Source: an uncultured Bacteroidota bacterium (GTDB lineage Bacteria; Bacteroidota; Bacteroidia; Chitinophagales; Chitinophagaceae). Taken from it: a stretch of 64,000 nucleotides of DNA. This document shows, piece after piece, positions 1-64,000 of the stretch. A model generated the notes under the pieces. It searched no databases, was not told the origin of the DNA, and saw only the letters and a program-made list of their open reading frames with translations. The first letter of the stretch is position 1. Every line of letters starts with the position of its first letter. The DNA is taken from contig CAIYLW010000056.1 of NCBI GenBank assembly GCA_903927185.1, forward strand, positions 1-64,000, in the 5' to 3' direction. A program made the translations under genes and the position numbers.

Positions 1-2694
1 ATTAAAGAATCTATCAAAAATAAATTACCATTTTCACCCAATTCAAATGGTATAGATGAAGTTGCCTCCAATAGATTAAGGACCGCAAGTAAAAAAGAAG
101 TTGAAGCTTTTCTTGAAATATTTGAAACTAGCTATGAAGGGCTTTCACAAGAACAAGTAGAAGAAAAATTAGTCCATTTCGGACAAAATGAAGTGCATCA
201 TGAAAAAGCACCTTCCTGGTTCAGTCAATTGATAACCGCCTTTATAAATCCATTCATAGGTATTCTAGTTATTATAGCCGCTATTTCATTTTTATTAGAT
301 GTATGGTTAGCAAAGCCAGGCCAAGCCGATTATAAAACAGTAGTAACAGTTGGCATTATGGTTTTAGTAAGCTCGCTTCTTCGTTTCTTCCAAGAATTTC
401 GAAGTAACCAAGCTGCCGAACAATTAAAAAGCATGGTTAAAACCACAGCCACAGTTTTAAGAAAGGAAATTGGTAAAAAAGAAATTGACATTAAAAAATT
501 GGTTCCCGGTGATATCATTTTTCTTTCTGCTGGTGATATGATTCCTGCTGATTGCAGAATCATTCAATCGAAAGATTTATTCGTAAGTCAGGCCATGCTA
601 ACAGGAGAATCTCTTCCAGTTGAAAAAAGAAGTTTGGCAATTAAGAATGCCGGGGAATTATCTCCACTGCATTTAGACAATATCTGTTTCATGGGTACCA
701 ATGTAGTGAGTGGAACAGCTAATGCTATGATTGTAACAACCAGCAACCAAACATATTTTGGATCATTAAGTAAAACGTTAATTGGCAAAAGAGCAGAAAC
801 TAGTTTTGATAAAGGAGTAAATAAGGTTAGCTATCTGCTTATCAAATTTATGTTAGTCATGGTTCCTTTGATTTTTCTAATTAACGGACTGGCAAAAGGG
901 AATTGGTGGGAAGCTTTATTATTTGCAATTGCAGTAGCAGTTGGTCTTACACCAGAAATGCTTCCGATGATTGTAACAGCCAACCTTGCAAAAGGAGCTG
1001 TTTCGATGAGTAAAAGAAAAGTGATTGTAAAAAGATTGAATGCCATTCAGAATATTGGGGCGATGGATATTCTTTGTACCGATAAAACGGGTACCCTAAC
1101 CATGGATAAGATTGTATTAGAAAGACACTTAAATATTTATGGCGATGATGATGAAGAAGTCTTAAAATGGGCTTACCTAAATAGTTATCATCAAACCGGT
1201 TTGAAAAATCTACTTGATATTGCCGTTCTGGATCATATTGAATTGCACGACTATCTGATGGTGGAAGAGTCATTTGCAAAAGTAGATGAAATTCCTTTCG
1301 ACTTCCAAAGAAGAAGGATGTCTGTTATTCTAAAACAAAGAAACGGAAAACATCTTTTAATTTGTAAAGGTGCTGTAGAGGAAATGCTACCTCTATGTAT
1401 TAATGCTTTTGATCCGGGTGAGGATAAACAATTACATATAGAGAACGACAAGGTTATTAAGATGGATGAAAAAGTGAGGGCCACTATTCTTGAAACATCA
1501 AAAAAATTAAATAAGGAGGGCCTTCGAGTTTTATTAGTTGCCATAAAAGAATTTGATGAAAGAGCATTGACGTATTCTGTGGAAGACGAAAAGGATCTGG
1601 TACTTACCGGTTTTATAGGGTTTCTAGATCCCGCAAAACCTTCCGCAAAAACTTCCATTGAGGCATTACAGCATTTAGGTGTCAGTATTAAAGTTTTAAC
1701 TGGTGATAATGAAGTTGTAACAAAAAAGATTTGTCGTGATGTAGGCATCCCTTATACCAAAATATTATTGGGTACAGATATCGAAAAAATGACCGATGAA
1801 GAAATAGCCGCAGAAATTGATGAGGTATCTATTTTAGCAAAACTCAGCCCGATACAAAAATCAAGAATTGTACAAGTCCTTCAATCAAAAGGGCATACTG
1901 TTGGATTTATGGGCGATGGAATTAATGATGCGGCAGCTCTCAGAGAAGCAGATGTAGGAATCAGTGTAGATACTGCTGTAGATATTGCAAAAGAAAGTGC
2001 AGATATTATCTTATTGGAAAAAGATTTGATGGTATTAAGAAAGGGGGTGATTTATGGTAGAAGGACTTTCGGAAATATCATTAAGTATATTAAAATGACT
2101 GCTAGCAGTAATTTTGGAAATATGTTCAGCATGCTTGGTGCCAGTGCTTTTCTTCCATTTTTACCCATGCTTCCTGTACAAATTTTAATTCAAAATTTAT
2201 TGTACGACATCTCTCAAACTTCTATTCCCTGGGATAGAATGGACGCGGATTTTTTAGAACAACCCAAAAAATGGGACGCTACTGATATTACTAGATTTAT
2301 GATTTATATAGGACCTATTAGCTCCATATTTGACTATGCCACATTTGCTATTATGTTTTATTTTTTCAAAGCAAATTCAGTAGAACATCAAAGTCTTTTT
2401 CAAAGCGGTTGGTTTATTGAGGGACTTTTATCCCAAACACTAATTGTGCATATGATTCGTACTAAGAAAATTCCATTTATCGAGAGTTGGGCAACCACTC
2501 CAGTAGTGGCATTGACTTCATTGATAATATTAATAGGAATTTCTATTCCATTTACACCTTTTGCTGGTGCATTAAAATTAGAAGCATTACCACTTTCTTA
2601 CTTTCCTTGGCTAATAGGAATGCTTACCTGTTATTGTTTGCTTACACAGTTAATTAAAAACTGGTACATCAATAAATTTAAATTATGGCTTTAA
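1..2694 (+). CDS. mgtA: Magnesium-translocating P-type ATPase (MgtA-like), 5' end outside window
   Basis: Inner-membrane P3B-type ATPase expected to import Mg2+ at the cost of ATP. The frame is open from base 1, giving 897 visible residues against about 900 for E. coli MgtA, so the true start lies at or just before the window edge; the GTG at 193 is internal because cation-ATPase N-terminal sequence (GLSQEQVEEKLVHFGQNEV) precedes it. Visible motifs are TGES near base 601, the TM4 motif PEMLPMIV, the phosphorylation motif DKTGTLT (Asp at 1081-1083) and MGDGINDA near 1909. The C-terminal membrane segments are present. A DUF4337 membrane protein follows after 97 bp. Family assignment is firm; Mg2+ specificity rests on resemblance to MgtA. 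Confidence 0.93.
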   Translation: MKESIKNKLPFSPNSNGIDEVASNRLRTASKKEVEAFLEIFETSYEGLSQEQVEEKLVHFGQNEVHHEKAPSWFSQLITAFINPFIGILVIIAAISFLLDVWLAKPGQADYKTVVTVGIMVLVSSLLRFFQEFRSNQAAEQLKSMVKTTATVLRKEIGKKEIDIKKLVPGDIIFLSAGDMIPADCRIIQSKDLFVSQAMLTGESLPVEKRSLAIKNAGELSPLHLDNICFMGTNVVSGTANAMIVTTSNQTYFGSLSKTLIGKRAETSFDKGVNKVSYLLIKFMLVMVPLIFLINGLAKGNWWEALLFAIAVAVGLTPEMLPMIVTANLAKGAVSMSKRKVIVKRLNAIQNIGAMDILCTDKTGTLTMDKIVLERHLNIYGDDDEEVLKWAYLNSYHQTGLKNLLDIAVLDHIELHDYLMVEESFAKVDEIPFDFQRRRMSVILKQRNGKHLLICKGAVEEMLPLCINAFDPGEDKQLHIENDKVIKMDEKVRATILETSKKLNKEGLRVLLVAIKEFDERALTYSVEDEKDLVLTGFIGFLDPAKPSAKTSIEALQHLGVSIKVLTGDNEVVTKKICRDVGIPYTKILLGTDIEKMTDEEIAAEIDEVSILAKLSPIQKSRIVQVLQSKGHTVGFMGDGINDAAALREADVGISVDTAVDIAKESADIILLEKDLMVLRKGVIYGRRTFGNIIKYIKMTASSNFGNMFSMLGASAFLPFLPMLPVQILIQNLLYDISQTSIPWDRMDADFLEQPKKWDATDITRFMIYIGPISSIFDYATFAIMFYFFKANSVEHQSLFQSGWFIEGLLSQTLIVHMIRTKKIPFIESWATTPVVALTSLIILIGISIPFTPFAGALKLEALPLSYFPWLIGMLTCYCLLTQLIKNWYINKFKLWL

Positions 2695-2723
2695 AAAAGT
2701 TAATTAGTTAAAAAATCTACTCC

Positions 2724-2745
2724 TTTAAACTTTATTTAATTCGCT
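2724..2745 (+). promoter_or_regulatory. Upstream motif shared with the DUF6600 gene
   Basis: The 18-mer ctttaaactttatttaat followed by tcgc lies about 50 bp before the DUF4337 start. The same 18-mer, followed by ctgc, lies at 11929-11950 before the DUF6600 lipoprotein gene. It could be a shared promoter or regulator site; an 18-base match between AT-rich leaders can also arise by chance. Confidence 0.3.
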
Positions 2746-2791
2746 ATTAAATAGATTGAATCTATTTTACAGCTGATTTAAAGACAATATT

Positions 2792-3310
2792 ATGGAAGAA
2801 ATAGAAATCCCTACTGAACATTTACACGAAACTATACATGAAAAAGCAGAAGAAGCTTTAAAAGGAAAAGAGGGTGGATGGAATATGTATGTGGCAATAT
2901 CTACAGCATTAATTGCTGTATTTGCAGCCATTTCAGGTTTAATGGCTGGGCACCATTCTAATGAAGCATTGATTCAACAAGTAAAAGCTTCAGATCAATG
3001 GGCCTATTATCAGGCAAAGGGAATTAAAGCTGAAATTAAAAGCATTAATAAAAACGACCCTCAGGATAAAGAATCTTATGAGAGATATAAAAGAGAGCAA
3101 GAGACTATAAAAGAAAAAGCTGAGTCATTTGAAAAAGAATCTGAAGGGCATTTAGCACATCATGTTTTATTAGCTCGTTCAGTAACTTTATTTCAAATTG
3201 CCATTGCAATTTCAGCTATCGCAATTCTCACAAAAAGAAAGTCTCTATGGTATGGCAGTTTATTTGTTGCATCAATCGGTACAATCTTTTTTGTTCTGGG
3301 ATTTATATAA
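2792..3310 (+). CDS. DUF4337-family membrane protein
   Basis: 172-residue protein with no assigned biochemical role. One membrane segment lies near residues 32-55 (MYVAISTALIAVFAAISGLM) and two more in the last 50 residues. Between them is a hydrophilic, coiled-coil-prone stretch rich in Lys and Glu (about residues 65-125). The layout and the GHHSNEALIQQVKASDQWAYYQAK region match the DUF4337 family. It follows the Mg2+ ATPase on the same strand after 97 bp, so it may be co-transcribed, although a possible promoter motif lies in the gap. The next gene is convergent, 18 bp away. Confidence 0.75.
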   Translation: MEEIEIPTEHLHETIHEKAEEALKGKEGGWNMYVAISTALIAVFAAISGLMAGHHSNEALIQQVKASDQWAYYQAKGIKAEIKSINKNDPQDKESYERYKREQETIKEKAESFEKESEGHLAHHVLLARSVTLFQIAIAISAIAILTKRKSLWYGSLFVASIGTIFFVLGFI

Positions 3311-3328
3311 ACTTTAAAATAAGGCTTC

Positions 3329-4273
3329 TTAAAATTTTAGTGTCACTCCTATTTCTCCATAAAATATATTACCGATATTTTCTAAAGCCGTACTTTTTTT
3401 AGTGTTCGAAACTGCATTACCATTAGTTGTAATGGTTGTTTTTACGGTTGCTTCATAGGTTATCGGACTCTGAGGAATTGCGTAAGTAGGTATAAAGAAA
3501 AATCCCCATTTTTTGCCTCTATAATAAAGGGGCAATGATATTTCATAATCAAGTATAGCAATTTGTGCTGTATTCAAAGCTTGAATAGTTGCAACTGTTG
3601 CTGTAGTTACATTTCCTGTTGTAGTTGTTGTTCCTGGTACAATTTTTTTCTTACCTTTTTTAGTTTGTCTGGTCTTTAAATACCCGCCATAATAATTTCT
3701 AGTTCCAATATTGCTAGTAATTTCAGGTTCCAAAGACCACTCATCATCTTGGTCTAAACTAAAAGAATGCGATAAATCAAAATTAAAACTCAGATCTGAT
3801 TTACCAGTTGTTAATGACGCGGAAGAACCTACTGACAAATCGAAGAGGCTATTAGTATAAGTAATATCTGCACTTAAGTTGCCTAATATCTCAGAACTAA
3901 CAGAAACACTATTGGTATTATAAAAAGATTTTGAGGCATTTACAGCAAAATCGAAATGGTCATTTATTTCTTTAAAATATCCAGCATTAATATTTACCAC
4001 ATCGATTCTTTGTGCGTATGAACTCACCAAATAAGATAATCCACTCCCAATATAAAAGCCATTTGTATTCAGATATTTTAAATTTAAATTAACATAGGGT
4101 ACTTCTAATGAGTCTTTCCTGCCATTATACACCGAATTTGATAGATAACTAAGCTTTGCTTTAAAAACCGAATTACTAGTAGACTCCGATTTATCTGTTT
4201 GTGCTTTTAAAATAGATAGATTTATGAAGACAATAAATAGCAATAAAAATATTCTGAATAAAATTAGTTTCAC
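3329..4273 (-). CDS. Predicted outer-membrane beta-barrel protein
   Basis: 314 residues, starting with a clear SPI signal peptide (MKLILFRIFLLLFIVFINLSILKAQ). The rest alternates polar and hydrophobic or aromatic residues in many short strands and ends in GEIGVTLKF, a terminal Phe typical of barrel proteins. It contains Ser/Asn-rich and Thr-rich loops (a TTTTTGNVTTATVATI stretch around residues 215-232). I recognise no specific family and assign no substrate. It is convergent with the DUF4337 gene and divergent from the Lys/Asp-rich secreted protein, with 137 bp between the two starts. Confidence 0.65.
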   Translation of the reverse strand: MKLILFRIFLLLFIVFINLSILKAQTDKSESTSNSVFKAKLSYLSNSVYNGRKDSLEVPYVNLNLKYLNTNGFYIGSGLSYLVSSYAQRIDVVNINAGYFKEINDHFDFAVNASKSFYNTNSVSVSSEILGNLSADITYTNSLFDLSVGSSASLTTGKSDLSFNFDLSHSFSLDQDDEWSLEPEITSNIGTRNYYGGYLKTRQTKKGKKKIVPGTTTTTGNVTTATVATIQALNTAQIAILDYEISLPLYYRGKKWGFFFIPTYAIPQSPITYEATVKTTITTNGNAVSNTKKSTALENIGNIFYGEIGVTLKF

Positions 4274-4410
4274 ATCTGGGGTTTTAGCTTAAATAAAAAT
4301 ATTTGATTTACACTATACAAACGTCATGATTTTAAAAATATTTTTAGAACCCATTAAACCAAATTAATAATTAAGTATCTATATATCCATAACAACTAAA
4401 AACAATAAAT

Positions 4411-4785
4411 ATGAAACAAGTATTAACTCTTACAATTGCATTGATTCTTTCATCAAGCACCCTTTTGTTTGCTCAATCCGGTGGTCAACACAAAACAGAG
4501 AAAAAACAAGATATCAAACACGATATGAAAGACATCAAACAGGACAAAAAGGATCTCAAAAAAGATCAAACTGATTTAACTACAGACAAAACTGCTTTAG
4601 CTAAGGATAAAAAAGAAAAGCAAGAAGCTATTGAAAATAAAAATCCAAAAGCTGCAAAAAAAGAAAAAGCTGAAATAAATAAGGATAAAAAAGATATCTC
4701 AAAAGATAAAAAAGACGTCATTAAGGACAAGGCAGACAAGAAAAAAGATAAAGCCGACCTAACTAAAGACAAAGTAAATGGCTAA
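4411..4785 (+). CDS. Secreted Lys/Asp-rich repeat protein
   Basis: 124 residues with a signal peptide (MKQVLTLTIALILSSSTLLFAQ) and then about 100 residues almost wholly of Lys, Asp, Glu, Gln, Ala and Thr in imperfect DKKDLKKD / KDKKDI repeats. The mature part has no hydrophobic core, so it should be disordered or a single charged helix in the periplasm or outside the cell. Low-complexity secreted proteins of this kind are common in Bacteroidota and have no assigned function. It is a stand-alone gene with a strong terminator 28 bp downstream. The antisense reading frame here is a composition artefact. Confidence 0.75.
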   Translation: MKQVLTLTIALILSSSTLLFAQSGGQHKTEKKQDIKHDMKDIKQDKKDLKKDQTDLTTDKTALAKDKKEKQEAIENKNPKAAKKEKAEINKDKKDISKDKKDVIKDKADKKKDKADLTKDKVNG

Positions 4786-4812
4786 TTAACTTTACTAAGT
4801 ATTTACAAAAAA

Positions 4813-4844
4813 GCCATCCCGAGCTCTCGGGATGGCTTTTTTTT
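4813..4844 (+). terminator. Intrinsic terminator after the Lys/Asp-rich gene
   Basis: Perfect 11-bp inverted repeat gccatcccgag / ctcgggatggc (4813-4823, 4826-4836) followed by eight T. Confidence 0.92.
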
Positions 4845-5016
4845 GGCTAAATCCAAGCATAAAGCAGTAAAATCGAGTTATAAATAACATATTACATTAT
4901 AATTTATGTAAATAATATTTAACAATTATTCATTTTTTTACTATTTTCACTAAAGAAAGTTCATATATATTATAACACTATGTAATTATTTCTATTAATT
5001 AATAACAAACCGTTTT

Positions 5017-5379
5017 ATGAAAAAAATCGAAGCAATCGTTAGAACCTCCAAGTTCGAAGACGTAAAACTAGCCCTAAAGGAGAATGGAATTGACTTCTTC
5101 TCTTATTGGGAATGCTCAGGTATTGGCAACGAACATACCAAGGGCCACCACAGCTACCGTGGAACAGTATATGATACTCAATATATACCGCGTATGTTTT
5201 TGTCAATCGTTTTAAAAGAGGTGAATGTTGAAAAAACAATCACCTGTATTGAAAAAGCTGCTTATACCGGAGAATTAGGCGACGGAATGATTTTCACTTA
5301 CAATATCGAAGAATCTGTAAGAATCAGAACTGGCGCAAGAGGTGAAGCTTCTACTACTGGACCAAGCGATACTATTTAA
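5017..5379 (+). CDS. glnK: PII family nitrogen regulator (GlnK-like)
   Basis: 120-residue PII trimer subunit that would bind ATP/ADP and 2-oxoglutarate and gate the ammonium channel encoded next door. The T-loop ends in HSYRGTVY with Tyr47 in the place of the uridylylated Tyr51 of E. coli PII, and the C-terminal signature GELGDGMIFTYNIEESVRIRTG is intact. The stretch before the T-loop (GIGNEHTKGHH) differs from the usual GRQKGH and has no obvious counterpart of the ligand-site Gln39. The ammonium transporter starts 27 bp downstream, the classic glnK-amtB order. The AT-rich leader shows no clear sigma-54 site. Confidence 0.93.
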   Translation: MKKIEAIVRTSKFEDVKLALKENGIDFFSYWECSGIGNEHTKGHHSYRGTVYDTQYIPRMFLSIVLKEVNVEKTITCIEKAAYTGELGDGMIFTYNIEESVRIRTGARGEASTTGPSDTI

Positions 5380-5406
5380 TATTAATTAATTTTAAAATAA
5401 GATAAA

Positions 5407-6957
5407 ATGATGCGTAAAATCATAGTTGCACTACTCATTATGCTGTCGTTGACCGCTATTGACTCCTATGCACAAACTGCAGCTCCAAGAAACCCAGATC
5501 CTTCAGGTGTAACTACAGGAAACACCTCAGATGTTACAGCTGCTAAAGCTGGCGCTCCTACAACAGTTGAATTATCTGACCAAGTAGGTAAAAATAAAGT
5601 GGGCATCAATATGGTGTGGCTTTTAATTACTGGCTTCCTGGTATTCTTTATGCAAGCTGGTTTCGCCTTGGTTGAAACTGGTTTAACAAGAGCTAAAAAT
5701 GTGGCCCATACCATGGCTATGAACTTATTTGTATACCCTGCTGGTGCTCTTGGTTTCTTTGCATGTGGCTTTGCAATCATGTTTGGAGGGATGGGAGCTC
5801 TCGGAACCCTGGGAGGATATGATGGATTAAATAATGAAGTATCTATCACCCTTTTAGGACATAGCTTCGGCTTATTCGGGGCAAAAGGATTTTTCATGAA
5901 CGGAATTTACGACGTAGGCGTATTAGGCTTCTTTGTATTCCAGGTTGTTTTCATGGATGCTGCTGCCACTATCCCTACAGGTGCAATGGCTGAAAGATGG
6001 AAATTCGCATCTTTCGCAATCAGCGGTTTTCTAATTGGTGGTATCATTTATCCTATTTATGGCAACTGGGTCTGGGGCGGTGGCTGGTTAGCTCAATTAG
6101 GTACTAATTTCGGATTAGGCCACGGACACGTAGACTTTGCTGGTTCATCTGTTGTGCATTTAACAGGTGGTGTATTAGCATTTGTTGGTGCCCGTATGAT
6201 TGGCGCTAGAATTGGTAAGTTTAATAAAGACAAATCACCAAACGCTATTCCAGGCCATAATATCCCAATGGCAGTTTTAGGAACAATCGTACTCGCATTT
6301 GGATGGTTTGGATTTAATGCAGGTTCTACTTTTGCTGGTACTGATTTACGTTTCTCAGTCGTTGCATTTAATACCATGATCGCTTCCTGCGGAGGTGCTC
6401 TCGCGTCTACTTTATGGATATGGTTTGTAAGAGGAAATAAACCAGATGTAAGCATGATGTGTAATGGTTTATTAGCAGGCCTTGTTGCGATAACTGCACC
6501 TTGTGCTTTCGTTTCTCCATTAGGCGGATTAATCATTGGTTTACTTTCTGGTGTAATAGTTGTTGAAGTAACCTTATTTGTAGAAAGAAAATTAAAAATT
6601 GATGATCCTGTTGGAGCTATTGCGGTTCACGGAGCAAATGGTTTTTGGGGCGTATTAGCTCTTGGCCTATTTGCTGATGGCACTTATGGAGACGGATTAA
6701 ATGGTGTAAAAGGAACAGTAAAAGGTTTGTTTTATGGTGATAGCGGACAGTTCATTGCTGAATTAATTGGAGGTACAACAAATGTGATATTCGTAGGATT
6801 AGCTGGCTGGTTGATGTTTAAGTTATTAGACAAACTAGTTGGTAACAGAGTAACTACTGATGTTGAATTGTACGGACTTGATTTACCTGAAATGGGTATT
6901 GATGGTTATTCAGGAATTAAATTGGATAAAAATTCTGAAACACCTTTATCAAGATAA
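5407..6957 (+). CDS. amtB: Ammonium transporter (Amt/AmtB family)
   Basis: 516-residue inner-membrane channel for ammonium uptake. A cleavable signal peptide (about residues 1-22, ending SYAQ) and a Pro/Thr/Ala-rich linker precede eleven membrane segments. The two pore histidines are visible at His251 (SSVVHLTGG) and His408 (AIAVHGANG). Other family motifs are FFMQAGFALVETGLTRAKN and MDAAATIPTGAMAERW. The C-terminal tail is long enough to contact PII. It is co-transcribed with the PII gene and closed by a hairpin 20 bp downstream. ATG codons at 5407 and 5410 are both possible starts. Confidence 0.95.
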   Translation: MMRKIIVALLIMLSLTAIDSYAQTAAPRNPDPSGVTTGNTSDVTAAKAGAPTTVELSDQVGKNKVGINMVWLLITGFLVFFMQAGFALVETGLTRAKNVAHTMAMNLFVYPAGALGFFACGFAIMFGGMGALGTLGGYDGLNNEVSITLLGHSFGLFGAKGFFMNGIYDVGVLGFFVFQVVFMDAAATIPTGAMAERWKFASFAISGFLIGGIIYPIYGNWVWGGGWLAQLGTNFGLGHGHVDFAGSSVVHLTGGVLAFVGARMIGARIGKFNKDKSPNAIPGHNIPMAVLGTIVLAFGWFGFNAGSTFAGTDLRFSVVAFNTMIASCGGALASTLWIWFVRGNKPDVSMMCNGLLAGLVAITAPCAFVSPLGGLIIGLLSGVIVVEVTLFVERKLKIDDPVGAIAVHGANGFWGVLALGLFADGTYGDGLNGVKGTVKGLFYGDSGQFIAELIGGTTNVIFVGLAGWLMFKLLDKLVGNRVTTDVELYGLDLPEMGIDGYSGIKLDKNSETPLSR

Positions 6958-6971
6958 TATTAATATCTACT

Positions 6972-7006
6972 AAAAAAGAGGAAGCTATTGCTTCCTCTTT
7001 TTTTTT
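6972..7006. terminator. Bidirectional terminator between amtB and the Gfo/Idh gene
   Basis: 8-bp stem gaggaagc / gcttcctc (6978-6985, 6990-6997) with a 4-nt loop, an A-run on the left and nine T on the right. It can serve the two convergent genes. Confidence 0.9.
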
Positions 7007-7035
7007 AATTTTTTTGAATCTAATTATTTAAGAAT

Positions 7036-8346
7036 TTAAATCTTCGGCAATGTATATCCATTATGATATGCTTTTACATAATATTCATTTTGAATTGATG
7101 GGTCTGTGAAACTTTTTTTAGATTCATCCCAGCTGATTTTTTTCCCTGATCTAAAAGCAATATTTCCCATTTGAGCAACAGTAGCTATATGCGCTCCTTC
7201 TTCAATAGAACAATGTAAAGAGGATGGATTATTATTTCTTATTGCACTAATAAAATTTTCCCAATGCAATTCAAGACCATTGTCTTCACGTTTTTGCAAT
7301 GGCTTAACTACTTTATTTATTGCTTGTCTTTCTTCTATTACTTCCCATCCACCCCTGTCTAAAATAAGAGTTCCATTGTTTCCAATAAATGCAATACCAT
7401 GATCACGATTATAAGAACCATTATCAATTCCCATGGCAGAATCCCAAACTAAATTGAATTTATCAAATTCATATAAGGCTGTTAATGTATCAGGTGTTTC
7501 TTCAGCTAATTCTGGATAAGCAAATTTGCCACCCAATGCACTTACCGAAATTGGATTTTCAGCTTTCATGCCTTGCACTGCATAATCTAATAAATGCACG
7601 CCCCAATCCGTCATCAATCCTCCTGCATAATCCCAAAACCATCTGAAATGAAAATGAAAACGACTGGTATTAAATGTCCGCATAGTTGCAGGTCCTAACC
7701 AAGTTTTGTAATCAATATAATCTGGTGGAATGCTATCTGCTACAACTGGTTGAGGACGCATCCATCCCTGATAACACCAAACTTTAGTTGTTCTAATATT
7801 TCCAAGTTGTCCGGAATGCACAAAATCCAAAGCATCTTTAAAATGTTTCTGACTTCTTTGCCACTGTCCTACCTGTACAATTTTGTTATACCTGTTTTTT
7901 GCTTTGATCATTAGATCGCACTCTCCTATAGAATTGCCAGCAGGCTTTTCTACATACACATGTTTACCGGCAGAACAAGCATTGATCATTTGCAGTGCGT
8001 GCCAATGATCTGGGGTACCTACAATTACCGCATCAATATCTTTTCGATCTAAAATTTTACGATAATCACTATAAAGGTCTACTTGTTTTACATCGGGTTG
8101 TAGAAGGGAAAGTTCTTGCTTTCTTTTGTTTAATACCGACCCATCTATATCACAAAGCGCTACTACTTGCACATTCCTTACTTTCAAAGCTGCAACTGTA
8201 TTTGCCCAACCCATCCCATTAACACCAATAGTGGCTACTCTAATAGTATCGGTTGTGAAAATGCTACTTCTTGCAAAACTAGGAACTGCGATAACTGCAG
8301 CAGATGCCAAAGACATTTGCTTAATAAAATCACGACGTTGACTCAT
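7036..8346 (-). CDS. Gfo/Idh/MocA family oxidoreductase with Tat-like signal
   Basis: 436-residue NAD(P)-dependent sugar or polyol dehydrogenase family member. The N-terminus MSQRRDFIKQMSLASAAVIAV is a twin-arginine signal, so the enzyme probably works in the periplasm, as do many Bacteroidota homologues. The Rossmann fold starts with VATIGVNGMGWAN, the DxDG-like end of strand 2 is ALCDIDGSV, and the family motif EKP is in HVYVEKPAGNSI. The second domain includes WWDYAGG-like FWDYAGGLMTDWGVHLLD. The substrate cannot be read from sequence. It is convergent with amtB and 68 bp downstream of the GH63-like gene on the same strand. Confidence 0.88.
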   Translation of the reverse strand: MSQRRDFIKQMSLASAAVIAVPSFARSSIFTTDTIRVATIGVNGMGWANTVAALKVRNVQVVALCDIDGSVLNKRKQELSLLQPDVKQVDLYSDYRKILDRKDIDAVIVGTPDHWHALQMINACSAGKHVYVEKPAGNSIGECDLMIKAKNRYNKIVQVGQWQRSQKHFKDALDFVHSGQLGNIRTTKVWCYQGWMRPQPVVADSIPPDYIDYKTWLGPATMRTFNTSRFHFHFRWFWDYAGGLMTDWGVHLLDYAVQGMKAENPISVSALGGKFAYPELAEETPDTLTALYEFDKFNLVWDSAMGIDNGSYNRDHGIAFIGNNGTLILDRGGWEVIEERQAINKVVKPLQKREDNGLELHWENFISAIRNNNPSSLHCSIEEGAHIATVAQMGNIAFRSGKKISWDESKKSFTDPSIQNEYYVKAYHNGYTLPKI

Positions 8347-8414
8347 ATGGCTATTTTTAAGACAACTTAAATATAATATATAATTGAAAGAAAAAAATGA
8401 AATTGTTGGTCAAA

Positions 8415-11024
8415 TTATATCAACAGGTCACCAACTAAAGCAGTCCAACCTGTTTGGTGACTAGCGCCTAATCCACGCTGAGTATCACCATCAAAGTATT
8501 CATAAAATTGCAATAGCTCTTCGTTGCCTGGTAGTTGATAAAACCAATTATATTTTCCAAATATGGCTTTATTACCCTGTTGATTTGCTTGAAAGCCTTG
8601 TAATATATTATTCCTAATTATATCTGCAATCTCGTTAAGATTTAATTGTATACCTGAACCTACAGGATATTCAATTAAAAAATTATTGCCATAAAAATCG
8701 CCATACTTCTGTATCGATTTTATTAAAAGATAATTTAAGGGCATCCATACTGGGCCCCTCCAATTTGAATTTCCCCCAAATAAACCTGTACTAGAATCTG
8801 CAGGATCATATTGGATACTGTAATTTTGCCCTTCAATATTTAATTGGTAGGGGTTACCATGAAAATGTTTTGAAAGCGCACGCACGCCACCTACTGAGAA
8901 AAATTCTTCTTCCCTTAAAATCCATTGTAATAAGCTTCGAAGTCTTTCTTTGGTTACTAAAGAGATAAGAATATTTTCGTTTTTTTCAGATTCAATAATC
9001 GCTAAAAATTGGTGATGGTCCTTGCGATATTTATTAAACCAATCCATTCTCTTTTTAAATCCATTCATGCTATCCAAAGTTTCTTTTCCTAACACCGAAA
9101 CTCCAAATAAAGGAATTAGACCTACGATACTTCTCACTAATAAAGGAAAGGGTTGCTGTCCATCCAATGATAATACGTCATAAAAGAATTGATGCTCTTC
9201 ATTCCATAAACCCAGTTCATTTAAGGCTTCCGATATAAAAACAAAATGTTCATAAAATTTAATTCCCATATCCTCAAATGATTCGTCGGCCTTAGCTATT
9301 TCCAAAGCCATATCCATCATATTCAAGGCATACATTCCCATCCAGGCAGTTCCATCAGTTTGTTCTAACGTAATTTCACCAGGTAATTGTAAACTACGAT
9401 TAAACACCCCAATATTATCTAAGCCAAGAAAACCACCTTCAAAAACATTATTACCATTGGCATCTTTTTTATTCACCCACCAAGTAAAGTTGATGATCAG
9501 TTTTTGAAATATTTTTTTCAAGAAAACAATATCACCCTTTCCGGTCTTTGATTTCTCTAATTCAAATATGCGAAGTGCTGCAAATGCTTGAACTGGCGGA
9601 TTTAAATCGCTAAAATTCCATTCATATGCTGGTATCTGCCCCTCCGGATTCATATACCATTCCCTAGTTAAAGTAATTAATTGATTCTTTGCATAAGTAG
9701 GATCAATCATTGCCATTGGAATACAATGAAAGGCTAAGTCCCAAGCTGCAAACCAAGGATACTCCCATTTATCGGGCATCATCAAAACATCTTTTGCTTT
9801 GAATTTTTTCCACCCACTATTTCTTCCACTTATTCGGCTATTGCTGCTTGCTGTAATACCATCATTTGAATTTACCCAACTATCTACATCATAATGGTAA
9901 TATTGTTTGCTCCATAATAAACCAGCAAATGCCTGTCGCTGAATATTTGCCAATGCATGATTACTATTACTGGAAATAATGGATGCGTAAAATTCGGCTG
10001 CTTCTTGTTTTCTTATTTTGAAAATATTTTCAAAGCCTTCCTCAAAAGGCTGTTCCATTTGCTGATCTGATAAACGAACAAATATTTCTTTTGTACCCTT
10101 AGAGGGAATTAAGAAAGTATGCACAGATGCGCATTTTGTTCCAGTTTGTTTTGTTGCTAATGCTTGTCTTTTTTCACCATGAATAATGGCTTCATGAAAT
10201 GCATCTTTCACAAATTCAGTATTATTGGGTTTGCCAAATAACCGTTCAAAATTTGTCTCATTTTCTGTCATCAAAATTTGATCAGCACCTTGTGAATAAA
10301 AATAATAATCGCCTAATTTTTCATTACTCGCTTTAATTTTTTGATTTCCTATTCTTTCTAAAATTGGTTTATTAGATTTTACACCATATTGCCAATTATT
10401 AAAAAACCAAAGAGTAGGAAGAATGGTCATTTCAGAGGGTGATGAGCCTCTATTCAACACAGAAATTTTAACATAAATATCTTTACTATTCTTCTTCGCA
10501 TATTCAATAGTAATATCAAAATATTGATCATCATTAAATACTCCCGTATCTAATATTTCAAACTCCGGATCTTGTTTTCCTAATTGTCTATTTCGTTCTA
10601 TCAACTCTACATAGGGAAAAGCTACCTGTGGATATTTGTACAGGTATTTCATATAATAATGTGTGGGCACATTATCTAAATAATAATATAACTCCTTAAC
10701 GTCCTCTCCATGATTTCCTTCTCCGTTTGTTAAGCCAAACATCCTTTCTTTTAGAATAGGATCTTTACCATTCCAGAAAGCAAGTGCAAAACATAGTTGT
10801 TGGTTATAATCGCTGATGCCGGCTATTCCGTCTTCACCCCATCTATATACGCGACTTCTTGCATGGTCGTGAGGAAAATAATTCCAGGCATCACCGTTCT
10901 CACTATAATCTTCTCTAACAGTACCCCATTGACGTTCGCTTAAATAGGGACCCCATAATTCCAGGGGAACTTCATTTAAAGCATTCTCATCGATCCTCTT
11001 TTGTTCTGCATGCATATTTATCAT
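8415..11024 (-). CDS. GH63-like glucosidase (MGH1-like fold)
   Basis: 869-residue enzyme of the GH63 / mannosylglycerate-hydrolase-like (alpha/alpha)6-barrel type, expected to hydrolyse alpha-glucosidic bonds. Family stretches include RWGEDGIAGISD near residue 60, EYPWFAAWDLAFHCI, EWNFSDLNPPVQA, EQTDGTAWMGMYALNM, NWRGPVWMPLNYLL and the end GASHQTGWTALVGDLL. No signal peptide is visible, so it should be cytoplasmic. The start codon directly follows the stop of the upstream SDR gene (TAA then ATG), which implies co-transcription and probably translational coupling; a second ATG three codons in is an alternative start. The exact substrate is unknown. Confidence 0.85.
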   Translation of the reverse strand: MINMHAEQKRIDENALNEVPLELWGPYLSERQWGTVREDYSENGDAWNYFPHDHARSRVYRWGEDGIAGISDYNQQLCFALAFWNGKDPILKERMFGLTNGEGNHGEDVKELYYYLDNVPTHYYMKYLYKYPQVAFPYVELIERNRQLGKQDPEFEILDTGVFNDDQYFDITIEYAKKNSKDIYVKISVLNRGSSPSEMTILPTLWFFNNWQYGVKSNKPILERIGNQKIKASNEKLGDYYFYSQGADQILMTENETNFERLFGKPNNTEFVKDAFHEAIIHGEKRQALATKQTGTKCASVHTFLIPSKGTKEIFVRLSDQQMEQPFEEGFENIFKIRKQEAAEFYASIISSNSNHALANIQRQAFAGLLWSKQYYHYDVDSWVNSNDGITASSNSRISGRNSGWKKFKAKDVLMMPDKWEYPWFAAWDLAFHCIPMAMIDPTYAKNQLITLTREWYMNPEGQIPAYEWNFSDLNPPVQAFAALRIFELEKSKTGKGDIVFLKKIFQKLIINFTWWVNKKDANGNNVFEGGFLGLDNIGVFNRSLQLPGEITLEQTDGTAWMGMYALNMMDMALEIAKADESFEDMGIKFYEHFVFISEALNELGLWNEEHQFFYDVLSLDGQQPFPLLVRSIVGLIPLFGVSVLGKETLDSMNGFKKRMDWFNKYRKDHHQFLAIIESEKNENILISLVTKERLRSLLQWILREEEFFSVGGVRALSKHFHGNPYQLNIEGQNYSIQYDPADSSTGLFGGNSNWRGPVWMPLNYLLIKSIQKYGDFYGNNFLIEYPVGSGIQLNLNEIADIIRNNILQGFQANQQGNKAIFGKYNWFYQLPGNEELLQFYEYFDGDTQRGLGASHQTGWTALVGDLLI

Positions 11025-11834
11025 TTATCCATTTGTAGAGAACCCTGGATATAGCGTCATTCCCCCATCACAAAAAATAGTTGTACCTGTAATATAATCA
11101 GATTCGTCACTAGCCATCCATGCAGCTAGTTTTCCAATATCTTCTGGCTCTCCAATTCTATCATATGGTATCAGGGTAAGTAATTTTTCTAAAGCCTCGG
11201 GAGTATCCCAAGCCGATTTATTAATGGGAGTTTGTATAGCTCCGGGTCCGATACTATTAACCCTGATCTTTTTGGGAGCCAGCTCTTGTGCCATGCTTTT
11301 CATCAACATCATCACGCCACCTTTACTAGTTGCATAGTTAACATGTCCACCCCATGGTATTACTTCATGCACGCTACTCATACAAATTATTTTACCAGCT
11401 GCTTTACTAATCGCTGGATTAATCCCTCTACGCAAAAATTCTCTCACTGCTTCTCTTGCACAAAGAAATTGTCCGGTGAGATTAATATTAATTACGAGTT
11501 GCCAATCAGCCAGGCTCATGTCCTGAAAAGCACTATCTTTTTGCAAGCCAGCATTATTTACCAAAATATCAATCGTTCCAAAAGCTTGATACATTTGTTG
11601 AAACATTGCTTGAACCTGTTGTTCATTACTCACATCTGCCTGCAGGGCAATAGCAGTTCCTCCATTCGCTTTAATTTCATCTACTACTGAATCTGCAAGC
11701 TCTGGTTTAGTTACATAGTTCACTACTACTTTTGCACCATCATTAGCTAATGCAATGGCAACGGCCTTTCCAATACCACTGTTTGCCCCAGTAACTAATG
11801 CGGCTTGTCCAACCAATTTAGGATTATTATTCAT
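11025..11834 (-). CDS. SDR oxidoreductase, glucose 1-dehydrogenase-like
   Basis: 269-residue classical short-chain dehydrogenase. The cofactor motif is TGANSGIG (residues 15-22), followed by NNAG near residue 92. The catalytic Ser is in CMSSVHE and the Tyr/Lys pair in YATSKGG. The C-terminal PGAIQTPIN and ITGTTIFCDGGMTLYPGF match the glucose 1-dehydrogenase subgroup. It abuts the GH63-like gene with no spacer, so released glucose could be its substrate; that is an inference from position. Other sugars or sugar alcohols are possible. Confidence 0.85.
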   Translation of the reverse strand: MNNNPKLVGQAALVTGANSGIGKAVAIALANDGAKVVVNYVTKPELADSVVDEIKANGGTAIALQADVSNEQQVQAMFQQMYQAFGTIDILVNNAGLQKDSAFQDMSLADWQLVININLTGQFLCAREAVREFLRRGINPAISKAAGKIICMSSVHEVIPWGGHVNYATSKGGVMMLMKSMAQELAPKKIRVNSIGPGAIQTPINKSAWDTPEALEKLLTLIPYDRIGEPEDIGKLAAWMASDESDYITGTTIFCDGGMTLYPGFSTNG

Positions 11835-11928
11835 TTGTATTATTTGTATTTAATTGCATCGTTAAAATTAGTTACTATAATTCTTGTATATTAATTCATT
11901 CTAACGAATAAAGCACTGCACATAAATT

Positions 11929-11950
11929 CTTTAAACTTTATTTAATCTGC
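11929..11950 (+). promoter_or_regulatory. Second copy of the shared upstream motif
   Basis: The 18-mer ctttaaactttatttaat followed by ctgc, about 112 bp before the preferred DUF6600 start. It matches 2724-2741 exactly. Confidence 0.3.
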
Positions 11951-12061
11951 AAATGTTAATCATTTGCTATACCCAATTAATTAATTTAACTGGCATATAT
12001 ATTGAATGTCTTAATTAAGCGATTCAATATAATTTTGTTTGAAGCTTTCAAATCATACATC

Positions 12062-12982
12062 ATGTTTAGAATTTTATCCATCCTAACTGCTATTTGCCTT
12101 TTGTTCGCCAATTGTGAACCATCGATTTATACTTCAGCCCCAAGCTATCAAAGACAAGCCCCTTCTCAGGAACCTTCGGGATATGAAGAGTTTTATAATC
12201 AATTAGCACCTTATGGAAGATGGATAGATTATCCAGGTGAAGGATACGTATGGGTACCCAATGTTGAGCAAGGTTTTAGACCTTATTCAAGCAATGGACA
12301 TTGGGTATATAGTGATCAAGGATGGGCCTGGTCTTCTAATTATCAATGGGGATGGGCAGCATTTCACTATGGCAGATGGTTATATGAAGATGCTTATGGA
12401 TGGATATGGGTTCCGGGCCACGAATGGGCACCCGCTTGGGTAACCTGGGCACAGAGTGGTGGATATTATGGATGGGCTCCTTTGGCTCCGCATATCAGTA
12501 TTAATATGTCGGTTGGCGGTGGCTGGAATCCTCCGGCACATTATTGGAATTTTGTGCCACAACAACATATCACTCAAGTGAATATCAATAACTACGTTAT
12601 CAATAATACTAATAATTCAACAGTGGTTAATAATATCAGTAGGGATGTTACTTATATCAACAATAATAATTTTTCAAATAATAGTCAGATAAGAAATACG
12701 AATAAGGGAGTGCAATATAATACCGGACCTCATGTTCATGAAATTGAAAAAAGAACGAATCAATCAATTAATCCAATGGTGATTCATGAAACAGAAAAGC
12801 CTAATCAAACTCATCCCAATGAACAAAAAATGGATTTTTATAAACCAAAGTTTGAAAGACCCAATATGAATCTTCCTGTTCAATCAAGACCGGCTCCAGT
12901 TAAATTTGAAAAATATCAACCACCAGCTAATCATCATTCAAACCCACAAAAAGATAATCGGGCTGATAAGAAAGATAATTAA
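12062..12982 (+). CDS. DUF6600-type Trp/Tyr-rich lipoprotein
   Basis: 306 residues from the ATG at 12062. A TTG 60 bp upstream extends the frame but puts 20 unlikely residues before a good signal sequence (MFRILSILTAICLLFANC), which ends in a lipobox-like Cys. Residues of about 45-160 carry four repeats of the type YGRWIDYPGEGYVWVP / YGRWLYEDAYGWIWVP, the DUF6600 pattern. An Asn-rich segment (VNINNYVINNTNNSTVVNN) and a Pro/His-rich tail follow. It is probably an envelope-anchored protein of unknown function. Its stop codon abuts the stop of the convergent isomerase gene with no base between them. Confidence 0.75.
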   Translation: MFRILSILTAICLLFANCEPSIYTSAPSYQRQAPSQEPSGYEEFYNQLAPYGRWIDYPGEGYVWVPNVEQGFRPYSSNGHWVYSDQGWAWSSNYQWGWAAFHYGRWLYEDAYGWIWVPGHEWAPAWVTWAQSGGYYGWAPLAPHISINMSVGGGWNPPAHYWNFVPQQHITQVNINNYVINNTNNSTVVNNISRDVTYINNNNFSNNSQIRNTNKGVQYNTGPHVHEIEKRTNQSINPMVIHETEKPNQTHPNEQKMDFYKPKFERPNMNLPVQSRPAPVKFEKYQPPANHHSNPQKDNRADKKDN

Positions 12983-13825
12983 TTATAGTTTTTTCAAGAA
13001 AGCAATACTCAAAGGAATATTTTGAACTTCGATATTGCTTTCATCTTCTATAAAGCAATGAACAACTCCATTCTTTTTAGCGAGTTTAATAATTTCTTTC
13101 CAGTTACCCTGGCCCATACCAACAGCTACATCATTTTCAGCTGGGGTACCTCCAGACAAATCGCCTACCACACCTTTCTTTAAATCCTTCACGTGTAATA
13201 ATTTAAAGCGTCCGGGATATTTTTTTAATAAAGTAATTGGCATATCTGCACCACCTCCATGCATGGTCCATAACACATCCATTTCAAAAGAGACAAATTT
13301 AGGATTTGTATTCTTAATCATGTAATCGAGCAGAGTGCCATCTTCATAAGCATGAAATTCATACCCATGATCATGATAACAAAGGGTAAGTCCATTTTCC
13401 TTTAATATTTTTCCGGCAGTATTGAATACATTGATGGCATTTTTAGCATCTTCTAATGAAAACGCGCTTTTTTGATGAGGGATCCAGGCACACATAACAA
13501 ACTTGGCACCTAAAATTTTAGCCCTTTCCACTATTTTCTTGGGGTCTTTAGTAAGTTCTCCAAAATCAGCGCCAGTTGATGGGATACTGATTCCCCTGGC
13601 ATCGCAAAGTTTTCTAAACTCAGCTGTAGTTACTCCATCAGCACCACTACTTTCAATTTCTGTAAAACCCATTTCTTTAATGAGGTCTAAGGTTTTTTCA
13701 ACTCCTTTAGGAAAATGATTTCTAAAAGTATAGGTCTGAACTCCTATAGGATAAGTATATAAATTTTGAGCAGTTGCTGAGATAATAATAAATAATCCCA
13801 GGGCAAGCAATTGGTATTTTTTCAT
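12983..13825 (-). CDS. Secreted sugar phosphate isomerase/epimerase-like TIM-barrel protein
   Basis: 280 residues. After a signal peptide (MKKYQLLALGLFIIISATAQ) comes an AP-endonuclease-2-like TIM barrel: IGVQTYTFRNHFPKGVEKTLDLIKEMGF, LCYHDHGYEF, VSFEMDVLW, FKLLHVKDLKKG and HCFIEDES. The metal-binding Glu, Asp and His positions of the family appear present. Such proteins act on keto- or epimerisable sugars, but the substrate cannot be stated. A second, Tat-type member lies at 48234-49121. Its start is 140 bp from the divergent flavin reductase gene. Confidence 0.82.
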   Translation of the reverse strand: MKKYQLLALGLFIIISATAQNLYTYPIGVQTYTFRNHFPKGVEKTLDLIKEMGFTEIESSGADGVTTAEFRKLCDARGISIPSTGADFGELTKDPKKIVERAKILGAKFVMCAWIPHQKSAFSLEDAKNAINVFNTAGKILKENGLTLCYHDHGYEFHAYEDGTLLDYMIKNTNPKFVSFEMDVLWTMHGGGADMPITLLKKYPGRFKLLHVKDLKKGVVGDLSGGTPAENDVAVGMGQGNWKEIIKLAKKNGVVHCFIEDESNIEVQNIPLSIAFLKKL

Positions 13826-13965
13826 AGTAAAGATTTAATGCATCATTTGGAAGGTTTAAATTTAAAGAATTTTAAGTAATTAGTACCTTTTATCTAAACT
13901 GTTATTTCTACTAAGATGAAATCTTTATCGATTAAACAATTTTTGTAGCAGCTTGTTATAAGTTG

Positions 13966-14601
13966 ATGGAAATGTTAACACCCAAACATTGGAATTCCTG
14001 GGAAAGATTTTATAAAGCCAATTTCATCAATAGTTTAACGGGATTTAAATCTGCAACGTTAATAGGTTCCGTAAATAAAGAAGGGGTAACTAATCTTAGC
14101 ATATTCAGTAGCATTGTTCATCTGGGTTCTAATCCAGCATTGATAGGATATATCAACCGACCAGAAGCTGCCTCACCCAATACGCTAAGCAATATTAGAA
14201 AGACCGGTTTTTACACCATGAATCATATTGATGAATCATTTGTTGACAAAGCACATCAATCCAGTGCCAAATATCCGGAAGGGGTTAGTGAATTTGAAGA
14301 AGTGGGTTTAACACCTTATTTTGAAAAAGGATTTATTGCACCATTTGTAGAAGAGAGCAAATTAAAATTCATGCTCAGTCTGCAAGAAATTATTCCTATT
14401 CAATTAAATAATACTTTTTTAGTGATTGGAAAATTAGAATTCGTTTTAGCGCAGGATGCTGCAATAAGTTCAGACGGATTAATACAACTAGACAAGATGA
14501 ACTCTATTTCTTGTAATGGCTCCAACGCGTATTATTCAACTAATTTAATTAATCGATTCGAATATGCTAAACCAGATTTGCCCATTAGAAAATTAGTTTA
14601 A
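13966..14601 (+). CDS. Flavin reductase-like FMN-binding split-barrel protein
   Basis: 211 residues from the ATG at 13966; the TTG one codon earlier and the ATG at 13972 are alternatives. The fold is recognisable from NSLTGFKSATLIGSV, GVTNLSIFSSIVHLGSNPALIGYI, KTGFYTMNHI and FLVIGKLEFVL, as in the flavin reductase-like (DUF447/FMN-binding) group. It should be a cytoplasmic FMN-dependent reductase or partner of an oxygenase; no partner gene is nearby. Its stop codon abuts the stop of the convergent M1 peptidase. Confidence 0.8.
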   Translation: MEMLTPKHWNSWERFYKANFINSLTGFKSATLIGSVNKEGVTNLSIFSSIVHLGSNPALIGYINRPEAASPNTLSNIRKTGFYTMNHIDESFVDKAHQSSAKYPEGVSEFEEVGLTPYFEKGFIAPFVEESKLKFMLSLQEIIPIQLNNTFLVIGKLEFVLAQDAAISSDGLIQLDKMNSISCNGSNAYYSTNLINRFEYAKPDLPIRKLV

Positions 14602-16242
14602 TTAATTCTTCCATTCAAACTCGTGTAACAAAACGGCTCTTGGATCAATCACTATTAAATCTGGTTTTGAATTGGATGGCAAATTAAATGCTTCATTCAA
14701 CGAACTCATATTCAATTTCACAATTTCCGGTATGGCAATTCCTGTTTTATAAAGTGCAATTTCAATAGGGAAGCTAAATGGAATACCTGAAGATTGAGTT
14801 TGCTGCAGTTTTAAAACAATTTTATTATTCGCTTTATCATAATTCCAGGTTCCTTTTAATTGCAAATTATCTGCACGAAGCAGGTATTGGTTAAAGAAAG
14901 CTTTCAAATCCTGACTGGAAGCATTCTCCATTTCAGCAATGAAATTGCTGGTGGTAGTATTGGCATTGAAATACTTTTTATAATAGGCTTGAATGCCTCT
15001 TCTAAAATTATCGTGACCAATTTTTTCTCGAAGCATATGTAATACCCAAGCACCTTTTTGATAAGTGAGTCCGCTGGTAACGGGGCCAGTCTCTGCGCTA
15101 CGATTAGCCACAATGGCAAAGCTGCTGTCTTTCTTCGTAAGGTCGTACACCGTTTTTCTGGCAGATTTCACACCGGCAAAAAACTCTTCATGACCATATG
15201 CATTTTCTATAAACAATAAAGTAAAGAATGTAGCAAAGCCCTCACTAAGCCAGGCATCATCCCAGGTAGATTCTGTTACTGCGTTACCAAACCATTGATG
15301 GGCAATTTCATGGATCACAACATTTCTTAATCTTACTGATTGTTCGCCCGTAACTAATTTCTCGTCGTAAAAAATAGCTGAAGATGTTTCCATGCCTCCA
15401 CCCACACTTTGTGTTTCTATGTTTGCTAATTTTTCGTATGCGTAAGGACCTACATAATCAGAATAGAATTGCAGCACTTGTTTGGTAGGCGATTTGAAAT
15501 CCAGAAAACCCTTTTCGCGATCTTTAGGATAAACCCAAGTCTGAATTGACTTACCATTAAACTCATCCACATATTGAACTGCAAAATCTGCAATACCCAA
15601 AACAAATAACCAGCAAGAAACTGGTACCGATTGTTTCCAATGCGTACGTTTAGTTTCTTTATCAATTAGTGATTCTTCTAATAGCAATCCATTAGAAACA
15701 ACTTTATAATGTGCAGGTGCCGTAACTATAAATTCGCAGGTGGCTTTATCGGAGGGATGATCAACAGTTGGCAACCAGTGTCTGGCATTATTGGGCCAGT
15801 TCTCGCACATAAAACTTCGGTCGCCGAATTTAGTTGGTTGAATTTTCATTCCACCAGCAGGAATGCCACTATATACCACTTCAATAGTTACCGATTCATT
15901 GATAGCGGGAGCTGATTCTAATTGAATTAGTAGTTCATCATTTTTATGTGTAAACTGAAGTGCTTTATTATTTAATAAAACAGATTGCACATTCATTCCT
16001 TTTCCCTTCCATTTATCTGCTTGGTTTATCAGGTCTAATCTAATTTGCCGGATATCTTTTTGTTTACATTGAAAAGTAATTGAAGCAATGCCCTTCATCT
16101 CATCTGTCTGATCAGAAAAAGTTAGATTAAAAGCATAATGAATCATATCAATAGCATAATTGCGAGGATAGCCATCTGCGTATGAATGGGTAACACAAAA
16201 AAGTAGAAAAGCGGCAATAATTATAGATTTCAATTTCATCAT
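14602..16242 (-). CDS. M1 family zinc metallopeptidase (secreted)
   Basis: 546-residue aminopeptidase-type enzyme with an SPI signal peptide (residues about 1-22), so probably periplasmic. The zinc site is complete: HEIAH at 311-315 with the third ligand Glu334 in WLSEGFA. The exopeptidase motif GAMEN appears as the variant GGGMETSS about 30 residues before. The catalytic Tyr region is SGLTYQKGAWVLHMLR. The C-terminal ERAP1-like domain of long M1 enzymes is absent, which is common in short bacterial members. The downstream flavin reductase gene is convergent and abutting; the glycosylase gene lies 27 bp upstream on the same strand. Confidence 0.92.
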   Translation of the reverse strand: MMKLKSIIIAAFLLFCVTHSYADGYPRNYAIDMIHYAFNLTFSDQTDEMKGIASITFQCKQKDIRQIRLDLINQADKWKGKGMNVQSVLLNNKALQFTHKNDELLIQLESAPAINESVTIEVVYSGIPAGGMKIQPTKFGDRSFMCENWPNNARHWLPTVDHPSDKATCEFIVTAPAHYKVVSNGLLLEESLIDKETKRTHWKQSVPVSCWLFVLGIADFAVQYVDEFNGKSIQTWVYPKDREKGFLDFKSPTKQVLQFYSDYVGPYAYEKLANIETQSVGGGMETSSAIFYDEKLVTGEQSVRLRNVVIHEIAHQWFGNAVTESTWDDAWLSEGFATFFTLLFIENAYGHEEFFAGVKSARKTVYDLTKKDSSFAIVANRSAETGPVTSGLTYQKGAWVLHMLREKIGHDNFRRGIQAYYKKYFNANTTTSNFIAEMENASSQDLKAFFNQYLLRADNLQLKGTWNYDKANNKIVLKLQQTQSSGIPFSFPIEIALYKTGIAIPEIVKLNMSSLNEAFNLPSNSKPDLIVIDPRAVLLHEFEWKN

Positions 16243-16269
16243 ACAAAAATTATCATGGAATTTACTGAT

Positions 16270-16824
16270 TTATTTCTTTTGTAGATACTTCGGTTTAAGC
16301 GGCAGAATTTTTAATTGTATTTCGCAGCCCTCCGAATGAGCTCCAGGCAGGAAGCCAATACTCATTAAAAACTCATTGACTATTTCACCACCTGTGAATT
16401 TGAAGGTTTTTTTAAACAGTTTTACCCACTCCTCTTTTGTATTTGGGTGATGAGTCTCTAACCATTTTTCAAAACTACCAAACTCTTTTTGAAGAACCAG
16501 AATGGTTTTAGCATTTTCAATAGCCGCATTTATTTTTAGTCTGTTTCTGATGATGCCGGCATCGTTCAATAAACGTTCCCGATCATTCTCAGTGTAGGCC
16601 GCAATTTTATTAATATTGAATTGGTGATATGTTTTTCGAAAACTGGCTTCCTTTTTTAAAATAGTTTCCCAACTCAAACCCGCCTGATTGATTTCAAGAA
16701 TCAATCTCCCGAACAATTCATTGTCGTCGTGAATGGGAAATCCATAATGATTGTCGTGATACTGTTTGTGGAGGCTTCTACTGGGTTCAGCCATGTTTGG
16801 GATATGGGAGCAATAAGACATCAT
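16270..16824 (-). CDS. tag: DNA-3-methyladenine glycosylase I
   Basis: 184-residue base-excision repair enzyme that removes 3-methyladenine. The Tag zinc site is visible: Cys near residue 5 (YCSHIP), His in YHDNHYGFP, and the C-terminal His and Cys in GAHSEGC. The core EINQAGLSWETILKKEASFRKTYHQF and the helix-hairpin segment NDAGIIRNRLKI are typical. It is upstream of, and may be co-transcribed with, the M1 peptidase (27 bp gap), though no functional link is evident. Two adjacent ATG codons give alternative starts one residue apart. Confidence 0.93.
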   Translation of the reverse strand: MMSYCSHIPNMAEPSRSLHKQYHDNHYGFPIHDDNELFGRLILEINQAGLSWETILKKEASFRKTYHQFNINKIAAYTENDRERLLNDAGIIRNRLKINAAIENAKTILVLQKEFGSFEKWLETHHPNTKEEWVKLFKKTFKFTGGEIVNEFLMSIGFLPGAHSEGCEIQLKILPLKPKYLQKK

Positions 16825-16893
16825 TCGGGTTTTAGGAAATATATCTGTGAATCAAATAAAAGAGTGATAGCGATCAAAAGTAATTAAATAAGA

Positions 16894-16945
16894 ATCCACG
16901 GCTTTTGGTGAAGTATCCACGGGTAATCCACGGCTTAACCACGGG
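16894..16945. repeat. Four helically phased CCACGG repeats
   Basis: CCACGG occurs at 16896, 16917, 16928 and 16939, with spacings of 21, 11 and 11 bp, alternating CCACGGCT and CCACGGGT. The G+C content stands out from its AT-rich surroundings. The array lies between the divergent tag gene and the interrupted lipoprotein gene, about 115-165 bp before the latter. Confidence 0.7.
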
Positions 16946-17060
16946 TGAACTATTTATGTAAAGTTTAGGACATTAATAAAGATTATGAAAAAATATTCAG
17001 CATTTCACTTGTATTTTTCATATTAAATCTATATTTTATAAGTTCATCAAACTCCCATAC

Positions 17061-17579
17061 ATGAAAAAGATAGTTTACCTGGCTGTATCAATAAGCCTAT
17101 TCGCATTCGCATGTCAACCAAAAGAAACCAAAACAGAACAAGCAGCTTTACCACATCAATTCTGAGTAGTGGTAGATACTTCTGCTAATATTTCTTTGGT
17201 CCTCAAAACTTTTGAAGCAGTAAACAATTTAGATAGCGCTGCTATCCGGTCTTTTTATACGGATACAGCAACAGTTTATGATAATTTAAATCCTATGCCA
17301 ATTGATAAAAATATTGGGATGATGCTTGGCTTCAAAAAAGCTGGACTTACACTTCAAACAGATATGTCAAAAGCAATTATTTTTGAAATGATCACATCCA
17401 AGCCAGATCGTTTTTATGGCAATACTAATTATGTAAATGTTTACTCGATAGCAACATTTAAAAAAGGAGATAAGTCAGCATCCACTTCGCTTCATGCAGT
17501 CTTAGCAATTCAGGATGGAAAAATCAAAACAGAATGGGATTATTATGATGGTTCTGTGGTTGAAGCATTAATGAAATAA
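17061..17579 (+). pseudogene. SnoaL-like lipoprotein gene interrupted by an in-frame TGA
   Basis: An ATG at 17061 opens a convincing lipoprotein signal (MKKIVYLAVSISLFAFACQP) and 14 further residues. A TGA at 17163-17165 then stops translation, and the same frame continues without another stop to 17579. The continuation (LVLKTFEAVNNLDSAAIRSFYTDTATVYDN and later DGKIKTEWDYYDG) has the pattern of a SnoaL/NTF2-like domain of about 135 residues. The pieces read as one protein of about 172 residues with one nonsense codon. A GTG right after the stop could restart translation but would give a protein without its export signal. The domain, frame and terminator are otherwise intact, so the lesion is recent, a sequencing error or a recoded stop. 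Confidence 0.75.
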
Positions 17580-17590
17580 TTTAAAAAAAA

Positions 17591-17618
17591 CCTACTGATA
17601 ATTTCAGTAGGTTTTTTT
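17591..17618 (+). terminator. Intrinsic terminator after the interrupted lipoprotein gene
   Basis: 8-bp stem cctactga / tcagtagg (17591-17598, 17604-17611), 5-nt loop, then seven T. Confidence 0.9.
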
Positions 17619-17788
17619 CTGCCCAATATTGAAAAAAAGATATTTAACATGTTACTTATTTTATATTCGAAAAAATAAAATCCCATTATCTCTGGGGAGT
17701 TAGTACAGGCACTATAATTTTCACAAAAGTTTATAGAAGAAATTATCAACAGATTCTTAGTTGAGGTACCTTCAATTAAACGTTTTTT

Positions 17789-18535
17789 ATGTCCATCAGA
17801 CAGCTAACTCTTTTTATATCCCTCATTATTTTAGGCCTTCCCGCCATTACAAGGGCACAATTTTTTATTGGTCTTGAGGCAGGTGGAAATAAAAATTCGC
17901 TAATTACAAATAATAGTAATCAGGCATTTACCTCTTATGATTCAAAATCAGGCATATCGGTTGGTGTTCCCATTTTATATGAAGTGAACGATTGGTTTGC
18001 TCTTAGGGCCTCTCCTTCTTATATGCAAAAGAATTATACCATTAATAGAACCGGATTTTTCAATGGTATTTACCAGGATAATATTAATGGCTATTTACAA
18101 TTGCCATTAATGGGACAGTTTAGTTTTGGGGATGATCAATTAAAAGGATACGTGAATCTTGGGGTGTATGGTGCTTATTGGTTATCAGGGAAAGTTAAAG
18201 GTTCTGAAGCGAATGTATTAAATCCCGTAGATAGCTCCTATACAACAGTAGCACCTAGCAATATCGCGGGGATTAATAATCTTTACCCTTATAACGAAAA
18301 ATATACTTTTAATCCCACCAAAGACAACCGTATGGAATTTGGTTGGATTGCAGGAATAGGTATCAGTTATGAAACTAATAATGGGAATCGTTTTTTTATT
18401 GAAGGAAGAAGAACCTATTCCTTTACAGATCAGCAAAAGAAATACATGATCAATCAAACACCCAGGTATAACGACACGTATGGAATTAATGTAGGCTTTC
18501 TTATGAGTTTAGATAACTTATCGGGTAGGTATTAA
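17789..18535 (+). CDS. PorT/OmpA-type outer-membrane beta-barrel protein
   Basis: 248 residues with a signal peptide (MSIRQLTLFISLIILGLPAITRAQ). The strand pattern (FFIGLEAGGNKNSL, SGISVGVPILYEVNDWFALRASPSYMQKNY, LQLPLMGQFSF, YVNLGVYGAYWLSG, RMEFGWIAGIGISYE, RFFIEGRRTYSFTD) is that of the small outer-membrane beta-barrel family common in Bacteroidota. No enzymatic or transport role can be assigned. The S41 peptidase lipoprotein starts 55 bp downstream and may be in the same transcript. Confidence 0.8.
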   Translation: MSIRQLTLFISLIILGLPAITRAQFFIGLEAGGNKNSLITNNSNQAFTSYDSKSGISVGVPILYEVNDWFALRASPSYMQKNYTINRTGFFNGIYQDNINGYLQLPLMGQFSFGDDQLKGYVNLGVYGAYWLSGKVKGSEANVLNPVDSSYTTVAPSNIAGINNLYPYNEKYTFNPTKDNRMEFGWIAGIGISYETNNGNRFFIEGRRTYSFTDQQKKYMINQTPRYNDTYGINVGFLMSLDNLSGRY

Positions 18536-18590
18536 TCATTAACAAGGGAATTTTCTCATGTCATTAGGATCAAACAAGAAAACAATTCAG

Positions 18591-19796
18591 ATGAAAAAAA
18601 TAAACTATTTCTTATCTCGCTTATCTATTATAGGATTTTGCTTTTTTATAATCAGTAGTTTTTCTTCTTGCAGAAAAGATATCACACAAGTAAACGCCCC
18701 TCAGAATTATACAGGAAATAATTTCAGCGATGTATTTGAATCTTTTTGGAATGGCATGAATAATAATTATGTTTTCTGGAGTATCGACTCTACTAATTGG
18801 GATCGGGTATATACCACTTATAAACCACTTTTCGCAAAATTGAATTTATTAGACACTACCGATAATAATACGGCTCTTAATTATTTTCAACAAATGACTG
18901 CAGGTTTAATCGACTCTCACTATACATTAACTTATACTGGTTATAATAATCAACAATTTAGTCCGTCGTTTGAAAGAAAATTAAAAATCAACAGTATTAC
19001 TCCTGATAGCATTTATTCATTGCCTCAGGCAATGTTCGACTCTTTAATTCCATTAAAATATATTGATGCTGGTTCTTTAAAAAAAGGAGTTGATTCGGTA
19101 ACTCAAAACGGATTCACATCAGCATTTGAAGCAGTAAGTGGTACTATTCAAAATAAAATTTTATACTTGTATTTCAATAGCTTTTCATTTACTCAAACAG
19201 GACCCAATGTAGCTCCAGTTTTGAATTATTTTTTTGATACCCTTGCAAAATTACCCCCATCTATCAAGGGTATTGTGATAGATGTTCGAGGAAATGGTGG
19301 CGGAGAAATAGTTGATTTAGATTATTTATTAGGAAGTATGATTACGAAACCGCTCGCGTTTGGATATACCAGATCTAAAAATGGAAATGGCAGGTTAGAT
19401 TATACGCCTTGGGCACCAGCAATTGTAACTCCACAACAAGGTGCAGTGGCAATTTCTCTTCCAATTGTGGTATTAGCAGATCACACTTCTGTGAGTATGG
19501 CTGAAATTACAGCGATGGCCATTAAATCCTTACCCAATGGTAAATTTATAGGTACAACTACCTGGGGTGCAAACGGGCCTTTAGCACCTGCTGTTTATTA
19601 TAATGCAGGTCAGTTTACTGCGGGCTCCTATGTTAATGTATATACTTCTTCCACTATGTTTAAATATTTAGATGGAAACATTTATGAAGGAAAGGGTGTT
19701 CCTCCAGATATATTTGTTAAGGAAACATCTGCAGCTTATCATAGTGGTGATGATCAACAATTAGATGCAGCTATCAGTTATATTAATAATCATTAG
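18591..19796 (+). CDS. S41 family peptidase lipoprotein
   Basis: 401 residues from the ATG at 18591. An in-frame ATG 33 bp upstream is less likely because it would displace a clean lipoprotein signal (MKKINYFLSRLSIIGFCFF, lipobox Cys in FSSCRKD). The C-terminal-processing-protease core is visible in GIVIDVRGNGGGEIVD and in VVLADHTSVSMAEITAMAIKS, where the Ser of SMAE is the expected nucleophile. The next strand, FIGTTTWGANGP, also fits. A PDZ domain is not obvious. It is likely anchored in the envelope. The alpha/beta hydrolase gene is convergent, 49 bp away. Confidence 0.88.
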   Translation: MKKINYFLSRLSIIGFCFFIISSFSSCRKDITQVNAPQNYTGNNFSDVFESFWNGMNNNYVFWSIDSTNWDRVYTTYKPLFAKLNLLDTTDNNTALNYFQQMTAGLIDSHYTLTYTGYNNQQFSPSFERKLKINSITPDSIYSLPQAMFDSLIPLKYIDAGSLKKGVDSVTQNGFTSAFEAVSGTIQNKILYLYFNSFSFTQTGPNVAPVLNYFFDTLAKLPPSIKGIVIDVRGNGGGEIVDLDYLLGSMITKPLAFGYTRSKNGNGRLDYTPWAPAIVTPQQGAVAISLPIVVLADHTSVSMAEITAMAIKSLPNGKFIGTTTWGANGPLAPAVYYNAGQFTAGSYVNVYTSSTMFKYLDGNIYEGKGVPPDIFVKETSAAYHSGDDQQLDAAISYINNH

Positions 19797-19845
19797 TGCT
19801 ATTCTTATTGAGTAAATTTCAATAATCTAATGCGCTGCATTTCAT

Positions 19846-20688
19846 CTAATTCAGATTTAATAAAACAGATTTGACATCCTTATACCAGGGTTCCCAGGGT
19901 ATAAAATGTGGTGCATCTTTTAAGATGGTTATATTTACTGACCTTGCATTGACCAGCATTTTCTTGGCATAAAATGCATTACCTACTGGAACAAAACTAT
20001 CCTTATCTCCATGGATGATCCAAACATTACATTTGATATTTGCAAACTGGCTGGCCAGTGTAATTAAATCTTTCTTTAAAAAATAAATTTCAGTATTGCT
20101 GGGTCTAAAAGCACCCGGTAGTAAATATTGAAAAGGTGAATGATAAAAAAAACCTCTCCATTTTTCAGCGGGTTCTTCACTCACATCTACTGCTCCAGCT
20201 AACAAAATCATTCCGGTAAATTTATCGGGATGACTGGCTACTATTTGAACAGCTAATGGACCTCCTAATGAATGACCAATTATATAAATGGGCTTACCAT
20301 TCTTAAACCTATCTATCAATGGACTAATAATTTCATCTTGTTCTTTTAAATTCTTTGCATCTCCAAATTGACTATAACCAAAACCGGGTCGATCAATGGA
20401 TACCATTTGATATTTTCTCAGCAAATCAGAATCTTCCAAATATTGTTTGTAAGCATCCCAACTTCCGGGAGAACCATGTATAAAAAAAAGTGTGGGTAAT
20501 GTATCAATACCAGATACTACATAGTGTAATTTAAAATGATTAATGACTTCAGTTTTAATCTCTAAGCTGAGACCTTTATTAGCGAACTCTTTTTTTGCGT
20601 CGGAATCAGAGATACGCATTTTAAAACAGCTTTGAGTTAAAACTACCCAAAATGTCACTACCATTAAAAATACAAAAGGGATCTTCAT
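19846..20688 (-). CDS. Alpha/beta hydrolase, probable lipoprotein
   Basis: 280 residues. The oxyanion-region motif is FFIHGSPGSWDAY, the nucleophile elbow GHSLGG, the acidic residue is in WIIHGDKDSFVP and the catalytic His in DAPHFIPWEP. The N-terminus is a signal sequence ending in LTQSCFKM, a plausible lipobox. It therefore acts in the envelope on an ester or similar bond that cannot be specified. It lies 62 bp downstream of the ATP-grasp gene on the same strand, so it may be the last member of that operon. Confidence 0.85.
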   Translation of the reverse strand: MKIPFVFLMVVTFWVVLTQSCFKMRISDSDAKKEFANKGLSLEIKTEVINHFKLHYVVSGIDTLPTLFFIHGSPGSWDAYKQYLEDSDLLRKYQMVSIDRPGFGYSQFGDAKNLKEQDEIISPLIDRFKNGKPIYIIGHSLGGPLAVQIVASHPDKFTGMILLAGAVDVSEEPAEKWRGFFYHSPFQYLLPGAFRPSNTEIYFLKKDLITLASQFANIKCNVWIIHGDKDSFVPVGNAFYAKKMLVNARSVNITILKDAPHFIPWEPWYKDVKSVLLNLN

Positions 20689-20750
20689 TTTTCTCTATAT
20701 TGTTAGCTATTAATGATTGCTATTTTAAAGTTCCATTTTTTGATTGGAGA

Positions 20751-21815
20751 TTAAATTTTAAGAGCATTTAGTTTGTATTTCTTTTCTGCTTTTTTCCAAT
20801 TTAAAAAAGATTGAAGAGTCATAAATGGTATACCTTTTTTATTGTTTTCAATGGAAGCATTATACATCATTTTATAATGATTTGCAAGTACTAATTGTGC
20901 CCGTAAGAAAGAAAAAGATGGATCATAAATATGTGCTGGTTCTGCACCTGCTCCATTTAATTCTAGAATGGAAATATTTTTACCATTTTTAAGATCTTCA
21001 ATACTAGTACATTTCAAATCGAATCTTCCAAAATAAAAGCCTTTGATTTGTTTACTAATATGATCCATACTGTTTACTAAAGATTGATCTAATATTTGAG
21101 AATAATTGATAAACTTGGCACCTAACACATGATTGCCATAGGGCACAACTACAAGCTCTTCACCATCTAATAAAACCTTTCCAAAATTTATTTCAGCCAA
21201 TTTTTTAAGTCTTTTGAATTGAAGAAATGACCTATTATCAGTTTTCAATAGTGTTTCGATATTATTTTTACCATCCCCCTTAATTGTTAAGAATTTTTTT
21301 AGTGTAATAGAAGTAATAGCTCCAGTATTGCTTTTAGGGTTGCGAAAATAAAAAATGCTTAACTCTATTGGGTAATCAATAAATGATTGTATCAAAAAAT
21401 CAATGTTCACAGAACTTCTATAATTAATTAATTCCGATTCTGAATGTATTTTTTGAACTAACCAACCCCTCTCACCCCTATCTGGTTTTGCAATAATGGG
21501 ATATGTTATTGATGCATCTTCCATTTTCTTCAACACCATTGAAATCTCCTCAGATGATTCAATAAAAACGGTAGTTGGAAAATATTGTTTGGGCATCAAT
21601 TGATAAATCTTCCATTTACTTTCAAAGAACATGCCCCCTGTTTCGATACTGGGGTTGGATGCTGAAAAGAAAAAAAATGATTTTGACTTGATTGATAAAT
21701 ATATATAATAGAAGCTAACTGGAAAGTATACTATCCACATGGGCCAATATTCCCAATGGAATAGTTTTATATAATACCTTTTCAAATAATAAAAAAGAGA
21801 TTCACTAGTACTCAT
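20751..21815 (-). CDS. ATP-grasp domain protein with N-terminal membrane anchor
   Basis: 354 residues. The N-terminal aromatic membrane-like segment WPMWIVYFPVSFYYIYLSI is followed by the conserved ASNPSIETGGMFFESKWKIYQLMP. An ATP-grasp fold of the D-Ala-D-Ala-ligase type then follows: YPIIAKPDRGERGWLVQKI, DFLIQSF, FLTIKGDGKNNIETLL, FYFGRFDLKC and ISILELNGAGAEPAHIYDP. It should form an acid-amine or acid-thiol bond using ATP, perhaps at the membrane; it is too divergent to be called Ddl. Its ATG overlaps the stop of the NRDE gene by 4 bp (ATGA), so the two are translationally coupled. Confidence 0.8.
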   Translation of the reverse strand: MSTSESLFYYLKRYYIKLFHWEYWPMWIVYFPVSFYYIYLSIKSKSFFFFSASNPSIETGGMFFESKWKIYQLMPKQYFPTTVFIESSEEISMVLKKMEDASITYPIIAKPDRGERGWLVQKIHSESELINYRSSVNIDFLIQSFIDYPIELSIFYFRNPKSNTGAITSITLKKFLTIKGDGKNNIETLLKTDNRSFLQFKRLKKLAEINFGKVLLDGEELVVVPYGNHVLGAKFINYSQILDQSLVNSMDHISKQIKGFYFGRFDLKCTSIEDLKNGKNISILELNGAGAEPAHIYDPSFSFLRAQLVLANHYKMMYNASIENNKKGIPFMTLQSFLNWKKAEKKYKLNALKI

Positions 21816-22555
21816 ACTTTTGAATATTTGGATGTACCCAGATTAGTTGAAACAAGTTGCATATCAAGGCTATGAAAACTACCATTTTTGAAATTTTGAT
21901 AATACATTCTAGCAGTACCATTATTTGTAATTTCAATAAAAGAATAACTCAGTGTCTTTATTTCCTCATTACGATTCATAATAAAGCCATTAAAGGAATC
22001 AGGATAGGTTTTGAAAAAATCAAGAACGGATTCGACATTGATCTCTGGTTTTTTAATCATCCAATTTTCGAATAAATCTTCTCTGATTTTTTTGGACTCC
22101 GAATTATACAATGTGGAAGAAGAAAATAAATAAGGCAGACTCGGATTTAAGGAAATTGAATGTTTGTGTATTCCATCCCAAACCAATTGATATAAACATA
22201 AATTGCTCCAAATAATTAAAGTAAAGGGTTCTATATTGATAAGTTTCATCTTACCCCAATCATTAATAGGATCTAAAGAACCTAATAATTCTGTTACTAT
22301 TAAGCCACGGCTTCTAATATAATGATCAGCTCTTTGATGATTTTCGAAGCCCCCATTTAATAAAATAATCACAGTATTTAATTCATTAGTGCCTATCCAT
22401 GTGCCTCCAGCCAACTTATCTTTTGGAGCCATGAATTTCACATCAGTTTGTTCCCAAAATTCAGGTATTCCAGCAGCAGGTCTTGTAGGATTTTCATCCC
22501 TTAATGATACAAAATTAAATTTCGATTTCCCTGGTATAAACAATACAGTACACAT
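21812..22555 (-). CDS. NRDE family protein (TANGO2-like)
   Basis: 247 residues. Cys2 at the N-terminus (MCTVLFIPG) and the SLRDENPTRPA motif define the NRDE/TANGO2 family; the eukaryotic homologue TANGO2 is linked to lipid and haem handling, but the bacterial reaction is unknown. The N-terminal Cys after Met removal resembles an NTN-hydrolase nucleophile. GGTWIGTNELNTVIILLNGG is the expected next motif. It is placed between the DinB-like gene (20 bp) and the ATP-grasp gene (4-bp overlap), so the three form a tight operon. Confidence 0.87.
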   Translation of the reverse strand: MCTVLFIPGKSKFNFVSLRDENPTRPAAGIPEFWEQTDVKFMAPKDKLAGGTWIGTNELNTVIILLNGGFENHQRADHYIRSRGLIVTELLGSLDPINDWGKMKLINIEPFTLIIWSNLCLYQLVWDGIHKHSISLNPSLPYLFSSSTLYNSESKKIREDLFENWMIKKPEINVESVLDFFKTYPDSFNGFIMNRNEEIKTLSYSFIEITNNGTARMYYQNFKNGSFHSLDMQLVSTNLGTSKYSKV

Positions 22556-22575
22556 ACTTATAATACTATTGAATT

Positions 22576-23067
22576 TTATACTTTAGCTAAAGAAGCCTGG
22601 TATTGAATGGTTGAATACGCCATACCGAAATCATGATTTACAAGATCAAGATTCATTTCCAATAAGGCCACTTTTATTAAAGCAAGATGATGAATAGTAT
22701 GTTCGGTATTATATACGACCTCACGAAAATAGGTTGTGTTTACTGAACAATCTAAGCTGGTATTTTCAACTACCATCTTCAAATTTTTGTCAGACCTCTT
22801 CAGTTCTTTTTCTATTTCAAGTAATACTTCTAAAGCCAATGACTTAGAATTTTCTAAATCCAGATTCCGGATCCTGTTTAAATAATCAACGGTATCTGAA
22901 TCATATCCTTTATTTACACATTCTATTAATTCAATGATATGTCTGGTATGCCCTCCGATACTTGCATTTCCCAAATGCTTTATTTTTCTACTATACTGAT
23001 CATTGGACAAAGACTTGAGAAGTACTATTAAGGAAAGTAGTTGTTGAGATAATTGTTGAAAAATCAT
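22576..23067 (-). CDS. DinB-like four-helix metalloprotein
   Basis: 163 residues. The DinB/YfiT-type metal site is suggested by His in SIGGHTRHIIELI near residue 40 and by the HxxxH-type cluster in NTEHTIHHLALIK near residue 128. The superfamily includes thiol-dependent S-transferases, but many members have unknown substrates. It is the first gene of the operon with the NRDE and ATP-grasp genes. Upstream is a 52-bp gap to the DoxX gene end, so read-through from there is possible. Confidence 0.75.
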   Translation of the reverse strand: MIFQQLSQQLLSLIVLLKSLSNDQYSRKIKHLGNASIGGHTRHIIELIECVNKGYDSDTVDYLNRIRNLDLENSKSLALEVLLEIEKELKRSDKNLKMVVENTSLDCSVNTTYFREVVYNTEHTIHHLALIKVALLEMNLDLVNHDFGMAYSTIQYQASLAKV

Positions 23068-23119
23068 ACTTTACTATTTCTACTAATAAAAAATTAAACA
23101 TCCTTTTCCAAGAGTCTGA

Positions 23120-23524
23120 TTAAGCGCTCTTGCCAAAGACCTTATTATATAAAGCAATTCCCTGTTGCTTATACAATATTGCTATAGCTACACAGCTAAT
23201 AAGAACAACAATTGCCAGCATAAATAATTGTCCTCCATCTCCCTGCGAAACAATACCTAATACAGCAATATGAGAAAGAATAGCTCCTGCCATTAAACCA
23301 ATTCCAAGTATTGCACCTATAAAAACTGTTGATGGCACTAACAATAATATTCCAGTAATTAATTCAATGACACCGGTTCCAATCCTACCCCAGGGTTCTA
23401 CACCCAATTTCGAAAATAGTACTACTGATTCTGGTTGTGCAGTAAATTTAAAATACAAGGTTTGTAAGAGAATTACTGCTGCAATAATTCTCAATGCCAG
23501 TATGGCGATTTTTTTAAAAGACAT
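23120..23524 (-). CDS. DoxX family membrane protein
   Basis: 134 residues with four hydrophobic segments (about 5-27, 47-70, 72-93 and 100-122) and the DoxX pattern LRIIAAVILLQTLYFKFT at the N-terminus and GVIELITGILLLVPST in the middle. DoxX proteins are small inner-membrane proteins tied to redox or thiol stress in several bacteria. It lies 43 bp after the YHS gene on the same strand, divergent from an ECF sigma factor, and may belong to its regulon. Confidence 0.85.
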   Translation of the reverse strand: MSFKKIAILALRIIAAVILLQTLYFKFTAQPESVVLFSKLGVEPWGRIGTGVIELITGILLLVPSTVFIGAILGIGLMAGAILSHIAVLGIVSQGDGGQLFMLAIVVLISCVAIAILYKQQGIALYNKVFGKSA

Positions 23525-23567
23525 AAGTAGTAGATTTAGATTTTATTAATTGATTTTTTATAAATTA

Positions 23568-24029
23568 TTAATGAAAAGTGTTTAACCAATTTTTATCGGC
23601 ATTAGTTTTTAATTTTACTTCTTCTTTATTCCACTTGTTCAAAGTGTTATTTGCCCAGGTATGATAAAATAAATAAAGTTTACCGTTTAATACTTTAAAA
23701 GTCTCAGGATTTATTTCCACTTTTTCGCCAGTAGAACCCATTGCATAAGCACACCATCCACCATATTGTGGTTCGTATTTCTTATAATCTTTTAAAAAGA
23801 GATCTTTATTTGTGGTAGTTGCAAAAAAATAAGTAATACCTTCTGCTACTGTAGCAATCTCCTTATTTCCTTTAATGGCTTTACCTGTTGTAAAATAGGA
23901 AACCGGATCGTATCCCTGAATGGCCACTTTTTTTTCTAGATTAAAAGACTTTAACCTAAGGTCGAATTGGGCTTTCAAACTGCTTTGTAAAATCACAAGA
24001 GACAAAAGTGTGATACAAATTGTTTTCAT
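23568..24029 (-). CDS. Secreted YHS domain protein
   Basis: 153 residues with a signal peptide ending in SSLKAQ. The YHS-type domain covers about residues 35-95: VAIQGYDPVSYFTTGKAIKG, then TYFFATTTNKDLFLKDYKKYEPQYGGWCAYAM. A single Cys in GGWCAYAM sits where homologues place a possible metal ligand. The function is unknown; related domains bind copper or other metals. It is divergent from the sigma factor gene (157 bp between starts) and followed by DoxX. Confidence 0.88.
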   Translation of the reverse strand: MKTICITLLSLVILQSSLKAQFDLRLKSFNLEKKVAIQGYDPVSYFTTGKAIKGNKEIATVAEGITYFFATTTNKDLFLKDYKKYEPQYGGWCAYAMGSTGEKVEINPETFKVLNGKLYLFYHTWANNTLNKWNKEEVKLKTNADKNWLNTFH

Positions 24030-24186
24030 AACATGAATTTATATTTTTTTGATTATTTATTATGTAGACTCCATTCCAATATATTCCTTACAAATACCAG
24101 CCTCTTTAACCTTTTTTTAACCAAGACAGGCTTATTTGAAAACTAATCCAATATTGCATATTTATGTTATTTTAGCTTTTCAAGAT

Positions 24187-24750
24187 ATGAGTAAACTATC
24201 CAATCTCAATCCAGATCTGTGGGTTAATAATTATGCTGATCAATTGTATTCATACACTGTTATGCGTATAAATGATACCGGATTATCAGAAGACATTGTT
24301 CAGGACACTTTCTTAAGCGCCTGGAAAAATAGAGATTCCTTCAAAGGAGAAGCTTCTGAAAAAAATTGGCTATACGCAATTTGTAAAAACAAAATCATCG
24401 ATCACTATCGTAAAGCGTCTCATCAGATTTCAAGTACTTCCGAGTTTGACATATCCGATACTTTTTTTAATGAAGAAGAACATTGGACGGTTGAAGCAGG
24501 CCCAACTGACTGGGGCATTAATGATCAACATAAGATTGAAAAAAAAGAGTTTTATACCATTTTGGAGTTGTGTAAGAACAAATTGCAACAACTGCAGCAG
24601 TCTGTTTTTGTATTAAAATTCATGGAGGGACAAGATTCAGATGCCATTTGTAAGGTCTTAAATATAACTGCGTCTAACTATTGGGTGCTGATGCACAGAG
24701 CGAAATTGCAGTTGAGAAGCTGCTTAACTAAGAATTGGATAAACTCTTGA
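24187..24750 (+). CDS. ECF-type RNA polymerase sigma factor
   Basis: 187 residues from the ATG at 24187; a TTG 51 bp upstream would add residues outside the family. Region 2 is YADQLYSYTVMRINDTG, then EDIVQDTFLSAWKNRDSF and EKNWLYAICKNKIIDHYRK. Region 4 is QQSVFVLKFMEGQDSDAIC followed by NITASNYWVLMHRAKLQLR. It should direct RNA polymerase to a small stress regulon. A small Cys-containing protein that fits an anti-sigma factor follows after 4 bp, and the divergent YHS and DoxX genes are plausible targets. Confidence 0.92.
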   Translation: MSKLSNLNPDLWVNNYADQLYSYTVMRINDTGLSEDIVQDTFLSAWKNRDSFKGEASEKNWLYAICKNKIIDHYRKASHQISSTSEFDISDTFFNEEEHWTVEAGPTDWGINDQHKIEKKEFYTILELCKNKLQQLQQSVFVLKFMEGQDSDAICKVLNITASNYWVLMHRAKLQLRSCLTKNWINS

Positions 24751-24754
24751 GGAA

Positions 24755-25000
24755 TTGAAACAATTGATCAATATTACATGCAAAAGGGCAACTTATCTTA
24801 TTTCAAAAAATGAGGAGCATCGGCTTACTTTATTTGAATGGATTAAATTGCAATTACATTTATCGATCTGTAGTCTTTGTAAAAGATTCCAAATACAAAC
24901 AAAGCTAATAGGCGAAAATGCAAAGCAATCGCATGAATATAAACAATTGAAACTTTCTGATGCGGTTAAAGAAAGAATTCAGCAGATACTAAAAGATTAG
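24755..25000 (+). CDS. Small putative zinc-binding anti-sigma factor
   Basis: 81 residues beginning at a TTG; no ATG is available in frame, and gagga at 24749-24753 gives a fair ribosome-binding site overlapping the sigma-factor stop. The sequence TCKRATYLISKNEEHRLTLF followed by LQLHLSICSLCKRF holds Cys-x(n)-His-x3-Cys-x2-Cys, the pattern of ZAS-like anti-sigma zinc sites. No membrane segment is present, so it would be a soluble anti-sigma factor. Coupling by position to the sigma gene is strong support. Confidence 0.78.
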   Translation: MKQLINITCKRATYLISKNEEHRLTLFEWIKLQLHLSICSLCKRFQIQTKLIGENAKQSHEYKQLKLSDAVKERIQQILKD

Positions 25001-25147
25001 TGTAGTTTTCATATTCAAGTCATCCCTATTTTTAATTATTGAACAAATATGACAAGTACCTGCCGATAAGAGTTTTTGTAAATAGGTGCTAACTCACCCA
25101 ACAATAAGCACATAGCTTTGTTATTCATCTTACAAAGTGAAAGAACT

Positions 25148-26038
25148 ATGAGTGACCAAAAGAATACCTCCGAGATTATAATTGCCCCTTTGTCTGCATC
25201 CCCATTAAAAGTAAATAGATTTGGCTATGGTACCATGCGACTAACGGGCGAAGGAATATACGGCGAGCCGCCAAACAGGAAGGAAGCGTTAGAAATTTTA
25301 AGAAAGACCAGAGAAAAAGGGATCAATTTTATAGATACCGCAGATTATTATGGCGAAGATGTAACTAATAGATTAATCAAGGAAGCATTGTATCCTTATC
25401 AAACAGATCTGATTATCTGCACAAAAGTTGGTGCTACTCGCAAACCAGATAAGAGTTGGATCTCGTTTAACCGTCCGGAAAATTTAAGAACCAGTATTGA
25501 CAATAATCTTCGTACCCTGAAAATTGAACAAGTTTCATTGGTACACTTTAGGGTAATGCCACATAGCGATGTGCCCTTAAAAGAATCAATGGATGCCATG
25601 TTTCAATTACAAAAGGAAGGAAAAATATTACATCTGGGAATGAGCAATGTGAGCGTTGATGATTTGAATATTGCTATTTCAATGGGTAATATTGCAACCG
25701 TTGAAAACATGTATGGGCATGCTCAACGTACTACTCTAAAAACACCCCATGGAGAAAACAGAGGCGGAGAAGAAGTTTTAAAAATCTGTATAGAGAATGC
25801 TATTCCACTGATCCCGTATTTCTCATTAATTAATGCATTGACTAAAAAGGATGATAGAATTAGTCAAGTAGCAAAAAAATATCACAAAACTGAAGCTCAG
25901 ATTAATTTAGCTTGGTTATTAAAACGCTCTCCTTTTATTTTACCAATCCCAGGCACTTCTTCCTTGAAACATTTTGAAGAAAATTGTGAGTCAGTTCAAA
26001 TAGAATTGTCTGAAGAGGATATGAATTATCTTGATTAA
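25148..26038 (+). CDS. Aldo/keto reductase
   Basis: 296 residues from the ATG at 25148, rejecting a TTG 30 bp upstream. A cytoplasmic NADPH-dependent TIM-barrel reductase. The catalytic tetrad can be placed as Asp and Tyr in IDTADYYG, Lys in ICTKVGA and His in LVHFRV. The C-terminal cofactor region is SPFILPIPGTSSLKHFEEN. It resembles the YdbC/oxidoreductase subgroup. The gene stands alone, with 148 bp upstream of its start and a strong hairpin 57 bp downstream. Confidence 0.9.
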   Translation: MSDQKNTSEIIIAPLSASPLKVNRFGYGTMRLTGEGIYGEPPNRKEALEILRKTREKGINFIDTADYYGEDVTNRLIKEALYPYQTDLIICTKVGATRKPDKSWISFNRPENLRTSIDNNLRTLKIEQVSLVHFRVMPHSDVPLKESMDAMFQLQKEGKILHLGMSNVSVDDLNIAISMGNIATVENMYGHAQRTTLKTPHGENRGGEEVLKICIENAIPLIPYFSLINALTKKDDRISQVAKKYHKTEAQINLAWLLKRSPFILPIPGTSSLKHFEENCESVQIELSEEDMNYLD

Positions 26039-26094
26039 CTCTCATTCATTGTAACTTAAGTGCTTTTCTAAATCCGGGATATTCTTTATAATAA

Positions 26095-26129
26095 TAATGG
26101 TCTTTGAAAATAAATTTCAAAGACCATTA
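26095..26129. terminator. Long hairpin between convergent genes
   Basis: Perfect 15-bp inverted repeat taatggtctttgaaa / tttcaaagaccatta (26095-26109, 26115-26129) with a 5-nt loop. It lies between the stops of the aldo/keto reductase and nitroreductase genes; T-rich flanks are weak. Confidence 0.8.
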
Positions 26130-26164
26130 AACATATTTGTATTAAATAATTTTATCGATACTTT

Positions 26165-26797
26165 TTAATTTAATTCAACAACGAATTCTTCCAGAGGCAA
26201 TCTAACTTTTTTCATATTAACCAGCCAATCATTTTGCTCATCTCTATAACCTAATGGTAAAAGGGTTACACTTCTTAAACCTTTTTCCTTTAAATTCAGT
26301 AATATATCTAGAGCATTACAATCAAATCCTTCCATAGGAGTTGAATCTACTTTTTGTTCAGCAGCAGCAAGCATAGCTGTAGTAAATGCTATATAAGATT
26401 GTTTTGCAGTATGATTAAAATTTTCATCTGCACTCTTAGGCAAATAAGCATTTAACAACATATTTCTATACCCATCAGTAGCACTATCAGGTAAATTTCG
26501 TTCAGCATTGTTTCTGGCAAAAACCTTGTTAATTCTTTCTTCAGTATAATTATCCCAAGCTGCAAATACCAATAAATGAGAACAGTCTTTCACTTGTGTC
26601 TGACCATTTGCAATTACCGTAATTTTCTCTAATAAATCTTTATTAGTAATTACTAACACTTCAAAAGGCTGTAAACCAGAAGATGTTGGAGCAAGTCTAG
26701 CTGCTTCAATTATATAATCTATTTTATCCTGAGAAACTACAGCACCATTCATTTTCTTAGTTGCATATCTCCATTTCAAATCATTGATCAAACTCAT
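26165..26797 (-). CDS. Nitroreductase family NAD(P)H-dependent oxidoreductase
   Basis: 210 residues from the ATG whose first base is 26797; a TTG six codons earlier is rejected. FMN-binding nitroreductase fold: LKWRYATKKMNG at the start, AARLAPTSSGLQPFEVLVI, the middle CSHLLVFAAW, and GLRSVTLLPLGYRDEQNDW near the end. It resembles NfsB-type enzymes that reduce quinones or nitro compounds. It is monocistronic, with a terminator-like hairpin beyond its end and another 160 bp upstream belonging to the neighbouring gene. Confidence 0.9.
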   Translation of the reverse strand: MSLINDLKWRYATKKMNGAVVSQDKIDYIIEAARLAPTSSGLQPFEVLVITNKDLLEKITVIANGQTQVKDCSHLLVFAAWDNYTEERINKVFARNNAERNLPDSATDGYRNMLLNAYLPKSADENFNHTAKQSYIAFTTAMLAAAEQKVDSTPMEGFDCNALDILLNLKEKGLRSVTLLPLGYRDEQNDWLVNMKKVRLPLEEFVVELN

Positions 26798-26958
26798 TTT
26801 CTTTATTTTTTGCAAAGCTATGACGGGCTATTCATTGATTATAAACATTATACTTTAATTGTGAGATACTGGAACTTCTAATAAGTAATTCTGTAATTCT
26901 TACAATTATTTAAGCTACATATACATCTGTTGAAACTTTTTAATACTTAATGAATACC

Positions 26959-26995
26959 AAAAAAAAAGAGCACAAATTTCTTAGTGCTCTTTTTT
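26959..26995 (-). terminator. Terminator after the DUF2911 gene
   Basis: Stem gagcac / gtgctc (26968-26973, 26984-26989) flanked by A-run and T-run. On the minus strand it is followed by a T-tract corresponding to 26959-26967, so it suits the DUF2911 gene. Confidence 0.8.
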
Positions 26996-27048
26996 ATAAA
27001 AATCAATACTCGTAACTCAAACAAAATTTGAGTAAATTTTCAATAAGT

Positions 27049-27594
27049 TTATTTAATCGGAAGAATCACATCCAATTTCTCCCAACTCAAAGTCATCCCT
27101 TTTTCATTAATTGAATAAAGAAGACTTTCCTTAAACTCTTTTGATTCTTTTGTTGAAGCATGTCCTCTTAAAACAACTTTATTTAAATCAAGAGTTGAGC
27201 TACCATCATGGTTCATACCGGGTTGACCAGTTTGTGAACTAAATACAACAGTCCATTTTTTTGTTGTTGGCACCATATAAATGGTATACTTCCCAGCAGC
27301 GAGTGTTTGTCCTTCAATTTTAACTTCTTTATCAAACTCAATTTGAGTAGCCGCATTTGCACCTGCTCTCCAAACACTATCCATTGGCACTAAAGCACCC
27401 CAAATTTTTCTATCTCTCACAGAAGGGCTTGAATACACTATCGTTATTTTAGTTCCATTTTTCAAAGTACCAGTTGCAGTTGCTCCTGGGCTTTTAGGAG
27501 CTGTTGTTTGAGCAAAAGTGGAATTAAATACCATTACCATGGATAGTAAAAAAAGCAATTGTTTGATGATTGTTGACTTTTTGATAATTTTCAT
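27049..27594 (-). CDS. Secreted DUF2911 protein
   Basis: 181 residues with a signal peptide ending in STFAQ. The DUF2911 domain is clear: KITIVYSSPSVRDRKIWGAL, then VWRAGANAATQIEFDKEV, LAAGKYTIYMVPTTKKWTVV and TLSWEKLDVILPIK. The function is unknown; it is probably periplasmic. It lies 58 bp after the ACR3 gene on the same strand and ends at a terminator, so the two may share a transcript. Confidence 0.88.
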   Translation of the reverse strand: MKIIKKSTIIKQLLFLLSMVMVFNSTFAQTTAPKSPGATATGTLKNGTKITIVYSSPSVRDRKIWGALVPMDSVWRAGANAATQIEFDKEVKIEGQTLAAGKYTIYMVPTTKKWTVVFSSQTGQPGMNHDGSSTLDLNKVVLRGHASTKESKEFKESLLYSINEKGMTLSWEKLDVILPIK

Positions 27595-27652
27595 AATGCA
27601 AACTTTTATGTATTGTTTAATTGATATAAAATATCCGGTTTGATTTGATAAG

Positions 27653-28723
27653 TTAGTTAGTTTTTAGGAAGTATTTTTTTCTAAACCAAAAAGCCAGATT
27701 AACCAGTGCTATTAAGGCAGGGACTTCCACAAGGGGGCCAATTACACCGGCAAATGCTTCTCCACTATTTATGCCAAATACACCAATTGCTACGGCAATT
27801 GCAAGTTCAAAGTTATTTCCAGTAGCAGTAAATGCGATGGAAGTACTTCTTGAATAATCAGCTCCAAAATATTTACCAATAAAAAAGCTGATTACGAACA
27901 TGACTATAAAATAGATGATAAGGGGAATTGCAATTCGAATAACGTCCATAGGAATTTGAATAATCATTTGTCCTTTTAGACTAAACATCACAACTATCGT
28001 AAATAATAGTGCGATCAAAGTGATGGGAGAAATAAAAGGAACGAAATTATTTTGAAACCATTCTTCTCCTTTTAAAGTAATTAATGCATACCTACTAATT
28101 ACTCCGGCGGCAAAAGGAATGCCTAAATAAATACCTACACTTTTTGCGATTTCTAAAATAGTGATATCAACAACCAATCCCTTCAATCCAAAATAAGGAG
28201 GTAGTACAGTTATAAATACATAAGCGTACACACTAAAAAACAAAACCTGAAAAATGCTATTCAATGCAATTAATCCGGCAGCATATTCACGGTTTCCTTC
28301 AGCCAATTCATTCCAAACAACTACCATTGCAATACATCTGGCAAGTCCAATTAAGATCAATCCAATCATATATTCTGGATAGTCTCTTAAGAAAGTAATG
28401 GATAATATAAACATAAAAACAGGTCCTATCACCCAGTTAAGTATTAAGGAAGTAAAAAGCACTTTAGTGTCTTTAAATACCTCATTTATTTTTTCATACC
28501 TAACTTTTGCCAAAGGAGGATACATCATTAAGATTAATCCGATAGCTAATGGGATATTGGTAGTGCCATTAGAAAAGGAATTAATGAAATTCGTAGAAGA
28601 TGGAATAAAATAGCCGATTCCAATTCCAATAGCCATTGCTAAAAAAATCCAGACTGTTAAAAAACGATCTAAGAAACCCAACTTTTTTCTTTCAACGGCA
28701 GGTGCACAATTATTTGAACTCAT
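27653..28723 (-). CDS. acr3: ACR3 family arsenite efflux transporter
   Basis: 356-residue inner-membrane carrier with ten hydrophobic segments, expected to export arsenite or antimonite using the proton motive force. The family motif with the essential Cys is present in [18 protein letters not shown], and the second motif is [21 protein letters not shown]. No arsR or arsC gene is adjacent in the window. A 10-bp inverted repeat 81-110 bp upstream may be an operator. Confidence 0.94.
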
Positions 28724-28803
28724 TATGTTTATATTTTCTTTAGGAATTTAACTTTTTGCTATTTTACAAAAGATTTATTCATTGCAATATTACGATGAAT
28801 ATA

Positions 28804-28833
28804 ATCAAATAAAATCAACCATATTTATTTGAT
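28804..28833. promoter_or_regulatory. Inverted repeat upstream of the ACR3 gene
   Basis: atcaaataaa (28804-28813) and tttatttgat (28824-28833) form a perfect 10-bp inverted repeat with a 10-bp spacer, centred about 95 bp before the transporter start. The shape suits a dimeric repressor; the regulator is not in the window. Confidence 0.4.
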
Positions 28834-29009
28834 ATTTTGAAATTCACAAAAGGCTTCCAACTCTTTAGGGAGTGAGATACACTCTTCAGATTTAATTAAC
28901 TGAAGAAAGAATTTTCAAACCATTATCTAGTTTTATTGACTTAGCCGGAAATGATATGGTTATCTGAATCTATCCCCAAATAAGGATAAGGTTCTGTTGA
29001 ATTTAATTA

Positions 29010-29282
29010 TTACCCGGCATTTAAGGGATCGATTACTATTTTAATTTCTTCGATTGTGTGAATTGGAAAGTTACCAGAAGCACTATGTGCTCGAATATCT
29101 TCTTCAGATTCAGCGATATGGATACAATAGATCTTATCGTCGGTTACAAAGGATTGTACCCAAGAATATGGTTTGTCCATCCCAGCTATTACGTCTACGG
29201 AAGTCTTTGAAATTGCTTGTACTTCTTCAGGACTCATATTGCCAGCTCCTGGAAGTTTTCTTTCCACTATAAATTTTTTCAT
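29010..29282 (-). CDS. DUF4242 (nickel-binding SCO4226-like) small protein
   Basis: 90 residues, no signal peptide. The family pattern is MKKFIVERKLPGAGNMSPEEVQ, then YSWVQSFVTDDKIYCIHIAESEEDIRAHS and FPIHTIEEIK. The founding structure, SCO4226, binds nickel, but the role of the family is unsettled. It lies 82 bp downstream of the ATPase-LuxR regulator on the same strand; a two-domain secreted relative lies on the other side of that regulator. A perfect 18-bp palindrome sits just before its start codon. Confidence 0.85.
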   Translation of the reverse strand: MKKFIVERKLPGAGNMSPEEVQAISKTSVDVIAGMDKPYSWVQSFVTDDKIYCIHIAESEEDIRAHSASGNFPIHTIEEIKIVIDPLNAG

Positions 29283-29285
29283 CGC

Positions 29286-29303
29286 TTTGATTTATAAATC
29301 AAA
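29286..29303. promoter_or_regulatory. Perfect 18-bp palindrome before the DUF4242 start
   Basis: tttgatttataaatcaaa is fully self-complementary and ends 3 bp from the start codon at 29280-29282, covering the expected ribosome-binding zone. It may be an operator for autoregulation or for the adjacent LuxR-type protein. Confidence 0.4.
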
Positions 29304-29364
29304 TCTGCAATTTTTATGAAACAAGGTATTCAGAGGCTTTCCCCATATTTACTTCATTAATTCC

Positions 29365-31980
29365 CTATTTTATAATTCCTAACCGAATGGCTGCTTCTAC
29401 TGCTTTTGCCCTTGAAGGTGTACCCAATTTAAATAAAATAGAAGAAATATGATGGTCGACTGTTTTTGCTGAAATGAAAAGAGTAGCAGCAATTTCTTTA
29501 TTTTGGGTTCCTCCATTTAATAATTGTAAAACTTCCAATTCTCTATTTGTAAGCTCTAAAATATTCGCTTTTGTGCTATCTCTCTTACCTCTTGGAATTT
29601 TCTTTAACCCTGCATGGCGCATTTCCAATTTTAATTTTTGACTTACTACAACTGCATTTAATTGTTGCATAATTATCAAAGCTTCCCTTTTATCTTTTTC
29701 ATCAGATTCAGCCAAAGCCAATGCGTTTTCGAATGGGCGTTCTGCTTTATGCCAATAATTGGCTGCCAATTTGGGTTTCCCTTCTGCTAATAATTTGTAA
29801 GGTGTATAAAGCTCAGACAATTCAATTTTTGATCTTCCACTTTTATTTAGCCAGTAAGCAAATTCGTTATTTAAAATAATATTTGAGGATTGTTTTACCA
29901 ATAAAATTGCCTGTTCAATTTCTGTAATACCTAAAATCTGAGAAGCATTTAGCCACTCATATTCAAAACAAGCAATCATTACAGGCACAATTCTTCGGTA
30001 CTCTTTGGTTATTAAAGCAATTGACAGTACTTCGTTTAGTATTGATGGAACCTCTGGTTTCCCTATTCGCATTTCAATTCTTGCCTTAACTACTAAAGCC
30101 CCAATTTTTACTATAACAGTTTGAAAAGGATTAATCAAAAGGTTATTTGAAATGGTCAAAGCCTCTTCCCAATCACCTATTTCGAGAAGCATGCCTGCTT
30201 TCATGGATAACTTATATTTTGTCCAAGAGTCGAGATCTCTCTCTTCGCAGTAAATTAAACCGGCTTGCAAATACTCTTTGGCCAAGGCATACTCTTTACA
30301 AGAAATGCATGAACTGATGATATTGGTATATGCTCTAGCGGCATGTTCATGCAAAGAGTGCTTCAATGCAATTTCTAAACTTTCTATTAATATTTTTAAT
30401 CCGGTTCTATCATTCATATTAAACTCCCACATAGAACTCCCTACATTATTAAGTGCGTGAGAAAGGATTTCATCATTTTTTATTTTTTTCGCCATTGCAA
30501 TTGCCAGGTTTCCAAATTCAATGCTTTTTTCAAATTCACCAGACAACATTTTTAATTGCGACATATTACTGAATGCCATTGCCTTTACTGAAGAGTCGGG
30601 CGCTGCTTCCAAAAGTTGTATTGCTTGTTGACCGTATTTTTCAGCTTCATCTCTATTTCCTTCGAACCACCATAGCCTTGATAAAAAGCGTAAACAATTA
30701 CTCATTTCACTAATATCAATTTGATTAACCTCTTTTTTTTGTTGTAATAGCCTTAAAACTTTTCCTTGATAAATAATGGCTTCCTTGATTTGGTTGGTTA
30801 AATAACATTCGTAAGTATATGCTTCATAAAACTTCAACAATAAAGATTTGTCTTGTCCGTCGTAATATTCAATAGCCGTAAAATAAAGTTTTGAAGCTTC
30901 TACATGGGCGCCAACAGATGCAGCTTTTTTTGCAGCAATTGGAGCATACTCAACAACCAAATGATATTCATTTGCATTTTTGGCATAGTGTACAATTCTT
31001 TCAATATCATCGGCTTGAATAAAATCGTTCAAAAACAATTCCACTATTTTCTTATTCAGTGCAATTCTCTTAAATGGAGAAAGCGATTCCTCAATGGTGC
31101 GACGATAGAGTTCGTGTTTAAAATAAATTTTACCTGACCTGATTTCAATTATAGTTGCTGTCAGTGAATTTTCTATGGCTAATTGCCAAAGAGGATCTGT
31201 TTTTATAAATCTATTTAACTCCAATCCTTCAGGGATAACTGCTAAAAACTCCCATAATGCTTTTGTCTGAACTTCCTGATGGTGATACACTGAGAGCACA
31301 GAGTCTTTGATATTTTCCGGAATACCAATACTGTAACTAGCGATAATTTCTGTTACATAAAAAGGATTACCTCTTGATATATCATACAAATTCGAAGCAT
31401 TAAACCCTTTTTCAGAAGCCAAAATATTTACTGCTTCACGTGTAAAGGGAGGAAGTTGAAGCCTTGTGAAACTATCAATTGAAAGATCACTTATCAGATT
31501 TTTAAAACCATGAATTGTATTCAAATCATTATTACGGCAGGTGAGTACAAATAAACATTTTAAACGACTAATCCGGCGAGCGAAAAATTTGATGAAGTCG
31601 AGTGTAGCTTCATCAGCCCAATGTATATCTTCAAATACTAAAACTATGGGTTTCTTTAAATCACTTAGTTCCTTTATAAATTTCGTAAACAAAGCTGATC
31701 TGGAAGGTATTGACTCAATATTATCAGCTAAGCCCTCTTTTATCTGCAATGCAATATCATATAATGGGGCAAGAGGCCTTGGTGTAAACAAGGAATCACA
31801 AGCACCCACAAAGCTCATACAATTATCATCCAGTTCTTTTAAAAAAACCTTTACAAGTGAGGTTTTGCCAATTCCAGCTTCTCCCATTATAAAGAAGCAA
31901 TGTCCCTCTCCCTTCTCCATGTTTTTAAAGCCCACCATCAACTGGGAAAGAAAAACATCGCGTTCAATAAGTTGGTTCAT
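29365..31980 (-). CDS. ATPase-LuxR transcriptional regulator (MalT/LAL-like)
   Basis: 871 residues. The N-terminal AAA/STAND-type ATPase has Walker A GEAGIGKTS near residue 35 and Walker B IVLVFEDIHWAD near residue 115. The middle (about 330-760) is made of helical TPR-like repeats. The last 65 residues are a LuxR-type HTH: LTNRELEVLQLLNGGTQNKE followed by AATLFISAKTVDHHISSILFKL. Such proteins bind DNA when a ligand and ATP switch the STAND core. It lies between the small DUF4242 gene (same strand) and the divergent double-DUF4242 gene, which suggests control of both. Confidence 0.92.
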   Translation of the reverse strand: MNQLIERDVFLSQLMVGFKNMEKGEGHCFFIMGEAGIGKTSLVKVFLKELDDNCMSFVGACDSLFTPRPLAPLYDIALQIKEGLADNIESIPSRSALFTKFIKELSDLKKPIVLVFEDIHWADEATLDFIKFFARRISRLKCLFVLTCRNNDLNTIHGFKNLISDLSIDSFTRLQLPPFTREAVNILASEKGFNASNLYDISRGNPFYVTEIIASYSIGIPENIKDSVLSVYHHQEVQTKALWEFLAVIPEGLELNRFIKTDPLWQLAIENSLTATIIEIRSGKIYFKHELYRRTIEESLSPFKRIALNKKIVELFLNDFIQADDIERIVHYAKNANEYHLVVEYAPIAAKKAASVGAHVEASKLYFTAIEYYDGQDKSLLLKFYEAYTYECYLTNQIKEAIIYQGKVLRLLQQKKEVNQIDISEMSNCLRFLSRLWWFEGNRDEAEKYGQQAIQLLEAAPDSSVKAMAFSNMSQLKMLSGEFEKSIEFGNLAIAMAKKIKNDEILSHALNNVGSSMWEFNMNDRTGLKILIESLEIALKHSLHEHAARAYTNIISSCISCKEYALAKEYLQAGLIYCEERDLDSWTKYKLSMKAGMLLEIGDWEEALTISNNLLINPFQTVIVKIGALVVKARIEMRIGKPEVPSILNEVLSIALITKEYRRIVPVMIACFEYEWLNASQILGITEIEQAILLVKQSSNIILNNEFAYWLNKSGRSKIELSELYTPYKLLAEGKPKLAANYWHKAERPFENALALAESDEKDKREALIIMQQLNAVVVSQKLKLEMRHAGLKKIPRGKRDSTKANILELTNRELEVLQLLNGGTQNKEIAATLFISAKTVDHHISSILFKLGTPSRAKAVEAAIRLGIIK

Positions 31981-31984
31981 TTCT

Positions 31985-32016
31985 AAAATAGGTATAGTTG
32001 AAATACAAAATAGGTA
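31985..32016. promoter_or_regulatory. Direct repeat in the regulator/DUF4242 divergent promoter
   Basis: aaaataggta occurs at 31985-31994 and 32007-32016, period 22 bp, in the 104-bp gap between the regulator start and the divergent DUF4242 start. The two-turn spacing puts both copies on one face of the helix. Confidence 0.4.
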
Positions 32017-32084
32017 AAACTCCTTACATCAGTATACTAATATTAAATTTATTTCGTATTTTAAATCATACATAAACAATAAAA

Positions 32085-32708
32085 ATGACCATTATGAAAT
32101 GTATCCCAATTTGTGCATTGTTCGCAGTAATAACTGTAAGCTCTTTTGGCCAAAGCCAAGTATCCAAAATCGATGCAGGCAAGAATCTCTACATCGACGT
32201 ACATGATTTAGAACCAGGAAAAGTGAGTTTTCAGGATGTAGCGGGTGCTCATCAGAAAGACCTGGCTGTAGAAGGTAAATACGGAGTGGACTTTATTAAG
32301 TTTTGGGTAGACGAGAATAAAGGAAAAGTATATTGTCTTTCAACAGCCAAGAGTCCGGATTCAGTAATTAGTACCCATCGTGAAGCTCATGGTTTGTTGC
32401 CATCATCTGTGATGAAAGTCGAATCGGGTATAGCTTCATTAACAATTGAAGGGAAGCAATTTTTCTTAGACGTACATGAATTAGGTGCAGGTAATGTAAC
32501 TGCGGAAGCAGTTGCTGGAGCCCATCAAAAGGACCTAGCTGTTCAGGGGAAATATGGTGTTAATTTCATCAATTATTGGGTAGATGTAAAGGATGGCAAA
32601 GTATTTTGTTTATCAGAGGCGCCAGATTCAAATGCAGTAATTCAAACACATAAAGAAGCACATGGACTATTACCTGCTTATGTTTTAACTATCAAGCAAG
32701 GGCAATAA
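32085..32708 (+). CDS. Secreted protein with two DUF4242 domains
   Basis: 207 residues; ATG codons at 32085 and 32094 are possible starts, and the second gives the cleaner signal peptide (MKCIPICALFAVITVSSFG). Two homologous halves follow, about residues 27-112 and 118-205. Each carries a version of DVHxLxxGxV, VAGAHQKDLAV, KYGVxFIxxWVD, GKVxCLS and THxEAHGLLP. The repeated Asp, His and Cys positions suggest metal binding, in line with the nickel-binding member SCO4226. It is expected in the periplasm. It is divergent from the LuxR-type regulator and followed by a strong hairpin. Confidence 0.85.
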   Translation: MTIMKCIPICALFAVITVSSFGQSQVSKIDAGKNLYIDVHDLEPGKVSFQDVAGAHQKDLAVEGKYGVDFIKFWVDENKGKVYCLSTAKSPDSVISTHREAHGLLPSSVMKVESGIASLTIEGKQFFLDVHELGAGNVTAEAVAGAHQKDLAVQGKYGVNFINYWVDVKDGKVFCLSEAPDSNAVIQTHKEAHGLLPAYVLTIKQGQ

Positions 32709-32729
32709 GTAACTGAAATCAATAATTTT

Positions 32730-32761
32730 AAAAGGAGCACTAAGTGATTAGTGCTCCTTTT
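32730..32761. terminator. Hairpin between the double-DUF4242 gene and the phosphatase operon
   Basis: 14-bp inverted repeat built on aaaggagcactaa / ttagtgctccttt with a 4-nt loop, ending in tttt in the plus direction and in TTTT-AAAAT in the minus direction. It can end both convergent transcripts. Confidence 0.82.
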
Positions 32762-32794
32762 GTTGGGAATACAAGATTTAGGTTGAATTTTTAA

Positions 32795-34657
32795 TTATTG
32801 TTTCTTAATTACCACAATAGTAATATCATCTGGATTCCGATTTCCTTGCATCCACTCATCCACCGACTTGATTAATACATCTATAATTTCTTGTGCTGAT
32901 AAATGACAAGAGGATTGGATTAAATTTCTTAATCTATCGTAATCATACATTTCGCCCACTAAATTGGGGGCTTCAGGTAACCCATCTGATAATTGCACTA
33001 ATACATCACCATAATCAAATTTTCTATTTTCTAAAACAAAGTTCTCATCTTTTAATCCACCGAGAGGTAAGCCATTGTTCATAAACTCTTCCACCTCTTT
33101 TGTTGCCGCTTTGTATAAATAGATTGGCGGCATGGCGGCAGAACTTAAGAATAATTCGTCTTGTGTAATTTCTACAATATTTAAACTCATTCTTAAAATT
33201 CCTAAGTCAATTCTTTTTATCACTCCATTTAACCTTTGCAATATTTTATGGGGCTTAACAGGATTAATCCCATTTAAGCCTGCCTTTGTAACAGATACCA
33301 TCATACCTGATGCCACACCATGTCCAGTAGCATCACCACAGACACTAAATAAAGAACCATCTGTTTGAGGAAAAAAATCATAGTAATCACCTCCAACTTC
33401 TGTTGAAGAACGTATAAATGTAGCTATGTCTAAATCGGATCTTTGTGGCAACTCTTTTGGAAGCATACTTTGTTGTAAATCACGTGCAGCTGATAGTTCA
33501 TTATTTTTACGATCGTCTTCGATTTTTTTTATCCTATTTTTTTGGATCCGCTTTCCATTAAAATAAATTCCAATTCCAAATATTAAAAGTAAAGCTATGG
33601 TCAATATGAGTTCCTTTTGTTGGGTAGCTTTTTGTTCAGATAACTCGTTAGCCTTGGTCATTTCACCCAAAGCCAAATTCTGCGCTTCATTTGTTTTTGA
33701 AGAATTATATAATTGTTCACTTAGTTGTTGTGATTTTTCTAAATACTTAAAGGCACTATCCTGCATATTTTTTACTTTATACATTTGGTATAAGACTTTA
33801 TAGGCATTGAGTAGCCCTTCTGTAAAAGTAAATTTCTCCGAATAAATAACCACTTGTCTGCCATAATGAATAGCAGAATCAACTTGATGTAATGCAGCAT
33901 AGGTGCTTGTTAAGCCGGAGGAAGCTTCTAAATAATCTTTATATAAAGAACTGATAAATGATAATGGTATGGACAGTTTGTAATTAATTATGGCAGAATC
34001 ATATTTTTTTTGTGCTCTATAAATATCACCTTGTACAACATAAGCTCCACTCCATCTTTTTTCGTAAACTTTTTTATTATAATAGTCCAATACTTGTGTA
34101 TTATAATAGTAAGCGGTATCATACATTTCTAAAATATAATAGACTTTAGGCATTGTAAAATCAAATAACGGAATATATCGCCTAGAAAATGGATTAGAAA
34201 GTATTAAATATTTAAGGCCTAATTCTTTATTTTTCAAATATGAATAACAAAGTGCTAAATCGAAATAAGCATATCTCATCAAACTATCAACAAATTTATT
34301 TTTATTTCCTAATTTTAACGCCTCTACTGCAAAATGTAATCCAAGAGGATAATTGCCTATAGTTTGGCTATAAGTTTGAGAAATACTATTATAAGCCCAA
34401 AATAATGAAAGATTATCCTTACTATCTACAGCGATTTTTTCGACAAGAGAATAATATTTTATTGCTGTATCGCCTTGAGACCACATATATCGCCCACCAA
34501 TATTGAATAAAATATCTATTTTTTTGAGACTCGAAGAAGTAGATGCAACCAATTTTAATGAGTCTTTTAAACTGAAATTTAAGTCAGAATAATATTGGGC
34601 TTTTACACAAGTAATAGCAAGCAACAAAAAGCAAAAGACAAATAAATATTTTTTCAT
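32795..34657 (-). CDS. TPR-sensor SpoIIE-family phosphatase, copy 2
   Basis: 620 residues: signal peptide (about 1-20), TPR-like helical repeats in the periplasm (about 35-320), one membrane segment (LILTIALLLIFGIGIYFNG), a short linker and a PP2C/SpoIIE domain (about 395-618). Metal-site motifs STEVGGDYYDFF, CGDATGHGVASG, SDGLPEAPN and NPDDITIVVIKK are all intact. It should dephosphorylate a STAS-type antagonist protein in response to an external or envelope cue. It is the last gene of a seven-gene operon, 20 bp after its close paralogue, and ends before a hairpin. Confidence 0.92.
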   Translation of the reverse strand: MKKYLFVFCFLLLAITCVKAQYYSDLNFSLKDSLKLVASTSSSLKKIDILFNIGGRYMWSQGDTAIKYYSLVEKIAVDSKDNLSLFWAYNSISQTYSQTIGNYPLGLHFAVEALKLGNKNKFVDSLMRYAYFDLALCYSYLKNKELGLKYLILSNPFSRRYIPLFDFTMPKVYYILEMYDTAYYYNTQVLDYYNKKVYEKRWSGAYVVQGDIYRAQKKYDSAIINYKLSIPLSFISSLYKDYLEASSGLTSTYAALHQVDSAIHYGRQVVIYSEKFTFTEGLLNAYKVLYQMYKVKNMQDSAFKYLEKSQQLSEQLYNSSKTNEAQNLALGEMTKANELSEQKATQQKELILTIALLLIFGIGIYFNGKRIQKNRIKKIEDDRKNNELSAARDLQQSMLPKELPQRSDLDIATFIRSSTEVGGDYYDFFPQTDGSLFSVCGDATGHGVASGMMVSVTKAGLNGINPVKPHKILQRLNGVIKRIDLGILRMSLNIVEITQDELFLSSAAMPPIYLYKAATKEVEEFMNNGLPLGGLKDENFVLENRKFDYGDVLVQLSDGLPEAPNLVGEMYDYDRLRNLIQSSCHLSAQEIIDVLIKSVDEWMQGNRNPDDITIVVIKKQ

Positions 34658-34677
34658 GTACTTCTTTTATTTTAAAA

Positions 34678-36549
34678 TTATTTTTTCTTTATTACCACAA
34701 TTGTGATATCATCTGGATTATTTTGACCTTGCAACCAATCATCAACTGATTTGATCAGAACATCAATCATTTCCTGGGCAGATAAATGACCAGACTTTTC
34801 AATAATTTGCCTGAGCCTTTCATAATCATACATTTCCCCTACTATATTTGGAGCTTCTGGAAGACCATCAGATAATTGCACTATAAGATCCCCTTGATTA
34901 AAATTTCTTTTAATAATATCAAAACTTTCCTCACGCAAACCACCTAAAGGAAGACCAGGGATTAAAATCTCCTCCACTTTTTTAGTAGCAGCAACATAAT
35001 GGTATATAGGAGGCATGGCTGCTGAACTATACTCAAATTCACCCGGCTTGAACTGCACAATATTCAAACTCATTCTTAGAGTGCCTAAGTCAATGTTCTT
35101 AACAACATTATTTAACTTATGCAAAATAGTATTTACAGGCAATGCATCTATTCCATTTAAACCTGCTTTGGCAACAGATACCATCATTCCAGAAGCCACT
35201 CCATGGCCAGTAGCATCGCCACAAATAGAATATAGAGCAGTTCCTTTATGTTCAAAAAAATCATAATAATCACCACCTACTTCAGTAGATGATCTGATAA
35301 AAGCTGCAATATTTAAATCGGATCTTTGGGGTAATTGTTTAGGGAGCATACTTTGTTGCAAATCACGGGCTGCAGATAGTTCGCTATCTTTACGATCATC
35401 TTCAATTCTTTTGGACTTATTTTTTTGTATGCGCTTTCCATTTAAATAAATACCAATTCCAATTAACAGTAATAAAATAATGGAAAATATGAGTTCCTTT
35501 TGTTGGGTTGCTTTTTGTTCAGATATTTCCTTCGACTTAGTAACTTCACCCAAGGCTAGATTTTGAGCTTCATTTATTTTTGAGGCACTATACAACTGTT
35601 CGCTTAACTGTTGTGACTTTTCTAAATATTTAAAGGCGCTATCTTGATTATTTTTAATTTTATACATTTGGTATAAAACCTTATAGGCGTTTAATAGGCC
35701 TTCTGTAAAAGTAAATTTGTCCGAATAAAAGATAACTTGTCTACCATAATAAATGGCAGAATCTACTTGATGTAAAGCTGCATAGGAACTGGTTAAACCG
35801 GATGCTGCTTCTAAATAATCCTTATATAAAGAGCTGATAAATGATAATGGTATGGAGAGTTTATAATTAATAATGGCAGAATCATATTTTTTTAGTGCCC
35901 GATAAATATCACCGCGAACAACATATACTCCGCTCCATCTCTTTTCGTAAACTCTTTTATTAAAATAGTCCAATACTTGAGTATTATAATAATAAGCTGT
36001 ATCATACATTTCTAAAATATAATATACTTTAGGCATTGTATAACCATCAAACGGAATATGTCTTGTAGGATATGGATTTGAGAGTATTAAATATTTAAGG
36101 CCTAATTCTTTATTTTGTAAAAAGGCATAACAAAGTGCTAAATCGAAATAAGCATATCTCATCAAACTATCAACAACATTTATTTTAATACCTAATTTCA
36201 GTTCTTCAATCGCATAATGTAAGCCAAGTGGATAATTGCCGATGGTGCCACTATAAGTTTCTGAAATATTACTATAGACCCTAAGTAATAAAATATTTTC
36301 TTTTGTATCTATTGCAATTCTTTCGGCAGCAATAAAATATTTTATAGCTGTATCTCCATTAGAATACATATAACGGGATCCTATGTTTAATAATATATAT
36401 ATTTTTTGAGAATTAGAGTTTGTGGTTGCAACTAAATTTAATGAGTCTTTTAAACTGAAATTTAAATCAGAATAAAGTTGGGCTTTTAAAGAAGTACCTA
36501 CTAGCATAAAGAAACTAAAAACAAATAGATATTTTTTCATAGCATTCAT
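34678..36549 (-). CDS. TPR-sensor SpoIIE-family phosphatase, copy 1
   Basis: 623 residues with the same layout as the neighbouring 620-residue protein and long identical stretches (for example MYDTAYYYNTQVLDY and INYKLSIPLSFISSLYKDYL). The two are a tandem duplication. Comparison of the N-termini favours the ATG at 36540 (MKKYLFVF) over that at 36549. Phosphatase motifs STEVGGDYYDFF, CGDATGHGVASG, SDGLPEAPN and NPDDITIVVIKK are intact. The helical sensor part is less conserved than the catalytic part, as expected if the copies read different signals. It follows the TMEM175-like gene after 7 bp. Confidence 0.92.
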   Translation of the reverse strand: MNAMKKYLFVFSFFMLVGTSLKAQLYSDLNFSLKDSLNLVATTNSNSQKIYILLNIGSRYMYSNGDTAIKYFIAAERIAIDTKENILLLRVYSNISETYSGTIGNYPLGLHYAIEELKLGIKINVVDSLMRYAYFDLALCYAFLQNKELGLKYLILSNPYPTRHIPFDGYTMPKVYYILEMYDTAYYYNTQVLDYFNKRVYEKRWSGVYVVRGDIYRALKKYDSAIINYKLSIPLSFISSLYKDYLEAASGLTSSYAALHQVDSAIYYGRQVIFYSDKFTFTEGLLNAYKVLYQMYKIKNNQDSAFKYLEKSQQLSEQLYSASKINEAQNLALGEVTKSKEISEQKATQQKELIFSIILLLLIGIGIYLNGKRIQKNKSKRIEDDRKDSELSAARDLQQSMLPKQLPQRSDLNIAAFIRSSTEVGGDYYDFFEHKGTALYSICGDATGHGVASGMMVSVAKAGLNGIDALPVNTILHKLNNVVKNIDLGTLRMSLNIVQFKPGEFEYSSAAMPPIYHYVAATKKVEEILIPGLPLGGLREESFDIIKRNFNQGDLIVQLSDGLPEAPNIVGEMYDYERLRQIIEKSGHLSAQEMIDVLIKSVDDWLQGQNNPDDITIVVIKKK

Positions 36550-36556
36550 TTAGAAT

Positions 36557-37225
36557 TTAATTAGTTAGGATTTCATTTGCAACTGCACGCCTTCTTAGTC
36601 CAACCATTCCATATTTTAATACCCATGGAATTAATAAGGGCATCAGTCTGCCGATAGTAGGATTAATAAATACTATCCCTAAAGAAATAAGAAAGATGAC
36701 GGGTACGACCAATGTAAAATAGAAACCAAGTAAGATCCGTTCTTTAGAGATTTTATGTGTAAATAAATCTAAATGTTGATTAGTTAAATAAAACCATAAA
36801 ATAGCGTTCATGGTTGCGGTTAAACAAATATTAATTACATAAACCGCATAAGGTAAATGGAGTTGACTTTCTGATGCGTATTCGCCCAATAAGCCAGAAG
36901 TAAATGGTAAAAGAACTACAGAAAAAAGAAATAATAAATTCAACCACAATAAACGAGAAGTATATCTTTCTACATAGCCAAAAATTCGATGATGTACCGA
37001 CCAATAATAACCAACAATACAAAAGCTAATACTAAACCCTAACATTTTCCAAGCCATGCCTTTCAAAGATTCCCATAATGCCTGATCTGTAGCATGATCA
37101 ATAACGGGTACTTTAAATTCAATGACCATTAAAGTAATAGCAATGGCAAAAACACCATCAGTAAAAAATGAAATACGATCTAATTGAAAATTAAGTTTAT
37201 TAGGACTATGTCCTGCTTCTGACAT
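36557..37225 (-). CDS. TMEM175-family potassium channel-like protein
   Basis: 222 residues with six hydrophobic segments. The TM1 signature RxxxF(S/T)D is visible as RISFFTDGVFAIAITLMVIE. Bacterial TMEM175 proteins form tetrameric K+-permeable channels; conduction here is inferred from the family. The Ser of the usual FSD is Thr. Its ATG overlaps the stop of the cyclase gene by one base (TAATG), so the two are translationally coupled within the partner-switching operon. Confidence 0.85.
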   Translation of the reverse strand: MSEAGHSPNKLNFQLDRISFFTDGVFAIAITLMVIEFKVPVIDHATDQALWESLKGMAWKMLGFSISFCIVGYYWSVHHRIFGYVERYTSRLLWLNLLFLFSVVLLPFTSGLLGEYASESQLHLPYAVYVINICLTATMNAILWFYLTNQHLDLFTHKISKERILLGFYFTLVVPVIFLISLGIVFINPTIGRLMPLLIPWVLKYGMVGLRRRAVANEILTN

Positions 37226-39345
37226 TATGCGTAAGATTTAATTTGTATTTTAATATCATTTAAAACTTCAGCTTTAAATTTATTTCTGCTAGTTCTTGCT
37301 GTTTGGGTAAAATAAACATGTTGAGATAAAAATTGAAATTGAATTTTTAACCAATCAAATTCAGAATACTCCTTTTTTAGTTTTAATTCTTGCAAAAGCA
37401 ACAGACTATTTTCGGAATATGTTTCTGTTCCTAAATAATCTAAATCGGCATCACAAATAATTTGTTCTAAAGTATTGGTAGGGGTTTGGGGAATTTTAGT
37501 TGCTAAAATCATTCCCGTAATTGTATTAATTTTTCCAATTGGAAAATCCATGGCTTTTAACACAGCCGAAGCATATTCCGCTCCTCTGCCTTCATGCCGA
37601 GAAGGTTCCCATATATAACCAACATCATGCAGCCAGGCAGCTAACATTAAATCAGCTATATCTTCTTTATCTATTTTTTCATTTTTTGCAATTCTTTCCG
37701 ATTGAATAACCACATCCCGAATATGATCAATGGTATGGTAAGTGTAATCTTTAGGCAAATGATTTATTAAGAAATTTTCAAGAATTTTATAAGCCACTTC
37801 GTAATTAAAGTCAGGTCGCTGATGTAGAATTTCTTTTATTTCGATTGGTTGAGTTTTCCCTTTTACTTTTACAGGTTGTAATTCCCTACATTTAAACCTG
37901 TTACACTCTTTTACCTGAGCCCAAACCGATTCAGAAATAATAATTTCATCTTCTTTGGCATGTGAACATAACCTAGAAGCCAGGTTTACAGAATCCCCTA
38001 TAACAGTATAGTTCATTTGCTGGCGAGATCCAATATTGCCACTAATCACCTTACCTCTATTAATACCAATCCCTATCTTTATAGGAGGCTTGGAATGAAC
38101 TATTCTTTGTAAGTTAAATTCAATTAATTTTTCTTGCATTTCAATGGCAGTTAGCAAGGCATTCTCAGTATCTTTTTCAGTAGAAATGGGAGCACCATAT
38201 ATAACCATTAATTCATCCCCTATAATTTTATCTAAAGTACCATTGTGCTTAAATATAATTTCAATCATTAAGTCAAAATACTCATTAAGTGTCTCCACCA
38301 CTTCTTTTGGTGCCATGGATTCAGACATAGATGTAAACCCTCGAATGTCTGAAAATAAAGTAGTGGCTTCTTGTTCTTGTCCCCCTAAATTTAGCATGGC
38401 TTCGTTTTCTAAAAGCTGATCCACAATTTGTTTAGATACATACTTTTTAAAGGTTGATTTTAATTTATCCAAATTAGATAAATCTTCCATGGCTATTACA
38501 GAACCAATTGCTTCGCTATTATCGTTTAATAAGGGTGAAACTGATATGTTAACAGAAGTAGACTTACCATTGCAATTAATTTGAATCTGCCTTTCTGAAA
38601 CAGTTTGCAGCTCAAGTTCACTTTTAGAAATCAGTTGATTAACAATTTCATTAGACTCGAATATATATTCATAATGATTAGCTATGATCAATTCTCGTTC
38701 TAAATTGATAATAGATGCTGCTGCTCTATTAACATGATTTATTTCTCCCATTAAATTAGTAGTAAATACACCTGTAACAATAGAATGCATCACATTATCA
38801 TTGTATGTTTTTGCTTCTTTAATATCTTCAATCAACTTGATACTATTATAGGCTATACCAGATTGAGAAGCAATGCAAGCAAGCATATTCATATCTGATT
38901 CATCAAAGGCAGAAATGCCAACTCGAGATTCCTTATCAAATAAAACAATCAACCCAGCTAAATTTTTCTTATTTAATAATGGGGCAATTAAACCATGAGT
39001 ACAATTTGTTTTCGACAAAAATGGATCGGCAGTAATATCAATAAGTATGGCTTTTCTATTTTGATATACTTCATTAAAGAAGCCTCTTTTTTTATTGAAA
39101 ATGATACCCTTTAATGCTTTAGCATCAATATTAAACTCAGCCTCTATTTGAAATAAATCAGAATTATTATCCTGCATTAAAATCAAACCAGAAGATGCAT
39201 TAAGTATAGCACAGGATTTAATTAAAATCTCTTGAAGTAAAATTGAAACATTATCAAATGAGCTTAGCTCATTTGTAATGTCCAATAAAGTTTCTAATTC
39301 AAGATACTTTAATTGTGAATTTTTTAAATTATAATGTTTATTCAT
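37225..39345 (-). CDS. GAF-PAS-class III nucleotidyl cyclase-HD protein
   Basis: 706 residues in four parts. A GAF domain (about 15-170) is followed by a PAS domain (about 185-300; GVFTTNLMGEINHVNRAAA). The class III cyclase domain (about 320-500) has metal Asp in FSDIRGFTSM and in IGDELMVIYG, purine-binding Lys in LDKIIGD, and DSVNLASRL with the transition-state Asn and Arg. The C-terminal HD domain (about 535-700) has His in HTIDHIRDV, HD in AAWLHDVGY and Asp in ICDADLDYLG. The cyclase looks active and probably makes cAMP. The HD domain could be a phosphohydrolase. No signal peptide; cytoplasmic. It overlaps both neighbours by one base. Confidence 0.9.
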   Translation of the reverse strand: MNKHYNLKNSQLKYLELETLLDITNELSSFDNVSILLQEILIKSCAILNASSGLILMQDNNSDLFQIEAEFNIDAKALKGIIFNKKRGFFNEVYQNRKAILIDITADPFLSKTNCTHGLIAPLLNKKNLAGLIVLFDKESRVGISAFDESDMNMLACIASQSGIAYNSIKLIEDIKEAKTYNDNVMHSIVTGVFTTNLMGEINHVNRAAASIINLERELIIANHYEYIFESNEIVNQLISKSELELQTVSERQIQINCNGKSTSVNISVSPLLNDNSEAIGSVIAMEDLSNLDKLKSTFKKYVSKQIVDQLLENEAMLNLGGQEQEATTLFSDIRGFTSMSESMAPKEVVETLNEYFDLMIEIIFKHNGTLDKIIGDELMVIYGAPISTEKDTENALLTAIEMQEKLIEFNLQRIVHSKPPIKIGIGINRGKVISGNIGSRQQMNYTVIGDSVNLASRLCSHAKEDEIIISESVWAQVKECNRFKCRELQPVKVKGKTQPIEIKEILHQRPDFNYEVAYKILENFLINHLPKDYTYHTIDHIRDVVIQSERIAKNEKIDKEDIADLMLAAWLHDVGYIWEPSRHEGRGAEYASAVLKAMDFPIGKINTITGMILATKIPQTPTNTLEQIICDADLDYLGTETYSENSLLLLQELKLKKEYSEFDWLKIQFQFLSQHVYFTQTARTSRNKFKAEVLNDIKIQIKSYA

Positions 39346-39686
39346 TATAAATTACTCAATGCTTCTTCTTCCGAGTTAAATACAGTTGAATATTTTGTAA
39401 GTCCCATTATATTAAATGTTTTAGAAACAATGGGAGCTAAATTATAGTATCCAATTTTACCAGTAACTTCTTGAAGCTTTTCAATAATTTCAATTATAAT
39501 TGAAACGCCAATACTATTTACCACTTTAGTGCCGGCCATATTTATTAAAAATTTCTTTTGTCCTAATTTCATTTTTTCATAACAAATAGCTGATATTGCT
39601 TCTCCACCTTCGTTGTTTAAATAACCATCAGTTTCGATAATAACAATTTGATTTGCTTCTTTGGTACTTTTTATAAATGTATTCAT
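39345..39686 (-). CDS. STAS-domain anti-sigma-factor antagonist
   Basis: 113 residues of the SpoIIAA/RsbV type. The phosphorylation site is Ser58 in KVVNSIGVSIIIEI, after the strand KKFLINMAG. In partner switching this serine is phosphorylated by the RsbW-like kinase and dephosphorylated by SpoIIE-type phosphatases; both are encoded in the same operon. It lies 11 bp after the kinase and shares one base with the next gene (TAATG). Confidence 0.92.
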   Translation of the reverse strand: MNTFIKSTKEANQIVIIETDGYLNNEGGEAISAICYEKMKLGQKKFLINMAGTKVVNSIGVSIIIEIIEKLQEVTGKIGYYNLAPIVSKTFNIMGLTKYSTVFNSEEEALSNL

Positions 39687-39697
39687 GTCTTTATTTA

Positions 39698-40114
39698 TTA
39701 TTGTTTGATATTTTTTTTCATTGTAACGGTGGTACCATCGCTATTAGATTCAAATTCGACTGAATCCATCAACTCTTGAATTAAGTGCAATCCCCATCCT
39801 CGCTTACGTTCATCTTTTCCAATTTTATTTTCAATTTTTGGAATTTCCACTTTTGTTTTATCAAAGCCAAGACCCTGATCAATTACTTTTATAATCAAAG
39901 AATCGTCTTCGATTAAGAAATTAATAAAAACATTATTATCTGCTTTTGAATGTTCAAAAGCATTGATACATGCTTCGATAAGCGCCATACTAATTTCTGC
40001 ACTTTGATCTTCGGTAAGATTCATATGCCTGGCGATTACTTCTGCTGTTTGAGTTGCAATTAATTCCATATTGGGAATAATTGGCAGCCTAAGTTCAACT
40101 GTGGGTTTTTTCAT
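39698..40114 (-). CDS. RsbW/SpoIIAB-like serine kinase (anti-sigma type)
   Basis: 138 residues with a GHKL ATPase fold. The N box is ALIEACINAFEHSK (Glu47, Asn51), the G1 box VIDQGLGFD, the G2 box RGWGLHLIQELMD, and the closing strand DGTTVTMKK. It should phosphorylate the adjacent STAS protein and bind either that protein or another target. No sigma factor is encoded in the cluster, so the normal binding partner of such a kinase is missing here. It is 36 bp after the propeller phosphatase and 11 bp before the STAS gene. Confidence 0.92.
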   Translation of the reverse strand: MKKPTVELRLPIIPNMELIATQTAEVIARHMNLTEDQSAEISMALIEACINAFEHSKADNNVFINFLIEDDSLIIKVIDQGLGFDKTKVEIPKIENKIGKDERKRGWGLHLIQELMDSVEFESNSDGTTVTMKKNIKQ

Positions 40115-40150
40115 TTATTGAAATTTTGATTTTTGATGTTTTTTTTATTG

Positions 40151-43100
40151 TTAGGTATGTTTGATTATTACTAATGTGATATCATCAGGGTTATGCTTGC
40201 CGGAGAGCCAGGCATCGGCTTCTGACATTAAATTATCAATTACTTCCTGCGCATTATAGTTACCATAATTTGAAATGAGATTCTGCATTTTAGCATAATC
40301 AAATAATTCACCCTCTAAATTTGGAGCTTCAGGCAATCCATCAGATAGTATTACTAAAATATCTCCTCTTTGGAACGTGGTGGTAGTTTGATCATATTCT
40401 ACATTATTAGAACTGCCTAATGGAATTCCGGAAAGTTGAATTTCGTCTGTAGTTTGGGTTTGGGCTCTATAGATAAAATAAGGAGGCATTCCCGCTGAAC
40501 TAATTGTTAATTGATTATCCTTGATTAAAGCAATATTTAAACTCATCCTCAATATTCCTAAATCCACTTTTTTAATCACACGATTTAATTCATGTAGCAT
40601 GTCTTTAGGACTCATTTGGGGGAGGCCGATAATACCAGCTTTAGTGATGGAAACTAACATTCCAGAAGGGGTTCCATGCCCAGTAGCATCTCCACATATT
40701 ACATATAATGAACCGTCTAACTGTTCAAAAAAATCGTAATAGTCACCACCTACTTCCGTAGAAGTTCTGAGATAGCCTGCGATGTCTAAGTTTTCAATGT
40801 GCGGTAAAGTTTTAGGCAATAGTCTTTCTTGTAAATCTTTAGCAGCAGCTAGCTCAGAATTTTTACGTTCATTTTCAAGTTTCTTAAACTGTTGTTTTTC
40901 ACGGTACTTTGAAAAAGTATAGATAAAGCTAGCAGTAAATAAAGTATACAATAAATATGCCCACCAGGTTCTCCAAGGTGGTGGCAAAATATGAATAACC
41001 ATTTTTGCACCTTCTTCATTCCATATACCATCAATATTAGCTGCCTTTACCTTAAATGTATAAGTACCCTCGTGCAAATTTGTATAACTCGCAAAACGTC
41101 TTGCACCAACACTTATCCAATTTTTATCATAGCCTTCCATTTTATAGGCATATTTATTATGCATCGCATCTCTGTAATTAAATGCTACATAATCAAATGA
41201 TAAATTATTCTCATCATATTTAATGGTATATTCTTTTGTAGAATTTGCAGATTCAATATAAAGGGTGCTATCCTTTTTGGTCATTTTTTGAATAATAACT
41301 ACAGGCGGCTTAGAATTATCTTTTATAGAGTCTGGAAAAAAATAATTGATCCCTTTTATGCCCCCAAAAAACAATTCTCCAGAAGCAGCCTGGTAGTAGG
41401 AATGTTGATTGAATTCAAAGTCTTGAATTCCTTCCGATGTGCCAAAACTTCTGAACTTATTAGTATTAGGATTATATCGGATTAGACTAAAATTGGATGA
41501 AATCCATAGGTTTTTGTCATTCCCCAATAACATATCGTATAAGTCAAGATTAGGAATACCATCCGATTTTGTTAGAAATGTTTTTGTATTTTTTTCTAAA
41601 TCAAGTTTCATAAGTCCATTCCCATAAGTAGCAATAAATATGAGTTTGTCGTCAACTACTGCAAAAGATATGTCTCTAGAATCATCAATTGCATAATAGT
41701 TTTTAATATATTTTGTCAAACATGTAACGCGGTTATTTTTTTCATCCCATACAAATACCCCTTCATCATTTTGAATATATAGTTCAAATTTTGATTTTCT
41801 GTATACGCCAAAAATTCCTTTTGACAATTCTTTCGGCATCTTTAAAATAAGAAAGGATTGTTTACCATTTGAATCTGATATAATAACAGGCTTCTCACCC
41901 GCTAATACCAATTGGTGATTATAAGTTAAAAAAGTATTCCAATTGCCAAACCCAGAAAAGTTTGGCGCAATTTTTTTTATAAGCCCTAAGGCGTCAAAAT
42001 TATTATTCCCCGCTTTTTTTAAATGTATTTCTGCCCCATCAGGTGTATTATTAATTGTAAAGATATTCCCATATGCATCTTCAGAAAATGACCATCTTCT
42101 TAAATAATTTAATTTTTCATTTTGCAAATATTTTTTCTTTGTGTTATTTAAACGGTCTATTTCATAAATACCTCCATGTGGCTCATCTTGCCCTACCCAA
42201 ATATGGTTTTTGCTATCTAAAAAAACACCCCATGTCATTGAAAAGCCTAAATTAAAATCACCAGGGAAATCTTTTTTATACACTCCAAATTTTCTTTTGC
42301 CCGGATCATATTTCGTAACACCTCCAGAATGATTCCCACTTAGCCAAATATTATTATCCTTGTCTTCAATAATCGAAGTATAATCACTTTGAGTTATGCC
42401 ATATTGCTTAGAAACTTGATTATTTATATGTATTATTTTTAAATTTTTTAAATTAATGATATCAATACCTTGATTAAGAAATGTTAGCCATAAATAATCA
42501 CTGGATTTACTATGATAGACGCTATTTATTGCATTGGAACTTATTGATTCTACAACCCCTTTTTTATTTGTGAATATAAAATGACTGTTTTTGGTAAGAT
42601 CATATATGAAAGCTCCATACTTTGTGGCTACATACAATTTGTCTCCTTCTAATTGAAAATCATTTGGTTGAGTAATGAAAATAGAATCCTTTAAATTAAA
42701 TATTTTAGAAAATCTTTTAGATGCAGTATCGAAATATTGAAGACCTACATCTGTTGCAACTATCAATTTGTTGTGAAAATATTTTATTTGGGTTATTAAT
42801 TCATTATAACCATATTTAATAGAATCTTGAGGGTGAACTAAATATTGTTTGAATTGTTTTTTTGTTATATCAAATTCCAACAAACCAATACCCCAGGTAG
42901 CCATCCAAATTTTTTCTTTTTTATTATCGATTTGCATCTTAGCAATTACTCCCAAATAAATGGGCAATTTTTTATTTGTATTTCTAATAGAGTCTCTAAT
43001 AGGATTTCTATAATTCTCCCAAACATCCTTAGACCTATTTAAAAAACTTAAGCCACCATTTGCATCTGAAGTCCATAAATTACTATTATCATCTTCTCTA

Positions 43101-43393
43101 ATTTCTTGAATCCAACCATTTGAACGCGATTGGTTATTTTTAATATCATGATTATATTGCTTAAATTCATAGCCATCAAATCTATTGAGTCCAGATTCGG
43201 TTCCAACCCATATATAGCCTAATTTATCTTGATAAATGACTCTAGATGAACTTTGAGATAATCCATCTTTTACAGAATAAGATTCAAAAATAAAATCAGA
43301 TAATCTTTGAGCTTGCACATAACTAATTAAACTTATACAAATCAAAAATGTAATAACCGCTTCTTTTAATAATCGTATTTTATTTAAATTCAT
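40151..43393 (-). CDS. Propeller-sensor SpoIIE-family phosphatase
   Basis: 1080 residues. Signal peptide (about 1-28), then two-component-regulator-type propeller repeats over about 650 residues (GLSQSSSRVIYQDKLGYIWVG, WLSGNHSGGVTKYDPGKRKF). A Y_Y_Y-type domain (YDENNLSFDYVAFNYRDAMH, GTYTFKVKAANIDGIWNE), one membrane segment (WWAYLLYTLFTASFIYTF) and a cytoplasmic PP2C domain complete it (STEVGGDYYDFF, CGDATGHGTPSG, SDGLPEAPN, NPDDITLVIIK). The periplasmic half is that of hybrid two-component sensors for polysaccharides, but the output is a phosphatase in place of a histidine kinase. It is the first gene of the operon and is preceded by a direct repeat. Confidence 0.93.
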   Translation of the reverse strand: MNLNKIRLLKEAVITFLICISLISYVQAQRLSDFIFESYSVKDGLSQSSSRVIYQDKLGYIWVGTESGLNRFDGYEFKQYNHDIKNNQSRSNGWIQEIREDDNSNLWTSDANGGLSFLNRSKDVWENYRNPIRDSIRNTNKKLPIYLGVIAKMQIDNKKEKIWMATWGIGLLEFDITKKQFKQYLVHPQDSIKYGYNELITQIKYFHNKLIVATDVGLQYFDTASKRFSKIFNLKDSIFITQPNDFQLEGDKLYVATKYGAFIYDLTKNSHFIFTNKKGVVESISSNAINSVYHSKSSDYLWLTFLNQGIDIINLKNLKIIHINNQVSKQYGITQSDYTSIIEDKDNNIWLSGNHSGGVTKYDPGKRKFGVYKKDFPGDFNLGFSMTWGVFLDSKNHIWVGQDEPHGGIYEIDRLNNTKKKYLQNEKLNYLRRWSFSEDAYGNIFTINNTPDGAEIHLKKAGNNNFDALGLIKKIAPNFSGFGNWNTFLTYNHQLVLAGEKPVIISDSNGKQSFLILKMPKELSKGIFGVYRKSKFELYIQNDEGVFVWDEKNNRVTCLTKYIKNYYAIDDSRDISFAVVDDKLIFIATYGNGLMKLDLEKNTKTFLTKSDGIPNLDLYDMLLGNDKNLWISSNFSLIRYNPNTNKFRSFGTSEGIQDFEFNQHSYYQAASGELFFGGIKGINYFFPDSIKDNSKPPVVIIQKMTKKDSTLYIESANSTKEYTIKYDENNLSFDYVAFNYRDAMHNKYAYKMEGYDKNWISVGARRFASYTNLHEGTYTFKVKAANIDGIWNEEGAKMVIHILPPPWRTWWAYLLYTLFTASFIYTFSKYREKQQFKKLENERKNSELAAAKDLQERLLPKTLPHIENLDIAGYLRTSTEVGGDYYDFFEQLDGSLYVICGDATGHGTPSGMLVSITKAGIIGLPQMSPKDMLHELNRVIKKVDLGILRMSLNIALIKDNQLTISSAGMPPYFIYRAQTQTTDEIQLSGIPLGSSNNVEYDQTTTTFQRGDILVILSDGLPEAPNLEGELFDYAKMQNLISNYGNYNAQEVIDNLMSEADAWLSGKHNPDDITLVIIKHT

Positions 43394-43458
43394 TTACCCT
43401 AATATTTTTTAATACTTTCCAATAGTAAGTAAAAAATAAATGAATATCACCATGTTGA

Positions 43459-43492
43459 TGTAATTCGTCATTTAAGAATTGTAATTCGTCAT
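43459..43492. promoter_or_regulatory. 13-bp direct repeat, 21-bp period, upstream of the partner-switching operon
   Basis: tgtaattcgtcat occurs exactly at 43459-43471 and 43480-43492, 66-99 bp before the first start codon of the operon. The two-turn period is that of direct-repeat sites bound by LytTR-type regulators such as AgrA or YpdB; the actual binder is unknown. Confidence 0.55.
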
Positions 43493-43803
43493 ACAGTTAT
43501 TTAGCTTTCAATTTGAAATAAATACACTATTTTAATTTCTCATGAATCAACAAAATAAAGTGCAATAGAAGCTTCTTATCTTAATATAATTTTAAATGGA
43601 ATGAATCAAAAATTGGACAAGAATCTCTTTCGAAATAACCCTTTATGAAGGTTGATATAGATGTTATGGTGTGTATAGTGATATTAAATTTATCGAGACA
43701 GGGTATTTTTTAGGTAGGGTTACTACTTACAAATTCAGATCTGAAGTAAGGGTTTATGGCAGTTCTCCAACCTGAAATGATTATATTAAAATAAACAACT
43801 ACT

Positions 43804-43975
43804 ATGTCTAAATATGGCTTCTCTTTCTCATGGACACTCTCTTGGAGTAACCAGTACTAAACAAAAGTTTGCTCAAGAAACTGGCATCCCTACTACCAAG
43901 ACAGGACTTGAAAGAAAATTGGCGGGAGCCTTTTTGGGATTACTAATCGGATTGTTTAGTGGGAAGAAGAAATAA
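43804..43975 (+). pseudogene. Small conserved-type gene with an apparent frameshift
   Basis: The ATG at 43804, with an AT-rich leader, reads MSKYGFSFSW and then runs into a stop within eight codons. The +1 frame carries the rest: SLGVTSTKQKFAQETGIPTT, then KTGLERKLAGAFLGLLIGLF and a Lys end, stopping at 43975. Small Bacteroidota proteins that I recall start with K-Y-G-F-S-F-S-W and continue with a Lys-rich helix and GIPxTKxG-xx-RK, so the two halves look like one gene. The change falls between 43834 and 43840, where two bases are missing relative to that pattern. The alternative is an intact 53-codon gene from the ATG at 43814. Confidence 0.5.
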
Positions 43976-44043
43976 GAATCAAATATCATAATGAAATTAT
44001 GAAGAAATCAGTTTTACTATTTTCAATTTATTGTGGTTTTACG

Positions 44044-45597
44044 CTAATATAATATTGCCTTCAAGCTAGGTTCTTGAGAGAATTTATCCAGAGGAAACAT
44101 GGGTCTTTGAATTCTTTTATAAATCAACCTTTTCAAATCTTGATCCACACCTCCAGGTGTGGTAGCCATAATCCAATCTGCCCTTAAGTTGTATAATTCT
44201 GGTACCAGATATCCAATTTTAACAACAACAATGGAAGATTTCCTGGGATTTAAATTCAATCGAGTAAAATCAGATTCAAGATGGTAAGGTTTTCTTTTTT
44301 TAGTTACTATAATATGAACAGATCCCACTTTTACCACTACTTCTTCTTCTGCATTAATATCCCCATGATGAATAGATTCAACAATTCCATTTAATCGGAT
44401 GGGAGGAGCATATCTATTATCAATTGCAGCTCCAACAAATGCATTTACTTTTCCACCAATACCTACTTTTAGCGCTTCTTTAATAAGTATTGGTCCGGGT
44501 ATCGAGGCATATATTAGTGAGGGGCCATCTGAATTTTTAAATTCATTTCTTTCCAATATCTTTTTCAAGGTCCAAGTAACATCACCAGCTCCACCAGCAG
44601 TAGGATTATCACCCATATCGCTAATTAAATAAGGATGCTTTTTACTGGCAATTGCAAAATTTAAGCTTTCATCTAATGTTGCTGTTGGAGCTACAAAAAC
44701 AAAATCATTTCGCACTTTCCAAAAACTTTTGGCAAGTGCTTCTGCAGTTGCTGTTACTTTTTGTTTGTCATCTCCTGTAACTACTACAGCTGCATGATTA
44801 CGTGGCGCATCTGCCCATGCATATCCTATCCAAATAGCTGCATCGATAATTCCTTCCTGATTAGTTGCTGGCACTAATTGCGCATACAAACTTTTACCTG
44901 GTTCAATGCGAGTGCTCGTTTTCTCGCCTGGTAAAAGTATGGGCACTCCTACCCATGCTTTATAAGCAGGTTTTCCTTTCCCATTCGCTAATCTTGTTAA
45001 CAGATTTGAAACAGCCCTTCTTTTAGTATCCAATTCATCTTCGTGTGGAGCCATTCTATAACAAGTAATAAAATCAGTATTCTTTGCTAAATCCAATGAT
45101 ACATTTCCATGTAGATCCATGGAGGTAGATATTAAAACATTACTCCCTACTACTGTACGTATTTTTTTTATAAAGTCTGCTTCAGGATCTTCCATTCCCT
45201 GAACACTCATTGCTCCATGAATATCGAAAAAGATACCATCATAGGGAGCATTTTTTTTAAGTAATAAAATTGATTTTGAAACTAAAGACGTATACGCTTC
45301 TTTTGTTACAACACCACCAGGAAGTGCATGTCCATATAATAATGGAATCCATTTAGCTTGTTTTCTTAAAAGTGAATCTTTATTTAAAAAAGGATAAAAT
45401 TGAAAAATGGATTCTCCTTGATTAGCATGAAAGTCTTCCTCATTAGTTAGTGCTGGTGAAAAAGTGCTTGACTCAATCGCAAGCCCTAAAATTGCTATTC
45501 GAGGTATTTTTTTTTCTAGAGTATGGGATGATTGTGCAAGAATAGTAGAGGTAGCTATCAATAAAAACGCAAAACAAACGGGAACTAATTTTTTCAT
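44044..45597 (-). CDS. M81 family metallopeptidase (MlrC-like)
   Basis: 517 residues with a signal peptide (MKKLVPVCFAFLLIATSTILAQ). Family motifs: RIAILGLAIESSTFSPALTN at the N-terminus, YDGIFFDIHGAM, and STSMDLHGN. These carry the Asp and His metal ligands expected from MlrC, the enzyme that degrades linearised microcystin. Later come ISDMGDNPTAGGAGD and TTPGGVDQDL. Most homologues have unknown substrates, and microcystin degradation should not be assumed. It follows the PIG-L deacetylase gene after 60 bp and is probably the last gene of that transcript. Confidence 0.9.
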   Translation of the reverse strand: MKKLVPVCFAFLLIATSTILAQSSHTLEKKIPRIAILGLAIESSTFSPALTNEEDFHANQGESIFQFYPFLNKDSLLRKQAKWIPLLYGHALPGGVVTKEAYTSLVSKSILLLKKNAPYDGIFFDIHGAMSVQGMEDPEADFIKKIRTVVGSNVLISTSMDLHGNVSLDLAKNTDFITCYRMAPHEDELDTKRRAVSNLLTRLANGKGKPAYKAWVGVPILLPGEKTSTRIEPGKSLYAQLVPATNQEGIIDAAIWIGYAWADAPRNHAAVVVTGDDKQKVTATAEALAKSFWKVRNDFVFVAPTATLDESLNFAIASKKHPYLISDMGDNPTAGGAGDVTWTLKKILERNEFKNSDGPSLIYASIPGPILIKEALKVGIGGKVNAFVGAAIDNRYAPPIRLNGIVESIHHGDINAEEEVVVKVGSVHIIVTKKRKPYHLESDFTRLNLNPRKSSIVVVKIGYLVPELYNLRADWIMATTPGGVDQDLKRLIYKRIQRPMFPLDKFSQEPSLKAILY

Positions 45598-45657
45598 GGT
45601 ATTTTTTTATGGCAAAATCTGCATTAATCTAAAATTAAAAAGTAATAACAATCTCAA

Positions 45658-46404
45658 CTAATTAAATAAAAATAGTTTCCCATTCATTCTTACAAAAGCT
45701 TCTGCTGCTTTTACACCCATTTCCCTACCCCTAAAATCTTCCATAGCAGCATGTCCACATTGGTAAATTCCGGGAGGATCCTGACTTACATGACAATACA
45801 CTGCATCTCTTTTTTGTTGCTGTGTTTCAGTAATATCAACATAATCTGTAGGATGGAATATAAAGGTTTGTTCACCAGTGCAGACTTCAAAAAAATATAA
45901 TTGAAATTTTTTACCGAGTCTTGTCCAACTTTGAATGGCTAATAAGCTTGCTACCTGATGATCTTTATGAACATCCAATGGCCAGTGAGTAAAAACAATA
46001 TCAGGATGTTCATTCGCAATGATTGTTTTAATCTTTTCCAACCATTCATTATTCATGATACTATCCCCATCAATTTGACCAGCAAAAATATATTTGGTAT
46101 CTAAAATTTCACAGGCCTTAATAGCTTCATTTTTTCTAATACCTGCAGCTTTTTCATGTGAAGTACCCGGTATGCCAGCCTCCCCTGTTGTTAAATAAAT
46201 GATAGTTACTTCATGTCCGGCCTTTCTTAATTTAGCAAGTGTTCCACCACATCCACTTTCCGGATCATCCGGATGGCCACCTAAGCATACAATTTTTTTT
46301 TTCTCTTTATTTTCTTTTGCAGATGCCTGTAATAAATTAGGTAAGCTTAAAGCTCCTAATACAGCGGTTGTATTTTTAACAAAGTTTCTTCTTGTATTTG
46401 TCAT
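45658..46404 (-). CDS. PIG-L family deacetylase with Tat-like signal
   Basis: 248 residues. The N-terminus TNTRRNFVKNTTAVLGALSL is Tat-like, so the enzyme should be periplasmic. The zinc motif is GGHPDDPESGCGG, with the third ligand in DVHKDHQ. Substrates in the family are N-acetylated sugars such as GlcNAc conjugates. It lies 21 bp after the GMC oxidoreductase gene, which supports a shared role in handling an unusual sugar or glycoside. Confidence 0.9.
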   Translation of the reverse strand: MTNTRRNFVKNTTAVLGALSLPNLLQASAKENKEKKKIVCLGGHPDDPESGCGGTLAKLRKAGHEVTIIYLTTGEAGIPGTSHEKAAGIRKNEAIKACEILDTKYIFAGQIDGDSIMNNEWLEKIKTIIANEHPDIVFTHWPLDVHKDHQVASLLAIQSWTRLGKKFQLYFFEVCTGEQTFIFHPTDYVDITETQQQKRDAVYCHVSQDPPGIYQCGHAAMEDFRGREMGVKAAEAFVRMNGKLFLFN

Positions 46405-46425
46405 ATTCTATAAAATGTCTTTAAA

Positions 46426-48108
46426 TTATAATTCTTGTTTTTTTAAAGCCTCCACAGCATAGTTTGCAGCCCGGGCGGTAAGAGCCATATACGTTAGAGA
46501 TGGGTTTTGTGTACTAGTACTTGCCATACATGCACCATCGGTAACAAATACATTTTTACAATGATGCAATTGATTCCATTCGTTTAATAAAGACGTTTTC
46601 GGATCCTTACCCATCCTTACTCCACCCATTTCATGAATATCTAAACCTGGTGCCTGCTTAGTATCCCATGATCTGATATTTTTACAGCCTGCGGCATCTA
46701 ACATTTCCGTACCAACCTGTAAAAAATCTTTTAATAATCTTTCATCATTTTCATCGTAACCAACAGAAGTAATTAATTGAGGAATACCCCATTCATCTTT
46801 TTGATCAGGACTTAATCGGACATGATTTGATTCTTTAGGAACAGTTTCTCCCTGCATCATCATTGATACTTGCCATCCCCCTAATTCTGTGGATTGCTCC
46901 TTAAAATCAGCTCCTATTCCTTCAGCAGGTGCAACACTTCTCCCAGCACCAAAGAATACCATATATCCTCTCTGAAAATCTGTTTCTTGTTTATGCACAT
47001 TTCTAAAATTGGGCATCATAGGTTGCGTAGGTCGACGTCCATAATAATAGCTATCCAAATTTCCATCTATTGTTGCTGATAAATTTCCGCGATAATTATG
47101 AAAAGCAATATATTTTCCCAATAAGCCATTGTCATTTCCTAATCCATTGGGGAATCGCTTAGAGGTTGAATTCAATAAAATTAAATTGGTATTTAAAGTT
47201 GAGGCATTTACAAAGATTATTTTGGCAAAATACTCCGTTGTTGTTTTATTAATCCGATCAACTACGCGAACACCAGTGGCTTTTTGTTCGGCTTCATCAT
47301 AAATAATTGAATGAACAACAGAGTCGGTCTTTAGCGTTAAATTACCAGTCTTTTTTGCCCATGGCAAAGTAGAAGCATTAGAACTAAAGTAACCACCAAA
47401 GGGACAACCTCTTTCACATAAAGATCGAGCTTGGCATTGTTGCCTCCCTTGTTCTAAGTGAATGGGCTGAGGAACTGTTAAGTGCGCACACCTTCCCTGA
47501 ATCACGTTTCGATTAGTAAATTTTTTCATGATGTCAGATTGCATTTCCTTTTCTACACTATTCATTTGCCATGCAGGTAAAAAAGAACCATCTGGAAGAG
47601 TATCAAGCTTATCATAATTTCCGCTAATTCCTGCAAAGATTTCTACGTGTGTATACCAGGGAGCAATATCATTATATCGGATGGGCCAATCTCCAAACCC
47701 GTCTCGCGCAGGTCCTTCAAAGTCGTATTTACTCCATCGCTGTGTTTGTCTTGCCCATAATAAAGACTTTCCTCCTACCTGGTAACCTCTGATCCAATCA
47801 TAAGGCTTTTCCTGTACATATGGATGCTCTGTATCTTTTACAAAAAAATGTTCAGAAGTTTCATTATAAGCATAGCACCTGCTTATCACTGGATTATTTT
47901 TTGTTAAGGCAATTGTTTTGCCACCTCTATGTGTGAAGTCCCATGGATGCTTGGTAGCCGTTGGATAATCCTTAAGGTGAACAACATCTTTTCCTCTTTC
48001 TAACAATAGAGTTTTCAACCCTTTTTCGCACAATTCTTTTGCAGCCCATCCCCCACTAATTCCAGAACCAATTACAATGGCATCAAAATACTTATTATCG
48101 ATTGGCAT
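46426..48108 (-). CDS. GMC family FAD-dependent oxidoreductase
   Basis: 560 residues. The FAD motif is DAIVIGSGISGGWAAKEL at the N-terminus with ERGKD at the end of strand 2. A Cys-rich insertion QCQARSLCERGCPFGGYFSS is present, and the C-terminal active-site region holds HEMGGVRMG and TDGACMASTSTQNPSLTYMA. This is the subgroup of glucoside 3-dehydrogenase and gluconate 2-dehydrogenase large subunits. The small partner subunit that usually accompanies it is absent on both sides. No signal peptide is present. It lies 125 bp after the isomerase gene and 21 bp before the PIG-L gene. Confidence 0.9.
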   Translation of the reverse strand: MPIDNKYFDAIVIGSGISGGWAAKELCEKGLKTLLLERGKDVVHLKDYPTATKHPWDFTHRGGKTIALTKNNPVISRCYAYNETSEHFFVKDTEHPYVQEKPYDWIRGYQVGGKSLLWARQTQRWSKYDFEGPARDGFGDWPIRYNDIAPWYTHVEIFAGISGNYDKLDTLPDGSFLPAWQMNSVEKEMQSDIMKKFTNRNVIQGRCAHLTVPQPIHLEQGRQQCQARSLCERGCPFGGYFSSNASTLPWAKKTGNLTLKTDSVVHSIIYDEAEQKATGVRVVDRINKTTTEYFAKIIFVNASTLNTNLILLNSTSKRFPNGLGNDNGLLGKYIAFHNYRGNLSATIDGNLDSYYYGRRPTQPMMPNFRNVHKQETDFQRGYMVFFGAGRSVAPAEGIGADFKEQSTELGGWQVSMMMQGETVPKESNHVRLSPDQKDEWGIPQLITSVGYDENDERLLKDFLQVGTEMLDAAGCKNIRSWDTKQAPGLDIHEMGGVRMGKDPKTSLLNEWNQLHHCKNVFVTDGACMASTSTQNPSLTYMALTARAANYAVEALKKQEL

Positions 48109-48233
48109 AATTTAAAATTAAGTTCTAAAAATAGATTTATGAGAAAATTAAAATTTATATTTTAAATCACAATGTTTTGATGTTGTTCATTATGAAAAAA
48201 TAATTATTTAGGAGAAGAAAAAATAAACTGCGC

Positions 48234-49121
48234 TTAACCAATGATAGCTAATTTATTATTAATCATATAATCGAAACTTTCTTTAAGTGCTTCAAAGACA
48301 TCCGAAGCTGTTTTATCCATTTCGATAACTAAAAATTCTGGATATCCATTAGCAGCTTTAATAATGGCAGGAAAGTTCTGTGTGCCTTTCCCCACTGCGG
48401 TCATAGGATCTGGATTGTCGATGGCTAATTTGTCGTTGTATAAAGCAGGACCATCTTTAATATGTAAATATTTCGCACGGCTTCCTAACTTAGTAATAAT
48501 AGATGCCGGGTTATGTCCAGCTACTTTTACCCAATAAGTATCCATTTCTAGAAAAATATCTTTGTCTAATTCCTCGAGTAAAATTTCATAAACCAATTTG
48601 CCACCCACTTTATTTCTGTATTCCCACCAATGATTGTGAAGACCAAATTGCAATCCGTTTCCTTTAGCAAATTTAGAAGCTTCATTGTATATCGATACCA
48701 GTTCTTTTGTTCCTTCTAAGCTACTATAACGCTTGTCTTCGGGCCAACCATGCCAAATCATTTTAGTTGTACTAAAAGCATTGGCAGTATCCAACATAAC
48801 TTGCTTTTGAGCACCTATAGGAATTTCAACATGGGAAGAGGAAACTGATAATCCAGCATCCTTAATGTATTGGCTGGCTTTTTTAATAGAAACACCATCT
48901 GGCCAAAAAGCTGTTTCAATGTATTTGAATCCAATATTTGACAATTTTTTTAATGTGCCCTGTAGATCTTTAACCAATTCGTTTCTTACCGTATACAATT
49001 GAACAGAAAGCTTGGCGGGATATATCGCAGATTCAAAAAACAGATTAGTATGTTTAGGCATACTAGCACCAATCAAGCCCATACTTGCCATCCTTAAAAA
49101 ATCGCGTCTTTTATTTTCCAT
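48234..49121 (-). CDS. Sugar phosphate isomerase/epimerase-like protein, Tat-type
   Basis: 295 residues. The N-terminus ENKRRDFLRMASMGLIGASM is a Tat signal. The TIM barrel follows: KLSVQLYTVRNELVKDLQGT, GLQFGLHNHWWEY, IFLEMDTYWVKVAG, KYLHIKDGPA and EFLVIEMDKT, with the Glu, Asp, His metal positions present. It is likely a periplasmic isomerase or a 3-keto-sugar-processing enzyme. It is the first gene of the cluster with GMC oxidoreductase, PIG-L and M81 genes. Confidence 0.85.
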   Translation of the reverse strand: MENKRRDFLRMASMGLIGASMPKHTNLFFESAIYPAKLSVQLYTVRNELVKDLQGTLKKLSNIGFKYIETAFWPDGVSIKKASQYIKDAGLSVSSSHVEIPIGAQKQVMLDTANAFSTTKMIWHGWPEDKRYSSLEGTKELVSIYNEASKFAKGNGLQFGLHNHWWEYRNKVGGKLVYEILLEELDKDIFLEMDTYWVKVAGHNPASIITKLGSRAKYLHIKDGPALYNDKLAIDNPDPMTAVGKGTQNFPAIIKAANGYPEFLVIEMDKTASDVFEALKESFDYMINNKLAIIG

Positions 49122-49562
49122 AAAATTTTATTTTTTACTCGAAAAAAATCTTAGTGATTTTAATTTCCCAAGGCCAATTTCTACAAATTCAGATACATCA
49201 AATAAGCTAGTTCCTTTTCTTTCGCCATATTCCTATTTCCACTTTTGATTCAACTCTTATTCATAAATCAATTTACTCTTTTCAATGTATACAAAGAAAT
49301 CTTTCTTTGTAAATTAAACAATTCAGTCAATGCAAATAGAAATGCTTATAAAAAACAATCAGAACTAAAAAAAGAAGATAAAGCATCATGAAGAACGGTT
49401 TGTATTCATCGAAATTCCTGCTGAGCAGTTTGCTAAATTCTCTAAAAAAAATTATCTCTAAATGAAATTTAAGAATCCTCTTTTTTAAAGATTAATTTTA
49501 AAGTAATACAATAAGTAATCAAAGCGCTGTCATTTGAGTATAAATTGCGCAAAAACTAAATT
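49122..49562. other. 441-bp divergent intergenic region
   Basis: AT-rich spacer between the divergent isomerase and phosphatase genes, so it should hold both promoters. A 43-codon frame at 49330-49461 (plus strand) is broken by one TAA at 49366-49368. Its second part, KKKIKHHEERFVFIEIPAEQ and on to SKKNYL, looks protein-like but matches nothing I recognise. No RNA gene or strong hairpin is seen. Confidence 0.5.
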
Positions 49563-50633
49563 ATGGGTAAGCATTTTATTTTATTTGGATTTCTAGCTAT
49601 CATGTTAAGTAATGGTTTTGGGCAATCGGCTTCTCAGAATAAAAAAGTAATTGTAATTACAACAGATGGTTTACGTTGGGAAGAAGTTTTTAAAGGGTTA
49701 GATACCTCTATTTTGAAATATAAACCTTTTCAACACGGCGATAGTGTTGAAACAGCTTCAAAATTTGGAGGATTAACTAATGAGGATAGTAGAAAAAAAT
49801 TAATGCCTTTCTTCTGGTCAATCATTTCAGAAAAAGGTGAGATTCATGGTAACAGAACAAAAGGTAGTAAAGTTGATAATTCAAACCCTTACTGGTTTTC
49901 TTATCCTGGCTATAGTGAAATTTTAACTGGTCAGGTTGATACTGCTATTAATTCCAATGATTACAAAGCAAATCCTAACACCAACTTTTTTGAGTATTTA
50001 AATACTTTGCCCTTTTATAAAAATAAAGTTGCTGCTTTTGGTGCATGGGATGCTTTTAAGCGGATTTTAAATGAGAAAAGAGCGGGCTTCCCTGTCAGTA
50101 ATGGAAATCAAATGGATAGTAGTTTACTGAAAGATCCACAAATGAAATTTCTTTCAAGTATCATGTCCGAAACCTATCAACCTTTTGGAAAGGATGAAAC
50201 ATTAGATGTTTTTACAAAATATCAAACCATGCATTACTTAAAAACTAAAAAACCTAATGCTCTGTATGTTTCAATGGGTGAGACGGATGAGCTTGCACAT
50301 GCCGGAAATTATCCGGAATATTTAAAAGCGGTAAATAGGTTTGATGCTCTTTTAAAAGAAATATATGATTTTACTAATACAGACCCTGATTATAAAGGCA
50401 AAACTGTGATATTAATAACAACTGACCATGGTAGAGGTGATTTGAATAAAATGCAATGGACATCGCACGGTACCAGAATTAATGATTCGCATCAAATTTG
50501 GTATGCCATGATTGGCGCAGGTGTAGATCATTTAGGTGAAGTATCTATTAGTGAACAGGTATATCAAAAAGAACTCATACACAAAGTGGCCAAATTGATT
50601 AATGTGAATTTCAATTCAGTAAAGCTTAAATAG
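49563..50633 (+). CDS. Secreted alkaline-phosphatase-superfamily protein
   Basis: 356 residues with a signal peptide ending in NGFGQ. Phosphodiesterase/nucleotide-pyrophosphatase-like fold: VIVITTDGLRWEEVFKGLDTS with the metal Asp, the middle motif YVSMGETDELAHAGNYPEYL, and ILITTDHGRGD with Asp and His ligands followed by HGTR. A paralogue lies at 59155-60285. It should cleave a phosphate ester or diester in the periplasm; the substrate is unknown. It is convergent with the beta-helix lipoprotein gene and separated from it by a long hairpin. Confidence 0.87.
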   Translation: MGKHFILFGFLAIMLSNGFGQSASQNKKVIVITTDGLRWEEVFKGLDTSILKYKPFQHGDSVETASKFGGLTNEDSRKKLMPFFWSIISEKGEIHGNRTKGSKVDNSNPYWFSYPGYSEILTGQVDTAINSNDYKANPNTNFFEYLNTLPFYKNKVAAFGAWDAFKRILNEKRAGFPVSNGNQMDSSLLKDPQMKFLSSIMSETYQPFGKDETLDVFTKYQTMHYLKTKKPNALYVSMGETDELAHAGNYPEYLKAVNRFDALLKEIYDFTNTDPDYKGKTVILITTDHGRGDLNKMQWTSHGTRINDSHQIWYAMIGAGVDHLGEVSISEQVYQKELIHKVAKLINVNFNSVKLK

Positions 50634-50680
50634 TAAATTGAATAATTCGTATTCAAAAATTAATTAAAGCATCAAAAATT

Positions 50681-50719
50681 ATACTGCCCCCATAAGTTTC
50701 TAACTTTTGGGGGCAGTAT
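50681..50719. terminator. Bidirectional terminator-like hairpin
   Basis: 12-bp stem atactgccccca / tgggggcagtat (50681-50692, 50708-50719) extended by a mismatch and 5 bp, with a 3-nt loop. It lies between two convergent genes. Confidence 0.85.
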
Positions 50720-50734
50720 AATTTATTATAATAA

Positions 50735-52207
50735 TTAGTGTGCGTTACCTGAACCATTGCTTTGATAAGCACCTATGTCAGCACCTGGAGCTGTGATGTT
50801 TGCTCCGAAGTAACCACCTTGTGGAACTGATGCTATAGGACTAAAGCTTGTATATCCTTTACCAATTGCAGGAGAACCAGCTTGCAAATGGAAATCAAAG
50901 CCTGCTGCATAAGCTATTGAAGCCGGAGTTGCAGACTCTGGTAAAGGGAAGTTTTTAAAGTTTGGATTATTTTTTCCTGCTAATGCATTTATAGCAGAAC
51001 TAGTATAAGGTCCACCTGGATAAAAACCAGCAGGCATCATAGAAGTAATATTAGGGAAATCAGTTGCTTGTGGACGAGCCCATAAACCTGAAACTGGGAT
51101 ACCACCTACACCAATTGCAGATGAATCTGGAGTAACAGGATAGAATTGATTAACACCAGCAATAGAATCATGGTAATTGTAAGTATAACCATAAGACATA
51201 TGTGAAGTATCAGCAACAACTAATGCATTTCCTAAATAAGATTGAGTGGCACCTACTATACGGAAACCAAAACGACAGTTTACGATCAAGTTATTATAAG
51301 CCATACCTCTTGCACCTTCTTCATAGTTAATAGAACCACCTCTACCTAATTCAACCATTCTGTAACCTGAGTTAACAACAGTATTATTATAGAAATTACA
51401 ATTGGTTTGAGCACCAGTTCCTTGGCCTTTATCAGAAGCTTTAGGACCATTGGTAGCACAACCAATAAATAAGTTATACGCACAATCTCCAACACCACCA
51501 CCTTTTACGTTAAATTCATCCCCACCTGTAGGTCCCCCTTTTTCGAATGTATTTCTCATTACTGAAAATTTACCTTTTTTCAAACGGATAGCATCATCAG
51601 TTGCACCGTATAACCATGAATCTTCCATGATGAAATTACCATTTCCATTCTGGAAAAAGATATCATAAGAGTCACCAGTTGATACGCCCGCAATTGGAGG
51701 TTGAGCAGCTGCAACAGAAGCACCTGCAAAACGAATATCAGTCCACTTTATCACTAAATTTTTACAAGATGTATCTGCCCATAAACCTCCCCAAAGACCC
51801 ACATAGGCTGGATCTGAAGCAATTGGTGTACCTGGATTATCTTGTTTAGCTTGTGATTTGTAAGTAAACAAAATAGGAGCAGTGGAACTACCTATTGAAA
51901 ATAAATTTCCTTTAATCCAGAAGTTATAAGCGCCTTGAAAAATTACTTGAGCACCAGGCTGTATAGCAAGTGTATCTCCTGCATTAATGTAAACATCTCC
52001 TGTTACATTGTAAATCTGATTTGCTTGCATAGTTCCTTTGATAGAACCACTAATATTTCCTGGAGCAACATTCTGTCCTACTTGAACATAAGCAACTGCA
52101 ACAGTTGAACTAGTTTTGTTACATGAGGTCAACACAAAAGTTGCCCCAAAAATTAAAAACAAGCCAGAAGTAATTAGCTTCAAGACAATTTTTTGTGATT
52201 GTGTCAT
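50735..52207 (-). CDS. Beta-helix lipoprotein paired with the TonB receptor
   Basis: 490 residues. The signal sequence ends in a lipobox (VLTSCNKTS), so the protein is lipid-anchored, probably on the outer membrane. From about residue 55 the sequence forms repeated short strands with Gly/Asn turns: YNVTGDVYINAGDTLAIQPG, AQVIFQGAYNFWIKGNLFSI, LVIKWTDIRFAGA and NFIMEDSWLYGATDDAIRLK, a right-handed parallel beta-helix. It has no catalytic motif that I can name. It lies 33 bp after the TonB receptor gene, so it likely acts as that receptor's surface partner, as SusD does for SusC. Confidence 0.75.
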   Translation of the reverse strand: MTQSQKIVLKLITSGLFLIFGATFVLTSCNKTSSTVAVAYVQVGQNVAPGNISGSIKGTMQANQIYNVTGDVYINAGDTLAIQPGAQVIFQGAYNFWIKGNLFSIGSSTAPILFTYKSQAKQDNPGTPIASDPAYVGLWGGLWADTSCKNLVIKWTDIRFAGASVAAAQPPIAGVSTGDSYDIFFQNGNGNFIMEDSWLYGATDDAIRLKKGKFSVMRNTFEKGGPTGGDEFNVKGGGVGDCAYNLFIGCATNGPKASDKGQGTGAQTNCNFYNNTVVNSGYRMVELGRGGSINYEEGARGMAYNNLIVNCRFGFRIVGATQSYLGNALVVADTSHMSYGYTYNYHDSIAGVNQFYPVTPDSSAIGVGGIPVSGLWARPQATDFPNITSMMPAGFYPGGPYTSSAINALAGKNNPNFKNFPLPESATPASIAYAAGFDFHLQAGSPAIGKGYTSFSPIASVPQGGYFGANITAPGADIGAYQSNGSGNAH

Positions 52208-52240
52208 TTTATTGATTTTTTGGTTTTTGTTTTATAGAAA

Positions 52241-55018
52241 TTACCGGATTCTAAAGCCTATGAAAAATGATTGATTGAATTGGTCTTTCTGAACAATGAT
52301 GCTATTTTTACTAGTCTGGCCTGGATAATTAGGATTACCATAATAATATCCATTTGCAGTAGTTCTCAACTCTAAGATGGTAGGTGTATTGGTTAAGTTG
52401 GTAACCTTTGCAAATAAGGTAAGGTGCTTAGTTGTTTTTACATCAATGGAAAAATCCAAAAATGAAGTTCCTCTTTGCCAGTAATCAAGGTCTTTATAAG
52501 GAGAAATGTATTCAATTCTTGCCCCTGTATAAACCCAGCTTAATTGAGCCTCTATTCCTTTTTTAACACTCTTATACAATAAAGAAAGATTTCCAATATG
52601 ATCAGACTGTCCTTGCAGTGGCCTTGTTTGATTTGCTGTATACATATAATAGTTACCACCATTATCAACAGCAAAAACACTTTTGCTTGTTGTAATGGAA
52701 GACTTTGTGTAGGAATAATTTCCATTGATACCAAAGTTTCTAAAATGTTTAGTAAATACTAATTCAACTCCATAGTTAGTAGCATTTCCAAAATTCTGTG
52801 GTTGAAAGACATAGGATCCAGTAGTTTGTGGAACTAAGCTGTATTCAATAGGGTTAATAATGTACTTATAAAAAGTACCCACCATAAAATAATCTTCAAA
52901 ACCAAAATAGTGTTCATAACGCAGATCTGCATTATGTGATTGAATATGTTTGATATCAGAATTACCCTTTTGATCAAAATAGTCTCCTGATTTGATTACT
53001 GGTACATACTCGAAATAATTGGGACGACTAATTCCACTGAAATAAGAAGCCCTGAAATCATTATCCTTATTGAGTTTATACTTCATATTTATACTCGGTA
53101 AAAAATCGGTATATACATAACTACCAGTTTTACCAGGTAAATAAATAGACAATAAGGAGCTATAACTATGATTGGTATTCTCAATTCTCAAACCACCTAA
53201 GACTTCCCATTTTGCATACACCCATTTTAATTGTGCATAATAAGCCATGATGTTTTCAATAGAATGATAGGTTAATCCATCTGTGGTATCTACACGTTTC
53301 ATTCTTGAAAAGCTTGCTAAATCAATAGTAGTAAAAGGCTGATTGTTGGCATACAATTCATAAGATTCGAATACATTATCCTTTGTCTTATGACGATACA
53401 TACCACCAGCTGAAAATGTTAGCTCATCCGTAATTTTATAATGCCCATTCAAATAAACTGAACGGTCAATTTCTTTAGAATGAGTATAATTAAATGGAAA
53501 ATCTTGTAACGTTTTTGCTTCAGAAGTTAAAGTACCCTGACGATTGTAAGCAACAATATCAGAATACTGTTGATCAATCCAAATAGGAATTTTACTTTGG
53601 GCTTGTGAATACACTAAAGACCAATCGGCCGAAAATTTATTGGTAATTTGATGTTTGCCTTGCAAAGTATTATTCCAAATATTTTGTCTTTCAAAAAGGG
53701 AACGATCATAAATATAAGCTTGGCCAGACTGGTGCAAATAATTTGCTAAACCCATTTGTAAGTTTCTATGCTGTGTTTGATCTAATTGAAACAAAGCAGT
53801 ATAAAAACTAATTTTATTATTTTCATTGATATCATAATTCAACTTCAAATGCGCACCCATTCTGCTTTGCAGATTATTATAGGTCCTATATTCAATTGGA
53901 GCAAATACTGGAGTATTGGGAACTGGTATTGGTTGAGGCTGACCACTAGGCGGATAAAATAAAGATGAGCTTCCTTTATAAATATGCTGATATGTTAACG
54001 CAGTTATGAAACGTAATCTTTTTGTAATACTTGATCCTATACTCGCATTTAAAGATTGGTTTAAAGGCAAACTAATATTCTTGTAATCAAGATATTTAGT
54101 ATTAAAATCTGAGGGTTGAGGTGCATATCCTGAACCATGAGATTCATAAGGCGTTTTAAAATTTAAACTACTATGATCAAAAGTGGTGAAGGTATGATCA
54201 TTAAAAAAGTTGTTGTACCCAAATGATCCATTTAATTTAAAAGTGAAGTTTTTAGGCGCTTCTTTTAATACCATATTAGTAGCTCCACCAATAGCATCAC
54301 CTTCCATTTCAGGAATCAAGGATTTAACTACTTCCAATCTTTCTAATAAATCAGAAGGAAATATATCTAAAGGAATAGAACGGCTTTTATCATCAGGGCT
54401 AGGTATTTTAATCCCATTGATAGTGGTATAATTATATCTATCAGCCATTCCACGTATAATGGCATATTGTCCGTCACCAGAACTATTTTTCACCACTGAA
54501 ACACCTGCGGCTCTTTGCAAAACATTTCCTACTGTTATATCAGGTGATAGTTCAATAGATTTTGCAGATATAATGTTCATCACATTGCTCACTATTCGCT
54601 CAGTTTTACGAGCAAATTCATCACTTTCTTTATTTACTTTTGAAGTGATAGTAATATTACTTAATACATTCGCATGTAAAGACAAATGAACATCTTCAAT
54701 AACAGATTCTCCATCTTTAACATTAACAGATAAGGTTAACTCATCATAACCTACATATTGGATCTTAATCAAATACTTACCTGCAGGAATCTTTTTTATA
54801 ATATAAGTACCATCCAATCCAGATTTAGTAGAAATAAGTTTAGAATTTATAGAGAGACTAATTGTAGCACCAACTAAAGGTTCCCCAGATTTATCATCTA
54901 TTACTTTTCCTTTAATAACTGTAGACGTGGGTTCAGCAGCAATTGCTTGAAAAGTGCCTATAAATAAAGACGCTACAATTAAAGAATAAATTGCTTTTCG
55001 TAAACCAGTAAAACACAT
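52241..55018 (-). CDS. TonB-dependent receptor
   Basis: 925 residues from the ATG whose first base is 55018; a TTG 24 bp upstream is rejected because the signal peptide follows this ATG. After the signal (to about GTFQAIAAE) comes a carboxypeptidase-regulatory-like domain (VIKGKVIDDKSGEPLVGATI). The plug then follows (VGNVLQRAAGVSVVKNSSGD, AIIRGMADRYNYTTINGIKI, LIPEMEGDAIGGATNMVLK), and then a 22-strand-type barrel ending in NQSFFIGFRIR. It imports a specific ligand across the outer membrane. It is not a SusC-type protein with a SusD partner; a beta-helix lipoprotein follows, and a two-component pair precedes it. Confidence 0.92.
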   Translation of the reverse strand: MCFTGLRKAIYSLIVASLFIGTFQAIAAEPTSTVIKGKVIDDKSGEPLVGATISLSINSKLISTKSGLDGTYIIKKIPAGKYLIKIQYVGYDELTLSVNVKDGESVIEDVHLSLHANVLSNITITSKVNKESDEFARKTERIVSNVMNIISAKSIELSPDITVGNVLQRAAGVSVVKNSSGDGQYAIIRGMADRYNYTTINGIKIPSPDDKSRSIPLDIFPSDLLERLEVVKSLIPEMEGDAIGGATNMVLKEAPKNFTFKLNGSFGYNNFFNDHTFTTFDHSSLNFKTPYESHGSGYAPQPSDFNTKYLDYKNISLPLNQSLNASIGSSITKRLRFITALTYQHIYKGSSSLFYPPSGQPQPIPVPNTPVFAPIEYRTYNNLQSRMGAHLKLNYDINENNKISFYTALFQLDQTQHRNLQMGLANYLHQSGQAYIYDRSLFERQNIWNNTLQGKHQITNKFSADWSLVYSQAQSKIPIWIDQQYSDIVAYNRQGTLTSEAKTLQDFPFNYTHSKEIDRSVYLNGHYKITDELTFSAGGMYRHKTKDNVFESYELYANNQPFTTIDLASFSRMKRVDTTDGLTYHSIENIMAYYAQLKWVYAKWEVLGGLRIENTNHSYSSLLSIYLPGKTGSYVYTDFLPSINMKYKLNKDNDFRASYFSGISRPNYFEYVPVIKSGDYFDQKGNSDIKHIQSHNADLRYEHYFGFEDYFMVGTFYKYIINPIEYSLVPQTTGSYVFQPQNFGNATNYGVELVFTKHFRNFGINGNYSYTKSSITTSKSVFAVDNGGNYYMYTANQTRPLQGQSDHIGNLSLLYKSVKKGIEAQLSWVYTGARIEYISPYKDLDYWQRGTSFLDFSIDVKTTKHLTLFAKVTNLTNTPTILELRTTANGYYYGNPNYPGQTSKNSIIVQKDQFNQSFFIGFRIR

Positions 55019-55150
55019 ATCCAAGGAATTAATTTCACGCAATATTAGTATGCATGAAAGAACGGATATGTGTTATTGGAAGAATTAATCTTATGTTGAC
55101 AATTGCTTAACCTTAAAGTAATTTCAACTTCAGAAATAAAACAGATTTGA

Positions 55151-56404
55151 TTACCAAGAAAGACTAAATGAATGAAGATCAGATTGAAATGTGTAGGATA
55201 AGTCAATTTTAGAAACTTTACAAATTTGACTAACAATAGATAAACCTAAACCGTTGCTGCTACTATTTATGGAAGCTTTATAAAATCTACTAAATAAACG
55301 AGTATCATCTAATTTGTCATTTATTCCTTTATTTTGAATAATAAAAGCCCTTTTATTCAATTCAATTTGAATGAAGCCAGGTGTTATATTATGATTAATA
55401 GCATTACTAAATAAGTTATTTAAGAGAATATCCAGTAATTCCGGACTCATATTAATACAACTCTCATTTAATTCAATATGAGATTTGATTAAATAACTAT
55501 CCCAAAGTTCAGAAAACTGGTTTATCTTCTGGGTAATTTTAGCTTTTAAATCGATTTGATTCTTTATATCAAATTGTTGATTTTCAATTTTTGTTAATAA
55601 TAAAAGAGATTGATTAAGTCTTGAAAGCTTTTTTATTGATGCATATGAACTTTGAACTAACTCGCTTTGCTTTTCAGATAAGTTCTTATCCTGAATTAAA
55701 ACATCTAATTTAGATCGTATAATTGATAAAGGAGTTTGCATTTCATGCGAAGCATTCTCAGTAAATTCCTTTAATAATAAAAAGTCTTGCTTAGCTTTTT
55801 CGCTGGCTATAGAAAGACTTTCATTCATAAATGAAAATTCTTCAATATTTGTTCGAGGAAAAATAAGGGATTCATTAGAACCGATTTTAAAATTTCGCAT
55901 AATACTCATTGATTCATAAAATGGCTGCCAAAGCCTCCTTAAATAAAGTCGATTAAGAAATAATGAAATCAGAATAGTTGCTAAAATCGTTATTAATGAA
56001 ACAATCAATAATGCCTTCGACAAATGATGCACCCCCTCCAAAGGTTTAGCAATTGTTACACGATACCATTGTTTGTTAAAAAATAAAGGAAATGTAATTT
56101 CTCTAAAATTGTGCATTTTCTTTTCCCTAGCACTATATAATTTAATTAAAGTTACATTTCTATTAGGTTTGATAATTCCAGTTTTTTGAAATATTAATCT
56201 TTCTTCATCAAGTGGATTTCCAATAGGAAAAATCTGATTTTTAGAAACATAATTATTAATTTTTTCCTCAATACCCACTAAGTCATTATCAATTTCTCTT
56301 AAGAGAATTACTTGTGTAAGATTATAAATGATAATACTAGATACGATGAAAATAAAAATCATCAATAACAAATTGATCAAAGAAAATTTATTTAGCAGTT
56401 TCAT
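55151..56404 (-). CDS. Sensor histidine kinase
   Basis: 417 residues: TM1 at about 10-32 (LLMIFIFIVSSIIIYNLTQV), a periplasmic sensor of about 100 residues, TM2 (LLIVSLITILATILISLFL), an HAMP-like linker, the H box in NASHEMQTPLSIIRSKLDVL, the N box in LNNLFSNAINHN and the G2 box in SSNGLGLSIVSQI. The Asp-rich G1 box is weak (IIQNKGINDKLDD), which is worth noting but common in this family. Its ATG overlaps the response-regulator stop by 4 bp (ATGA). The TonB receptor starts 132 bp downstream. Confidence 0.92.
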   Translation of the reverse strand: MKLLNKFSLINLLLMIFIFIVSSIIIYNLTQVILLREIDNDLVGIEEKINNYVSKNQIFPIGNPLDEERLIFQKTGIIKPNRNVTLIKLYSAREKKMHNFREITFPLFFNKQWYRVTIAKPLEGVHHLSKALLIVSLITILATILISLFLNRLYLRRLWQPFYESMSIMRNFKIGSNESLIFPRTNIEEFSFMNESLSIASEKAKQDFLLLKEFTENASHEMQTPLSIIRSKLDVLIQDKNLSEKQSELVQSSYASIKKLSRLNQSLLLLTKIENQQFDIKNQIDLKAKITQKINQFSELWDSYLIKSHIELNESCINMSPELLDILLNNLFSNAINHNITPGFIQIELNKRAFIIQNKGINDKLDDTRLFSRFYKASINSSSNGLGLSIVSQICKVSKIDLSYTFQSDLHSFSLSW

Positions 56405-57105
56405 TTTCTTTTGGTATTAATATCTGGCTTGTTAGGATTAAAAAGATAGCCCATCCCATGCACTGCTTTAATATAATCCATACAACCAGCAATTGTCATT
56501 TTTTTTCTAATGTTTTTTATATGTGTGTAAATGAAATCATAATTATCTGAAAGATCAATTTGATCTCCCCAAAGATGTTCTACTATAGCTGCTTTTGTTA
56601 CTACTTTGTTTTTGTTGCTAATAAAAAATAATAATAATTCAAATTCTTTTCTAGTAAGATCAATTATTTTATTTCCATTTTTCACAATCTTTTCATCATT
56701 ATCAATTCGCAAATCCCCTAATACAATTATATTTTTTCCCTCAAAATATTTTCTACGAATAATAGAACCTACTCTGGCAGATAATTCAGGTAAATGGAAA
56801 GGTTTAGTTAAATAATCATCAGCTCCAAGGTTTAATCCTAATACTTTATCATTAAGAGAATCTTTGGCTGAAATAATAAGAACGCCCTCTGCCTTACCTA
56901 TTTCTTTTAAAATTTTTAATATTTCAAATCCATTACCAAAAGGGAGTGTTATATCCAAAAGAATACAATCGTAATCACTTTTATGAATTTTAAAAACGGC
57001 CTCATTATAGTCATAAACAGCTTCACAGATATACTTATCATTTTTAAGATAGGTACAAATACTATTAGATAGCTCTTTTTCATCTTCGACAACTAATATC
57101 CTCAT
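56401..57105 (-). CDS. OmpR-family response regulator
   Basis: 234 residues. The receiver domain has the acidic pair in VVEDEKEL, the phospho-acceptor Asp51 in CILLDITLPFGNG and Lys in DDYLTKPF. The C-terminal winged helix (about 130-225) includes DLTRKEFELLLFFISNKNKV and YIKAVHGMGYLF. It should control the TonB receptor locus immediately downstream, which is an inference from position. It is coupled to the kinase by a 4-bp overlap. Confidence 0.94.
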   Translation of the reverse strand: MRILVVEDEKELSNSICTYLKNDKYICEAVYDYNEAVFKIHKSDYDCILLDITLPFGNGFEILKILKEIGKAEGVLIISAKDSLNDKVLGLNLGADDYLTKPFHLPELSARVGSIIRRKYFEGKNIIVLGDLRIDNDEKIVKNGNKIIDLTRKEFELLLFFISNKNKVVTKAAIVEHLWGDQIDLSDNYDFIYTHIKNIRKKMTIAGCMDYIKAVHGMGYLFNPNKPDINTKRK

Positions 57106-57300
57106 TTCTACTTTTTATTTAAAAAAATCTACAATCTATATAGGGGTTTATAAATTCCTTGCTTAAAAATCGAGACAGTTATATAATTATTTTTTTGTGA
57201 TATATTTTTGATAATTTACAAAGCTTAAAAAATAAATAAAATTGTTCTCATAAAATGTAGCAATACGCAATAATTAAAGATTTAAAGTTGTGTTGTAAAA

Positions 57301-57358
57301 TTTAACATAAAAATTGGTTAGCTTACATTAACTTTATGTTACTTTTTAATTTAACATA
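57301..57358. promoter_or_regulatory. Repeated tttaacata elements before the histone-like gene
   Basis: tttaacata occurs at 57301-57309 and 57350-57358, and taacataaa at 57303-57311 is inverted as tttatgtta at 57333-57341. Three related elements lie within 66 bp of the start codon. Confidence 0.35.
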
Positions 57359-57366
57359 CAAAACAT

Positions 57367-57636
57367 ATGAACAAAAAACAATTTCGTAAAGAAATAGAGA
57401 GCAAGCTGGATACTGCTTTTGGTTATTTAGCCACTGGTACTGAGAAAAAATTCGCAAAAGTAATTAAAAAAGCTTCTTTGTTATTAACTGATGTTCTTCA
57501 CAAGAAGGAATCTACAACAAAAACAGTGAAGACTAAAAAAATTAAAGCGAAGGTAGAAGCAAAAAAGAAACTTCCAAAAAAGAAGGCAATTGTAAAAAAA
57601 GCTGTTGCAAAAAAAGCAACTACAAAAAATAAATAG
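57367..57636 (+). CDS. Lysine-rich histone H1-like protein
   Basis: 89 residues. The N-terminal half (MNKKQFRKEIESKLDTAFGY, LATGTEKKFAKVIKKASLLL) is a short helical unit; the C-terminal half is a Lys/Ala/Thr tail (KKLPKKKAIVKKAVAKKATT) like bacterial histone H1-like and AlgP tails. It probably binds DNA or another polyanion. It stands alone, converging with the GH1 gene 21 bp away, without an obvious terminator between the two. Confidence 0.8.
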   Translation: MNKKQFRKEIESKLDTAFGYLATGTEKKFAKVIKKASLLLTDVLHKKESTTKTVKTKKIKAKVEAKKKLPKKKAIVKKAVAKKATTKNK

Positions 57637-57657
57637 GCAGCTTTTGGTTCCGAAATT

Positions 57658-59100
57658 TTACATCAAAAAATTTTGGAACCAAATAGCACTATCTTTAAGA
57701 ATACGTTGTTGCGTTTTAAAATCTACATATACTAATCCATATCTTGGCTTATATCCTTCTCGCCATTCAAAGTTGTCTAATAAAGTCCAGCATAAATATC
57801 CCCCAACTTTTACCCCCTCATTTTTTGCTCTTAGCATTTGCGCTAAATAACTTTTAAAATAGTTGACCCTTTGAATATCATGTACCTTATTGTCGATTAA
57901 TTCATCCTGCCTGGCAAAGCCATTTTCTGTGACATAAATTTTCTTAACAGCTTTGTAGGAACTAAATCTTTTTAAAGTTTCATACAAACTTTCTGGATAC
58001 ACTTCCCAACCTAATTCAGAATATTCTGTGGCTCCCCTTTTAGCAGGATTAATTTCTAGGCCATGCATATAAGGGATGTACCAAATATTTTTCACTACTT
58101 CTCTTGTATAATTTTGAACACCTATAAAATCAAAATCAAAAACAAGCTTTTCCATATCACCATCTTTGATATGTTTATCGATATTTTTAAGAAAAGGTAA
58201 GCTTGAAATAGGATAGCCCAAGCCCAGTGAAGGCTCTATAAATAATCGATTTAATAATGCATCCCATCGCTCAACTGCAATATGATCTTTTTCAAAATTC
58301 CTTAGCGGCATTACATGACTACAAGAAAAAGTGGTCCCAATATTCGCGTTTTTTACATTTGATCGGACAATTCTCCCACCTTCTGCCTGACAAATTGCAG
58401 CATGATGTATAGTTGGCAATAAATGATTCACTCCCCTTATTCCAGGTGCGTGTACACCAACGCCATAGCCAACCACAGTGAATGCTGTTGGTTCATTTAA
58501 GATGATCCAATCCTTTACCTTATCACCATAAGATTTGGTCATTAAATAAGTATACTCAGAAAACCAATCGATCACTTCTCTATTCATCCATCCACCTTTG
58601 TCTTGAAGTACTTGTGGAATATCCCAATGGTATAGCGTTAGCCAGGGTTGTAAATTATTTTCTAAACATTTATCAATAACTCGATGGTAAAAATCAATTC
58701 CTTTTTGGTTTGCCCGACCAATTCCATTTGGAAGCACTCTTGACCACGCCGTACTAAATCTAAAAACTTTCATGTTTAAAGATTTCACCAGATCGATATC
58801 GGAAGAATAAGTATGATAGAAATCACAAGCAACATCGCCTGTAGTTCCATCTTTAATATGTCGATGCTTTTGAGTGAAAGTATCCCAGATGGAATTAGAT
58901 TTCCCATCTTCCTGAAAAGCTCCTTCCATTTGATAGGCAGCTGTAGATACACCCCATAAAAAATCTTTTCCAAAATCAGCTTTTGAAAATCCTGAGTAAT
59001 CTGATGTATTTGCAAGTAATTGTTGAGGATTCAAAAGAGAACCTGATACAAATAAACTTAATAGCCGTAAAAATTCTTTTCGATTTAAATGGTTAATCAT
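57658..59100 (-). CDS. bglB: GH1 family beta-glucosidase
   Basis: 480-residue retaining beta-glycosidase. FLWGVSTAAYQMEGAFQEDG opens the barrel, the acid/base Glu is in WIILNEPTAF (about residue 200) and the nucleophile Glu in IYVTENGFA (about residue 400). WTLLDNFEWREGYKPRYGL is the C-terminal signature. A stretch of about 30 hydrophobic residues at the N-terminus (FLRLLSLFVSGSLLNPQQLL) looks like an export signal, so the enzyme may be periplasmic, in contrast to most GH1 enzymes. It lies 54 bp after the phosphodiesterase gene on the same strand. The symbol is a family-level guess. Confidence 0.92.
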   Translation of the reverse strand: MINHLNRKEFLRLLSLFVSGSLLNPQQLLANTSDYSGFSKADFGKDFLWGVSTAAYQMEGAFQEDGKSNSIWDTFTQKHRHIKDGTTGDVACDFYHTYSSDIDLVKSLNMKVFRFSTAWSRVLPNGIGRANQKGIDFYHRVIDKCLENNLQPWLTLYHWDIPQVLQDKGGWMNREVIDWFSEYTYLMTKSYGDKVKDWIILNEPTAFTVVGYGVGVHAPGIRGVNHLLPTIHHAAICQAEGGRIVRSNVKNANIGTTFSCSHVMPLRNFEKDHIAVERWDALLNRLFIEPSLGLGYPISSLPFLKNIDKHIKDGDMEKLVFDFDFIGVQNYTREVVKNIWYIPYMHGLEINPAKRGATEYSELGWEVYPESLYETLKRFSSYKAVKKIYVTENGFARQDELIDNKVHDIQRVNYFKSYLAQMLRAKNEGVKVGGYLCWTLLDNFEWREGYKPRYGLVYVDFKTQQRILKDSAIWFQNFLM

Positions 59101-59154
59101 TCAATTTCAGTTTATAAAAGCCTACAGAAAGTAATAATCCTAAAATTCACTCTG

Positions 59155-60285
59155 TTACTTTTTAGCAGCTAAGGTTTCAGTAAAAGCTGGTATAGGCACC
59201 ACATTTTGAACTTTCTTTAAAGCAATTGGATCGTCAACCGGATGGTTTGATTTGAATTTTTCACCTAATAATTGAGAAATAGTAGCTGCTATTTGGCTGG
59301 TATAAATCTGATTCTTTTCTTTTAATTCACCAATAGGTGCAATACCCTGTCCAATTGTGGCTAACCATGTTTGCCCAGATCCGGCTACCCAAAATCCATG
59401 TCCATTCCAAGTGGAAGACTTTTTGCCCCTACCATGATCTGTTGTAATAATGAAGGTTGTATTATTTTTATAGAAAGGATCCGTTTGAACAAAGTACCAT
59501 AATTCTGAAACCATTTCATCAAACTGATGTGCTTTTTGTAGATAGTGATCATACTCTCCCTTATGTGCAAATTCATCTGTTTCTCCCAAACCCAGAAATA
59601 GCACTTTTGGATGCTTCTCTTGTAAATACTGTTTAGCAGCACCATAAGTTAGCATATCGAAACGGCAATGAGTTTTATTAATTACATTGGCCTGAGCTTG
59701 ATTAATAATCGCATTCACAGAATCTTCCGCCTCATTCAGCATTTCATATCCACTGTTCACTGGTAAACCAGATTCCCTTTCAGCTAATATATAAGGCATG
59801 ATATTCCAGGAACTATAAGCAACAACTTTGCCTTTAAAATCTTCCTGATTATTTAACCATTCTAAAATATTGATATTACTATTACGTATAGCGAGATTTG
59901 GATTCAAAGTTCTATCAGCCGAACCTGTGAATATTTCATTATAACCTGGATAAGAGATCTTATAAAGATTTTTCACATTCACATCATTTTTAGCATCTCT
60001 ATTGCCGGATAACTGACCTTGCTTTGCAATGACGTTCCAAAAAAATGGCATCAACTTTTTTCTTCTCTCTATTACATTATCATCCCAATATTGCGCACAC
60101 ATTAAGGCCGTATCTTTTACCTGATGTGTATTATGTAATATGGTAGAATCTGCTCCTCGAAAAACTTCCTGCCAACGAAATCCGTCGGTAGTGATAATAA
60201 TAATGTTTTTAGTTTGGGCTATTGATTGTGCAAAAGAAATACTGCAAAAAGTAATACTTGCGAAAACAAAGAGGAAAATTTTCAT
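59155..60285 (-). CDS. Secreted alkaline-phosphatase-superfamily protein (paralogue)
   Basis: 376 residues with a signal peptide ending in CSISFAQ. Motifs mirror the protein encoded at 49563-50633: IIIITTDGFRWQEVFRGADS, LFLGLGETDEFAHKGEYDHY and FIITTDHGRGKKSSTWNGHG, so the metal ligands are complete. It is 77 bp after the tyrosine-phosphatase gene and 54 bp before the GH1 gene, which places it in a phosphoester/glycoside-handling cluster on the minus strand. Confidence 0.87.
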   Translation of the reverse strand: MKIFLFVFASITFCSISFAQSIAQTKNIIIITTDGFRWQEVFRGADSTILHNTHQVKDTALMCAQYWDDNVIERRKKLMPFFWNVIAKQGQLSGNRDAKNDVNVKNLYKISYPGYNEIFTGSADRTLNPNLAIRNSNINILEWLNNQEDFKGKVVAYSSWNIMPYILAERESGLPVNSGYEMLNEAEDSVNAIINQAQANVINKTHCRFDMLTYGAAKQYLQEKHPKVLFLGLGETDEFAHKGEYDHYLQKAHQFDEMVSELWYFVQTDPFYKNNTTFIITTDHGRGKKSSTWNGHGFWVAGSGQTWLATIGQGIAPIGELKEKNQIYTSQIAATISQLLGEKFKSNHPVDDPIALKKVQNVVPIPAFTETLAAKK

Positions 60286-60362
60286 AGCGATGTTTTACAA
60301 AAGAAAATAAACAAGTTATCTCTAGAGTTACATGACTATTAACTAATAGTTATTAATTTAAA

Positions 60363-61184
60363 TTAGTTTAAAAACTTTTGTCTCAATTTTTTAAGATTAG
60401 ACTTATTTAATCCCATTTCAGATTGAAGAAATTTATCCACTGAACCATATTTATTTTGGATGGCATCAAAAGTGGCTTTTAAATAAATCTCTTTTACGCC
60501 AAGAACATCATCAACAACAGCTTCTTTCAGGTGATAATTATCCATCAACATTTTACGCATCCGTCCATTGTCGGATTGGCGATAATAATTAGTAGCCAGA
60601 TAGTCGTTCATAATCGTTTGTTCATCCACACCTAATGCATACAAAATAAGAGCAGTTGCAATTCCTGTTCGATCCTTTCCGGCAGTGCAATGATATACTA
60701 AAGCACTATCGCTTGAATTATTTAACAATGCTTCAAACATGGGTTTGTAGCGTTTAGGGAAAGCATCAATCTTCGAATAAAAAGGTAGCATGATGCTATC
60801 TCCAACTATGGCAGTCGACATAGATTTGAACATTTTTGATTTATCTCCAACTTCTTCTGACCCGGCTGGTAAAGAAATTCTGATGGAAGTGTTTGGAATT
60901 TTATCTGCACCTGCAGCTACTTCAGCTGGTCCACGAAAATCAAGAACATAGTGGATTTTCAATGATGCTAGTTTTTCCAAATCAGAAGTAGTTAATCGGT
61001 TGATTTCTGCAGAGCGATAAATTTTGCCCCATTTTACTTGTTTGCCATCTTTTGTTTTATATCCCCCAATATCTCTGAAATTTATGGCGCCCTGTAATTT
61101 TACTTCACGATTTAAACTATCGGTAATTTGACAGCATGAAATGATGGGAACTAATACGATAAAGAATAAAATATATTTTTTCAT
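60363..61184 (-). CDS. Tyrosine-protein phosphatase family protein (secreted)
   Basis: 273 residues with a signal sequence ending near IISCCQ, a possible lipobox. The P-loop HCxxxxxR is intact in LVYHCTAGKDRTGIATALIL, and FRDIGGYKTKDGKQVKWGKIYRSAEIN is the N-terminal signature of the Y_phosphatase3 family. Members remove phosphate from proteins or phosphoinositides; in the envelope the target is unknown. It is the first gene of a minus-strand run with the phosphodiesterase and GH1 genes, following the SusCD terminator. Confidence 0.9.
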   Translation of the reverse strand: MKKYILFFIVLVPIISCCQITDSLNREVKLQGAINFRDIGGYKTKDGKQVKWGKIYRSAEINRLTTSDLEKLASLKIHYVLDFRGPAEVAAGADKIPNTSIRISLPAGSEEVGDKSKMFKSMSTAIVGDSIMLPFYSKIDAFPKRYKPMFEALLNNSSDSALVYHCTAGKDRTGIATALILYALGVDEQTIMNDYLATNYYRQSDNGRMRKMLMDNYHLKEAVVDDVLGVKEIYLKATFDAIQNKYGSVDKFLQSEMGLNKSNLKKLRQKFLN

Positions 61185-61222
61185 AATTACTTTTTTAAAC
61201 CAATATAGGCTTGTGCAAAAAT

Positions 61223-61255
61223 AAAAAAGTCCCGACTTAATTTCGGGACCTTTTT
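61223..61255 (-). terminator. Terminator after susD
   Basis: 7-bp stem gtcccga / tcgggac (61229-61235, 61243-61249) with a 7-nt loop; the minus strand runs into a T-tract (61223-61228). It lies 27-59 bp beyond the SusD stop. Confidence 0.85.
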
Positions 61256-61281
61256 ATTATGTTATAATTATTAAACACTGA

Positions 61282-62865
61282 TTATTTGATTAACCACATT
61301 TTAGCATTTAAATCATCTTTACCACCGTATTGATTAGTGAGTGCTGCATTATAATTAGCTGTGTTATAACTGATCTCACCCTGAGGATATAACCATCTTA
61401 GAGGAATGGTATTACTAGGTGTACCAATACCCGCACCACCTTGTACAAAAGTTGGAACCCCAGTTCTGCGCCAGTTATAATAAGATTCGTAACCAGAATT
61501 CATGAAGAAAGCCACATATTTCTGAGTAAGAATTTGAGTTAAACCAGCAGTACCACCTTGATAAGCCACATTTGGATTTGCTAAAAAACTATTGATATCA
61601 ACAGTTGCATTTCCTAATACTTTAGAGCCATCAAAGTTAGAAACTGCAACAGTTCCACCTTGAGTTAAACCATACCAAGACATAGAAGCATTAATACCAT
61701 TTAAATACCAGGTAGCATCACTTGCTGTAACCCAACCTAAGTTAGCTGCTTCAGCAATATTGAAACATAATTCCGGATATCCTATAAGTACATAAGACTC
61801 AGCATTAGCACCAGTAGCAGAAGCCATATAACGAGTATAGTTCAAGTTGGCATATTTACCATCAGTAGAATAAGAACTCATTTGAGCTTGTGATTTAGAA
61901 TTATCTTCTCCTATATAAGCTGTGAAATCACTTACCGTTTTTCCACCAGTAATTTGAGCAGCAGAAGGTGTAGTTAATGCATAAACCCGTGGATCGTTAT
62001 AATTAGCAGTTACATTAAAGAATGTTTGACTAATATTTTCACACATATTGTATGGTGAGTAACCAGCACGGTTTGGAGGATATAAATTGATCGCATTATA
62101 CTTGTATACTAAATTGTCTTTAGTAGAAGTCATAATAGGATACTGACTAGGATTATTAATAATTGCTGCAAATTGAGCAGGAATATTTAAATCTGCATTA
62201 TCAGTAGCTCTTTTACTTAAGCTGATCAAGACTCTCAATTTGTAAGTATTGATCACTTTTTGCCACTGGGCATAAGTTAATCCGAAAATATCTCCAGTTG
62301 CATCCACAACTTTAGATGCATTAACACCAGCTGTCAAAGGAGAAATGATCATATTTGCAGTATCTAATAAAGCCAATGATTGCTTATAAACATCATGTTG
62401 CTTATCATAAGCAGGAGTTGAGATACTTGTATTTCCGGCTTGTGTCATTGGAATATCGCCCAAACGCTGACTCATCCATACGTAAGAATATGCTTTAAAA
62501 AATTTGCTTAATGCAAAATAAACATTCGTAGTATTATTTAACTGAGTTTTAGCTTGCGCTTCCATCAAATTACAATATTTGACATTGTCGTAAGTATCGC
62601 TTGTATTTGACCAGTTATAAGCATTACCTCCAAAATAGTAAGAATAGTTAGAAACAATATTTTGATTCCACTTGTAAACCTGTGAAATAACCGGTTCCTC
62701 TTCCTTCATTAAATTAGAAGTCAGGTGATTTAGAATTAATGATGCTGGAATCGTATTAGACTCTGCAGCAACATTCGGATTGGCGTATAAATCGCCTTTC
62801 TGGCAACTACTAAGTCCTAATACTACAGTAGCAAGTAAGCCGATTATAATTAAATTAATTTTCAT
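61282..62865 (-). CDS. susD: SusD/RagB-family lipoprotein (SusD-like 2 type)
   Basis: 527 residues. The lipoprotein signal ends in LGLSSCQKGDLYANPN. The body is the TPR-type SusD fold: YFALSKFFKAYSYVWMSQRLGDIPMTQ, FPELC-like YPELCFNIAEAANLGWV, and YFMN-type AFFMNSGYESYYNWRRTGVP near the end. It sits on the outer membrane as the ligand-binding lid of the SusC channel, whose gene precedes it by 24 bp. The substrate is not predictable; peptides and glycans are both possible for this subgroup. Confidence 0.93.
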   Translation of the reverse strand: MKINLIIIGLLATVVLGLSSCQKGDLYANPNVAAESNTIPASLILNHLTSNLMKEEEPVISQVYKWNQNIVSNYSYYFGGNAYNWSNTSDTYDNVKYCNLMEAQAKTQLNNTTNVYFALSKFFKAYSYVWMSQRLGDIPMTQAGNTSISTPAYDKQHDVYKQSLALLDTANMIISPLTAGVNASKVVDATGDIFGLTYAQWQKVINTYKLRVLISLSKRATDNADLNIPAQFAAIINNPSQYPIMTSTKDNLVYKYNAINLYPPNRAGYSPYNMCENISQTFFNVTANYNDPRVYALTTPSAAQITGGKTVSDFTAYIGEDNSKSQAQMSSYSTDGKYANLNYTRYMASATGANAESYVLIGYPELCFNIAEAANLGWVTASDATWYLNGINASMSWYGLTQGGTVAVSNFDGSKVLGNATVDINSFLANPNVAYQGGTAGLTQILTQKYVAFFMNSGYESYYNWRRTGVPTFVQGGAGIGTPSNTIPLRWLYPQGEISYNTANYNAALTNQYGGKDDLNAKMWLIK

Positions 62866-62889
62866 TGCTTATGATTTTAAAATTTTTAT

Positions 62890-64000
62890 TTAGAAACTAA
62901 GTTTGATGTTGAAACCAAATCTTCTTCCGTTAACGCTCTGTAATAAACCGCCATTATTTAAAGATCTGTCTGAATCATTATAACCAGACGCAAACTGATC
63001 TAAATCGATATCTTTTCTAGCTGCAAAGTATAGTAAGTTTCTACCTATCAATGCAAAGCTTACAGCTTTGAAATACTTAGATTTACTAACGATACTTTGT
63101 GGTAAAGAATAGCCTAAAGTCACCTCACGTAATTTCACGAATGAACGATCAATCATCCAATATTCTTGAACGTTACAGATACCACCAGAAATGAAATCCT
63201 GAATTTTTGCCGGAGTAGCATTAGCTGCAAAAGTTAAGTCTTTCAAATTAGTAATATTTCCCCCGCTATATATTGGGGTACCGCCAGTAATAATAACACC
63301 TGGAGCCACATAAGATGGAGCATTACCAACTGCATTTTGATTTGTTGCTTTCCACTCTGCTAATCTCGCTGCACCAAATGCACCTGTAGCACTTTCAATA
63401 GATGTACCACCGTTCATACCATCTTTATAAACCTCATCCCAGATCTTTCCACCAATTCTACCATCAAACTGGAAACTTAAAGTAAAGTTCTTATAACCGA
63501 ATTTGTTATTAATACCAAAAGTGTAATCAGGATTCATGAAGCCTAAGAACTTTTTGTTGTTAATATCTGAAGGAGCTGCTAAAGGAAGACCAGCCGCATA
63601 AACAATATTATTGCTTCCGTCTCTAACAAAACCAGAACCATAGAAAGCATCTAAACGATCACCTATCTTATAGTTGTGTCCATTCATATTCAAAGTAGTT
63701 TGTCCACCATAGATATCATGCAAAGTTTCTTTGTATGAACCATAGTTGAACAATACATCCCAATTCAAGCCTTTTGCAGATCTTAATGGAGATCCACTTA
63801 AACTAAATTCAAAGCCTTTCTTCTGTGAAGTAATACCATTTACGTTTTGAGCTGAAAAAGTGGTTGAGTTAGGAACTCCTAATGCAAAGATTTGTGGTCC
63901 GTCTAAACTCTCGAAATAAGTGAAATCAAAACCTAATCTGTTTTTCAAAAACTTCATATCCAAACCAGCTTCCTGAGAAGTACGTTGGAAAGGTTTTAAT
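62890..64000 (-). CDS. susC: SusC-family TonB-dependent receptor, N-terminal part outside window
   Basis: The frame is open from the window edge at 64000 to the stop at 62890, giving about 370 C-terminal residues. The first visible residues (KPFQRTSQEAGLDMKFLKNR) and FDFTYFESLDGPQIF, TYFGINNKFGYKNFTLSFQFDG-like strands and NLKDLTFAANATPAKIQDF match the C-terminal barrel of SusC/RagA. RSFVKLREVTLGYSLPQSIV, ALIGRNLLYFAARKDIDLD and RFGFNIKLSF complete the match. The TTG at 63961-63963 is internal, not a start. It pairs with the SusD gene 24 bp downstream and imports a ligand captured by SusD. Confidence 0.94.
   Translation of the reverse strand, partial: LKPFQRTSQEAGLDMKFLKNRLGFDFTYFESLDGPQIFALGVPNSTTFSAQNVNGITSQKKGFEFSLSGSPLRSAKGLNWDVLFNYGSYKETLHDIYGGQTTLNMNGHNYKIGDRLDAFYGSGFVRDGSNNIVYAAGLPLAAPSDINNKKFLGFMNPDYTFGINNKFGYKNFTLSFQFDGRIGGKIWDEVYKDGMNGGTSIESATGAFGAARLAEWKATNQNAVGNAPSYVAPGVIITGGTPIYSGGNITNLKDLTFAANATPAKIQDFISGGICNVQEYWMIDRSFVKLREVTLGYSLPQSIVSKSKYFKAVSFALIGRNLLYFAARKDIDLDQFASGYNDSDRSLNNGGLLQSVNGRRFGFNIKLSF

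Follow-up and report, generated by a model that had tools for sequence, protein, structure and literature searches.

Gene organization of the operon

The window analysed here, i.e., the whole stretch of DNA under study with its 64,000 nucleotides, corresponds to positions 1 to 64,000 of contig CAIYLW010000056.1 from assembly GCA_903927185.1, which belongs to an uncultured Bacteroidota bacterium (Chitinophagaceae). Positions 32795-43393 are occupied by an operon of seven ORFs, all on the minus strand and separated by gaps of 36, 11, -1, -1, 7 and 20 bp. This layout had been described in a sequence-only reading of the window and agrees exactly with the ORF coordinates; the gene products proposed in that reading, i.e., three SpoIIE-type phosphatases, an RsbW-like kinase, a STAS protein, a cyclase-HD protein and a TMEM175-like protein, were borne out by Pfam. 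The features of the operon are the following:

40151..43393, minus strand: PPM3, sensor phosphatase with a Reg_prop propeller, a Y_Y_Y domain and a SpoIIE phosphatase domain (Pfam)
39698..40114, minus strand: KIN, RsbW/SpoIIAB-like GHKL serine kinase of 138 aa
39345..39686, minus strand: STAS, SpoIIAA/RsbV-like antagonist of 113 aa with Ser58 as the predicted phospho-acceptor
37225..39345, minus strand: CYC, 706 aa, with the architecture GAF-PAS-transducer stretch-class IIIb adenylate cyclase-HD
38476..39345, minus strand: residues 1-290 of CYC (GAF-PAS), co-inherited with KIN and STAS and proposed as the receiver of the switch
37228..37818, minus strand: residues 510-706 of CYC, HD phosphohydrolase domain with a fold match to YpgQ-type hydrolases and cyclic-nucleotide phosphodiesterases
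36557..37225, minus strand: TMEM175-like membrane protein of 222 aa, accessory (Pfam)
34678..36549, minus strand: PPM2, TPR-SpoIIE phosphatase, tandem duplicate of PPM1
32795..34657, minus strand: PPM1, TPR-SpoIIE phosphatase

The start of CYC overlaps the stop of STAS by one base (TAATG). The KIN-STAS-phosphatase operon is the sole complete partner-switch set detected in its own genome; regarding a plasmid or phage origin, KIN-STAS gave no DNA match in the plasmid set and KIN gave no match in the phage set.

Conservation of the gene order and distribution

The order KIN-STAS-CYC was found in 26 of 29 kinase loci and is present in 26 of 27 genomes. One of these loci (L015), 100% identical, belongs to the species of the window or to one very close to it, and is counted in the 29 as well as in the 20 loci compared below; a more distant locus from Clostridia (L044, 29% identity) was left out of all kinase counts. 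Since the same order recurs in other genomes, the arrangement of the operon is not due to chance, and the proposal passed the check set by its author, who would have given it up had no related genome kept the order. The three exceptions are L037, L038 and L039; the last two are second copies within genomes that also hold CYC-bearing copies (L041, L040), and the genome of L037, a 1.5-Mb record, showed no cyclase match at 1e-20. The one-base overlap between STAS and CYC is present in 23 of the 28 loci that have both genes, and the gap between KIN and STAS ranges from -17 to 34. In L129, as in L038 and L039, KIN-STAS lacks an adjacent cyclase, and in a sister group of 19 loci, referred to as tier II, KIN has an additional phosphatase as its neighbour in place of the cyclase; therefore, the kinase family can do without this enzyme. 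In 22 of the 29 loci, the gene immediately upstream of KIN, on the same strand and 8-72 bp away, encodes a phosphatase; in L037 this gene is present only as a fragment at the contig end. Three loci (L026, L028 and L030) each carry three full copies of a TPR-SpoIIE phosphatase of the PPM1 kind downstream of the core.

The distribution of these genes was evaluated in 244 genomes of the family and 395 genomes of the phylum, both sets being even draws from larger groups. Among the family genomes, a kinase ortholog was detected in the own genome only (292 bits); some kinase match at 0.001 was obtained in 85 of the 244, the best besides the own being of 31 bits, and these were not counted as orthologs. 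When the best four candidates per genome were scored, full-length CYC was also restricted to the own genome (1547 bits), and the next-best match in this set, with 233 bits, covers the cyclase-HD part only. For the phylum sample the best two candidates per genome were scored, with a CYC profile that already included the rows of genomes G549 and G524; among the matches listed, only those from the own genome, G549 and G524 cover GAF-PAS and cyclase with more than 500 bits, and in each of these three genomes KIN-STAS adjoins CYC. No full-length CYC devoid of KIN-STAS was found among the matches scored or listed in the 244 and 395 genomes, apart from a weaker match in G328, which is a different double-GAF protein.

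Phosphatases, kinase and antagonist

The SpoIIE domain is recognized in the three phosphatases with 104-109 bits (Pfam cut-off 25), and the stretches GGDYYDF, GDATGHG, LSDGLPEA and NPDDIT, which hold the metal ligands, are intact in PPM1, PPM2 and PPM3. The combination of these four stretches with a sensor domain, either a propeller or TPR, is that of the PPM phosphatases of partner-switching modules. The operon had been proposed to form a three-input switch; PPM1 and PPM2 are tandem duplicates that share 76% identity, and therefore the three inputs may represent two kinds of signal. In PPM3, a membrane stretch between the sensor part and the phosphatase domain is apparent by eye only.

KIN shows a HATPase_c_2 domain with 85 bits (Pfam) and is the only PF13581 protein above the cut-off found in its own genome. 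It has the GHKL catalytic Glu and the N-box Asn of partner-switching kinases; Glu47 and Asn51 align with SpoIIAB and RsbW, and are kept in every sequence of that alignment. STAS was assigned with 33.5 bits to the Pfam STAS domain and carries an acceptor of the SpoIIAA-Ser58 type: its Ser58, invariant in 28 of 28 STAS sequences, aligns with residue 58 of SpoIIAA (Ala at this position in the 1tid SpoIIAA chain). Two STAS paralogs were considered as alternative partners and rejected, i.e., C63, where EDAA replaces the acceptor Ser (by eye), and C39, judged from its sequence to be a SulP-size transporter protein.

Could the kinase control a sigma factor?

In the Bacillus modules RsbU-RsbV-RsbW and SpoIIE-SpoIIAA-SpoIIAB, the output is the release of a sigma factor. 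The operon described here draws on these three protein families as well, and its catalytic and acceptor residues align with theirs; however, it encodes a cyclase, and KIN lacks an Arg at the position of SpoIIAB Arg20. The absence of a sigma gene, previously pointed out for this locus, was confirmed within the operon from its ORFs and Pfam, and is true of the operon only, given that 17 Sigma70_r2 proteins are encoded elsewhere in the genome. Two of them are RpoD-size (285 and 290 aa), and the nearest, an ECF-size sigma at window positions 24136-24750 (plus strand), is on the opposite strand, some 8 kb past the end of the operon. The conclusion that the target of the kinase has to be something other than a sigma factor went too far, as gene content is insufficient to sustain it with 17 sigma-70-like proteins in the genome and one of them inside the window.

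As an alternative, KIN could be an anti-sigma factor that holds either an ECF, e.g., the one in the window, or the second sigma of RpoD size, the cyclase being only co-expressed. The best PDB and NCBIfam matches of KIN are indeed RsbW and SpoIIAB (E 5e-12 with the RsbW structure 6m36, and about 1e-7 with SpoIIAB structures), and sigma factors are not scarce in this genome; however, KIN falls below the curated NCBIfam cut-offs (65/145 bits for PRK04069, 60/155 for TIGR01924 and 54/135 for TIGR01925), its own operon lacks a sigma gene, and it is co-inherited with the input half of the cyclase. The presence of the kinase in only 1 of 244 family genomes would also be more in line with a dedicated partner encoded nearby than with a core sigma. 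In addition, the Arg that SpoIIAB (Arg20) and RsbW have in common, and that contacts sigma-F, is replaced by Thr in 29 of 29 kinases of alignment A1, and also in L128 and L129. This position is Leu, Ile or Val in the tier II kinases and His in L149, and for this reason the change to Thr was dropped as a proof against sigma binding. On the whole, we consider control of a sigma factor quite unlikely.

The cyclase and its HD domain

The Pfam domains of CYC are GAF, PAS, Guanylate_cyc (112 bits) and HD. Residues D333, K373, D377, T447, N454 and R458 are invariant in the 26 CYC proteins compared; they correspond to the two metal-binding Asp, the adenine-specifying Lys, the Thr at the Asp1018 position, and the transition-state Asn and Arg, and with them CYC has the residues of a class III adenylate cyclase of subclass IIIb. 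K373 aligns with a Lys in 6fht and with a Glu in 2w01, and the catalytic domain is 36-39% identical to CyaB and Cya2 (Foldseek match). The substrate residues point to cAMP, one of the two directions (cAMP or K+) already suggested for this switch. In all 10 of the searched locus-derived kinase genomes having CYC, no other class III cyclase matched at 1e-20; further class III cyclases are present in the own genome, G549 and G524. A protein partner may not be required for the input, since small ligands could be sensed by GAF and PAS domains.

Residues H28, H64, D65, D123 and D125 of the HD domain, its putative metal ligands, are invariant in 18 of 18 sequences. Its fold resembles that of hydrolases of the YpgQ, Lin1889 and 2pq7 type (Z 16.2-17.5), as well as that of PDE10A and similar proteins (Z 15.8-16.8 over 189-195 residues). 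The model of the whole CYC (mean pLDDT 74, pTM 0.49) was too weak as a guide to the domain arrangement, and its matches with PDE2A and PDE6 were discarded (TM about 0.2).

Co-inheritance of the switch with the input half of the cyclase

The pairwise distances of KIN+STAS were compared with those of the different parts of CYC in 20 loci, leaving out those with a masked stretch (L017), cut (L031, L032), without CYC (L037-L039) or too distant (L042, L043, L128), as well as L016, L129 and L149. The correlation was r=0.96 for GAF-PAS, 0.44 for the cyclase domain and 0.48 for HD; it was 0.64 for the TMEM175-like protein (17 of the 20 loci, 136 pairs) and 0.22 for the adjacent phosphatase domain (Mantel p 0.154; 15 of the 20 loci, 105 pairs). 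GAF-PAS tracks KIN+STAS better than the catalytic or HD half because two lineage pairs, L019/L033 and L035/L036, are chimeras that carry another catalytic-HD half; in the full set, the cyclase and HD domains still correlate with KIN+STAS (Mantel p 0.016 and 0.002). Without these four loci the values rise to 0.98 for GAF-PAS, 0.90 for cyclase, 0.86 for HD, 0.79 for TMEM and 0.60 for the adjacent phosphatase, and when L042, L043 and L128 are added to the full set of 20 (n=23), they are 0.98 for GAF and for PAS, 0.75 for cyclase and 0.48 for HD. Two co-inherited blocks can be distinguished, {KIN, STAS, GAF, PAS} and {cyclase, HD, TMEM}, with a border near the GAF-PAS/catalytic boundary; from this distance pattern it follows that the block co-inherited with KIN-STAS ends inside the cyclase gene. 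The chimeras mark the point at which input and output halves can be exchanged, therefore the proposed docking site is directly testable by in vitro domain assays.

Physical linkage explains part of this co-inheritance, and it could be argued that linkage is all there is to it, KIN-STAS and CYC having parallel, separate targets within a shared stress operon. Neighbouring genes are inherited together in any case, removal of the four chimeric loci leaves every gene correlated, and in L129 and the tier II loci no cyclase lies beside the switch genes. Nevertheless, the upstream phosphatase, equally a neighbour, tracks the switch only weakly in the full set, the downstream border of the block falls within the cyclase gene, and full-length CYC was not encountered without KIN-STAS among the matches scored or listed in the genome samples, G328 apart; these observations make a shared operon with separate targets very unlikely.

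In the tree of catalytic domains, which is without node supports, all the tier I linked cyclases form one clade with those of G549, L042 and L043, and the G524 cyclase lies on a long branch beside receiver-cyclases. In the KIN+STAS tree, which took in 17 of the 19 tier II loci (for L137 and L138 the ORF caller gave no STAS gene), the G524 locus L149 groups with tier II (support 0.99); L031 is marked as CYC-less in this tree only since its contig ends inside CYC. Given the placements of the G524 cyclase and L149, a single origin of the cyclase link could not be retained, and the trees fit one or two origins.

The TMEM175-like protein

The TMEM175-like protein matches PF06736 with 96.7 bits (cut-off 25), as expected for a predicted TMEM175 channel. 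It had been put forward, together with the cyclase, as a possible target of the switch; however, it is the weaker candidate, for three reasons. Its correlation is higher with the catalytic-HD half (0.80-0.84) than it is with KIN (0.55) or STAS (0.67); in 4 of the 22 loci where this could be assessed, the gene is not the one after CYC; and its slot is occupied in L035 by a YitT-DUF2179 protein, and in L036 by another gene that has the same length.

A possible cAMP switch and its relation to known systems

From these sequence comparisons, it is rather likely that the module is a partner switch whose output is an adenylate cyclase, i.e., cAMP rather than a sigma factor, and the cyclase, one of the targets anticipated earlier, is the best candidate output given the conserved KIN-STAS-CYC order and the co-inheritance of GAF-PAS. 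By analogy with SiaABCD or BgrUVWR, the best reading is that of a multi-input switch that would be read by the GAF-PAS half and would control cAMP. KIN would phosphorylate STAS at Ser58, keeping it inactive or bound; signals perceived at the propeller or TPR domains would switch on the phosphatases, which would dephosphorylate STAS; and free STAS would dock on the GAF-PAS/linker region of CYC, turning on cAMP synthesis as SiaC does with SiaD. Breakdown of cAMP, or of some other nucleotide product, may be the role of the HD domain, and the catalytic half may have TMEM175 or YitT as its partner in the membrane. The cAMP would then be read by CRP-like proteins. No cNMP-binding protein was found in G628 and G629 (KIN-STAS-CYC genomes of 1.3 and 1.7 Mb, completeness unknown); such proteins were present in 15 of 17 kinase genomes searched, and the own genome has three CRP-like candidates.

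A bolder version, doubtful as a whole, would be a three-layer cAMP switch with swappable sensor phosphatases, a fixed KIN/STAS/GAF-PAS core whose STAS would serve as an activating cyclase subunit able to dissociate, and an output half formed by a self-limiting chain of cyclase and HD phosphodiesterase, paired with a TMEM175/YitT protein that is gated by the signal or gates it. A partner switch for cAMP in Bacteroidota, in whichever version, would mean that the phosphatase-kinase-STAS core has been joined to another kind of second-messenger enzyme, and this would give an input route for the control of cAMP, of which, to our knowledge, little is known in this phylum. As far as our searches show, it would also be the first case of a class III adenylate cyclase under the control of a partner switch: no such target was found in the open-licence papers searched, and the word cyclase is absent from the main text of a review devoted to STAS-only proteins (PMC8256260). 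The known targets of partner switches are sigma factors, and diguanylate cyclases in a few Proteobacteria and in Moorella, where MtT acts on the diguanylate cyclase MtG.

PMC7647112 and PMC8457831 describe in Pseudomonas aeruginosa the SiaABCD operon, which also joins a PP2C phosphatase, a kinase, a STAS-fold antagonist and a nucleotide cyclase; SiaC binds and activates SiaD, and phosphorylation of SiaC prevents this activation. In contrast with the operon described here, SiaD is a diguanylate cyclase, SiaC is a DUF1987 protein with phospho-Thr68, there is one phosphatase, and the four genes include neither an HD domain nor a channel; our locus has a PF01740 STAS protein and a PF00211 cyclase in place of the DUF1987 antagonist and GGDEF cyclase. 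As cited in the same papers, in Sinorhizobium meliloti (Alphaproteobacteria) the phosphatase/kinase pair BgrU/BgrW and the STAS protein BgrV also control a nucleotide cyclase, although the target, BgrR, is a diguanylate cyclase. In the HsbR-HsbA-HsbD system of P. aeruginosa, as outlined in PMC5085249, an anti-anti-sigma STAS protein binds a cyclase depending on its phosphorylation state; however, the input is a phosphorelay, it is HsbA-P that binds the diguanylate cyclase HsbD, and unphosphorylated HsbA acts on FlgM.

These systems also suggest other designs, in which free KIN would be the messenger that binds or phosphorylates CYC, as MtT does with MtG, or phosphorylated STAS would be the active form, as HsbA-P is with HsbD. 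Both have been published for diguanylate cyclases, and the TAATG junction joins STAS to CYC without indicating who binds. Although no observation is decisive against them, in SiaABCD and BgrUVWR it is the antagonist that regulates the cyclase, and here CYC is directly coupled to the STAS gene; we regard these designs as unlikely, and activation by free STAS is preferred.

Stressosome RSTX modules likewise place one kinase-STAS module on varied outputs, including the Moorella diguanylate cyclase, with the difference that they use proteins of the RsbT/RsbS/RsbR type (PMC9237108 and PMC4976288); the outputs named in the relevant section of PMC9237108 are PP2C phosphatases, c-di-GMP and phosphorelays, and not cAMP. 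With respect to the enzyme itself, the catalytic domain of CYC is similar to those of the class IIIb cyclases CyaB and CyaC (3r5g, 1wc1) and the guanylyl cyclase Cya2 (2w01), from which CYC differs by its C-terminal HD domain and its linkage to KIN-STAS.

Organization of the operon

Seven genes are encoded on the minus strand, from position 43393 to 32795, with intergenic gaps of 36, 11, -1, -1, 7 and 20 bp between the open reading frames. According to Pfam, they code for three SpoIIE-type phosphatases, an RsbW-like HATPase (KIN), a STAS protein, a protein with GAF, PAS, class III cyclase and HD domains (CYC), and a TMEM175-like membrane protein (TMEM). The sequence-only reading had proposed an operon of exactly these components, and its details agree with the ORF positions, the Pfam domains and the PDB matches. 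The PDB relatives of KIN are RsbW (6m36) and SpoIIAB; the best matches of STAS are SpoIIAA chains, its Ser58 being aligned with SpoIIAA residue 58; and CYC is related to CyaB, CyaC and Cya2. PPM1 and PPM2, the two TPR-containing phosphatases, are duplicates that are 76% identical. Judged by its predicted parts, the operon is a partner switch. In the features examined it does not correspond to an RsbW/SpoIIAB anti-sigma system, given that no sigma gene was found among the ORFs and Pfam domains of the seven genes, and that KIN scores under the curated cut-offs for RsbW/SpoIIAB.

The genome (3.24 Mb, 111 contigs, 94% complete) contains three SpoIIE-domain proteins, all of them from the operon, and a single HATPase_c_2 protein over the cut-off, which is KIN. 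Three STAS proteins pass the cut-off: that of the operon, a second in which by eye the acceptor serine is missing, and a third of the size of a transporter. The operon is therefore the one complete partner-switch set that was found in this genome. The inventory also includes three class III cyclases, three cNMP-binding proteins, and 17 Sigma70_r2 proteins, two of which have the size of RpoD. Beyond the 3' end of the operon, the window contains the following features:

24136-24750, plus strand: ECF-size Sigma70_r2 protein (approx. 204 aa), approx. 8 kb from the operon
29010-29282: 90-aa ORF that by eye resembles the protein at 32085-32708
29365-31980: large AAA-TPR-LuxR regulator of 871 aa
32085-32708, strand opposite to the operon: protein containing two stretches of SCO4226-like (nickel-responsive type) sequence, just past the operon

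The AAA-TPR-LuxR regulator had no match in 30 kinase loci, many of which end short of its position.

A conserved and rare module

The KIN-STAS-CYC module is real, conserved and rare. A scan of genome contigs with the kinase yielded those 30 loci, 29 of which were counted as true relatives (64–100% identity); their source records are named as Bacteroidota groups, except two (uncultured bacterium and Comamonas). KIN is followed by STAS in 28 of the 29 loci, and STAS by CYC in 26, the exceptions being L037, L038 and L039. A cyclase match at 1e-20 was not found in the 1.5 Mb record of L037, while L038 and L039 are second KIN-STAS copies in genomes that hold KIN-STAS-CYC-TMEM elsewhere (L041 and L040, respectively). 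These cyclase-free copies (positions 10001-10754 in both loci) each lie downstream of a propeller phosphatase, and are possibly a second input to the cyclase of the same genome. STAS and CYC overlap by one base in 23 of the 28 loci having both genes, and an overlapping TAATG is present at 22 of the 26 junctions displayed. TMEM comes directly after CYC in 18 of 22 loci with sufficient contig; the other four are L035, L036, L042 and L043. In L035 a YitT-DUF2179 membrane protein (6555-7430) occupies this slot with a 4-base overlap, and the gene that follows CYC in L036 has the same length. A same-strand phosphatase is directly upstream of KIN in 22/29 loci, and additional TPR-phosphatases follow the core in some; the four in tandem in L026 (13595-20403; three full, the last cut by the locus end) show an expansion of inputs.

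Among 244 genomes of the family, including three others of the same genus, the kinase ortholog was found only in the genome of the window (292 bits; runner-up 31 bits). The same was true for full-length CYC among the best four candidates per genome (1547 bits; runner-up 233), the remaining matches listed being catalytic or HD domains, or adjoining cyclase and HD genes. In a phylum sample of 395 genomes, the kinase profile gave 283.5 bits for this genome, 212 for G549 and 149 for G244, followed by 20 genomes at 83–102 bits (19 with sister kinases, and G524) and then by generic RsbW-like kinases. With the best two candidates per genome, the GAF-PAS-cyclase matches listed over 500 bits were only those of this genome, G549 and G524; since the last two are members of the CYC profile, their scores do not count as independent evidence, but the adjacency of KIN-STAS to CYC in all three genomes does. 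G244 has KIN-STAS with no CYC next to it, and G328 has a 312-bit cyclase with a different N-terminal half and KIN absent from the surrounding 20 kb. Ten locus-derived kinase genomes carrying CYC were searched, and in each of them CYC was the sole class III cyclase match at 1e-20; G549 and G524 have more. Of 17 kinase genomes searched for cNMP-binding proteins, 15 had them; the two without were G628 and G629.

A border inside the cyclase gene

Protein distances were compared across 20 loci, with Mantel tests. The distances of KIN plus STAS correlate strongly with those of the GAF-PAS half of CYC (r = 0.96, p 0.001), and to a lesser degree with the catalytic domain (r = 0.44, p 0.016), HD (r = 0.48, p 0.002), TMEM (r = 0.64, p 0.001; 17 of the 20 loci) and the adjacent phosphatase domain (r = 0.22, p 0.154; 15 of the 20 loci). 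The matrix forms two blocks, {KIN, STAS, GAF, PAS} with 0.83–0.93 and {cyclase, HD, TMEM} with 0.80–0.94 (0.40–0.67 between blocks), a split that is due to four loci, L019/L033 and L035/L036. L019/L033 are 81–90% identical to L018/L020 in GAF and PAS, 62–67% in the catalytic part and 45–46% in HD, whereas L018 and L020 share 91, 90, 92 and 82% in GAF, PAS, catalytic part and HD. The DNA identity of L019 and L020 is 77–91% over approx. the first 1650 bp counted from the start of KIN, beyond which it falls to 73, 67, 62, 60 and 56%, in contrast with 73–90% throughout for the control pair L018/L020; L035 versus L028 behaves in the same way, its border lying slightly later. When these four loci are left out, every part tracks the switch (GAF-PAS 0.98, cyclase 0.90, HD 0.86, TMEM 0.79, adjacent phosphatase 0.60). 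From these results, recombination near the transducer stretch most likely exchanged the input and output halves of CYC, the switch remaining with the input half.

Linkage contributes to this co-inheritance. That the block stops close to the kinase at one end and within the cyclase at the other speaks for a functional unit, without being proof of it. Of the two outputs previously suggested for the kinase, the cyclase gains support from the new data, and the channel does not.

Proposed mechanism and related systems

The components, residues, gene order and co-inheritance are observed; the binding, sign and signal of the following model are inferred. In the most likely scheme, phosphatases that each carry a sensor of their own would remove the phosphate from STAS-P, KIN would phosphorylate STAS again, and free STAS would act on the GAF-PAS half of CYC to raise cAMP. 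This resembles SiaABCD as described in PMC8457831 and PMC7647112, where SiaC is the activator of SiaD and loses this effect once phosphorylated by SiaB; likewise, the antagonist here would activate the cyclase and its phosphorylation would stop activation. SiaABCD differs in that its antagonist and cyclase belong to other Pfam families. The proposed switch also resembles BgrUVWR, as cited in both papers. The main alternative models for which component carries the signal are HsbA-HsbD, from what is described in PMC5085249, and the Moorella kinase MtT with MtG, as cited in PMC7647112. Stressosome modules are coupled to varied outputs, and cAMP is absent from those named in section 10 of PMC9237108.

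The HD domain of CYC was modelled with a pLDDT of 95. The model matches YpgQ, Lin1889 and 2pq7 type hydrolases with Z values of 16.2–17.5, and PDE10A, PDE2A and PDE7A with approx. 16 over 189–195 of 197 residues, all exceeding the value of approx. 13 under which, for helical folds, the tool warns that Z may carry little meaning. It is possible that this domain is a cAMP phosphodiesterase.

Sister kinases and a two-component version of the output

The 19 sister kinases (L130–L148), from other Bacteroidota, have Leu, Ile or Val at the position of Arg20 and a KRGWG or RRGWG motif. They lie with STAS, which was seen in 17 of the 19 loci, and with another phosphatase of approx. 535 residues, adjoined in most loci by a propeller phosphatase; no cyclase was recognised among the adjacent genes and no output gene was evident. 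In two genomes of the Chitinophagaceae without the kinase ortholog (L226:7815-10696 and L227:7567-10439), the gene for a histidine kinase with TPR or propeller domains comes first, then those for a receiver and a receiver-cyclase, and then an HD gene, which in L226 encodes a fusion of the HD domain with YitT-DUF2179. This layout indicates that the cyclase-HD-membrane output is also found under apparent two-component control, and in this family the HD domain and the class III cyclase seem to go together, either fused or as neighbours.
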